Of a stretch of DNA of 37,975 nt, positions 1-37,975 are shown piece after piece; the stretch's first letter is position 1; each line of letters opens with the position of its first letter. The notes under the pieces are model-generated. The model was not told the origin of the DNA, searched no databases, and saw only the letters and a list, made by a program, of their open reading frames with translations. The DNA is taken from positions 1 through 37,975 of the forward strand of contig JAKJGY010000021.1 in the NCBI GenBank assembly GCA_022704145.1, written 5' to 3'. A program made the translations under genes and the position numbers. This DNA is from Verrucomicrobiota bacterium (GTDB taxonomy: Bacteria; Verrucomicrobiota; Kiritimatiellia; RFP12; UBA1067).

Positions 1-220
1 TTGTGCGGTGCAGTATACCACGCAACGGTTACGATGGGAAGAGACGGGAAGCGGAGAGCCCGCATAAGGGATAAAATGCAGTTGAACGGAGCCGCGTCGG
101 ACGCCCCGGCGCTATGGGGTTTGAACGGGGCTTCCGGCCCGGACGGACGCCGCGCGGCCGCGCTTGAGAGGGGCGGCGGGGGACGCGGAGAGACACTCTC
201 TCTTCATTCCGCCGGTCCTG

Positions 221-240
221 GACGCCGCCTGGGCGGCGTC
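221..240. repeat. perfect GC-rich hairpin
   Basis: A self-complementary 20-base palindrome with nine-base arms (GACGCCGCC / GGCGGCGTC) and a two-base centre. No T-tract follows on either side, so a terminator role is only possible. It sits in the left edge of the window, where bases 1-325 hold no gene I can support on either strand; open frames there have the arginine/alanine/proline-rich composition of GC-rich shadows. Confidence 0.4.
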
Positions 241-325
241 TATTCGGCGTCCGGGCACGGTTCCGCCGGCGCGGCCCGCCGGGCGGTCGCGCGAAGGGGG
301 GCTTGTGATTCCGGCGCTGTGTCGC

Positions 326-399
326 CGGAGGTGGCTTTGGGGTACACGACCCACTTGGTCTGCCACAGCCGCCGGATCAGCGCGTCCCACGCGGCGGGC
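326..399 (-). pseudogene. possible scrap of an IS91-family (Y2) transposase
   Basis: On the minus strand a short stretch reads WDALIRRLWQTKWVVYPK. This resembles the conserved 'W..L...LY.T.WVVYAKPPF' segment of IS91/IS801-type transposases. The match stops after about 20 residues, and neither catalytic tyrosine nor the HUH motif is present, so this can only be a remnant. It abuts the end of the group II intron fragment, where the intron-encoded protein should begin. The assignment is from memory of the family motif and is tentative. Confidence 0.35.
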
Positions 400-429
400 G
401 CCGCCGGCGCGGAGGCATCGCCTCCACAG

Positions 430-774
430 GGACGCAGGTCTCCCGGGGTAAGACACGTAACCTTCCGCACGCAGACGCCGGATTTATAAAGCACACCCCG
501 TTGGGAGAATGGAGGACTTAGCCAGTCACGTGCCCGCTGGTCCCGAATGTGCCACACCTCGTATCCGGTTCTTGTTCATCGCCCCGTGCTTTCGCGTTGG
601 GGTTGCCACTACGCTGCGCTCCGTTGCTGCAGGCAAGCTGCAGCCTGTTGCCCTGCGGGCTGCCCCTCCCCACCCCGCCTCGCGGCGACGCAGTTGTCCT
701 TCGCTAAACCTTCCTCCTGACAGGTGGTTAGGGGACTCTCACCCCACAAGTCGTGCGCCATGCCGGGCGCACAC
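430..774 (-). mobile_element. group IIC (attC-type) intron, 5' ribozyme fragment
   Basis: Reading the minus strand from 774, the sequence opens with GTGTGCGCCCGGCATGGCGC, the typical 5' end of bacterial class C group II introns. The expected landmarks follow in order: GGGGTGAGAGTCCCC (731-745), CAACTGCGTC with a GCCGCGAGGC hairpin and GGGGTGGGGAGGGGC (about 650-695), and TTACCCCGGGAGACCTG near 435-452, which normally closes the domain I-III part. The reverse-transcriptase/maturase ORF and domains V and VI should follow but are absent; unrelated sequence with a transposase-like scrap takes over near 430. The fragment cannot splice by itself. Family recognition is from remembered IIC sequences; a covariance-model search would settle it. 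Confidence 0.75.
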
Positions 775-780
775 GTCCGC

Positions 781-846
781 GCGTGAACCTCGTTTCAGCC
801 GGCGTCCGCGCCGGGTGAAACGTAGTGTTCCACGCTCTTGTTAGCC
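781..846 (-). repeat. attC-like imperfect palindrome (integron-type site or terminator)
   Basis: Bases 792-821 form a hairpin: outer arms GTTTCA/TGAAAC around a CGGCG/CGCCG inner stem. It is flanked by a second helix, GCGTGAAC (781-788) against GTTCCACGC (827-835), which pairs fully except for one extrahelical base. TTGTTAGCC follows at 838-846, one mismatch from the GTTRRRY core. This layout (two helices, bulged base, core site) is that of an integron attC. The opposite core, expected around 771-780, is missing exactly where the group IIC intron fragment begins. It lies 17 bp downstream of the DUF262 gene stop, in the orientation of a cassette attC. A Rho-independent terminator is the alternative, although there is no T-tract. 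Confidence 0.45.
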
Positions 847-863
847 CCTCTTCATTCTCCGAA

Positions 864-2030
864 TCATCTGTTGCCTTTGGCCCGATTGTGGGTGATGCAA
901 AGCATCTCACAGTTCTTGGCCGTGCTCTTGCCGCCTTTGCTCCATGCTGCCACGTGATCGGCGTCCATTTCGTCGAACTTGTAGATTCTGCTCTTGTTCG
1001 CGCCATGCCCAACGGCGCAATGCGGGCAGTTGGACTTGCCCTTGCGTTCAGCCGCCTGCGTCTGCTTAGCGTATGTGGCCCTCTTGACCGGTATGTCGAA
1101 GACCCGGACCTCCAGCAACTTGGTATCGACCGAGCCGCCCAAGAGAAACTCGAAAATCCCCTTGCGATTGGTCACGCAGTCATCGGCGGCGAGTTTCTTC
1201 ACCCCGTCCGACAGCTTCTTCGGATCGTAGGACTTGCCGTGATACTCCTCGTAAAGTCTGCCCCACTCCAATCCCTTCATTTCTGGTAGAACGTCAGCAA
1301 AGACGGTTGAAGCCCAGTCAATCACGCTGTTGAAATAGGTCTTCAGCTCGTTGATGTCGCCTGTATAACGATGAGCGTTCATGTAGCCGTCGATATCACC
1401 TTTGCTCACCCAGTCTAGCGCCCGCTCCAAGAACTCCTGACGGTTCGCGCTGCCTTTAATGTACGCGCTCCATTTCTGGATATTCGCGTTCTGGCTGTTG
1501 CTGAACTCAGCCTTCGCAAGCGTCACGAATGGGCCGGAGTAGATGGCGTTCAAGAGCTCTTGGTCGTTGAGTGGCACACCTGCGATGTTGATCGTCTCAA
1601 ACCACTTCTTGATATCGGTCTCCGTGCCCTCGCACTCGTAGATCAACAGCTTGGAGTCACGAATCCTGGCTTGCTGGTCGGTGGGCAGGCTGTCGAAATT
1701 CTTCGGGTTGCCGTCGTCCATAATCGCAAACTTGTTCGTGATGAATCGCCCGACACTTGTGATGCGTTGCTGGCCGTCTAGCACCTCGAACTTGTCCTGT
1801 GCTACCTTGTTAAAGTAGATCAGTCCCAGCGGGTATCCCTTAAGCAGTGAATGGATGACTGCCTGCTCCTTCTTGCCGCCGCCGTCGGCATAGATGTAGT
1901 TCCGCTGATACTCCGGCTGAATTGTGAGCTTTCCGTCTAGTCCAAAAAGCCCTTTGCCTTCCAATTGGTTATACACAAACCCGGCGCAGATGTCGGCGAC
2001 CGTGATGTCAGTTTTTAGGGTGGTCTTCAC
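864..2030 (-). CDS. DUF262 / HNH nuclease-type protein
   Basis: The 388-residue protein has an N-terminal DUF262 (ParB-like NTP-binding/nicking) domain with its hallmark DGQQR motif near residue 85. A C-terminal HNH-type endonuclease region shows CPHC, then DADHV, then a C..HN ending (about residues 335-388). DUF262 proteins include GmrS of the GmrSD type IV restriction enzyme and related defence nucleases. The ATG overlaps the stop of the upstream EcoRI-type methylase by four bases, so the two are translationally coupled. The pair therefore reads as an R-M-like unit with this protein as candidate nuclease; that role is inferred. Codon choice is visibly less GC-rich than in the neighbouring core genes, suggesting acquisition. 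An attC-like palindrome lies just after the stop. Confidence 0.85.
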
Positions 2031-3202
2031 TTTGTGGCCTTTCTCGCCGGCCGGGTGCGGCGGTGTCGGATAACGATTCTGTCGTACATTCGGCGATAAC
2101 TGCCGTCGCCATTGGCGATGTAGAAACGCGGCCCGCCTGGCAAGTAGCTTCCCTTTTGTGCGACCTGCGACATTGGCACGCCGAGGTTCATGCTCGACCC
2201 CAGAATCTCGAACTGGTCCGGGTTGTATTTATCAATGAAGGTAATAGGCACCCCCATAGAGCCGTCGTAGTCGCTGGGGATTTCCTTGTAGTTGCCCACC
2301 TCAATCCCATCGTAGTTCGCGTACCGGTCGTAAGTGGCCTTGCCTCTCAGATTCTTACTGAACTTGAGATTCTCGGCCATGGTCATCAGGCTCAATGGCT
2401 GGTGGCGACGACCATGGTCAATATTTGTGTACCAGCACGAGGAAGAAACGCGGGCGATCTTTTTCCCCGTTTCCCGGTCTATGTGGTGGAAATGTCCCCA
2501 GTGGTCAGGCACCTCAAAGAACATTCCAACGTTGAAGTTCGTGCAGCCTAGCCACATCCAGTTGTCCTTGATAAGCGGGAAGATGTCCTTGTATGTGATC
2601 GAATTGGTGTTCCCGATGATCAGGAATCTCTTTGAATGCTCCACGAGTTGGGCGACGTACTCACGGAACAGTGAAAAGGGCGGGTTGGTGACCACGATGT
2701 CCGCCTGCTTGAGTAACTCGACGCAATCCGCACTGCGGAAGTCGCCGCCGCCGTACTTGTCGTCTCCTTTCAAGGGTATTCGCGCGGCCTTGTTTCGCTT
2801 GAGGAAGAGCTTTACGTCGTCTATGTTCGCCGCGCCGTCTCCGTCTTCGTCTTTGACATGATCGATGATCACGGCGAGGGCCTTGGGCTTCTTGCGCTTG
2901 CCGTTTCCCTCGCTATATTCCGGAAACAACGTGAGTTGGCCAGCGATAGGGGAGCCGTCGTAACTTGTGGTGACAAGCTTCTTGAGGCCGAGCGTGTTAA
3001 AGTTGGCGGCGAAATACTTGAAGAAGTTGCTCTCAAACGGATCGTCGCAGTTGCAGTAGACGACCTGGCCGCGGAATGTGTCGGGGTCGAACTCGAGATA
3101 GGCCTCAACTTCCTTTTGGATGTCGTCATACTGGGTGTAAAATTCGTCCTTCTTGGCAGCCCTTGCGGCGCCGAGGCCTCGATTTAGCGAGTTTCTCGTC
3201 AT
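2027..3202 (-). CDS. EcoRI-type adenine-specific DNA methyltransferase
   Basis: Residues 1-391 match the EcoRI-methylase family. [15 protein letters not shown] comes early (AdoMet/target region), then [14 protein letters not shown], with the amino-methyltransferase motif IV as NPPFSLF near residue 172. The product would methylate adenine N6 in DNA. The reading frame stays open upstream to 3289, but the conserved part begins [13 protein letters not shown], so I place the start at the ATG ending at 3202; AGGGA lies about 10 bases before it. Its stop overlaps the start of the DUF262-HNH gene (ATGA). No classical EcoRI-like endonuclease is present. Upstream are paired AAAATAGCA repeats that may be an operator. 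Amino-acid and base composition are more AT-leaning than in neighbouring core genes. Confidence 0.88.
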
Positions 3203-3267
3203 TCTTCGCAATTCCCTTCGCGTCGTGTTCTCTTCATATCTTCGGGCTAACCTCTGATTGAGGATCA

Positions 3268-3304
3268 AAAATAGCAGGGAAAATAGCATAACTCTCGCTG
3301 CTAT
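3268..3304 (-). promoter_or_regulatory. candidate operator of the R-M-like operon
   Basis: Two identical copies of AAAATAGCA occur 12 bases apart (3268-3276 and 3280-3288). An inverted TGCTAT follows at 3299-3304. They lie 66-100 bases upstream of the methylase start in unusually AT-rich sequence for this window. R-M operons are often controlled by repeated operators, but no controller-protein gene is visible here, so function is inferred. Confidence 0.35.
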
Positions 3305-3532
3305 AGATCAACCCTTCGGCTGGACGGCAACGGGTTACGACTTGCCTGTGAGCCTTACCGGCCACAATAGGGATCATCGCTCAGGCTCAAACGGCCGTCG
3401 GAACGTTCGCCCTAAGTTCAACCATGTCCGCACGATAGCATACGGCCCGGCTCGCTTCAAGCCTGTTCGCGAGGCAGCGACCGATGACACGCACGCATCC
3501 GGTCGGCGCAGCCCGTGGCGCGGGGACACGCG

Positions 3533-3554
3533 GCACGGGCAGGGATGCCCGTGC
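3533..3554. repeat. perfect hairpin in a gene-free stretch
   Basis: Nine-base arms GCACGGGCA (3533-3541) and TGCCCGTGC (3546-3554) surround GGGA. It sits in the 3305-3560 stretch, in which I see no gene on either strand. No T-tract follows. It resembles the GC-rich dispersed hairpins that litter spacers of this type of genome and may mark a recombination scar next to the panD fragment. Confidence 0.45.
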
Positions 3555-3561
3555 GACAGGG

Positions 3562-3819
3562 GTACCGGACCAGCGCACAGCCGGGCGCTGCGCCGCCGCG
3601 GTCGTGGAACCAGATGCGGTCGCCGGCGAAGTCCTGGACTTCGAGCCCCGACATGGCGCAGAAGTGGCTGCCGACATTGAGCCGCCCGTAGAGCGCGCAG
3701 ACGGCGTCGACGCCGTCCGCGACGGCGTTCTGCGTCTCGGCCGTGCCGCCGTTGGCGACCACGAAGCGCAGCCAGAGCGCGTCGTTGGCGGCCGCTGAGG
3801 GTTCAGGTTCGTCGAGGCG
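3562..3819 (-). pseudogene. unidentified gene fragment
   Basis: One minus-strand frame between a TAA (3820-3822) and about 3562 reads like real protein (LYGRLNVGSHFCAM, SGLEVQDFAGDRIWFHD), with balanced hydrophobic and aromatic content, unlike the arginine/alanine-rich shadow frames around it. There is no plausible start, and the frame degrades at its C-terminal side into low-complexity residues. I do not recognise the family. It abuts and slightly overlaps the truncated panD remnant on the other strand, so this is probably the junction of two decayed pieces. Confidence 0.3.
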
Positions 3820-4009
3820 TTATGCGATCCGCGGGCCGCGCGGCAGCGGCGTGGCCTGCCTGAACGGCGCGGCGGCCTACAAGGGCGTGGTCGGCGACCG
3901 GCTGATCGTGATGGCCTGGTGCCAGCTCGACGACGAGGAGCGCAAGCACCACCAGCCCAGGATCGTGCGGCTCGACGAGCGGAACCGCATCGTCGCGGCG
4001 GCTGTCTAG
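3797..4009 (+). pseudogene. panD: 3' half of aspartate 1-decarboxylase (panD remnant)
   Basis: The last 70 or so residues of this frame align with the C-terminal half of PanD: YAIRGPRGSGV, LNGAAAYKGVVGDRLIVMAW, then a DDEE..HHQPRIV..DERN tail, ending at TAG (4007-4009). PanD makes beta-alanine for pantothenate and CoA. The N-terminal half is missing, including the Gly-Ser self-cleavage site that generates the pyruvoyl cofactor, so the product could not be active. Sequence left of about 3797 belongs to an unrelated minus-strand fragment, showing truncation by recombination. Whether an intact panD exists elsewhere cannot be seen. Confidence 0.7.
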
Positions 4010-4054
4010 AACGGCTGAGCGGCTCGCAGGGCGCCGTGACCCTGTGCTGCGGCC

Positions 4055-4633
4055 TTACGCGTCCTTCTCGGACAGCGCCGTCACCGGCTTGCCGCAATGC
4101 GGGCACGCGCCGGTTGTGTTCCAGGGGAACAGCTTGGCGCACGAGGCGCAGGTCCAGCGCGTCTTCAGCTCGGCGGCCGCGGCCGCAAGGCCAGCCTCCT
4201 TGACTTTGGCGCAGGTCCGGCGCGCCGCCTGGCGGTAGAGCGGTTTCTCGTGGTGCTTGCTGAGCCGCTCGCAGGTCTCAAAGCTCTCGCACAGGCCGCA
4301 GTTGGCGACTTTCCTCTCCTTGGCGCACAGGAAGACCCCGCATTTCGACTCCATGCTCGGATGCGTGCAGCCTTTGCACTTCTTGCCGTCCTTCTTGCCG
4401 TTGAGGTGCAGCTCGCAGGCCGCGCAGTAGATCCCGCAGAAGGCGATCTCCGCGTTCCGCTTCCCCTGTGGCGCAGACAGTCCGGAGGCGGAGGCCGGCT
4501 GCTCCGCGTCAGGCTCCTTGAGGCTGCGGAGATTGCGGGTGGAGGGCTGCGCGCCGCAGGCGCGGCGCGCGCCGACGGCGCACATGCAGCCGACGACAAA
4601 ATTTCGGCGGCTGGCTTCTTTCAGGTACCCCAT
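4055..4633 (-). CDS. exported DUF3795 cysteine-rich protein with C-terminal zinc ribbon
   Basis: A 192-residue protein. The N-terminus has a twin-arginine-like motif (SRRNFVV, residues 8-14) followed by a short hydrophobic stretch, suggesting Tat export. Residues 61-150 form a DUF3795 domain with many cysteines (CGIYCAAC, CKGC, CGVFLC, CGLC, C). Residues 160-183 add a separate zinc-ribbon-like knuckle pair (CASC, CPHC). Such cysteine sets usually bind metal or Fe-S clusters; no biochemical role is established. A strong ribosome-binding site (AAGGAGG, five bases before ATG) supports the start. It lies between the panD remnant and the inverted-repeat element, with no operon partner. Confidence 0.75.
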   Translation of the reverse strand: MGYLKEASRRNFVVGCMCAVGARRACGAQPSTRNLRSLKEPDAEQPASASGLSAPQGKRNAEIAFCGIYCAACELHLNGKKDGKKCKGCTHPSMESKCGVFLCAKERKVANCGLCESFETCERLSKHHEKPLYRQAARRTCAKVKEAGLAAAAAELKTRWTCASCAKLFPWNTTGACPHCGKPVTALSEKDA

Positions 4634-4703
4634 GACGGCCTCCTTGTTACAGCGTCACATCAAGGATAGCCCTTTTACGGCCTGAGCACAAGCCGGGCGG
4701 AAC

Positions 4704-4721
4704 ACCCCTCTCAGCAGGGGT
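4704..4721. repeat. short hairpin
   Basis: ACCCCT and AGGGGT arms around a six-base loop (CTCAGC), directly left of the larger nested inverted repeat. A partly matching hairpin (GCCCTC / GGAGGGC) lies just right of it near 4883-4900. Together they look like flanking structure of one element. No gene is visible in 4634-4922. Confidence 0.4.
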
Positions 4722-4726
4722 GGCAT

Positions 4727-4875
4727 CCCCGTTTCACTGACTTGACGAAAGAGACGCATTCGGTCGGCCCGGAGGTCCGACCCTACCTGCGAGGGTCGTC
4801 GTTCCGGCTTCGGATCGCGGGTAGGGCGCGACCTCCGGGCGCGCCGCTGTTCATCGGTCGGTCAGTGAAACGGGG
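4727..4875. mobile_element. nested inverted-repeat element, MITE-like
   Basis: A 149-bp non-coding element with three nested inverted repeats. The perfect 15-base outer arms are CCCCGTTTCACTGAC (4727-4741) and GTCAGTGAAACGGGG (4861-4875). Middle arms are GCCCGGAGGTC (4767-4777) and GACCTCCGGGC (4830-4840). Inner arms are CCCTACC (4781-4787) and GGTAGGG (4820-4826). The whole can fold into one long imperfect hairpin. There is no ORF inside and no clear target-site duplication. It lies in the spacer after clpX. A dispersed non-autonomous element or a structured RNA/terminator are the main possibilities. Confidence 0.55.
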
Positions 4876-4922
4876 TTGCGCCCTCTCAGGGGAGGGCAGG
4901 CAGCCCAAGGTCAAGGTGCGCG

Positions 4923-6215
4923 CTACGCCAACAGATGCGCGGCAGCCTCGCCGCCCTCGCTCTGCTTGCGAACCATCTCGGCTGTCACGCGCAGGGCCTT
5001 AAGCGCAGGGTTGCCGGGGGCCTCGAACATGACCTCCATCATGAGGTCCTCCATCACCGCGCGCAGGCCGCGCGCGCCGGCCTTGCGCTTCATCGCCAGC
5101 CGGGCCATCTCGCGCAGCGCCTCGGGGTCGAACGTCAGCTCGACCTCCTCCATGTCCAGCAGCTTCTGATACTGCTTGACGAGGCAGTTCTTGGGCTCCG
5201 TCAGGATACGGACCAGATCCTCCTCGCTCATCTCGGCCATCGACGTCAAGACCGGCAGACGGCCGACAAACTCGGGGATCAGCCCGAACCGGACGAGATC
5301 CTCCGGCTGGACGGCCAAGGGGGCCGCGCCGTCCGCAGCCTTGCGCGCCGACCGGCCGCCCGCCTCGGTGTAGCCGATCGCGCGGCGTCCCTCACGCTGC
5401 CGCACGATACTGTCCAGACCGACGAACGCGCCCCCGCAAATGAAGAGGATGTTGCGGGTGTTGAGCTTGATGTACTCCTGCTGCGGGTGCTTGCGGCCGC
5501 CCTGGGGCGGCACACGCGCTTCGGTGCCCTCCAGGATCTTGAGCAGGGCCTGCTGCACGCCCTCGCCCGAGACGTCGCGCGTGATCGAGACGTTCTCGGT
5601 CTTGCGCGCGATCTTGTCGATCTCATCGATGTAGACGATGCCGCGCTCGGCCCGCGCCACGTCCATGTCCGCCGCCTGCAGCAGGTAGAGCAGGATGTTC
5701 TCGACGTCCTCGCCCACGTAGCCCGCCTCGGTGATCGTGGTCGCGTCGGCGATGGCGAAGGGGACGTCGAGCAGGCGCGCGAGCGTGCGGGCGAAGAGCG
5801 TCTTGCCGCAGCCCGTCGGGCCGATCATCAGGATGTTGCTCTTCTCGATCTCCACGTCCGCGAAACGGTCGTCCTGGCCGGCCGGCCGCTGCGTCAGGCG
5901 CTTGTAATGGTTATGCACCGCCACCGAAAGCATCTTCTTCGTGCGCTCGTGGCCGATCACATACTGGTCGAGGAAGCGTTTGATCTCGGAAGGCGGCGGC
6001 ACGCGGAGCTGCGGCAGGGCGGCCGCGGCGCGCCGCTTGGACTGCGGCGCGCTCTCGGCCACGATGCGCGCGCAGATCTCCACGCAGTCACAGCAGATGT
6101 TGGCGCCCGGCCCGGGAATGATGGCCGCGCCCGCGCGCTCGTCCTTGCCGCAGAATGAACAGACCAGATCCGAGCCGGTGCCGGAGCCGGAACCCGAGGA
6201 TGTGCGACGTGCCAT
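4923..6215 (-). CDS. clpX: ATP-dependent Clp protease, ATPase subunit ClpX
   Basis: AAA+ unfoldase that recognises substrates, unfolds them and feeds them to ClpP in the cytoplasm. The N-terminal C4 zinc-binding domain is visible (CSFC and CCDC pairs). The ATPase core shows Walker A GPTGCGKT, Walker B VYIDEID, the pore-loop GYVG, the RKH loop (GRKHP) and [12 protein letters not shown] near sensor 2. At 430 residues it is normal length. The frame extends 22 codons upstream, but the proper start is MARRTSSG at 6215, just after the clpP stop, with GGAG about 10 bases before it. Last gene of tig-clpP-clpX. Confidence 0.96.
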
Positions 6216-6219
6216 GCTC

Positions 6220-6831
6220 TTACTTCTCCGCCTGGCGTTTGACCAGCACCTCGTCGACCAGGCCATAGGCCTTCGCCTCATCCGCCGACATGAAATAGTC
6301 GCGCTCCGTATCGTTCGCCAGCGCGTCCGCGGTCTTGCCCGTATGAAACGCGAGGATCTCGTTCAGCCGGTCCTTCAGGCGCAGGATCTCCTTGGCCGCG
6401 ATGCTGATGTCGGAGGCCTTGCCTTCCGCGCCGCCCCACGGCTGATGGATCATGATGCGGGCGTTGGGCAGGGAGAAGCGCTTGCCCTTGCGCCCGGCCG
6501 CCAGGAGCACCGCCCCCATGCTGGCCGCCTGCCCCACGCAGTACGTCGCCACCTCGCACGTGATGTACTGCATCGTGTCATATATGGCCAGTCCCGCCGT
6601 CACCGATCCGCCGGGCGAGTTGATGTAGACCGAGATCTCCTTGGTCGCGTCCTGCGCCTGCAGGAACAGGAGCTGGGCGATGATCAGGTTGCTGACCTCG
6701 TCGTTGATGCCGGTGCCGATAAAGACGATCCGGTCCTGCAGCAGGCGCGAATAGATGTCGTACGAGCGCTCGCCCCGCCCCGTCTGCTCGACGACGATCG
6801 GGACTAGCATGGATGCGTGTGTCGGGTGCAT
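6220..6831 (-). CDS. clpP: ATP-dependent Clp protease, proteolytic subunit ClpP
   Basis: Serine protease subunit that assembles into the tetradecameric Clp chamber. The catalytic triad is complete: Ser104 (GQAASMGA), His129 (MIHQPWGG) and Asp178 (ERDYF), each offset by +7 from the mature E. coli numbering. The 203-residue length is typical. The start lies eight bases after the tig stop with GGAG immediately upstream; an internal ATG (MLVPIV) is the alternative but has no ribosome-binding site. It ends four bases before clpX starts, so the trio is one transcription unit. Confidence 0.97.
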
Positions 6832-6839
6832 ACGTCTCC

Positions 6840-8132
6840 TCAGTGTTTCGCCTGGGCCAGCAGGGCCTGCATGGTCTTCTCGCCGACGATCTGGCTGCTC
6901 AGCAGGCCCATCCGCCCGCTCTTCTCAAGCTGCGCGCGGAGCTGCTCGACCTTCATGCGGTGCTCCGACGCCAGCGCCTCCAGCTTCTGGTTGACCTCCT
7001 CGTCCGACGCCGTGATCTTCTCCTTGTCGGCGATGGCGCGCAACACATACCTCAGCTTCAGTTGCCGCTTCGCGCTGGCCGTGGCGTTCTCGATGATCGC
7101 CTCACGGTTCTTCTCAAGGTCCTCACGCTTCAGGCCCCGGTAGTGCGCCTCGCTGGCCATCCGGTCGATCGTCCGCGAGATCTCGTCGGACACCTCCGTC
7201 TCCGGCAGGTCGAAGTCGGTCTTCTTCAGCAGGTACTCCACAACAGCCTGCTCGCGGCGCTGCTGTTCAGCCGCCTGCGCCGCCTCCTCCAGGCTCTGGC
7301 GCGCCTGCGCGCGGAACGCCTCCAGCGACTCCGCCTTGACCTGCTTGAGCAGCTCCTCGTCGGACGGCAGGGCGCGCTGGCGCACGCCCTTGAGCGTCAC
7401 CTGGTAATCCGCCTTCTTGCCGCGCAGCGCCTCAAGCGGATGATCTTTCCCGAAGGCGGCCTTGACCTCCTTGGCCTCTCCGGCGCGCATCCCTTCCAGC
7501 GCGCTCACCACCTCCGGCAGGAAGCGGCCCTCCTCCACCTGGAACCAGAAGTCCTTACCCTCGGAGACCGCCTTGGCCTCGGGCGCCAGCTCGGACACCG
7601 GACGTCCGCCGACGCTTCCGGAGAAATCGATGCTCACCAGGTCTCCCGCCGCGACCGGATATCCCTCGGGCGCCTCCTCGAAACGGGCGAACGCGCCGCG
7701 CAGGCGGTTGAGGTGCTCCTCGACCTGATCGTCCGTCACGACCGGCTCCTCGAACGGCACCGGGATCTTGACGTATTTGGGCAGGTCGAACTCCGGCTCG
7801 ACGTCGGCCGTGAACGAGAAACGGATGCCGCTCTCAGGTGAGAACGCGACCTCGCCCACCTCCAGCAGCGCGACCAGCTTGAGGTTCTCCTGCTCCACCG
7901 CGCGCTTATAGAGCGAGCGCACGAGCCGTCCGTGGACCTCCTCCTCGATCTGCTGACGGAACTCGCGCTGGATGATCTCGCGCGGCACCTTGCCGGGACG
8001 GAAGCCCTTGACGCGACCCTGCGTCAGGAAGGCCTTGACGACCTCCTCATAGTCGGGGCGGGTCTCCGCGGCGTCCGCTTTGACCACCAGCTTCACCCGG
8101 CACAAACCCATGTTCTGTCTCTCGACGTTCAT
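6840..8132 (-). CDS. tig: trigger factor
   Basis: Ribosome-associated chaperone and peptidyl-prolyl isomerase acting on nascent chains. The N-terminal ribosome-binding domain carries the signature GFRPGKVP (about residues 43-50). An FKBP-like domain follows (about 150-245; [11 protein letters not shown]), then a helical C-terminal chaperone domain rich in Glu, Lys and Gln. The 430-residue length is standard. The start MNVERQN aligns with the family N-terminus and has AAAGG nine bases upstream. First gene of tig-clpP-clpX, separated from rho by a 109-bp spacer with a strong hairpin. Confidence 0.95.
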
Positions 8133-8184
8133 CCGTAAAACCTTTCACTTTCCATACCGCAAAAAAGGGCTAATAAAATAACAT

Positions 8185-8225
8185 GTGCCCGGCCGCACTT
8201 CACGAAAAAAATGCGCGCCGGGCAC
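8185..8225 (-). terminator. hairpin between rho and tig
   Basis: Perfect nine-base arms GTGCCCGGC (8185-8193) and GCCGGGCAC (8217-8225) enclose a loop with a second partial pairing (GCGCA / TGCG) and a run of seven T/A bases. It follows the rho stop and precedes tig. There is no T-tract directly after the stem, but CCCTTTTTTGC comes about 15 bases further along the minus strand. It probably ends or attenuates coaE-rho transcription. Confidence 0.5.
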
Positions 8226-8241
8226 CACCCGCCAACCCGGT

Positions 8242-9966
8242 CTACTGCTCCTTGATGCTGACCAGGAACTCGGCGTTGCTTTTGGTGTTCTTAATCCGCT
8301 TGACGATCATCTCCATCGACTCGACCGGCGGCACCCCGTTGAGCGCCCGGCGCAGGATCCAGGTCCGGTTCAGCTCCTCAGGATAGAGCAGCAGCTCCTC
8401 CTTACGGGTACCGGACTTCTCGATGTTGATCGCGGGGAACACCCGTTTGTCCACGAGCTGCCGGTCCAGGCAAAGCTCCATGTTGCCCGTGCCCTTGAAC
8501 TCTTCGAAGATCACCTCGTCCATGCGGCTGCCGGTATCGACCAGCGCCGTTGCGATGATCGTCAGGCTGCCGCCCTTCTCGATGTTTCGCGCCGCGCCGA
8601 AAAAGCGCTTAGGCTTGTGCAGCGCGTTGGCGTCCACACCGCCCGACAGGATCTTGCCGCTGTGGGGCTGGACCGTGTTGTAGGCCCGCGCCAGACGGGT
8701 GATGCTGTCCAGCAGGATGACCACGTCCTTGCCGCCCTCGACCTGCCGCTTGGCGACCTCGATCACCATCTCCGCCACCTGGACATGCCGTTCGGGCGCC
8801 TCGTCGAACGTCGAACTCAGCACCTGCGCCTTGGTGTGGCGCTGCATGTCCGTCACCTCTTCGGGGCGCTCGTCGATCAGGAGGATGATCAGCACCGCGT
8901 CCGGATGGTTGGCCGAGATCGCATTGGCGACCTTCTGGAGCAGCACGGTCTTGCCCGTCCGCGGCGGCGCGACGATCAGGCCGCGCTGGCCGAACCCGAT
9001 CGGCGTGAAGATGTCCATCACCCGCATCGAGATCTCGTCCGGCGAGGTCTCGAGCCGGATGCGCCGGTCCGGAAAGAGCGGCGTCAGGCTCTCGTAGTGG
9101 ACGATCCGGCGCGCCTCAGTGGCCTGCTTGCCGTTGACCACGTCAACCCGGCCGAGCGCGAAGAAACGCTCCTTTTCGCGGGGGTCGCGCACCGGCCCCT
9201 CCACCAGATCACCCGTGCGGAGCGCAAACCGGCGCACCTGCGAGGGCGACGCGTAAACGTCCTCGGGGCACTGGAGGTAATTGCTCCTGGGGGAGCGCAG
9301 GAACCCGTACCCGTCAGGGAGGATCTCCAACACGCCGCTGGTGATCACCGTGCCGCCGCGCCTCAGATAACTCCGGATCAGCTCGAAGATGACCTCGTGC
9401 TTGCGCATCGAGGCGATCTCCTCGGGGTTGACGTGCGGCAACAGCTCCATCAGCTCAGACTGCTCCATCTGCTGCAGGTCCGTCAGGTGGATGTCCGGCA
9501 GACGCTCACCGGTGGGCGGGTGATAGGTGTCGCCACCGGCGTTCTGAAAGCCCTCCTGCCCGACGGCGCCCTCCGCATGCGCCTGCTCGCCCGAGGTCGG
9601 GGCCGGCGGGGCCGGCGGCACCGGCGGCATATCGTCATAATCCATCATGCCGTGCGGGTTCGACGGCTTGGCGACGCCGCGGTTCATCCCCCCCCCGCCC
9701 CTGTTATTGTGATGTTTCTGCGGCCGCTGGCGGCCACGGCCGCCGTGGCCCCCTCGGCCGCCGCCGTCGCGGCGGTCGCCACGCTCCGAGGAGGGCCGGG
9801 CCACCTGCCCGCTGGGACGCGGGCCGAACCGGGACCACTTTTGCTGAGGGTTGCCGCCGCCCTGTTCGCGATTCGCCTGCGGCTGACCCTGCGGACCCTG
9901 CTGGCCCTGCGGATGATGCCCCTGGCTGCCACCGCCCTCGTCATGCGCCCCATTCTCAGTACTCAT
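8242..9966 (-). CDS. rho: transcription termination factor Rho with disordered N-terminal extension
   Basis: RNA-dependent ATPase helicase that releases transcripts. The first 130 or so residues are a low-complexity Gly/Gln/Arg/Pro/His extension ([16 protein letters not shown]), of a kind seen in several phyla. Then come the Rho N-terminal helix region, the cold-shock-like RNA-binding fold (GYGFLRS), Walker A APPRTGKT near residue 332, the [10 protein letters not shown] segment and the C-terminal R-loop region [19 protein letters not shown]. Start ATG overlaps the coaE stop by four bases. The extension probably mediates extra RNA binding or phase separation; that is inference. Confidence 0.96.
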
Positions 9967-10559
9967 GCAGAAATCTCCCTCAAGAAACGACAGACACGTT
10001 CGGCCTCTTGCCTCAACTGATCCGCATCTGTCCGATTATCAACGACCAGATGCGACCGGGCGGCCTTATCCGCTACCGGCATCTGGGCGGCCATGCGAGC
10101 GCGCGCCTGACACTCCGTCAGACCGCGTCCCCGCATCAGCCTCTCCAACTGCTCACGCTCTCCCGAGACCAGGCAGACGACCCTATCCCAATCGCCCTCC
10201 CAGCCAGACTCAAATAGCAAAGGGATCACAACGGCCCTGAGCCCGTCGCCTGGCCGGCTGGCCCAGCGCAACAGCTCCTCGCGCACGAGCGGATGAAGCA
10301 CACGGTTCAAGCGCTCCCGTTCCGCAGAATCGGAAAAGACACGCTCGCCCAACACACGCCGGTCTACCGACCCGTCCGGCAACAGCACGCCGTCACCGAA
10401 CAGCTCACGGATCAAAGGCACCGCCCGACCGCCAGGCCCCTCCAGCCGATGCACAACATCGTCCGCGTCGAGCACCTCGACCCCCAGACGCTGGAGAAAC
10501 GTAGAGAACAGACTTTTACCACAGGCGATTCCGCCCGTTATGGCCACACGTAAGCCCAT
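9963..10559 (-). CDS. coaE: dephospho-CoA kinase
   Basis: Catalyses the last step of CoA synthesis, phosphorylating the 3' hydroxyl of dephospho-CoA. The 198-residue P-loop protein has Walker A GGIACGKS at residues 9-16, the family DADDVVH segment, VLHPLV and the [11 protein letters not shown] motif. Its stop overlaps the ATG of rho, so the two are coupled. No obvious ribosome-binding site precedes the ATG. It is the first gene of the coaE-rho unit. Confidence 0.94.
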
Positions 10560-10747
10560 CAGGAATCACGATGTCGGCCCGGAGGACACCCGTCCCCATC
10601 AGGGCCAAGCCCAAAGAAAGGGCTCACCACCCGCCCGCATCCGCAAGGCCTTCGCACACCGTAACACAGCCGACTAGGCCGCTATCCGGAAACGCCGACA
10701 CCCGCAAACGACTGGCCTCTTGTATGGCCGACACCCGTCTCACACAC

Positions 10748-10770
10748 GGGCCTGTCCAACGGACAGGCCC
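10748..10770 (-). terminator. hairpin after the pilus/secretin operon
   Basis: A perfect ten-base stem (GGGCCTGTCC / GGACAGGCCC) with a three-base loop lies 37 bp past the secretin stop. There is no T-tract on the minus strand, so it is either a weak intrinsic terminator or an mRNA 3'-end stabiliser used with Rho. The rest of the 10560-10806 spacer, upstream of coaE, shows no gene and no clear promoter; it includes a GTCGGCCCGGAGG string also found in the 4727-4875 element. Confidence 0.5.
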
Positions 10771-10806
10771 GCAGTTTCGACTTTAAGTACGGAGCGCGAG
10801 GCCCGC

Positions 10807-13800
10807 TCAGGGCGCCGCCGTCGCCGCTCCCTCAGTTGCCGGCGCGGTCAGGGCCGAAGGCAGATTACCGCCCGAGAGCAACGGCGACTCGCCGCCGCTC
10901 ACACGCACCGCACGGCCAGCAGGATCGACCAGCCGGGCCGTGACGAACACCAACAGATTACGCTTGTCGGACTCCTCCGAGCGGCTGCGGAACAGACGGC
11001 CGAGATACGGGATATCGCCCAAGAAGGGGATCTTGTCCTCAATCGTCTTACGCGCCTCTGTGATCAGACCGCCCATGACCACCGTCGCGCCATTGTAGAT
11101 CGAGAGCTGCGTGGAGACCGAACGCACGTGGAAGAACGGCTGCTCCATGGGCAGCTCGGTGTAAGCCGTCTCGGTAACCACCGTCTGAGTCGGATTGAGG
11201 AGGAGTTCCTGCGCGGTCGCGGGACGGTACACATTCTTCGGGATCTTGGTGCCGTAATTTTTCCAGACCGGCTCCGAGACGACCTGCGGGTTGAGCAGGA
11301 GGTTGATCATCTGGCCCTCCGCCGAAACCTCGGGCACGACCTGCAGGATCACGCCCACCTCGCGCATCTCGAAGTTCTGCGGCTCCACCATCGCCAGAGG
11401 CTCGCCCGAGCCGCCGCTGTTGATGCTGCTGCCGGAGTTGCCCTGCTGCGAGATCTGAACCTCGAACTCGGTGGGGTAGATATACTCCGTGACCACCTTC
11501 ATGATCGCCTCCTGGCCGGACTTGGTGACGACTTTCGGCGCGGAGAGCAGGTCGGTGTCGGAACGCTGGCTGAGCATGTGGAGGATCATCGAGATGTCGG
11601 CGTTGCCCATGAACGCGTTGAGACGCATGAACTGGTCGTTCGTGCTCTTGCCCTCTCCCGAGATCGGGTTGCCGGGCGTGCTCAGATAACGGGATCCCAT
11701 GCTATAGGTGGTCCCGTCGATCGCGTTCAGGCTCATGTTGTGGCCGTTGGCGGCCGCCGTGCCATACTGCCCGGCGCCGATCGCGATCGGCTGAAGCCCG
11801 TCAACCGTGTTAACATAGCCGACGCCCGAAGCCGTACCCGGCCGCGTATACGGGGCGTAGCCCATCAGCGGGGTCACGCCGTCAGAGGCGAACAGCAGGT
11901 TTCCGGCCGCGTCGGTCAACTGGACGGGTTTGTTGCTGAACTCCTTGAGGTTCAGCGCCTTGTCAAGGAATCCGCCCGCGTTGAAATTGAAGTCGCTGTT
12001 CAGCAGCCACTCGAAACCGAGCGAGTTGAGGTCTTTCTGCGAAACCTCGACGAAGCGCGCCTCGATCTCGATCAGGCGAGGCGTGACATTCAGATCCTCC
12101 AGAACCTGCTCGAAGACCGCGAGCTGCTCGGCCGTGTTCGTCACGCGGAGCTTGCCGATCGTGGCCATATAGGAGATCGAGGAGCCGTCCGGCCAGGTCA
12201 CGCCCATCTTCTGGAAGAAGTCCTTCCAGTCCTGGCGGCTGTCCATGTTCGTCGTGCCGATGAAGGTGTTGTCGGCATTGCCAGCATTTGCGTTCGCGCC
12301 CATCTCGCTGGAGGCAGCGCCCAGACGGTCGCTGAGCGACGGCAGCACATTATAGGAGCGCGTGACCAGCAGGTCGTCCGGATCGTCGGCGGGCACGATC
12401 ATGACGATATTACCGCGGATGCGGAACTTCATGCTGGTGACGTCGCAGACGAGCTTGAGCGCGTCCCACAGGTTGATGAAGCGCGCGCTGAGCGCCGGGA
12501 TCACCGGAACGCCAGGCGCGGCTGCGGGGGCGGCCCCGGAGAAGATGTCGGTCTCGGCGGGCGCGGCGGGCTGTGCGCCCCCTGCGGCGGTCTTCAGCTT
12601 GAGCACCAGGTTGACGCCACGCTGCTCGACCGGAATCTCGGGGTTGTCGTAGTCCCGGCTGGCCTGCTTAAAGAAATCGACGGCGTCGATGATCGTGGCC
12701 GGGGGCCGGAACGTGACCTCCGGGATGACGATCTCGCGCAGCTTCTTGGAGATGATCTGCTCATCGGACTTGCCGACGCTGATGTCCTTGACCAGTTCCT
12801 TGGTGCCGAGGTCCATCTTACCGCCCTTCGGCATCTGCGAACTCTCGATCGCATAGCGCTCCGGCGTCCAGATCTTACGGACGTCCTTGATCATCAGGCT
12901 GCGGGTCGCCTCGAACTCCACGTCAGCTACGGCATGCATGCGCTCGGCGATCTGGTCGCGCAGCCCCATCGCCTCAACATTGTGCGGGTTGTCACGCAGG
13001 ATCAGCTCGCACTCCTCAAGCGCTTTGTCGTACTCGGCGGTCACATAGTACTGCCGGGAACGCCGCAGGCGCTTGCGGATATCGTCACGGCTGGTCTTAT
13101 ATTCCGGCTCATTGATCCGGTGGGAGATACTGGAGGCGTCGACAGCATCTTTGGCTGCGGGTTTCTTGAGCGCCTCCAACAGGCGTGCGGCCTGCGGATG
13201 GCCGCGCTCCTGGGCCTGGGTCGCCAACGGCACGGCCTTATCAATGTCGCCCTGCTTCATGGTCAGCTTGGCCTCGCGATAGAGGGCCTCTGCCATACCC
13301 TGCGAGGCTTCGGTGCGCGCCGCCTGATTGGCGGGACGGTTGCCGATAAACTCCAACGCCTGCTTATACTGCTCGCGCGCCAGAGGATAATCGCCGTCGC
13401 GCAGCGCCTTACGCGCGGTCTCGAGCGACGCGAACCCGTGATCGTCCAAAGACTTGCGACGGATTGTCTCCAGCACGACCAGCTCGGAGACCAGGTTATC
13501 ACGGTCCGCCCCGTCGGCCACCGCAGGCTGCTCAGCGGCAGGCGCGGGCGCGGCGGGTGCCTCGGCCACAGGCGCGGGCGCGGCAGGAGCCTCGACCACA
13601 GGCGCGGGCGCGGCAGGGGCCTCGGCCACAGGCGCGGGCGCGGCGGGGGCCTCGACCACAGGCGCGGGCGCGGCGGGTTGCTCCATGGCGGGCGGCTCCG
13701 CGACAGGCGCGGGCGCGGGCTCCTCTTTACGCGGGGCCTCCACGGCTGGCTTCGGCTGGGCCGCAGGATTCAGGAGCGCATCCAGCTCGTCTTGAGCGCT

Positions 13801-13872
13801 CAGATTCGTCACGATCCCGCACGCGACCGCCGAAACTCTCAGCGTCAATAACCACCTTGAACTGTGCGTCAT
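10807..13872 (-). CDS. secretin (PilQ/GspD-like, Amuc_1098-type)
   Basis: Outer-membrane secretin channel of 1021 residues. The signal peptide (residues 1-26, ending LSAQ) is followed by a Pro/Ala-rich tandem-repeat linker (about 60-115), then a helical TPR-like region (about 120-330), secretin N-domains (about 420-600) and the C-terminal secretin core with ADISMILHMLSQRSDTDLLSAPKVVTKSGQ. The closing part is GGLITEARKTIEDKIPFLGDIPYLGRLF, the classic secretin signature. AGGAG lies nine bases before the start. It is the last gene of the cluster and corresponds in size and order to Amuc_1098 of Akkermansia. The pilus ATPases and pilins are not in this window. Confidence 0.9.
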   Translation of the reverse strand: MTHSSRWLLTLRVSAVACGIVTNLSAQDELDALLNPAAQPKPAVEAPRKEEPAPAPVAEPPAMEQPAAPAPVVEAPAAPAPVAEAPAAPAPVVEAPAAPAPVAEAPAAPAPAAEQPAVADGADRDNLVSELVVLETIRRKSLDDHGFASLETARKALRDGDYPLAREQYKQALEFIGNRPANQAARTEASQGMAEALYREAKLTMKQGDIDKAVPLATQAQERGHPQAARLLEALKKPAAKDAVDASSISHRINEPEYKTSRDDIRKRLRRSRQYYVTAEYDKALEECELILRDNPHNVEAMGLRDQIAERMHAVADVEFEATRSLMIKDVRKIWTPERYAIESSQMPKGGKMDLGTKELVKDISVGKSDEQIISKKLREIVIPEVTFRPPATIIDAVDFFKQASRDYDNPEIPVEQRGVNLVLKLKTAAGGAQPAAPAETDIFSGAAPAAAPGVPVIPALSARFINLWDALKLVCDVTSMKFRIRGNIVMIVPADDPDDLLVTRSYNVLPSLSDRLGAASSEMGANANAGNADNTFIGTTNMDSRQDWKDFFQKMGVTWPDGSSISYMATIGKLRVTNTAEQLAVFEQVLEDLNVTPRLIEIEARFVEVSQKDLNSLGFEWLLNSDFNFNAGGFLDKALNLKEFSNKPVQLTDAAGNLLFASDGVTPLMGYAPYTRPGTASGVGYVNTVDGLQPIAIGAGQYGTAAANGHNMSLNAIDGTTYSMGSRYLSTPGNPISGEGKSTNDQFMRLNAFMGNADISMILHMLSQRSDTDLLSAPKVVTKSGQEAIMKVVTEYIYPTEFEVQISQQGNSGSSINSGGSGEPLAMVEPQNFEMREVGVILQVVPEVSAEGQMINLLLNPQVVSEPVWKNYGTKIPKNVYRPATAQELLLNPTQTVVTETAYTELPMEQPFFHVRSVSTQLSIYNGATVVMGGLITEARKTIEDKIPFLGDIPYLGRLFRSRSEESDKRNLLVFVTARLVDPAGRAVRVSGGESPLLSGGNLPSALTAPATEGAATAAP
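13541..13684 (-). repeat. 30-bp tandem repeats in the secretin linker
   Basis: Four full 30-bp units starting at 13541, 13571, 13601 and 13631, plus a partial fifth, encode repeats of APAPVAEAPA or APAPVVEAPA. Valine and alanine variants alternate, which implies a 60-bp higher-order duplication. The peptide is a flexible, proline-rich periplasmic linker; copy number is likely to vary between strains. Confidence 0.85.
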
Positions 13873-13953
13873 CTGGGGAGACTCCTCTTTGTGTGGCAGC
13901 TTTTTACCCTATGAACAGTAAAATGGAAGCTAACTATACCCCGATTCCGGAAA

Positions 13954-15030
13954 CTAATCAAGCTTCCGAACAACTTTTGTTTCATCCGTCTTCACATTCC
14001 GGATCACGGCCTCGGTCTTGGTGTTGTCCACCGACTCCACCCGGTACGTCTCCTCGCGGAGTTTGAACGTGCCGCCCTCCAGGGCTGACACCTCTGTACC
14101 ATCGAGCGGCAGGGTGAAGACCGCTTCGATATCCGTGACCATCCCACGCTCATTGACTTTCAGCGTCAGCTCCTTGCCGTCGGACTTCCGCTTGACGGTG
14201 GTTGTGGAGACGTCCACCTTCATCGGGATACCGGGCGTAAGCGGGTTGGGCCGCTCCTCAAACTTGACGGTCGCGCGGCCGGCCACGTAATCGGTCTCGC
14301 CGATCGGCTGCCCTTCGCGCACCCAGAACGTGCGGGGGTTCGGCCCGGCCAGGTTAAACACAAGCTGGTTGCCGTCGGGCATGGTGTTGACGGCGCTGAA
14401 GACCAGCGGCAGACGCTTGCCCCTCAGCTCTTTCACGCGCAGCAGGTTGACGATGGACGGATGGCTCTTGGCGTCCTTAGGATCCGTCTTCGCCTGATAC
14501 TCCTCCACATTCGTGAACCCGTCGCCGTCAAGATCGCCCTTGGCGTCGGACGGATCCTGCGGGTTCAGGCCGAGCGCGTTCTCCAGCTTGTCGGGGATGC
14601 CGTCGCGGTCGGTGTCGATGCCGTCGCCTTGGGGCGCCTTGACCAGGGCGGGCTGCGGCGCTTCGCAGAAGGGGCAGACGGCCGCCTCGAAGGGGATCGG
14701 CTTCTGGCAAGGCCCGCTGACGCAGGCGACGCGGCGCTCGGGCGTCAGGAAGCCGGCCCGCTGGGCGTCGTCCGAAGGCGGAAGCTGGAAAGGCGTACGG
14801 ATCTGCTTGAGCGCATCCTCATACTCCCCCATGTCCATGGCGGGCATCACAGCCGCCTGCGGCTTGCGACGGCTCAGCTCACCCTCGAAGGCCGTCTCGC
14901 TGCGCCGCCGCTCGGCGCCCGCGCTGGTCAGGTAATAGAGCGAGACCGCGAGCAGAACCAGCACGAGCACAGCCACGATCTTGTCATAGTGGCGGACAAC
15001 AGGCAGGTTGGTGTTCAGTTTCAGGGCCAC
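13954..15030 (-). CDS. Amuc_1099-like membrane-anchored protein with TSP3 repeats
   Basis: The 358-residue protein has one N-terminal TM helix (about residues 17-35). A four-cysteine knuckle follows (C103, C108, C119, C122; CPFC), then thrombospondin type-3-like calcium-binding repeats at about 136-178 (DTDRDGIPDKLENALGLNP, DLDGDGFTNVEEY). The C-terminal beta-rich half includes LVFNLAGPNPRTFWVREGQ, which resembles PilP-type domains. It starts three bases after the stop of the PilO-like gene. By position it equals Amuc_1099 and is probably the inner-membrane/periplasmic link to the secretin. The calcium motif suggests metal-dependent assembly; this is inferred. Confidence 0.75.
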   Translation of the reverse strand: MALKLNTNLPVVRHYDKIVAVLVLVLLAVSLYYLTSAGAERRRSETAFEGELSRRKPQAAVMPAMDMGEYEDALKQIRTPFQLPPSDDAQRAGFLTPERRVACVSGPCQKPIPFEAAVCPFCEAPQPALVKAPQGDGIDTDRDGIPDKLENALGLNPQDPSDAKGDLDGDGFTNVEEYQAKTDPKDAKSHPSIVNLLRVKELRGKRLPLVFSAVNTMPDGNQLVFNLAGPNPRTFWVREGQPIGETDYVAGRATVKFEERPNPLTPGIPMKVDVSTTTVKRKSDGKELTLKVNERGMVTDIEAVFTLPLDGTEVSALEGGTFKLREETYRVESVDNTKTEAVIRNVKTDETKVVRKLD

Positions 15031-15033
15031 GGC

Positions 15034-15996
15034 TTACACTCCTTCGAACGAGTAGACGTCGAGGTCAAGCCTCACGCTCAGGGGCGGCTCAAGCTCGGGA
15101 TCGGTCACGATGCGGTCAACATGCGAGAGGGCGGACAGGTCCGCCGGGGCAGGCGCGCTGCCGTCAGCCGCAGCCGGCTCGGAACCCGGCCTGTCCTTCT
15201 TGCGGCTCTCGCGCAGCGCGAGGGGATCCGCCGTCTTGTGAAACTCCGCCTCCGCCACCACCACGAACAGATCCAGCGCCGCCAACCGGTTGAGAGCGTC
15301 AACAAAGGCCCCGGGCCGGGCCTTAAACTCGAAGGAGAAACGCTGCTTGGAGAAGAGCCCCTGACCCGCATCCTGCGTCGCCACACGCGCGGCCGCACGG
15401 CCGGCGCCCTTCCTCCTGCCGCGCGGCGCCGCATCCTCCACCGCCTGCTCGGCCATCCCATCGTCGAAGGCCTCGCGCCCCACCTTATCCAGGCTGAGGA
15501 TGTTCGCGGCATACAGGGCCTGGCAGACCTGCTCGATCACCGCAAGCTGTCCGCTCAGCCGGGCCACATGCTCCTTCTCTGGCAACCGGTCCTCGCCCAG
15601 ATACTTATCGAAGCCGAACTTGAAGCCGGCCTCCACAACCTTGCCCTTCACCGCACCGGTCTGCGCGGAGAGCGCGCGGACCTTGGCCTGCAGGCTCTGC
15701 TTGAAGACCGCGGGCGTCTGATCCTCCAGCGGGATATCCCCGCGGTGCACGAGGTTGGACGCGGACGCGAGCCAGGCCTCCAACGCCCCGCGGTCTTCCC
15801 GCACGCGGGCGATATTCTCATCGCTGGGGTAGGGCTTGGCGCCATAGAGGCTCAGCAACTGGTCGTAGTCCTGGTTGCGGGCCTCCTCCGCCTCGCCACA
15901 GTCCCCCATGGCCTTGATCAGAAATCCGCCAACCCCAAGGCAGGCCAGCCCGAGCACCGCCGCCATCGCTATCAGGATGATGTTCTGCCGTTTCAT
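15034..15996 (-). CDS. PilO-like protein (Amuc_1100 type)
   Basis: A 320-residue protein with a single N-terminal TM helix (about residues 6-28), a coiled-coil/helical periplasmic stretch, and a C-terminal ferredoxin-like region ending LSVRLDLDVYSFEGV. That arrangement and length match Amuc_1100 (317 residues), the Akkermansia surface protein structurally related to PilO. A central Gly/Arg/Ala-rich linker (about 190-210) separates two folded parts. The start overlaps the PilM-PilN stop by four bases. Its expected role is alignment-complex assembly between inner membrane and secretin. The Akkermansia protein's host-signalling activity cannot be assumed here. Confidence 0.75.
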   Translation of the reverse strand: MKRQNIILIAMAAVLGLACLGVGGFLIKAMGDCGEAEEARNQDYDQLLSLYGAKPYPSDENIARVREDRGALEAWLASASNLVHRGDIPLEDQTPAVFKQSLQAKVRALSAQTGAVKGKVVEAGFKFGFDKYLGEDRLPEKEHVARLSGQLAVIEQVCQALYAANILSLDKVGREAFDDGMAEQAVEDAAPRGRRKGAGRAAARVATQDAGQGLFSKQRFSFEFKARPGAFVDALNRLAALDLFVVVAEAEFHKTADPLALRESRKKDRPGSEPAAADGSAPAPADLSALSHVDRIVTDPELEPPLSVRLDLDVYSFEGV

Positions 15997-17690
15997 TTCT
16001 CGTTCGCACCCTTCGGGCCGGAGGCCTCCGCCAGCTTCGCCTCGATTGTGAACTCGATCAGGAAGGCCTCGATGTCTTTGACGCCGACGATCTGGATATC
16101 CTGCGGGCCCTTCCCGAAGACCGCCTGGCTCCGCAGCGCCTCGCTCAGCTCCTCGGCCGCCGTTGCCTTACGTCCCGCCGCCAGCGCCTTCGCCTCGATC
16201 GCCTTGAGCTTGTCGGACCAGCCGCGCCCGACGATCCGCACGCCTGTGACCTCGCCCGCCTCATCCTTGATCGGCGCCAGGTCTGTCAGCCACATCCCCT
16301 CGAACAGGCTCTTGCGGATCGCGGCCACGCGCTTCTGCCAGGCGCTCCGCGAGGCGACCACCGCCCGTACCGCATCGGCCTTGCGCTGCACCTCGGCACG
16401 CTCCCGCAACGCCTCGTCCATCCGCTTCTTCATGCGGTTGGCCGCAGTCAGGTCACGCTCCACCACCACCTTCTGGTCGGCGTACAGCCTGCCCATCTGC
16501 CGCTCATACAGCGTCCACGTGCCGAGGCTCAGCAGGACCCCCGCCGCAGCCAGCCCGAAATAGGGCATGCGCTTCATGAAGGACTTATGCTTGGCGATCT
16601 CCGGCGGCATCAGGTTGATCTCGATCGGGCAGGCCAGCGAGCGGCGCAACGCCAGTCCGACCGTCTCCGCCAGCACGAACGCGTCCGTCGCCGCCTTCTC
16701 GCGGTTCACGCGCGGCCCGACCGCAACGTTGAGGAAGGGGTTCAGGTGCGTGACCTCGATCTGCAGCTTCTCACGGAAGAAGGTGTCGAGGTGCGGCAGC
16801 ACCGCCGAACCGCCCGTCAAAAGCAGCCGCACCGGGGCCGTGCCGCCCTGCTGGCTCCGGTAAAAGTTGACCGAACGACTGATCTCGGCGTGCAGGCGCG
16901 TCACCACATTGCGCACGATCTTCGACACCCGGTCCGCCTGGTCGTCCTCGCTCGCGTAGACGCCTCCCAGCGAGACGAAGCCCTGCTCGCGCTTCAGCCG
17001 CTCGGCCTCCGCCAACGGGACCTGGAAACTCTTGGCCAGCTCCTGCGTGATGGCGTTGCCCGCCACCGGGATGCAGCGGCTGTAGATCTTCTCGTCCTCG
17101 ACAAAAATCAGGTTGGTCGAACGCGCCCCGATATCGAGCACGACCGAACACCCCGTCAGATCCGGGTAGCTGTACCGCAGCGCGTTGCACAACGCCATCG
17201 GAGCGACGTCGACCACCTCAGGCTCCAGGCCGGCCGCCACGACCGCGCCCGTGATCTCGCGCACATTGTCGACCTTGGCCGCCACAATCATCGCGCTCTG
17301 CTCGCCCGTGGCGTCGTCGCCGATGAACTGGTGGTTCCAGACGATCTCGTCCATCGGGAAGGGGACGTTCTGCTCCACCTCGTACTGCACCATCTGCAGC
17401 AGCTTCTCGCGGCCCACCGCAGGCAGCCGCACAAAACGGGGGAAGACCACCTGCCCGGAAAGCGAAAGCATCAGCGGCGCCCGCCGGATGCCGCGCGCCT
17501 TCATGATCTCCCGGATCGCGGCCGTGATGCTCGCCGCCGAAGAGCCCCCCTCACTGTCCGGATCCACGCCTAAGTCGCCCACGCCGTAGTTCGTCAACTC
17601 CGGCGCGCGACCGCTCCGCACATGGAATTCGGCCAGAACAACTTTGCTCGCGCCTACGTTCAGCGCGAGGATGCGGTCTGAGGCAAACAC
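15993..17690 (-). CDS. PilM-PilN fusion, pilus assembly protein
   Basis: Residues 1-350 are a PilM-type actin-fold ATPase: LALNVGASKVVLAEF, a EVEQNVPFPMDE segment, and SVVLDIGARSTNLIF near 182-196, with LLTGGSAVLPHLD near 290. Residues 355-363 (PIEINLMPP) are the PilN-type cytoplasmic motif that normally docks into PilM. They are followed directly by a TM helix (about 376-395) and a periplasmic coiled coil plus ferredoxin-like domain. PilM and PilN are therefore fused in one 565-residue chain. The gene corresponds to Amuc_1101, overlaps the PilO-like gene by four bases, and its own start overlaps the stop of the first gene by one base. Confidence 0.88.
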   Translation of the reverse strand: MFASDRILALNVGASKVVLAEFHVRSGRAPELTNYGVGDLGVDPDSEGGSSAASITAAIREIMKARGIRRAPLMLSLSGQVVFPRFVRLPAVGREKLLQMVQYEVEQNVPFPMDEIVWNHQFIGDDATGEQSAMIVAAKVDNVREITGAVVAAGLEPEVVDVAPMALCNALRYSYPDLTGCSVVLDIGARSTNLIFVEDEKIYSRCIPVAGNAITQELAKSFQVPLAEAERLKREQGFVSLGGVYASEDDQADRVSKIVRNVVTRLHAEISRSVNFYRSQQGGTAPVRLLLTGGSAVLPHLDTFFREKLQIEVTHLNPFLNVAVGPRVNREKAATDAFVLAETVGLALRRSLACPIEINLMPPEIAKHKSFMKRMPYFGLAAAGVLLSLGTWTLYERQMGRLYADQKVVVERDLTAANRMKKRMDEALRERAEVQRKADAVRAVVASRSAWQKRVAAIRKSLFEGMWLTDLAPIKDEAGEVTGVRIVGRGWSDKLKAIEAKALAAGRKATAAEELSEALRSQAVFGKGPQDIQIVGVKDIEAFLIEFTIEAKLAEASGPKGANEK

Positions 17691-18382
17691 TATTGCACCA
17701 CCTCGTAATCGTCCGCGTTGATCAGCGCGAACGGCGTTTTCGAACGGTCGACCATGCCGGTGCGGCGCGCCAGGTTCGGATTGTCCAGCACCGTGCTATT
17801 CTTCCACCACTCCTGCGGCAGCGGGATGACGGACTCCGCCTTGCTGTCAGCGACCGCCCCGTCCTTGCCCATAATCTCAAGCGCGATCGCCACAGGCTCG
17901 CCGAACCGCTCGACCAGGCTCGGGGGGATCGCGACGCAGCTCATGTGCTCGCCCTTCGGCACATCGATATACCGCACCGTCGTCGCATAGTAGCTGAACG
18001 CGTCCTTGCCTTCCTCGTTCTTGCCCTTGGTCATCACGTGGTAGTTAAAGACCAGCTCGTCGGTCCACTTCGCCTCAGTCTCATATTTGACTTCAAAAAG
18101 CGCCCACTCGCGCGGCTTCTTTGAGACTTTGGGCTGGGTGTTATACACGTTAACATTGAATTCGGGCGTACGCACCATCGCGGTCTTGGTCGGAGGCGGC
18201 ATGCGCTTGATCACCACCTGCTCACCCTTCCCGCCACGGGCGGCCGCAACACCCGGCTGAGCCCTTCCGGCACCAGCCCCCGGACGGACCCCTTGCGCAC
18301 GCGCCGACCCGAAACCCAGCACGACACATACCGCCAGACCGACCACCGCCCGACGCCCTAGCCCGTTCCGCCTGTTTTTCAT
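17690..18382 (-). CDS. exported protein of the pilus locus (Amuc_1102-like)
   Basis: The 230-residue protein has a basic N-terminus and hydrophobic core (residues 10-29, ending ARAQ), i.e. a signal peptide. A Gly/Ala-rich linker follows, then a beta-rich domain from about 68 (VRTPEFNVNVYNTQPK to EWWKNSTVLDNP). Its position as first gene of the secretin operon and its size match Amuc_1102. It has no known enzyme motif; a structural or assembly role in the pilus-like apparatus is inferred. GGAGA seven bases before the ATG supports the start. Confidence 0.7.
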   Translation of the reverse strand: MKNRRNGLGRRAVVGLAVCVVLGFGSARAQGVRPGAGAGRAQPGVAAARGGKGEQVVIKRMPPPTKTAMVRTPEFNVNVYNTQPKVSKKPREWALFEVKYETEAKWTDELVFNYHVMTKGKNEEGKDAFSYYATTVRYIDVPKGEHMSCVAIPPSLVERFGEPVAIALEIMGKDGAVADSKAESVIPLPQEWWKNSTVLDNPNLARRTGMVDRSKTPFALINADDYEVVQ

Positions 18383-18445
18383 GCTCGTTCTCCGGCTGCG
18401 CGTCCTGCTCTTTACGCAAGACAGCTTTTACCATTAAGCGCGTAC

Positions 18446-18474
18446 ACTTTAATGCGGCCTGACTGAGAAAGCAA
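18446..18474 (-). promoter_or_regulatory. candidate promoter of the pilus operon
   Basis: On the minus strand TTGCTT (18469-18474) and TAAAGT (18446-18451) are 17 bases apart, about 64 bases upstream of the first gene of the operon. The two boxes match the sigma-70 consensus moderately. The remainder of 18383-18543 shows nothing else I can support. Confidence 0.35.
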
Positions 18475-18543
18475 TACAAAACCTGAGGCACAACGGAACG
18501 AATTCAAGGGCCGGCCGTGAACCCCTCCCACCCTCACCGTCCC

Positions 18544-19719
18544 TCACCGCACGTTCGCGCGCGCATCGGTTTCCTTTAAGGTAAAACGCGTGCTGACCAC
18601 CGAGTGCTGGCGGCCGTCGGCCCAGTACTTGAGGTACGTGGTCGCCACAACCGTGTCGTCCGGCAGCAGCTCGACCCCCGGATAACCGAGGTCGCCCGTC
18701 TTGTACCCGTGCAGCAGCTTGATGCGGTACTGCCCCGGCAGCGCCTGCCGGATGTCGTCGTACGTGCCGACCCACGCCACAAAATGCCCCTTGGTCGATG
18801 ACTGCGGCGCCTGGTCACGGAAGGCGATCACATACCTCCCGTCCTGGGTCCGCACGCCCATGTGGCGGTCGCCGGTCAACCCCCAGGCCGTATCGGTCGG
18901 CACACTCCACGTCCTACCCTCGTCGCGGCTGAACATCTTGAGGCTCAGGCCCTTGTGCGTGTTCTCACGCATCAGGCAGCACAGCTCGGCCCCGTCCGGC
19001 GAACGGAACACATACGGCTCGCACGGCAACTTGCCCGCCACCGCCGCCACCACGCGCGGCGCGCTCCAGGTGAACCCCCCGTCGGCCGTCACGCTCTGCA
19101 CGACCTCAAGGGTCTTCCGCCCCTCCCCCTTCGTCTCGCCCCGATGGTAAAGGCCCAGATACGTGCCGTCCTTGAGGCGCACGACGCTGCTGAAGGTCAT
19201 CACGCAGTAGAACGCCTCGCCCAAGGGGGGCATCTCGCGCCACGTCTGCCCGTCGTCCTCGCTCATGATGCTGGGCATCGGCGCCCCTTGACGCGTGCCC
19301 AGGGCCGCCGACCACACCCACAGCCGTCCCAGGCCCCGCCCGTCCACAAGACGGTAGATACTGGGACAGTTCTGGTGCGTCCGATACCCCGCGGGCAGCC
19401 CCCCGTCCAGCCGCTCCCACGTCCGCCCGCCGTCACCGCTGCGCGCCATCGGCCCCGCCGCACCGCCATGGTTGACGCACCAGACACAGAAGATCGTCCG
19501 CCCGTCCGGCAGCAGCACCGTGGTCGGATGCCCCTGATACAGGTTGGTCGCGCCCGCCGCCACCACCGTCTGCCGCGCCCCCTCCTGCGACAGGTCGACC
19601 ACCGGCAGCCGCGCCGCCTCACGCCCGTACGCGACAGGGCCCTCCTCAGCCGCCACACACCCCACCGCCAGGCTGAATATACCCAGCGCCACCCCACTCC
19701 TCCACCCCCGCTCTGCCAT
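18544..19719 (-). CDS. secreted exo-alpha-sialidase-like Asp-box protein
   Basis: The 391-residue protein has an N-terminal export signal with a lipoprotein-like LAVGC at about residues 16-20. Four Asp-boxes (S/T-x-D-x-G-x-T-W) are visible: [24 protein letters not shown] and SRDEGRTW, as in six-bladed sialidase/BNR propellers. The start is ATG at 19719, because AGGAGG lies eight bases upstream; the 18-codon extension is spurious. Substrate cannot be fixed: sialic acid is the usual one, but many verrucomicrobial Asp-box proteins act on other glycans or bind only. It precedes the pilus operon on the same strand and follows the wecE gene by 28 bp. Confidence 0.78.
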
Positions 19720-19747
19720 CTCAACACCTCCTGTTAACGAATCCGTT

Positions 19748-20938
19748 TCAGCCTGTATGCCCGTAAAACGCACGAACCGTGCCGATGACTCGCTTCACCT
19801 GCCCAGCGGTCAGTCCGTAGAACAGCGGCAGGCGTAAAAGACGGTCGACGAAACGCTCGCACTGGACCAGCTCGGGCCCGAACCCCTTGTCCCGATAATA
19901 CGCCGAGGACCGCAGGCTGAGATAGTGCGAGGCCGACTGGATGCCGCTCTCTTTCAGATACGCCATCAGCCGCGCACGCTCACGCGCTGTGCGGCAGACC
20001 AGATAATACATATGCGCGTTATGCGTGGCATAGTGCGGCACCTGCGGGATGCCGAACAACCCCTCCTCGGACAGCGGGCCAAGCCCCTCCTGATACTGGC
20101 GCCACAGGCTCTTACGCCGGCGCTGCACACTCCTGAGCTTTTCAAGCTGGCCCCACAGAAAGGCCGCCGTGATACCGGAAGGCAAGAACGAGGAGCCTAC
20201 ATCAATCCACTCATACTTACTGGCCTCACCCCTCTGGAACTCGGCCCGGTTCGTCCCCTTCTCCCAGATGATTTCCGCGCGCCGGACAAACTGCGGATCA
20301 TTAATGGCCAGCATGCCCCCCTCACCACACTGGATGTTCTTGGTCTCATGAAACGAGAAACACCCGAAATGCCCGATGCCACCTAAGGGATACCTGTTGT
20401 TCAGCCGCCTCAGCCGCCTGTGCCACGGCAAAGGCGTCTCCGACAGATCATCGGTGTAATAGGAGTCGACCGCCTGCGCCGCGTCGGCGATCACCAGCAG
20501 ACCGTACTTCTGTGCCAAAGCCAGCACTTTCCGCATGTCACAGGCAACGCCCGCATAGTGCACAGGCACGATCGCCCGCGTCCGTCGCGTGATCAGCGAC
20601 TCAATCCGCTCTGCGTCGATATTCGGATTGTCCGGCGCACTGTCGGCGAAGACGATCCTCGCGCCCTGCCGCACGAAGGCCAGCGCCGTCGAGACAAAGG
20701 TGTACGAGGGTACGATCACCTCGTCGCCCGGCTTGATGTCAGCAAGGATCGCGGCCATCTCCAACGCATCAGTACAGGAGGTGGTCAGCAGGCATTTGGT
20801 AAAACCGTAACGCTCCTCAAAGAACCGCTGGCATCTCTGCGTGAAGGGGCCGTTGCCCGACGTCTTTCCGCTTGCGACCGCCTGGGCGATATAGCCCAGC
20901 TCTTTACCGACCACCGCCGCCTTGTTGAAGGGGATCAT
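19748..20938 (-). CDS. wecE: dTDP-4-amino-4,6-dideoxygalactose transaminase (WecE/RffA-type)
   Basis: PLP-dependent DegT/DnrJ/EryC1 aminotransferase that would make a 4-amino-4,6-dideoxy sugar nucleotide for envelope polysaccharide. It follows E. coli WecE closely: [41 protein letters not shown], then the catalytic lysine in FSFHETKN and [12 protein letters not shown]. Compared with E. coli there is an insert of about 20 residues before GGIGHFGCF. The true start is at 20938, overlapping the GT2 stop by four bases; the open frame upstream is a shadow. The 396-residue length is normal. Coupling to the GT2 gene suggests its product is that enzyme's donor sugar. Confidence 0.9.
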
Positions 20939-21864
20939 CTCTCGCCGCCTCCCCAGACCTCTTTGACCGTCGCCTGCGGTCGCCCCCCCACACTGAGATA
21001 GAGGCGGCCGAGATACTCGCCGAGCACCCCGATCGCGAATAACTGGGTTCCGCCCAGGACGAGCGTCAGGATCACGAGCGTAATCCAGCCTTCGACATGG
21101 TGCTCGAGAACCACGTACTGGACCAGGTAGAAGAGCGCCAACACAAACCCGCCCAGCGAGCAAGCTAAACCGACACAGGAAGAGAAACGCAGCGGCCAAA
21201 CGGAAAAACCCGTGGCCAGGCGCAGAAAGACCAGCGTCGACCTGACCAACCCGTAGTTGCCCTTTCCACAGTACCTTGCGCGATGCTGGATATCGAGCTG
21301 GCCGACATTTCGCGTGACCCCGAAAATCAGCCCGTCCACATACGCGAAAGGGCCGGTGTATACGACCAGCTCCTTGACAATGTCGCGGCGCAACACCTTG
21401 AACGGCGAGAGGTATATCTCCTTCGGCTTCCCGATCACCGTCTCCGCCAGCTTTCCGTTCAGCCAACTCCCGATGTTTTTCCATACCGCCTGGCACTTGC
21501 GGGCAAACCGGGCGTAACAGACATCGAGGTCTCGCTCCCGGCAATGTCCGTAAAGCGCAGGAATGTCGAAGGGCGAGTGCTGCAAGTCGTCGTCCATCAC
21601 CACCGCATAAGCCCCACGCGCCAGCCTTAACCCGCACAACACCGCGTTGTCCTGCCCTGCGTTCTTACGCAAATTGACGCCGATCACACGCCGATCTTCC
21701 GCGCACTCGCGCTTGATGGCCTCCCAACTTCCGTCCGCACTCTGGTCGTTGACCAGAATCACCTCGTAGCTGAGGCCACGCAGCGCCTCCCGGATCTGCC
21801 GGTTCAGCTCGGCGACACACCCCTCGCTGTTGTACACAGGTATGACCACGCTCACTTCGACCAT
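20935..21864 (-). CDS. GT2 polyprenyl-phosphate glycosyltransferase (ArnC/GtrB-like)
   Basis: The 309-residue protein begins with the GT2 fold (VSVVIPVYNSEG) and has the metal-binding VVMDDDLQHSP motif near residue 90. Two C-terminal TM helices follow (about 230-255 and 265-290). This is the DPMS/ArnC/GtrB layout: enzymes that move a sugar from a nucleotide to undecaprenyl phosphate at the inner membrane. GGAGG lies four bases before the ATG. It overlaps the upstream methyltransferase gene by 13 bases and wecE by four, so the three are one operon. The likely donor is the WecE product, by inference. Confidence 0.85.
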   Translation of the reverse strand: MVEVSVVIPVYNSEGCVAELNRQIREALRGLSYEVILVNDQSADGSWEAIKRECAEDRRVIGVNLRKNAGQDNAVLCGLRLARGAYAVVMDDDLQHSPFDIPALYGHCRERDLDVCYARFARKCQAVWKNIGSWLNGKLAETVIGKPKEIYLSPFKVLRRDIVKELVVYTGPFAYVDGLIFGVTRNVGQLDIQHRARYCGKGNYGLVRSTLVFLRLATGFSVWPLRFSSCVGLACSLGGFVLALFYLVQYVVLEHHVEGWITLVILTLVLGGTQLFAIGVLGEYLGRLYLSVGGRPQATVKEVWGGGER

Positions 21865-22454
21865 ACGACCTCCACAACCATGTCGCGTGCGACGCTCACG
21901 ACCCGATAATCGAACCCGATCCTCCGGCTCAGAATCTCCAGAGCCGCGACCAGCGAGGCCGCGTCAAAGCGGAACGGCACCTCTTTTTCCCCCGCGCGCG
22001 TGCCCTTTCGCGACAGATAACGCTGCAACCGATTTCCGTGAGCCCAGTTGCGGACAGGCTCAGAGATCAGAAACCGCGCCGAAGCGGCCTTCACGCAACT
22101 GAACAGCTCCGGCAGGCACGCGTGAAAATGATAGAGCGAGCCCATCATCACACAGACGTCACAGCGCGGCAAATCCGTGAACCGGGCCAGATCCGCCTGC
22201 CGCGCGTCAAAACCCAGCGCGCATGCCCGCTCAACAAAGTGCTCGCACAGATCCAGACCCACCCACCCCCGGCCGCTCCCCCGACACTTCCGGGCAAACG
22301 CACAATCCCCGAAACAGAGTTCGAGCACAGACCGGTCGCGCTCGCGCAGCAACGCGCTGACAGCGTCAAACCTGGCGCGATACCGCCCCCGATACAGCAC
22401 GCTCATCACCAGCCGGTAACACCACACATGACGATAAATCAACCCTCCACTCAT
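21852..22454 (-). CDS. SAM-dependent methyltransferase
   Basis: Class I methyltransferase of about 200 residues with motif I as VLELCFGDCAFA, then WVGLDLCEHFVERA (acidic loop) and a CDVCVMMGSLYHF segment. No membrane segment is seen. The start is uncertain: ATG at 22454 (MSGGLIYRHVW) gives a compact protein, while an upstream ATG at 22535 would add 27 residues of Arg/Lys-rich sequence. Neither has a good ribosome-binding site. It overlaps the GT2 gene by 13 bases and probably modifies the same envelope sugar or lipid-linked intermediate; substrate unknown. Confidence 0.72.
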   Translation of the reverse strand: MSGGLIYRHVWCYRLVMSVLYRGRYRARFDAVSALLRERDRSVLELCFGDCAFARKCRGSGRGWVGLDLCEHFVERACALGFDARQADLARFTDLPRCDVCVMMGSLYHFHACLPELFSCVKAASARFLISEPVRNWAHGNRLQRYLSRKGTRAGEKEVPFRFDAASLVAALEILSRRIGFDYRVVSVARDMVVEVVWSK

Positions 22455-22540
22455 GACGTGTCCGCATCTTACACGAATCGAACTCTCCGGCAACCCCTTT
22501 TTTATTCCTCGCCGTTTCAGCAATTCGCCGGCCAACAGGG

Positions 22541-22569
22541 TTGAACAGGGCTTTCCTGTATGCTATGGT
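22541..22569 (+). promoter_or_regulatory. sigma-70-type promoter for the GT-C gene
   Basis: TTGAAC (22541-22546) and TATGGT (22564-22569) are separated by 17 bases, and the start codon is 41 bases beyond the -10. An AGGAG ribosome-binding site follows at 22599-22603. The promoter lies in the 155-bp divergent spacer with the methyltransferase gene. Confidence 0.5.
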
Positions 22570-22609
22570 ACGGTCATTGATTGGGTCTGCAAGCTGCTCA
22601 GGAGTCCTC

Positions 22610-24613
22610 ATGTACCCGTTCTTTGTCGCGACACGCCTGTCGGGAAAATCGTCTTTTGCCCGCCTCTTCTTCGGGTTTGCGCTTCTGTGCCTGCTCATTG
22701 TTGCGCGCTGGCTCTGGATCGACTGTGACGGCGGCACGCCCTCGCTGCTCGAGTACGGATATTTCGCGACCGACGAGGGCTATTACGCCGCAGGCGGGAA
22801 ACAGAAATACCTGCTGGGAAAATTCATCTCCCTGATCCGCGCAAACCCCAACACCTTTGCGATCTGCCCTTCCTCACATGTCCTGACATGGCTATCCTTC
22901 CTGCTCTTCGGCCAGACCACCTGGGCGCACCGCGTCTTTCCGCTGCTGATCAACACCGCCTCCTGGCTCACCCTCTACGCGTATCTGTCGCGTAAGACAC
23001 TCGCCTGGATCGCCTTCACACTCTGCGCCGTCTGCGTGCTGAACCCCTTCCTGCTCGTCTACTCGCGAACCGTATGCAACGACACGCTCCTCGCCTCCCT
23101 CTTGCTGATCGGCTATGTGGTCACGCGCAAAAGTGGCTGGCGCACGGCATTGCTCGGAGGTTGCCTCTTCGGCCTCGGACTCTGGGTCAAACAATCCATC
23201 TGGCTGCTGGTGCTGTTCGGCTTCAGTGGCGCCGCGATGGCCGCGTCTACCCAAAGCCGCCTGCGGCGCATCGCCTGCTTCACCGTCGGTTTTGCCCTCT
23301 CCTGCGCCCTCCAATACGTGCTCATCCGCCTCTTGCTCCACCCCGACGCCGTCGCCCAAGAGACGTCGATCGACGAGCTGCTCGCAGCCTCCAACTCCAG
23401 TTACGCCCTGCCCAACCCCTTCGACCTCGTCCACACGCTCAAAGGCGTCTCCTCCTTCCCTCGCCTGCCGACCGGCGGGCTGCTGAGCATGTGGACACCC
23501 CTCGTGCTCGTGTTCCCGTCGCTCCTGCTGCTCCGGCGGCTCTCCGACCGCCCTATCCTGTGGGACGGCCGCCTGCTGTTCTACGCCGTGTTCCCGCTCT
23601 ACGCGCTGGGCATCATGATCATGGACGTGTACTACGCCCACTACTTCATCCCTGTCATCGTGTTCTTCCCCGTCCTGTGGCTGATGGCCCGCCACGACTT
23701 GAAACGGTGGTCCGGCCAGGATCGCAAACGGGCCCTGCTGCTCATGGCGCTGGCCGGTGTGTTCGTCTTTTTCAGCTTTCACACGTTTGATGTTGCGGAA
23801 GCCCAGGCCGAAAGCCTCAACGACTACCTCGCGAACGCCTACAATCTGCCACAGCGCATCGTGTGGACACGTAACGGCGGCTACATCCTCGTTGGCGGCT
23901 TATGCTTATTGGCGCTAGCCCTACTCGCACATCAGCGTCGGCCGACATGCTCCGCCTTCCTCGGGTTGTCGCTTTCAGCGCTGGGCGTCTCCGAACTCTG
24001 TTACAGCCGTCTTCCGCTTAGCGAGGCCTACAAGTACACCTCGCTCTTCCCCTCCACCATGCGGGACGTGGCCTACGTGCTTCAGGCGGGCTCCATTGCC
24101 CTTTTCTTTGCCGTCTGGTGCATGCCTGGCATCGTCCGGAAAGGAACGCGCTGGCTCCTGTTCTTCTTGGCGCTGATGGCCTTCGGAACAGGTGCCAATC
24201 CCCGCTGGCGTAAAGGCCTCGTGGAACTGACGGAGCGTGGCCAACTGCATAAGAGGGCCGTGGCTGACCTCTCCCAGATCGTCCCTGATGATGCGATCGT
24301 CTTCGGCGAGCGTGCGCCGCAACTCTTTCTGTCGCTCAAAGCGCGCGTCTCACCGATCCCTAACGGCGACCCCGTTCCGACCGTGCTGAGGATCCATCAG
24401 GAGTATCCGGAACGGCCGCTCTTCGCGCTGATCGATGCCGAACATAACTATCATTTCACCCATTACAATAACAACCCGGATAAGATTCGCATGCAGGTCA
24501 TCCATACCCTGAAGCTCCCCAGCTTCAACTCCGGCCTGCCGTGCGACGTCTTCCTGATCCGCCTGACCGTCCTGAGCCCGGCTTGCCAAACAGCCGCGCC
24601 CAAGACGCCTTAG
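22610..24613 (+). CDS. GT-C membrane glycosyltransferase (GT39/ArnT-like)
   Basis: The 667-residue integral membrane protein has about a dozen TM helices and, after the first, the acidic motif ATDEGYYAAGGK in the first extracytoplasmic loop. That is the catalytic site of GT-C enzymes using polyprenyl-phosphate sugars. The C-terminal 120 residues are soluble (VPDDAIVFGERAPQLFLSL). Start ATG 22610 follows AGGAG by five bases; the 23-codon extension is spurious. Divergent from the wecE/GT2/methyltransferase operon, it is the expected final step of that module: transferring the lipid-linked sugar onto lipid A, a glycan or protein on the outer face of the inner membrane. The acceptor is unknown. 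Confidence 0.8.
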   Translation: MYPFFVATRLSGKSSFARLFFGFALLCLLIVARWLWIDCDGGTPSLLEYGYFATDEGYYAAGGKQKYLLGKFISLIRANPNTFAICPSSHVLTWLSFLLFGQTTWAHRVFPLLINTASWLTLYAYLSRKTLAWIAFTLCAVCVLNPFLLVYSRTVCNDTLLASLLLIGYVVTRKSGWRTALLGGCLFGLGLWVKQSIWLLVLFGFSGAAMAASTQSRLRRIACFTVGFALSCALQYVLIRLLLHPDAVAQETSIDELLAASNSSYALPNPFDLVHTLKGVSSFPRLPTGGLLSMWTPLVLVFPSLLLLRRLSDRPILWDGRLLFYAVFPLYALGIMIMDVYYAHYFIPVIVFFPVLWLMARHDLKRWSGQDRKRALLLMALAGVFVFFSFHTFDVAEAQAESLNDYLANAYNLPQRIVWTRNGGYILVGGLCLLALALLAHQRRPTCSAFLGLSLSALGVSELCYSRLPLSEAYKYTSLFPSTMRDVAYVLQAGSIALFFAVWCMPGIVRKGTRWLLFFLALMAFGTGANPRWRKGLVELTERGQLHKRAVADLSQIVPDDAIVFGERAPQLFLSLKARVSPIPNGDPVPTVLRIHQEYPERPLFALIDAEHNYHFTHYNNNPDKIRMQVIHTLKLPSFNSGLPCDVFLIRLTVLSPACQTAAPKTP

Positions 24614-24647
24614 CGCCTCACGAGACCCCCCGCCCCCCTAACGCGCC

Positions 24648-27011
24648 TCAGAAGTCGCTCTGCGCCGTGCGCGAGATGATCTCCTCCTGCAGCTCGCGGC
24701 CGAGATCGCAGAAGTAGTCGCTGTAGCCCGCCACACGCACGATCAGGTCGCGGTACTCCTGCGGCCGGCGCTGCGCCTCGCGCAGGGTCGCGGCGTCCAC
24801 GACGTTGAACTGGATATGATGGCCGTCCAGCCGGAAGTAGCCGCGCACCAGGCTGGCCATCTTGTCAATCCCCTCCTGCCCGCGCAGCGTGCCCGGCAGA
24901 AACTTCATGTTGAGCAGCGTGCCGCCCGTACGGAGCTGGTCCATCTTGGCGGCCGACTTGACCACCGCCGTCGGCCCCTGGCGGTCCGCGCCCTGCACCG
25001 GCGAGATGCCTTCGGAAACCGGCGCGCCCGCCTTACGCCCGTCGGGCGTCGCCCCGAGAACCGCGCCGAAATAGATGTGGCAGGTCGTGGGCAGCATGTC
25101 CACATGGTAGCGCCCGCCACGCAGGTTGGGCCGGCCGTCGATCGCCGCGAACAGTGCGTCGAAGACCCGCTTCATGAGGCCGTCGGCCGCGTCGTCGTCG
25201 TTGCCGTAACGCGGGGTCTTGTTCCACAGCGCGAGGCGCAGCGGCTCGCTGCCCGCAAAATCCGCCCGCAACGCGTCGAGCACCTGCCCCATCGTCAGCG
25301 CGCCCAGCTCGAACACGTGCGTCCGCAACGCCGACAGGCTGTCCGTGATCGTGCCGATACCCACACACTGGATATAACTGGTATTGTAACGCGCGCCGCC
25401 CGCGTTGTAGTCCTTGCCGTTCTTGATGCAGTCGTCGATCAGCACGGAAAGGAAGACCGCCGGCATCTCGGTCGCATACATCTTCTCGATGAAGAGGTTG
25501 CCCGCGACCTTCAGATCCACCACGTGGCGAAGCTGCCGCTCAAAGGCGGCGAACACCTCGTCCAGCGAGCCGAAGCCGCGCGGGTCGCCGGTGCGCGGCC
25601 CGAGCTGCCGCCCGGTGCGCGGGTCGCGCCCGTCGTTGAGCGCCAGCTCCAAGATCTTCGGCGTGTTGAGGTAGCCGGTCAGCACGTACGCCTCCTTGCC
25701 GAAAGCGCCGGTCTCGACACAGCCGCTGGTGCCCCCCTCGCGCGCGTCTTCAAGCCGCTTGCCGCAACGCACCATCTGCTCCACCACGCCGTCGGCGTTA
25801 AAGACCGAGGGGTAGCCGTAACCCTTGCGGATCACCTCGCAGGCGGCCTTGAGGAAGCGGTCGGGGTTCTTGCGGCTGAGCTGGAGGTTCGCCTGCGGCT
25901 GGAGCAGGTGGATCTCGTCGATCACCTCCAGCATCAGATAGGACAGCTCGTTGACGCCGTCGCCGCCGTCGGACAGGAGCCCGCCGAGGTTGATGTTCGT
26001 GAAGTCGTTGTAGGTGCCGCTCTCCTCGGCCGTCACGCCGACCTTGGGCGGCGCGGGGTGGTTGTTGAACTTGATCCAGAAACACTCCAGCAGCTCCTTG
26101 GCCTGCTCGCGCGTCAGCGCGCCGGAATCGAGGTCGCGCCTGTAGAACGGATAGAAGTAACGGTCGAGGTGGCCGGGGTTCATCGCGTCCCAGCCGTTCA
26201 GCTCGGTGATCGTGCCGAGATGCATGAACCAGTACATCTGCAGCGCCTCGCGGAAGTCGCGCGGCGGCTCGGCCGGCACCCGGCGGCAGGTCGCCGCGAT
26301 CTGCCGCAGCTCGGCGGAGCGCTGCGGGTCGGCCTCAGCGGCGGCCAACCGCTCGGCCAGCTCGGCGTGCCGCCGCGCGAAGGCCATCACCGCGTCGCAC
26401 GCGATCGCCATGGCCGACAGCTCCTCACGCTTCGAGGCCGCCTCAGGGTCATGCAGGAAATCAAGCGCCGCCAACGCGGTGGCGATGTCGTCCTTAAAGC
26501 CCAACAGCCCCTTCTGATAGAACTTGCCGTCGAAGGTGGTGTGGCCCGGCGCGCGCTGCTCCATGAACTCGGTGAAGAGCCCCGCCTCGTAGGCGGCCTT
26601 CCACGCGTCGGAGAGCCCCGCGAAAAGCCTCTCGCGCATCGTGCGGCCGCGCCAGAAGGGGATGACCTCCTCGCGGTAGACGCGCACGTCCTCCTCGGTC
26701 GTACGGTAGCGCGTCATCTTGCGGCTGCCGAGGATGCGCAGGTTCTCCTCGCTGTGGCAGGTCAGCTCCGGGTAGGTCGAGACCGCCTTGGGCCTGGGCC
26801 CACGCTCGCCGACAATCAGCTCTCCCTCGCCAAGGTAGAGCGCCTGGTTCTCATACAGGTACTCGAACGCCTTGGCGCGCATGACCGGCACGGACCACTT
26901 GCCGATGTTCTCACGGTAAAAGCGCGTGATCCACACCGCGCGCTCTGTGGAAATGGAAGGCTCCGCCTCAAAGCTCGCCTGACGCAACCTCGCGACCCGC
27001 TCGTTCATCAT
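24648..27011 (-). CDS. hypD: glycyl radical enzyme, trans-4-hydroxy-L-proline dehydratase (HypD-type)
   Basis: Oxygen-sensitive glycyl radical enzyme of 787 residues (the Clostridioides HypD has about the same length). The radical-relay cysteine (residue 431) lies in GGTSGCVETGAFGKEAYV and the glycyl radical in VRVAGYSDYF (Gly762). HypD features seen throughout include FTEFMEQRAPGHT, KFNNHPAPPKVG, GARYNTSYIQCVGIGTITDS and MLPTTCHIYFG. HypD dehydrates hydroxyproline to pyrroline-5-carboxylate, normally followed by reduction to proline; no P5C reductase gene is in this window. The start is ATGATG at 27011/27008 behind TAGGAGGGG; the open frame beyond is a shadow. A related dehydratase of other specificity is possible. 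Confidence 0.85.
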   Translation of the reverse strand: MMNERVARLRQASFEAEPSISTERAVWITRFYRENIGKWSVPVMRAKAFEYLYENQALYLGEGELIVGERGPRPKAVSTYPELTCHSEENLRILGSRKMTRYRTTEEDVRVYREEVIPFWRGRTMRERLFAGLSDAWKAAYEAGLFTEFMEQRAPGHTTFDGKFYQKGLLGFKDDIATALAALDFLHDPEAASKREELSAMAIACDAVMAFARRHAELAERLAAAEADPQRSAELRQIAATCRRVPAEPPRDFREALQMYWFMHLGTITELNGWDAMNPGHLDRYFYPFYRRDLDSGALTREQAKELLECFWIKFNNHPAPPKVGVTAEESGTYNDFTNINLGGLLSDGGDGVNELSYLMLEVIDEIHLLQPQANLQLSRKNPDRFLKAACEVIRKGYGYPSVFNADGVVEQMVRCGKRLEDAREGGTSGCVETGAFGKEAYVLTGYLNTPKILELALNDGRDPRTGRQLGPRTGDPRGFGSLDEVFAAFERQLRHVVDLKVAGNLFIEKMYATEMPAVFLSVLIDDCIKNGKDYNAGGARYNTSYIQCVGIGTITDSLSALRTHVFELGALTMGQVLDALRADFAGSEPLRLALWNKTPRYGNDDDAADGLMKRVFDALFAAIDGRPNLRGGRYHVDMLPTTCHIYFGAVLGATPDGRKAGAPVSEGISPVQGADRQGPTAVVKSAAKMDQLRTGGTLLNMKFLPGTLRGQEGIDKMASLVRGYFRLDGHHIQFNVVDAATLREAQRRPQEYRDLIVRVAGYSDYFCDLGRELQEEIISRTAQSDF

Positions 27012-27037
27012 ACCCCTCCTAAACTGAAGTTGTAGAG

Positions 27038-27060
27038 TACATGTTCTGCGGCCACATGTA
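27038..27060. promoter_or_regulatory. 7-bp dyad upstream of hypD
   Basis: TACATGT (27038-27044) and ACATGTA (27054-27060) form a perfect inverted repeat with a nine-base spacer, 27 bases before the hypD start, in the 91-bp gap between activase and hypD. It looks like a dimeric regulator's operator. No regulator gene lies nearby. Confidence 0.4.
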
Positions 27061-27102
27061 AATGTCGGACCGCGCCAGGCTCGCGATGCGCAGCCTAAAC
27101 CC

Positions 27103-28002
27103 CTACACAAACGCCTCGACGCCCGCGGCGCGCAGGCGGGCGGCGAGCGCCTCCAGGCGGGCGGGCGACGGGTCCGCCACCTCGCCGAGGCGCTGCGCCA
27201 TGCCCAAGCGCGCGTACTTCGACATCGCGGCGCGGTGGTGCCCCAGCAGCCGCACGCGCGGGCGCTCCGGCAGCGACGCGACAAAGGCCGCCGCCGCGCT
27301 CACGTTCTCGTCGGTGTCCGTGATGCCTGGAATCACCGGCAGGCGGATCTCCACAGGCCGGCCGTCCGCCACCAGCGCCCGCAGGTTCTCCAAGATCGCC
27401 TCGTTCGGTACGCCCGTGTAACGCCGGTGCGCCTCAGGATCGAGCAGCTTGAGGTCGTACAGCACCAGGTCCGCCAGCGCGGCGACCTGGCGCATCGTCG
27501 ACGGCCGCGCATACCCGCTCGTGTCCACCGCCGTATGTAAACCCTCGTGACGGCACCGCGCCAGCAGCTCCAACAGAAACTCCGGCTGGCCCAGCGGCTC
27601 GCCCCCCGAAAAGGTCACCCCGCCGCCCGACTCGTCAAAGAAGGCCCGGTCCCGCACCACCTCCTCCACCAGCGCGGCGGCCTCAACCTCGCGGCCCACG
27701 CGCGTGAGCGCCTCCGAAGGGCACACGCCCACGCAGGCGCCGCACGCCGTACAGCGCGCCTCCTCACGCGTGAAAGAGCCGCCCGCGCCCGCCTGCAGCG
27801 CCCCCTGCGGGCACTGCGCCGCACACCGCCCGCAGCCGACACACAGCTCCGGCCGCCGTAGCAGCAGGGGCCGGGCCGGCTGGCTCTCGGGGTTGTGACA
27901 CCAGACGCACACGAGCGGACAGCCCTTCAAGAACACGGTGGTCCGGATGCCCGGCCCGTCGTGAAGCGAGAAACGCCTGACATCGAAAATCGTACCTGTC
28001 AT
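27103..28002 (-). CDS. hypE: glycyl radical enzyme activase (radical SAM)
   Basis: The 299-residue radical-SAM enzyme installs the glycyl radical on its partner HypD. It opens with the activase signature FSLHDGPGIRTTVFLKGCPL and the cluster motif CPLVCVWC (CxxxCxxC). Two ferredoxin-type [4Fe-4S] motifs are inserted (CVGCGRCAAQCP and CTACGACVGVCP), as usual in non-PFL activases. GGVTFSGGEPLGQPEF follows, then SAM-binding strands. It is transcribed just before hypD. The start is ATG 28002, or 28008 six bases upstream; no ribosome-binding site is visible and a TACAGT box lies almost on the start, so leaderless initiation is possible. The symbol follows the assignment of its partner. Confidence 0.85.
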   Translation of the reverse strand: MTGTIFDVRRFSLHDGPGIRTTVFLKGCPLVCVWCHNPESQPARPLLLRRPELCVGCGRCAAQCPQGALQAGAGGSFTREEARCTACGACVGVCPSEALTRVGREVEAAALVEEVVRDRAFFDESGGGVTFSGGEPLGQPEFLLELLARCRHEGLHTAVDTSGYARPSTMRQVAALADLVLYDLKLLDPEAHRRYTGVPNEAILENLRALVADGRPVEIRLPVIPGITDTDENVSAAAAFVASLPERPRVRLLGHHRAAMSKYARLGMAQRLGEVADPSPARLEALAARLRAAGVEAFV

Positions 28003-28134
28003 GGCCATACACTGTAAACACGCATGCCCTGAACCGTCAAGCCGCGCCTCCTCCACACTCTCCGTGCCGGCGCGCACGCCACAGTCCCGTCTCGCCACTG
28101 GCAGCACACCCCGTTTTCTGCTATCGTGACACAC

Positions 28135-29661
28135 ATGGGATCGGCTCTGACATCCTCCGGGCAGACGGGTGCGGCCACGGCTGCGGCCGGGCTCCTCGAA
28201 TGCCGCAACCGTAACGTCGGCAACCTGCTGCTGGCGGAACGGGCCGTGCCGTACATCACGATCCTCGCCGCCCTGCTCGGCTTCCGGCGCGAGCATGAGC
28301 TGGAGCCGCTGCACGAGTTCCTCTATAACGCCGTGCGCGCCGGACTGGGCGACGACGCCTATTCGGCCGACGCCTTTAACCAGGATCTCCGCCAGCTCCT
28401 GCTCTGGAACCTGATCAGCGACCGCCTGGAAAAGGAGCGCCTGCGCGGCTACCGCGACACGCGCCGCCGTAAGTTCCGCTACCGCCTGACCGACGAGGCC
28501 GCCGCCTTCCTCCTCTGGCTCGAGGCCCGCCGCCGCGACGACCTCGACCCCGGCGACACCGACACGCGCGACCTGCTCTCCGAACTCATCGGCACCCTGC
28601 GCGAGACCTCCCGTCTGTTTCACAAGACCGGCGCGGACACGCTTGACTATGAGACCGCACGCGGCGTCTTCTACCGCCTCACACGCATGGGCGCGCTGAC
28701 CGACAGCGTGAGCCAGACCCTCGGCGATTTCAATATCCGCCTCCTCGGCTTTGCCGCCAGCCGCTATGACGCCCCCACCGCACGCGCCATCCTCGCCGAA
28801 CTCGAGCGCTTCCTGAAACACTTCCTCAACCGCATCCACACGCTGCGCACCGAGATCACTCCCGAGATCAGCAAGCTGCGGCAAGGTCGCCTGTCCGCAC
28901 GCTGGCAGGCCTGCCTGACCCGCATGGAGGAGGAGAGCCGCGCCACCTCGCACCTCATGCGCACGCGCCTGCCGCACCCCGAGCAGACCCTCGCCAGCCT
29001 CGCCGCCTTCTACGCCGGCGAAGGCACACTCGAAAAGCTCTGCGCCCGCGTCAACACCGCCGGCCTCCTCGTCTGGCGCAAGCTCTATACCCACCTGCGC
29101 GAGCTGGAGCGCCGCAGCCACCGCCTCGAAGACCTCCGCGCCCGTGCCGCCGAGATCGCCCGGCTCCCGCCTGCCACCGTCCCCGCCGCCTTCCTGCGCA
29201 GCCTGCTCGCGCCCGCCCGCCTCATCGGCGACATGCACTTCTGGGACGAGAACGAGAAGGCCCTGCCGCCCCAGCCGCGCTGGGAGCGCCACCGCCTCCG
29301 CGAGGAGTGCCCCCTCTGGCTGGACACCAAAGCCCGCGACGGCCGCGCACCGGCGCAGTCGCTTGAGGAGGCGCGCCTGCAGGCCTTCGACACCTGGCTG
29401 CGCGGACGCGGCCTCGTCCCCCCCGAGGGCGGCACGCTGCGCGTGTCACAGGGCGCCTTCGCCGCGTTCGAGGACTTCCCGCGCCTGCTCGAGCTCGGAC
29501 GTAGCGGCCTGCTCGGGCGCGGCGCACGCCTCGCCAAGCTCGGCCTCGCCCTCGACCCGACCGACGCGCCCGTGCGCGTCGAGGCCGAACGCCACACGCT
29601 CGCCTTCCGCGACCTCCTCCTCCATCCAGCCCCACTCTCAAATCTGAAATCTGAAATCTGA
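28135..29661 (+). CDS. jetA: Wadjet component JetA (kleisin-like)
   Basis: First gene of a four-gene Wadjet SMC defence operon. The 508-residue, mostly helical protein begins with a winged-helix-like segment (AERAVPYITILAALLGF, RRRKFRYRLTDEAAAFL) and then long helices, consistent with the MukF-like kleisin that bridges the SMC heads. ATG 28135 is preferred; a GTG nine bases upstream is also in frame. No ribosome-binding site is seen. The last residues (SNLKSEI) and the stop are encoded by a 7-bp tandem repeat, so the native C-terminus may have been altered. Assignment rests on gene order with JetB, JetC and JetD and on architecture, not on a catalytic motif. Confidence 0.82.
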   Translation: MGSALTSSGQTGAATAAAGLLECRNRNVGNLLLAERAVPYITILAALLGFRREHELEPLHEFLYNAVRAGLGDDAYSADAFNQDLRQLLLWNLISDRLEKERLRGYRDTRRRKFRYRLTDEAAAFLLWLEARRRDDLDPGDTDTRDLLSELIGTLRETSRLFHKTGADTLDYETARGVFYRLTRMGALTDSVSQTLGDFNIRLLGFAASRYDAPTARAILAELERFLKHFLNRIHTLRTEITPEISKLRQGRLSARWQACLTRMEEESRATSHLMRTRLPHPEQTLASLAAFYAGEGTLEKLCARVNTAGLLVWRKLYTHLRELERRSHRLEDLRARAAEIARLPPATVPAAFLRSLLAPARLIGDMHFWDENEKALPPQPRWERHRLREECPLWLDTKARDGRAPAQSLEEARLQAFDTWLRGRGLVPPEGGTLRVSQGAFAAFEDFPRLLELGRSGLLGRGARLAKLGLALDPTDAPVRVEAERHTLAFRDLLLHPAPLSNLKSEI

Positions 29662-29668
29662 AATCTCA
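29641..29668 (+). repeat. 7-bp tandem repeat across the jetA stop
   Basis: Three copies of AATCTGA and one AATCTCA run from inside jetA through its TGA. A C-rich stretch (29669-29684) then leads to the jetB ATG without any purine-rich ribosome-binding site. Confidence 0.8.
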
Positions 29669-29684
29669 CCCCCCCACCACCCCC

Positions 29685-30350
29685 ATGTCCTCCCTCGACG
29701 ACCTCCTCTCCAAGCAGAAACCCCGCGTGCAGGCTGTGCTCAACATCCTGCTCGAAAGCCCCTATTTCTACAAGTCCGACCATGAGGAGCACTTCCTCTT
29801 CCTGCGCCGCTACCAGCGCGAATTCGCGGGCTTCTTCGAGGAGGCCTTCGGCTGGCAGCTCGTGCTCGACCCCAAATGCGCCCGGCTGTACAAGGAGACC
29901 TGGTTCAACGACCGTATCACGCCCTCCAACCGCGACCTGTTCAACTTCACGCGGCGCGACGAGTGCCTGGCCTTCATGCTGCTGCTGGAGTTCTTCGAGA
30001 AGAAGCTGGAGGAAGAGTCGGCCAGCGTCGAAGAACCCGAAAACATCCGCTTCCGTTTCGGCGACCTGCTCCTGTTCGAGCGCGCGCGGTTCCTCGAACT
30101 GTTCCCCGAACAGGCCGAGGACTACTCCGACGAGACCGTGCGCCGCCTCATGCGCCCGGTCATGCCCCAGCTCGAGAAGTACCGCTTCCTCCTCAAGATC
30201 GACCCGCCCGACGACGAGACCATCGAGCCCGACGACACCCTTTACGAGTGCCTCCCCGCGCTCTGGCACTACAGCGTGCAGCGCATCTCCCGCCCGCTCG
30301 ACGAGCCTGCGCCCCCTCCCGAGACTCCCGACCCATCGCCCGCCTCCTGA
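29685..30350 (+). CDS. jetB: Wadjet component JetB (MukE-like)
   Basis: The 221-residue protein fits the small winged-helix (KITE/MukE-like) subunit that binds the kleisin JetA: FLFLRRYQREFAGFFEEAFG, then FNFTRRDECLAFMLLLEFF with a helical C-terminal half. The acidic/proline-rich tail (DEPAPPPETPDPSPAS) is low complexity. It lies 23 bp after jetA and 30 bp before jetC, on the same strand. No ribosome-binding site is visible upstream (the leader is CCCCCCCACCACCCCC), which suggests translational coupling or leader-independent initiation. Confidence 0.82.
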   Translation: MSSLDDLLSKQKPRVQAVLNILLESPYFYKSDHEEHFLFLRRYQREFAGFFEEAFGWQLVLDPKCARLYKETWFNDRITPSNRDLFNFTRRDECLAFMLLLEFFEKKLEEESASVEEPENIRFRFGDLLLFERARFLELFPEQAEDYSDETVRRLMRPVMPQLEKYRFLLKIDPPDDETIEPDDTLYECLPALWHYSVQRISRPLDEPAPPPETPDPSPAS

Positions 30351-30371
30351 CAACCGCCAACCGCCAACGGC
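30351..30371 (+). repeat. 7-bp tandem repeat between jetB and jetC
   Basis: Three units, CAACCGC, CAACCGC and CAACGGC, fill the 30-bp gap almost completely, immediately after the jetB TGA. No ribosome-binding site precedes the jetC ATG. Confidence 0.75.
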
Positions 30372-30380
30372 TTGCCGCAT

Positions 30381-33300
30381 ATGGACTTCTACCGCATCAC
30401 CAAAATCCGCCTGGTCAACTTCCACAACTTCACGGACGAGACCATCGAACTCCGTTCGGGCGGACACCTCTTCATGCTCGGCGACAACGGCTCCGGCAAG
30501 ACCACCGTCCTGGACGCGGTCCACTTCGTGCTCACCGCCGGCCGCTCCATGGAGTTCAACTCCGCCGCGCGCGTGGCCGGCGCGAAGCACTCCGGCGGGC
30601 GCACCGTCCAGGGCGTCGTGATGCGCTATAACATCGAGGCCAACGGCCCGCTCAACCCCAACGGCGGCACCACCTACGCCGCCCTCGAGATCGCCGGCCG
30701 CAACGGCCGTCCCGTCACCGCCGCCGTCGGCGTCAGCACCTCCAGCATGGAGGAGCGCTACGAGAGCTGGGCCGTCCTCCGCGAGGGCCCGGTCGAGAGC
30801 CTCCCGCTGCTCCAGCACGAGGGCGGACGCACGCGCGTCACCACCAAGGCCGAACTCCGGGCCGCCCTCGGCGGCAGCGGGTACTACGGTCAGATCGGGG
30901 CGTACGCGGATGAGCTGGCCGCGCGCTTCTTCGAGGACCGCGAGACCTTCGAGGACGTCTGCAAGTTCCTCGCCACAGGCAAGGCCTACCGCGAGATCGC
31001 GGCCCACACCAGCGACTACCACCAGCTCTTCCGCAAGCTGCTGCAGGAGCCGCCGCGCGAGGTCTTCGAAGAGGTCATCGCCCATCTCAAATCGCTGGAG
31101 GAGAGCAGGCAGGGGCTCGAGAAGCTGCGCGCCAAGAACCGCTTCGTCGAAGAGCTGTCCGCCCTCAGCGGCCAGGTCTCGGGCGCCCGCATCGACGAGG
31201 CCGCCAGCCTGTGGCAGGAGCGCCACCTCGCGGCCCGCGAATACCAGAAGGCCTACGACGAGAACGCCGAGCACCTCGCCGCAGAGCAGCGACGCCTGGC
31301 CGAGCTGCAGGAGGAGCAGAAGCGGCTGGAGATCCATGTCGAGGCGGCCGCCCAGCGGCTGCACGAACTGCGCCAGCAGGACGCCCAGGGGCTCGTCGCC
31401 AAAGAGCGCCAGACGCGCCTGGCCGTCGAGGAGGCCAAACGCCTCTTCGAACAGGCCAAACGCAAGCGCGTCGAAAGCCAGCTCCGGCTCGAGGAGGCCT
31501 CCGAGGCCGTGGGCCGCTCCCGCGACGCGCTACGCAAGCAGGCGCAGGCCTTCGGCCGCGCCACGCAGAAGCTCGGCCGCGCCATGCCCTTCCCCACCTC
31601 GGCGCTGTCGGCCGTACTGGAAGACGCCTGCAAGGGCGAGTCCCCCGAGACCGATCTCGCGGCCCTGCCCCTCGCCGACATCCGCAGCGCCGCCGACGAC
31701 ACGGCGCAGACGCTCGACCGACAGCTCCAGGCCGCCGAGAGCCAGCTCGACGCCCTCGACAAACGCCACGCCGCGCTCAGCGCCGAGATCGAGGAGAAAC
31801 GCGCCCGCGGTGACACCGTCCCCCTCGTCAAAGGTTTCGCCCAGGCCCAGCGCACCTTACAGCAGCGCCTGCTACACGCGCAGCCGCTGTATCTGGGACT
31901 CGTCCCCGCCGCAGGCGTCAGCGCCCGCGAGCTGGCCGCCCTCGAGCAGCTTGTCGGCGACGCCACGCTCGCCACCTGGATCACCGACGAGGCCAGCGCC
32001 GACGACGTGCGCGGCGTCCTCTTCCGCGACTTCCCGGAGCAGAGCCTGGCGGTGGTCGGCGACAACACCGAGCCGGTCGCCGCAACCTACGCCGAATGGA
32101 CGAAACGTTTCATCGACCCGAACGCCTCCGACCCGGCCGCGCTGCTCGTGCTCCAGCACCAGCTCGCCGCCAAGCACGGCCCGCACGCCGAGAAGTTCCT
32201 CGACCGACAGCTTCTCCACTTCCGCCTGCGCGAGCAGGCCCTGAGCGACGCGCCTCCGCGCCTGATCGGTGAGGAGCTGCGCCGCCGCGAGCTGGAACGC
32301 GAACTCCGCGAACTCGACAAGCGCCGCCTCGCCACCGATAAGGAGCGCAAAAGCGCCGCCGCCGAACTGGCCGACCTGACCGAACGCCGCGGCCAGCTCA
32401 CCCTCTTCCGCACGCTGCTCCGCGAGATCGGCGAGGATCTGGCCCGCCTGCGCGACGCGGTCGCCCACACCGTCAGCCAGGAGGTGCTCGCCAAGAGCGA
32501 CGCCGTCAACGCCCGCGAGAACTGCCAGTACCACGAGGACTCGTACCAGCAGGCCGTCAGCCTGCTCGAGGATATCCTCGTCGCTATGCGTAAGGCCGGC
32601 CTCGAGGGGCTGGAGGAGCGTCTCCGCGAGGTCGAGCGCAAGTGGCAACGGCTCAAGGTGGAAAAAGACGAGAACATCCGCGAGTCGGGCCGTGTGGATC
32701 AGAAGGTGAAGAGCCTCAAGTCGTTTTGCGAGCAGAAGCTGGCCGAGGTCGCCGCGACGCGCGCGGAACGCGACGCCGCGCAGGCCAGGCTGCTCGCGCA
32801 GGTCGTGCCGGACGGCGCGCTCGACGCCTTCGTGCGCGAGCGCTGCGGCACAGCGGCGGAGAGCCGCGGCGCGCTGCGTGCCCTTTCCGAGGCCGCGCGC
32901 CAGAACGCCGCCGTCACCGCCGAGAAGATCCGCAGCCGCGTGATCCAGACGGAGGGGCTGGCCTTCGGCTTCGTCTACGACGAGCCCTCGAACACCCTCA
33001 CCGACCGCCGCGGCCGCTCCGTCGCCGAGGTGCAGGAGGGCACGGCGCGCGAACTCCGCGAGCAGGAGGAGCTGATCAACGAGCAGACGATCCGCCTCTT
33101 CCGCCAGCTCGTGATGGACAACCTGATCAGCAAGCTCCAGACCAGCGTCCTGCGCCTCAACGAAATGTCACGCCGCATCGGCCGCCTCCTCAAAGAGCGC
33201 ACCTTCGGCAACAACCGCTACGCGTTCTCCATCACGCCGCTCGACACCTGTAAGCGCCTGTACGAGCTGGTGACCCACTACCGCTCGCTCGACCCCGAGA

Positions 33301-33845
33301 AGACCGAGGCCGAGCTGCGCGCCTTTATTGAGGATCACGCCGACGAGATCAAGAACACCGAGATCGGCGAGATCCCGCCGATCCTCGATTACCGCAACTG
33401 GTTCCGCTACGAGCTGAAGGTGCTCACCTCCGGCGCGGACGGCGTCGTCATGGACCGCAAAGTCAAGAGCATCGGCTCCGGCGGCGAGCAGGCCGTACCC
33501 AACTACCTGCTGATCCTCACCATCGCGCACTTCCTTTACGACAAAGAGAAGATCCGCCTGCCCGTGCTGATCTTCGACGAGGCCTTCTACGGCATCGACG
33601 CCGGCCGGCGCGACCAGCTCCTCGGTTTCGCGAGCGACCTCGAACTCCAGCTCTTCGTGGCCTCGCCCGACCAGGACGGCGTGAAGAAGGAGATCCCCTT
33701 CTCGACCTCGATCCTCGTGGTCAAGGACACCCGCTACAACGTCCACCTCTACCCCTACCACTGGAGCGCCGCACCCCGCCAGACCGACCTTCTCGAAACT
33801 GACGCCAACGCCCCCGCCCCCGTCGCCTTCGGTCAGGAGCTGTAG
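30381..33845 (+). CDS. jetC: Wadjet component JetC (SMC/MukB-like ATPase)
   Basis: SMC-family motor of 1154 residues that extrudes DNA loops on invading plasmids. Walker A is GDNGSGKT (residues 34-41). Long Glu/Arg/Ala-rich coiled-coil arms follow, with a hinge-like segment in the middle (about 490-640). At the C-terminus are the ABC signature SIGSGGEQ (about 1030) and Walker B VLIFDEAF with catalytic Asp/Glu at about 1066-1067. The Q-loop region and a D-loop-like YGIDAGRRDQ are also seen. ATG 30381 (MDFYRITKIRLVNF) is chosen over the TTG three codons earlier. The head is intact, so ATPase function is expected. Confidence 0.92.
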   Translation: MDFYRITKIRLVNFHNFTDETIELRSGGHLFMLGDNGSGKTTVLDAVHFVLTAGRSMEFNSAARVAGAKHSGGRTVQGVVMRYNIEANGPLNPNGGTTYAALEIAGRNGRPVTAAVGVSTSSMEERYESWAVLREGPVESLPLLQHEGGRTRVTTKAELRAALGGSGYYGQIGAYADELAARFFEDRETFEDVCKFLATGKAYREIAAHTSDYHQLFRKLLQEPPREVFEEVIAHLKSLEESRQGLEKLRAKNRFVEELSALSGQVSGARIDEAASLWQERHLAAREYQKAYDENAEHLAAEQRRLAELQEEQKRLEIHVEAAAQRLHELRQQDAQGLVAKERQTRLAVEEAKRLFEQAKRKRVESQLRLEEASEAVGRSRDALRKQAQAFGRATQKLGRAMPFPTSALSAVLEDACKGESPETDLAALPLADIRSAADDTAQTLDRQLQAAESQLDALDKRHAALSAEIEEKRARGDTVPLVKGFAQAQRTLQQRLLHAQPLYLGLVPAAGVSARELAALEQLVGDATLATWITDEASADDVRGVLFRDFPEQSLAVVGDNTEPVAATYAEWTKRFIDPNASDPAALLVLQHQLAAKHGPHAEKFLDRQLLHFRLREQALSDAPPRLIGEELRRRELERELRELDKRRLATDKERKSAAAELADLTERRGQLTLFRTLLREIGEDLARLRDAVAHTVSQEVLAKSDAVNARENCQYHEDSYQQAVSLLEDILVAMRKAGLEGLEERLREVERKWQRLKVEKDENIRESGRVDQKVKSLKSFCEQKLAEVAATRAERDAAQARLLAQVVPDGALDAFVRERCGTAAESRGALRALSEAARQNAAVTAEKIRSRVIQTEGLAFGFVYDEPSNTLTDRRGRSVAEVQEGTARELREQEELINEQTIRLFRQLVMDNLISKLQTSVLRLNEMSRRIGRLLKERTFGNNRYAFSITPLDTCKRLYELVTHYRSLDPEKTEAELRAFIEDHADEIKNTEIGEIPPILDYRNWFRYELKVLTSGADGVVMDRKVKSIGSGGEQAVPNYLLILTIAHFLYDKEKIRLPVLIFDEAFYGIDAGRRDQLLGFASDLELQLFVASPDQDGVKKEIPFSTSILVVKDTRYNVHLYPYHWSAAPRQTDLLETDANAPAPVAFGQEL

Positions 33846-33851
33846 CCTGCC

Positions 33852-35079
33852 ATGACCTCCGACTTCTGGAAAGAGCGCCTCAGCCGCTGCCCCGCGCTGC
33901 GGCCATGGCTGGCGCGTGTGGCGCGCCACGCCGTGGCGGGCAGGCGCCTGCACGCTCACACTCGGCGACATTCCCGCCGACAAGGCCACACGACGCGCGC
34001 TCGACGAGATCTTCTCCGGCTGCCGCGAGGACAACGGCCGCCTCAAGGCCCGCCTCGACGATGCCCTCCGCGAGCCGGAGCGCTGGCGGCCGTTAGCCGA
34101 ACTGCTCGGCCTGTGCGCGGAGCCGCAGGCGCCAGCGGAGACGCCCAGGCAGAGACTCGCGCGCGCCCTCCAGCGCCTTAAGCTGCTGCATCCCGATGAC
34201 GCCGCGTGGACCAGCGCCCTGAGCCAGTCCGAGGCGTTGCCGCGCTTCTTCCGTGACCGCCCGACGGCCGAGGCCGACCTCGTCAGAGCGGTGGCCGCAG
34301 CGGCGCACCTGCGCGCCTCGCAGACGGGACTCACACTTTCCGAACTCGGCACCCGGTTCTTCAACGACAGCAAGTCGCTGCGCGGCGGCCCGCTGCGCGC
34401 CCTGCTTTTCCACCTCCTGCGGGAGCGTGCGGGCGGCGAGGGCGACGAGGCCGCGCTCTTCAGCGAAAGCGGGCTCATCGAGAACCCCTACACCGCCCAC
34501 GCCGCGCTGTTCGCGCCGGTCGCGTACCGCACGCGAGACGGCGCCTGGCTGGACTGGCCCTACCGCCTGTGGCAGCGCGGCGAGGCGTCGCTGCTCTCGT
34601 GGCAGACCGTCAGCGTTATCGACGAGCTGCGTCTCGAAGCGTCCTGCGGCCCGCTCGTCACCAGCGAAAACGCGGCCCCCTTCCACCGGCTGGTCGAGGC
34701 CCGACAAACCGCGCTCTACACGGCGGGTTACCCCAATGCCGCCGTGAGGACGCTGCTCAGGCTCTTCGCACAGGCCGGCATGACCTGCCGCCACTGGGGC
34801 GACACCGACCTTGACGGTTACCGGATCGCCGAACAGGTCGCACGCTGCCTCCCGACCGAGCCAATCACACCGCCGGCAACAGCCTCCAAGCTGACACTCA
34901 CCGAGGAACAACATCAACGCCTCGAACGATTTATAACCGCCAACCCAGATTATCGCTTCCTAGACGGATTACGCCACACCCTCACGAACGGCTGGGTCGA
35001 GCAGGAACAGACCATCGAACATGTTCTCTCAGCCCTAATGCGGGCTGAGCCCGCAACCCAAATTGGAAGACTGGAATGA
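33852..35079 (+). pseudogene. jetD: Wadjet nuclease JetD, frameshifted near the 5' end
   Basis: JetD cuts plasmid DNA captured by JetABC. The natural start is ATG 33852, six bases after jetC, reading MTSDFWKERLSRCPALRPWL. That frame degenerates after about 30 codons, while the conserved sequence continues one frame over from about 33945 (CTLTLGDIPADKATRRALDE). A one-base gain or two-base loss near 33940-33950 is implied. A GTG at 33916 would give a 387-residue product whose first ten residues are out-of-family. The C-terminal Toprim part is intact (TSENAAPF, then GDTDLDG with the catalytic acidic residues). Either a sequencing/assembly error, a decaying nuclease, or a restart that still works. 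Confidence 0.8.
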
Positions 35080-35156
35080 TGGAAGGGTGGAATGATGGGG
35101 TTTGAGACCGAAGCAGCCGAAGTGATCTTCCAACTTTCCAGTATTCCATCATTCCC
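35062..35156. repeat. GGAATGATGG simple repeat with inverted copy after jetD
   Basis: TGGAATGATGGAAGGG is followed by TGGAATGATGGGG (from 35072), and the jetD TGA lies inside the first copy. An inverted 12-base copy (TTCCATCATTCC, 35144-35155) pairs with GGAATGATGGAA (35073-35084) across about 59 bases. This is the kind of dispersed simple repeat that fills spacers in such genomes; it may also act as a weak terminator for jetABCD. Confidence 0.65.
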
Positions 35157-35184
35157 AAACAACTTGAATTATCAGTGTTGTTCG

Positions 35185-35253
35185 TTCGTAAGGCCCTAAC
35201 AATACGCTAACAATTTCCGTGTAAGGTTCTAACTGTTTTCTCACACGTATAAC
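35185..35253 (+). promoter_or_regulatory. Pho-box-like 11-bp repeats and promoter of the phosphate transporter
   Basis: Heptamers recur every 11 bases: TTCGTAA (35185), CTAACAA (35196), CTAACAA (35207), CGTGTAA (35218), CTAACTG (35229) and CTCACAC (35240). The known PhoB/PhoP boxes are heptamers (CTGTCAT-like or TTAACA-like) repeated with an 11-bp period. A -10-like TATAAC lies at 35248-35253, 12 bases after the fifth unit, and no -35 is needed in such promoters. The ATG of the Na+/Pi cotransporter is 17 bases further, with AAGGA between. Regulation by phosphate starvation is inferred. Confidence 0.6.
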
Positions 35254-35270
35254 GACGAAGGACTCCGCCT

Positions 35271-37688
35271 ATGACCCTTAGCCGCCCGCTCCTCCGCCTG
35301 TATCCCGTTCTTCTTTCCTCTCTCCTGTTGCTCGCGGGCTGTGACCGGGCGCCGCGCGGGCTTGAGCCCGACAAGCTGGTGAGCATCACCTCCGAGACCC
35401 AGCTCGGCCTTCCCGGCCAGACCCTGACGCGCGGCGTGAAGATCGAGCTGCTGAGCAAGACGGTCCCCGGCCTCCTCGGCGGCAAAGGCGAGCCCCACCC
35501 GATGTCGGACGTCAAGCTGATCGTCACCCCGGCCGACCCCGCCTCCGGCACGCGCGCGATCCCTTCCGAAGGCCGTACCGACAAGGGCGGCAACTTCGAG
35601 TTCGACGTCCAGCTCGGCACCGCCTTCGGCGACCATTACCTCGACGTCGCCTGCGCGGACGAGCCCGAAATCAAGAAGCGCCTCCGTTTCGTGGTCGGCC
35701 TGACCGTCGAGAACGGCAAGCAGGAGGTCGCCGCGGGCGACACGCTGCCCAAGCCCATCCGTGTCCGGCTCACCCAGCCGGACGGGGCGCCCTTTGTCGG
35801 CGAGCCCGTCTACTTCACGCTCGCCAAGCAGCCCGGAAAGAACGGCAAGCTCTCGAAGAGCCTTGTCCGCACAGACACCAACGGCGTGGCCGAGGTGGGC
35901 CTCAAAACAGAGGCCAAGGCCACCGGCAAGTATGAGATCCGCGCCGAGGTGGCCAACGCCAAGACAGGCGTCTTCACCCGGCCGGTCTTCATCGAGGCCG
36001 TGGCGGTCTCCACCAGCGGCATCCTGATCGGAGTCTTCGGCGGCCTCGCCATCTTCATCTTCGGCATGACGCTCATGAGCGAGGGCCTCCACCAGGTGGC
36101 CGGCAGTAAGATGAAGGCCTCCCTGGCCTATGTCACACGCAACCGGATCACCGCGATCCTCGCCGGCACGTTCGTCACCGCGCTGATCCAGTCGTCCAGC
36201 GCCACCACCGTCATGACCGTCGGCTTCGTCAACGCCGGGCTGCTCTCGCTCCACCAGGCTATCGGCGTCGTCTTCGGCGCCAACATCGGCACCACCGTCA
36301 CCGGCCAGATGGTCTCCTTCAAGCTCGACGGCCTCGCGCTGCCCGCCATCATCCTCGGCGTGATCGGCGTGCTGGTCGCCCGCCGCAACACCTTCCAGGG
36401 GACCTCCCGCACCATCCTCGGCTTCGGCCTGCTCTTCTTCGGCATGACCCTGATGTCTGAAGAGCTGAAAACGGTCAGCGCCTTCCCGAGCTTCGTCAGC
36501 TTCTTCCGGACGTTCGACTGCACCCCCGGGGCCGACGGCCTCATGCCCCTCGGCCCGGTGCTCGGCGCGATCGGCATCGGCACCCTGCTCACCATGGTCG
36601 TCCAGAGCAGCTCCGCCACGATCGGCCTCACCATCGCCCTCGCCAACAGCGGCCTGCTCAACTTCTGGACCGCCATCCCGATCGTCCTGGGCGACAATAT
36701 CGGCACCACCATCACCGCCATCCTCGCCTCCCTCAACGCCAACCGCACCGCCAAGCAGACCGCCGCGGCCCACTCGATGTTCAACATCCTCGGCACCGTC
36801 ATCATGGTCGGGCTATTCTACGTGCAGGTCGGGCAGACGCCCTGTTTCTACGCTCTAGTCAATAGCTTCACCGCAGGTAACGTCTTTATCGGCGAGAACA
36901 TCGGACGCCACGTGGCCATGGCCCACACCCTGTTCAACGTCACCAACGTCTTCGTCATGACCCCGTTCATCGGCGTCCTCGTCTGGATCTGCGAGCATAT
37001 CATCCCGCGCAAAAAGGCCCACGACCGTGTCGTCCGGCTGGAGACGCATCTGCTCAACACGCCTTCGCTCGCCCTGGTCTGCGCCATGAACGCCCTCGCC
37101 GACATGACCGAGAAGGCCTGGCGCTCGGCCCTCGCGGCCCTCAACGGCTACCGTCAGGCCAAGCCCGTCTCGGTGGACTCCATCAAGACGGTCGAGGACG
37201 AGGTGGACAAGATGCAGGGTGAGATCATGGACTACCTGGTCCAGCTCACCCGCAAGGAACTCACCGAGGAACAGGCCCAGGCCATCCCCGTCCTGATGCA
37301 CTGCGTCAACGACGCCGAGCGCATCTCCGACCTCGCCTACCTCATCGCGCGCCGCGCCGCCTCCCAGCCCACCGGCTCCGGAAAATTCACCGACGGCGCC
37401 CTCGACGAGCTGCGCGTCATCATCGACAAGTCCGCCACCATCGCCGACCTGACCCTCGAGAGCCTGCGCGGCGGCAGCGGCGCCGCCAAAGCCGTCGCCC
37501 TCGTCATGCAGGATCTGCGCGGCCTCTCCGTCCAGTCGATCCAAGGCCATGTGGAGCGCCTCCAGAAAGGCGCCTGCAAGCCGGAGCGCGGCATGGTCTT
37601 CGTCGAGGTGATCGCCGCACTGGAGAACATCGTCCGCCACCTGGAGAATATCACCGAGCGTTCGGACGAGATCCTCTCCTCCACCTAA
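35271..37688 (+). CDS. Na+/phosphate cotransporter with N-terminal Ig-like lipoprotein part and C-terminal PhoU-like domain
   Basis: The 805-residue fusion begins with a lipoprotein signal (LLLLAGC, Cys24). About 210 residues of beta-rich Ig/invasin-like sequence follow, repeated twice (GRTDKGGNFEFDVQLG; VRTDTNGVAEVGLKTEA). From about residue 244 it is a NptA/SLC34-type Na+/Pi transporter with the two inverted QSSSAT motifs (ALIQSSSATTVMT and MVVQSSSATIGLT) and both GANIGTT/GDNIGTT repeats. From about 595 to the end it is helical and PhoU-like. PhoU-type tails are usual in this family; the large extracytoplasmic lipidated head is not. The upstream Pho-box-like repeats support a phosphate-uptake role. 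Confidence 0.88.
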   Translation: MTLSRPLLRLYPVLLSSLLLLAGCDRAPRGLEPDKLVSITSETQLGLPGQTLTRGVKIELLSKTVPGLLGGKGEPHPMSDVKLIVTPADPASGTRAIPSEGRTDKGGNFEFDVQLGTAFGDHYLDVACADEPEIKKRLRFVVGLTVENGKQEVAAGDTLPKPIRVRLTQPDGAPFVGEPVYFTLAKQPGKNGKLSKSLVRTDTNGVAEVGLKTEAKATGKYEIRAEVANAKTGVFTRPVFIEAVAVSTSGILIGVFGGLAIFIFGMTLMSEGLHQVAGSKMKASLAYVTRNRITAILAGTFVTALIQSSSATTVMTVGFVNAGLLSLHQAIGVVFGANIGTTVTGQMVSFKLDGLALPAIILGVIGVLVARRNTFQGTSRTILGFGLLFFGMTLMSEELKTVSAFPSFVSFFRTFDCTPGADGLMPLGPVLGAIGIGTLLTMVVQSSSATIGLTIALANSGLLNFWTAIPIVLGDNIGTTITAILASLNANRTAKQTAAAHSMFNILGTVIMVGLFYVQVGQTPCFYALVNSFTAGNVFIGENIGRHVAMAHTLFNVTNVFVMTPFIGVLVWICEHIIPRKKAHDRVVRLETHLLNTPSLALVCAMNALADMTEKAWRSALAALNGYRQAKPVSVDSIKTVEDEVDKMQGEIMDYLVQLTRKELTEEQAQAIPVLMHCVNDAERISDLAYLIARRAASQPTGSGKFTDGALDELRVIIDKSATIADLTLESLRGGSGAAKAVALVMQDLRGLSVQSIQGHVERLQKGACKPERGMVFVEVIAALENIVRHLENITERSDEILSST

Positions 37689-37689
37689 C

Positions 37690-37707
37690 GCGGGCCGAGC
37701 GGCCCGC
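37690..37707. terminator. hairpin between convergent genes
   Basis: GCGGGCC (37690-37696) and GGCCCGC (37701-37707) pair perfectly around GAGC in the 22-bp gap between the transporter stop and the stop of the convergent right-edge gene. There is no T-tract. It could end transcription from both sides. Confidence 0.5.
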
Positions 37708-37710
37708 CCG

Positions 37711-37975
37711 TCACTCCCGCACCTCGATCCGCGTCAGCGTCAGCGGCGGGCAGGGCACCTCCACGCTCCCCCTCAGCGCCGCCCCGCCCCTACGCCTCAC
37801 CGTACAGGGCCCGGCCACCCCACCGGCCGCACCCCCGACCTGCTCCATCTCCCAGAACACGAACCGCCGCCCCAGCCCCTCCAGATCAAGCCGCACCCGG
37901 CACGTCTGCCGCCCGCTATGGCAGGCCAGCACTACCAGCCGCCCCTCGCACGACCACCCCGCCGCCACACGGACC
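37711..37975 (-). CDS. 3' end of an unidentified gene running off the window
   Basis: The minus-strand frame is open from the window edge to TGA at 37711-37713, giving at least 87 residues. It ends with beta-strand-like sequence (GRLVVLACHSGRQTCRVRLD, GRRFVFWEMEQV, VEVPCPPLTLTRIEVRE). Such endings are typical of C-terminal beta-sandwich domains of glycoside hydrolases and related secreted enzymes, but no catalytic part is visible, so no family is assigned. Base composition resembles the neighbouring genes. Confidence 0.55.
   Translation of the reverse strand, partial: VRVAAGWSCEGRLVVLACHSGRQTCRVRLDLEGLGRRFVFWEMEQVGGAAGGVAGPCTVRRRGGAALRGSVEVPCPPLTLTRIEVRE

Follow-up and report, generated by a model that had tools for sequence, protein, structure and literature searches.

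A four-gene set for putative lipid-linked amino-sugar decoration of the envelope in an uncultured Kiritimatiellae-type bacterium

The window analysed here, a stretch of 37,975 nucleotides from an uncultured Kiritimatiellae-type bacterium, was found to carry, within positions 19748-24613, all four genes that a first-pass annotation had proposed as a possible full envelope-decoration path (Table 1). The genes for a small methyltransferase (MT), a family 2 glycosyltransferase (GT2) and WecE are predicted from their coordinates to form one tight minus-strand operon, in which MT and GT2 overlap by 13 bp and the GT2 stop and wecE start share the letters ATGA. The gene for a GT-C-like membrane protein is divergent from this operon. 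The TTG starts given in the open reading frame list for MT (22535) and for the GT-C-like gene (22541) are probably too early, the latter because homologues start near 22610 and an AGGAG precedes that ATG.

Table 1. Predicted features of the locus (positions in the window)
Feature	Coordinates	Strand	Basis
wecE, WecE-type dTDP-4-keto-6-deoxyhexose aminotransferase, 396 aa	19748..20938	-	ATG start; PRK11706, TIGR02379
GT2, polyprenyl-phosphate sugar transferase, 309 aa, DDD motif, two C-terminal TM segments	20935..21864	-	PF00535, PDB profile matches, hydropathy
MT, small Rossmann-type SAM methyltransferase, 200 aa, heads the operon	21852..22454	-	PF13489 below cut-off, AF2/Foldseek
Divergent intergenic region, 155 bp, presumed promoters	22455..22609	.	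Gene coordinates
GT-C-like integral membrane glycosyltransferase (putative), 667 aa	22610..24613	+	PF13231 PMT_2, TDEG conservation, hydropathy

The WecE-type label was upheld by both curated NCBIfam models, PRK11706 (516 bits, cut-off 375) and TIGR02379 (466.7 bits, cut-off 434.85), and by the closest solved structures, which were of the WecE type (4piw and 4zah, 384 bits; 6blg, 382 bits), with ArnB at 154 bits. The NCBIfam ArnB model scored 201 bits, under its cut-off of 631. Lysine K200, located in the motif HETKN, is presumably the PLP lysine. Six WecE proteins from the modules of relatives were scanned, and PRK11706 was passed by all of them and TIGR02379 by five, the exception being that of locus L041 (427.6 against 434.85). 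Genes for the supply of dTDP-4-keto-6-deoxyglucose, which had been named earlier as a check on the pathway, were present elsewhere in the genome on contig C81: rmlB (497.6 bits, cut-off 365.1), rmlA (473.3 bits, cut-off 360.65) and rmlD.

GT2 matched PF00535 with 90.5 bits (Pfam), and its profile aligned over nearly the full length with two solved proteins in the PDB, the GtrB-type sll0501 (206 bits) and ArnC (201 bits). Hydropathy placed the transmembrane segments at residues 227-254 and 259-283. The earlier description as ArnC/GtrB-like holds for the class, predicted to be that of the membrane-linked polyprenyl-phosphate sugar synthases, with ArnC no nearer than GtrB; the ArnC equivalog model of NCBIfam, which has a cut-off of 529, gave 141 bits. 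A tree of GT2 was built from 20 of the 24 loci, with L029, L033, L038 and L039 omitted; the L029 protein is truncated and 53% identical, with only a weak aminotransferase match nearby. A set of 13 rows (support 86/92) contained all eight WecE-adjacent rows; for a ninth row, L080, the distance to WecE is 1.9 kb. Another set of ten rows, eight of them from Pseudomonadota, had no close WecE nearby, which indicates that the sugar is not fixed by the class of GT2.

MT looks like a small Rossmann-type SAM methyltransferase. It scored 25.0 bits with PF13489, under the Pfam cut-off of 27, and its AF2 model (pLDDT 73) was matched in Foldseek by SAM methyltransferases of a generic kind. In the 50 rows listed the TM-scores stayed below 0.5, and the matches do not separate N- from O-methylation.

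The proposal of a GT-C-like protein with a DE motif was borne out. PMT_2 (about 29.3-29.4 bits, cut-off 26.1) was the sole Pfam family matched and was also matched by 10 of 12 homologues at E<=0.01; DE, at residues 55-56, falls directly after TM1 by hydropathy, and TDEG is unchanged in all 12 homologues. The C-terminal part is predicted to be soluble. A profile of the 12 members gave no sequence match in the PDB at E<=1, and a single-sequence AF2 model was unsuccessful, with a pLDDT of 42.5. In hhalign a weak alignment with ArnT was obtained at the DE region (E 0.0088, probability 4.6%), two membrane proteins used as controls giving E 0.27 and 0.37. The motifs RYA and YFEKP, described for ArnT in PMC5377068, were absent from the GT-C alignment A1. 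The match to PMT_2 would also suit a PMT-like enzyme that places the amino sugar on exported proteins, and the flagellin of Pseudomonas syringae is decorated by a modified viosamine according to PMC3927599; the PMT_2 label is broad, however, also including GtlB, a teichoic-acid glycosylating enzyme (PMC8035078), and no linked exported substrate was identified, so that we regard protein glycosylation as very unlikely.

Conservation was surveyed in 288 genomes of the class, window included. MT was found in exactly four, always inside one MT-GT2-WecE block, which argues that the arrangement exceeds chance. Only these four genomes contain GT2 at >=60% identity and GT-C at >=53%, and the four top-ranking WecE matches are theirs. 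GT-C adjoins the block in three of them, being divergent in the window and in genome G011 but co-directional downstream of WecE in G041; in G011 a second GT-C copy lies beside a frame-shifted wecE. In the fourth genome (G032), contigs C282 and C548 were considered as neighbours and rejected, since they do not overlap and C548 runs into a different gene, and GT-C is therefore unlinked there. Eleven of the 288 genomes encode a more distant homologue of GT-C and have no GT2 match at E<=1e-60. The co-conservation of GT-C with wecE and GT2, on which the first-pass annotation had staked its pathway, is upheld, in that four genomes share the four genes; linkage of GT-C fails in one of them, and distant GT-C proteins occur without the GT2. 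In the relative G025 a 44% GT-C is paired with another GT2, with a protein that has a GtrA domain and with synthesis genes of another kind (TPP-enzyme/epimerase), so that the GT-C family is not bound to one sugar.

Outside the class, WecE (43-46% identity) adjoins GT2 in Treponema, in an Acidobacteriota genome and in an Isosphaeraceae MAG, the latter two loci also carrying MT. Treponema has two near-identical WecE-GT2 loci, in which the pair is followed by two overlapping small SMR-type proteins, with EamA matches and weak ArnE matches, and by a DE-motif membrane protein. The membrane proteins beside the module at loci L022 and L023 were tried as GT-C candidates and not counted, because their E values against the GT-C profile (0.14 and 0.29) resembled the 0.37 and 0.27 of the controls and they had no match at E<=0.01 in Pfam or NCBIfam.

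These distributions bear on a different assignment of the genes, in which GT2 and GT-C would be an ordinary Gtr-like three-component system for a neutral sugar, the amino sugar of WecE and MT would serve cytoplasmic glycosyltransferases elsewhere, and the genes would be adjacent only through a shared surface polysaccharide. It would agree with the equal nearness of GT2 to GtrB and ArnC, with the many GT2 homologues that lie, by eye, beside multi-spanning membrane proteins without WecE, and with the frequency of WecE without this GT2 (40 versus 7 of the 288 genomes at the thresholds used). We nevertheless judge it unlikely, given that GT2 and WecE overlap in the window and their adjacency is repeated in four phyla, that a different full-length GT2 match lies near other WecE orthologues of the class in four of eight loci inspected, directly overlapping in one, and that a cytoplasmic acceptor glycosyltransferase is lacking from the operon in the window.

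A Pfam scan of the 29 open reading frames of the window detected no flippase, formyltransferase or deformylase, nor any ArnA or ArnD domain, deacetylase included; with no flippase linked, the set is not the full path that had been proposed. Elsewhere the genome encodes one unlinked GtrA protein and one EamA protein of 349 aa, and the ArnF model had no match in it. Among the four module genomes the ArnF cut-off was passed by none, and three had no match or only a marginal one. Each of these genomes (82-94% complete) has two Formyl_trans_N proteins, taken by length as PurN and Fmt; this is the number expected for those two and leaves no candidate for an ArnA formyltransferase. A true Arn-like modification, with the amino sugar passed to lipid A phosphates, would find some encouragement in LpxC, present in all four genomes, in the ArnT alignment and in the Treponema small-protein pair, but the lack of both ArnT motifs, of ArnA and ArnD domains among the 29 window frames scanned and of an ArnF match above cut-off makes it very unlikely. 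Lipid A as the acceptor is a guess, and nothing connects GT-C with it.

The interpretation that we favour, and consider reasonably probable, is lipid-linked 4-amino-sugar glycosylation of the envelope, built on the gene identities, operon structure, co-inheritance and precursor genes as read from sequence. RmlA and RmlB would provide dTDP-4-keto-6-deoxyglucose, which WecE would aminate, most likely to dTDP-Fuc4N; GT2 would load the amino sugar onto undecaprenyl (polyprenyl) phosphate at the cytoplasmic face, an unlinked flippase would turn the lipid-linked sugar over, and GT-C, through its DE motif, would pass it to an outer acceptor. MT may add a methyl group to an N or O atom of the sugar, either ahead of its loading or afterwards. 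In this scheme the identity of the sugar, the use of the WecE product as GT2 donor, the target of MT, the flippase and the acceptor are inferred. The order of GT-C shifts between genomes yet its linkage is kept, which counts for this interpretation. Against it weigh the lack of a linked flippase in the window, the GT-C features (no PDB match, low-pLDDT model, low ArnT probability), the unlinked GT-C of G032, the GT-C proteins without close GT2, the different partners of GT-C in G025, the wide occurrence of WecE, in some cases outside the module at 61-64% identity, and the GT2 set without WecE. A bolder version, which we hold to be speculative and improbable, is that the product of the operon is a polyprenyl phosphate carrying a methylated 4-amino-4,6-dideoxyhexose, that methylation by MT replaces the Arn formylation/deformylation cycle in committing the sugar to its carrier, and that the GT-C family is fed by exchangeable donor cassettes, which differ from one relative to another (WecE-GT2-MT in the window, TPP-enzyme/epimerase/GT2/GtrA in G025).

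If the favoured interpretation is true, amino-sugar decoration by way of a lipid carrier reaches past Ara4N-type sugars to WecE-derived ones, with a spread over Kiritimatiellota, Spirochaetota, Acidobacteriota and Planctomycetota, and WecE directly beside a GtrB/ArnC-class GT2 would be a marker for finding such systems. Among the literature matches listed (titles and abstract starts), no WecE-derived polyprenyl-phosphate donor is described, which is no proof of absence from print. Three- and multi-component transmembrane glycosylation systems (GtrA-GtrB-Gtr; CsbB-GtcA-YfhO; Citrobacter pentofuranose) combine a GT-A polyprenyl-phosphate sugar synthase, a lipid-linked donor and a GT-C terminal enzyme (PMC11127046, PMC8035078), an arrangement that the four genes would parallel, with the GT-C-like protein as the putative terminal enzyme. 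The present cassette differs in having its own WecE and MT, in the flippase not found in the window and in a GT-C without a PDB sequence match. The WecE step of enterobacterial common antigen is shared as regards WecE and rmlA/rmlB, but the operon has no partner of the WecD/WecF type, and a polyprenyl-phosphate GT2 is linked instead. With Arn (ArnB-C-A-D-T-E-F) the set shares an aminotransferase, an ArnC/GtrB-class loader and a putative DE-motif membrane transferase, and the Treponema version adds the small-protein pair; the parallel drawn in the first-pass annotation therefore stands for the logic but not for the parts, WecE taking the place of ArnB, the loader falling well below the ArnC cut-off, the ArnT motifs being absent and no flippase being identified. 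The four genes look like a novel form of an envelope decoration that is well known in bacteria, Arn-like in logic but not Arn, and the presence of MT together with the missing linked formyl cycle offers a clear, testable contrast to that pathway.

All four genes proposed in the first-pass annotation as a lipid-linked aminosugar module were found at 19748-24613 of the window, which is the entire contig C160 of a 4.57 Mb genome in 415 contigs (estimated completeness, 88%). The methyltransferase (MT), GT2, and wecE genes form an operon in which MT and GT2 overlap by 13 bp and GT2 and wecE by ATGA, and a 155-bp gap separates the operon from the divergent gene for the GT-C-like membrane protein (GT-C). 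The true starts of the two outer genes, MT and GT-C, are probably later than the TTG starts of the ORF list. A BNR-repeat sialidase-like protein (PF13088, 62.3 bits) is encoded downstream of wecE; because no homologue (E ≤ 1e-3) adjoins the module in L016 (the G032 contig), L040, or L041, its gene was placed outside the cassette. A glycyl radical enzyme matching a trans-4-hydroxy-L-proline dehydratase model (1218 bits; cut-off, 1100) is encoded beside a radical SAM/Fe-S protein, likely its activase. Elsewhere in the window, an EcoRI-type adenine methylase (PF13651, 414 bits) overlaps a GmrSD_N-domain protein (75 bits) in a stretch of lower GC, a possible restriction-modification pair, and a Secretin (PF00263, 122 bits) and a PilM-like protein (PF11104, 135 bits) mark a gene set for either a type IV pilus or type II secretion.

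Positions of the module genes and other features in the window
Feature	Position	Strand
EcoRI-type methylase and GmrSD_N-domain protein	864-3289	minus
Pilus or secretion gene set	10807-17690	minus
BNR-repeat sialidase-like protein	18544-19773	minus
wecE	19748-20938	minus
GT2	20935-21864	minus
MT	21852-22454	minus
GT-C	22610-24613	plus
Glycyl radical enzyme	24648-27284	minus
Radical SAM/Fe-S protein	27103-29292	

The aminotransferase cleared two curated WecE models (516 bits, cut-off 375; 466.7 bits, cut-off 434.85), and its best solved relatives were WecE-type entries (384 and 382 bits), with ArnB at 154 bits. Genes for the supply of dTDP-4-keto-6-deoxyglucose, on which the suggested 4-amino-6-deoxy sugar would draw, were located on contig C81 of the same genome, which encodes RmlA (473.3 bits; cut-off, 360.65), RmlB (497.6 bits; cut-off, 365.1), and likewise RmlD. 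The GT2 protein carries a DDD motif and, at its C-terminus, two TM segments, and its 10-member profile matched sll0501 (presumably GtrB-type, 206 bits) and ArnC (201 bits) equally, so that the proposed ArnC/GtrB-like class is clear and the sugar is not fixed; the ArnC cut-off was missed by a wide margin. MT scored 25.0 bits against PF13489, under the cut-off of 27, and its AF2 model, built from 5 sequences (pLDDT 73), resembled generic SAM methyltransferases.

GT-C scored 29.3 bits against PF13231 (PMT_2), above the cut-off of 26.1, and 10 of 12 homologues matched PMT_2 at E ≤ 0.01. A TDEG motif (residues 54-57, preceded by a TM segment at 13-39) was invariant in the alignment of all 12. The match of the GT-C profile to E. 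coli ArnT was weak (E 0.0088, probability 4.6%), with the ArnT DE falling on the window DE.

Each module protein was searched against a sample of 288 class genomes. MT was found in 4 genomes (E ≤ 1e-10) and GT2 in 7 (E ≤ 1e-60), with at least 60% identity to the window protein in the same 4 and 37-48% in the remaining 3. GT-C was found in 15 (E ≤ 1e-30), at identities of at least 53% only in the four module genomes (twice in G011); identity was 44% in G025 and 28-35% in the remaining ten. WecE was more widespread (40 genomes at E ≤ 1e-80); its best E-values were in the four module genomes, with identities of 63-72% in the three relatives and up to 64% also outside the module. MT-GT2-WecE formed a single block in all four genomes. 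The expected co-conservation of GT-C with wecE and GT2 was borne out by presence in the same four genomes and by adjacency, in two orientations, in three of them, but in G032 GT-C is unlinked to the block. The genes so identified are co-inherited. The second GT-C copy in G011 (L068, G011:C83, 6205-9787; 58% identical) and a frame-shifted wecE are divergently oriented; neither GT2 nor MT was matched anywhere in this 14-kb locus, which apparently holds a second cassette in decay.

Among eight fetched loci with module-free WecE (53-62% identity), four carried a different full-length GT2 match (31-33%) within about 4 kb, directly overlapping WecE in one; the other four had partial GT2 matches or none. 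One cluster, L042 (G018:C72, 6707-14070), is a different WecE plus lipid-carrier arrangement, with an ArnC-like GT2, an SDR, a methyltransferase-like protein, WecE, acetyltransferase-like and two KAS III-like proteins (labelled by eye), and a small ArnF-like protein that scored 48.5 bits against a cut-off of 99. In G025 (L069, G025:C145, 2486-10261), the genes upstream of the 44% GT-C encode a TPP enzyme, an NAD epimerase, and a different GT2 (22% identical), and a 673-aa GtrA-domain protein follows it. This locus is apparently a donor-swapped three-component system; its arrangement fits reuse of the GT-C family with different donor cassettes and supports a lipid-linked donor for that family.

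A pattern scan, a method limited to close relatives, yielded 24 GT2-related loci from 84,980 species genomes. WecE (at least 43% identity) directly adjoined GT2 in five: L016, L017 and L018 (Treponema), L022 (Acidobacteriota), and L023 (Isosphaeraceae), the last two also with MT (34-36%). L021 had MT (34%) without WecE, and in L035 and L036 roughly 2 kb separated a 47% WecE from the GT2, itself a more distant one. Aminotransferase matches in L028, L029, L032, and L034 were weak (22-30%), and the other loci had no WecE match; contig ends cut some of the loci. In a 29-row GT2 tree, all 8 labelled WecE-adjacent rows fell in a 13-row set with support of 86/92, under the tree tool's starred level. 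This set also held L080, with WecE 1.9 kb away, and four loci with no close WecE (L019, cut by a contig end, L021, L027, and L032); a separate 10-row set (support 100/98) had no close WecE.

The Treponema loci are informative. Behind WecE and GT2 come two small proteins (119 and 114 aa) with overlapping genes, which matched the ArnE model weakly (23.4 and 22.7 bits; cut-off, 92) and EamA at 27.7 and 31.7 bits, just under and over the cut-off of 28.2. A 583-aa protein downstream, membrane-spanning by eye, has an SDEGFY motif and no Pfam or NCBIfam family match; in hhalign, its DE motif region aligned with the profile of the window GT-C (E 0.00037, probability 36%; two control membrane proteins, E 0.37 and 0.27). 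The two Treponema proteins share 99% identity and were therefore counted as one case.

With 29 window ORFs scanned against Pfam, 10 of them at a threshold of E ≤ 0.01 and the other 19 at E ≤ 1e-5, no linked flippase, formyltransferase, or deacetylase was seen. The search of the whole genome returned one GtrA protein and one 349-aa EamA protein, and no ArnF-model match. LpxC was present in every one of the four module genomes, which makes it likely that the outer membrane is of LPS type. Each genome also encodes exactly two Formyl_trans_N proteins, which, from length, we take to be PurN and Fmt; this is the number expected for those two and makes a formyl cycle of the Arn type unlikely.

Three-component systems, as outlined in PMC11127046 and PMC8035078, comprise a GT-A loader, a flippase, and a GT-C. 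By comparison with these, we infer a donor-acceptor chain for which the simplest reading is that WecE would make the amino sugar, GT2 would load it onto polyprenyl phosphate, an unlinked flippase would turn the lipid-linked sugar over, and GT-C would transfer it; MT would methylate the sugar, on N or O and either before loading or after it. As for Arn, the ArnB cut-off, like that of ArnC, was missed by a wide margin, linked formylation and deformylation are absent from the module, and the GT-C alignment lacks RYA and YFEKP, the ArnT motifs given in PMC5377068. Judged from these sequence differences, the module is not the Arn pathway itself. Lipid A as its acceptor is a plausible guess and no more; what stands of the parallel first drawn is that the module would work along similar lines.
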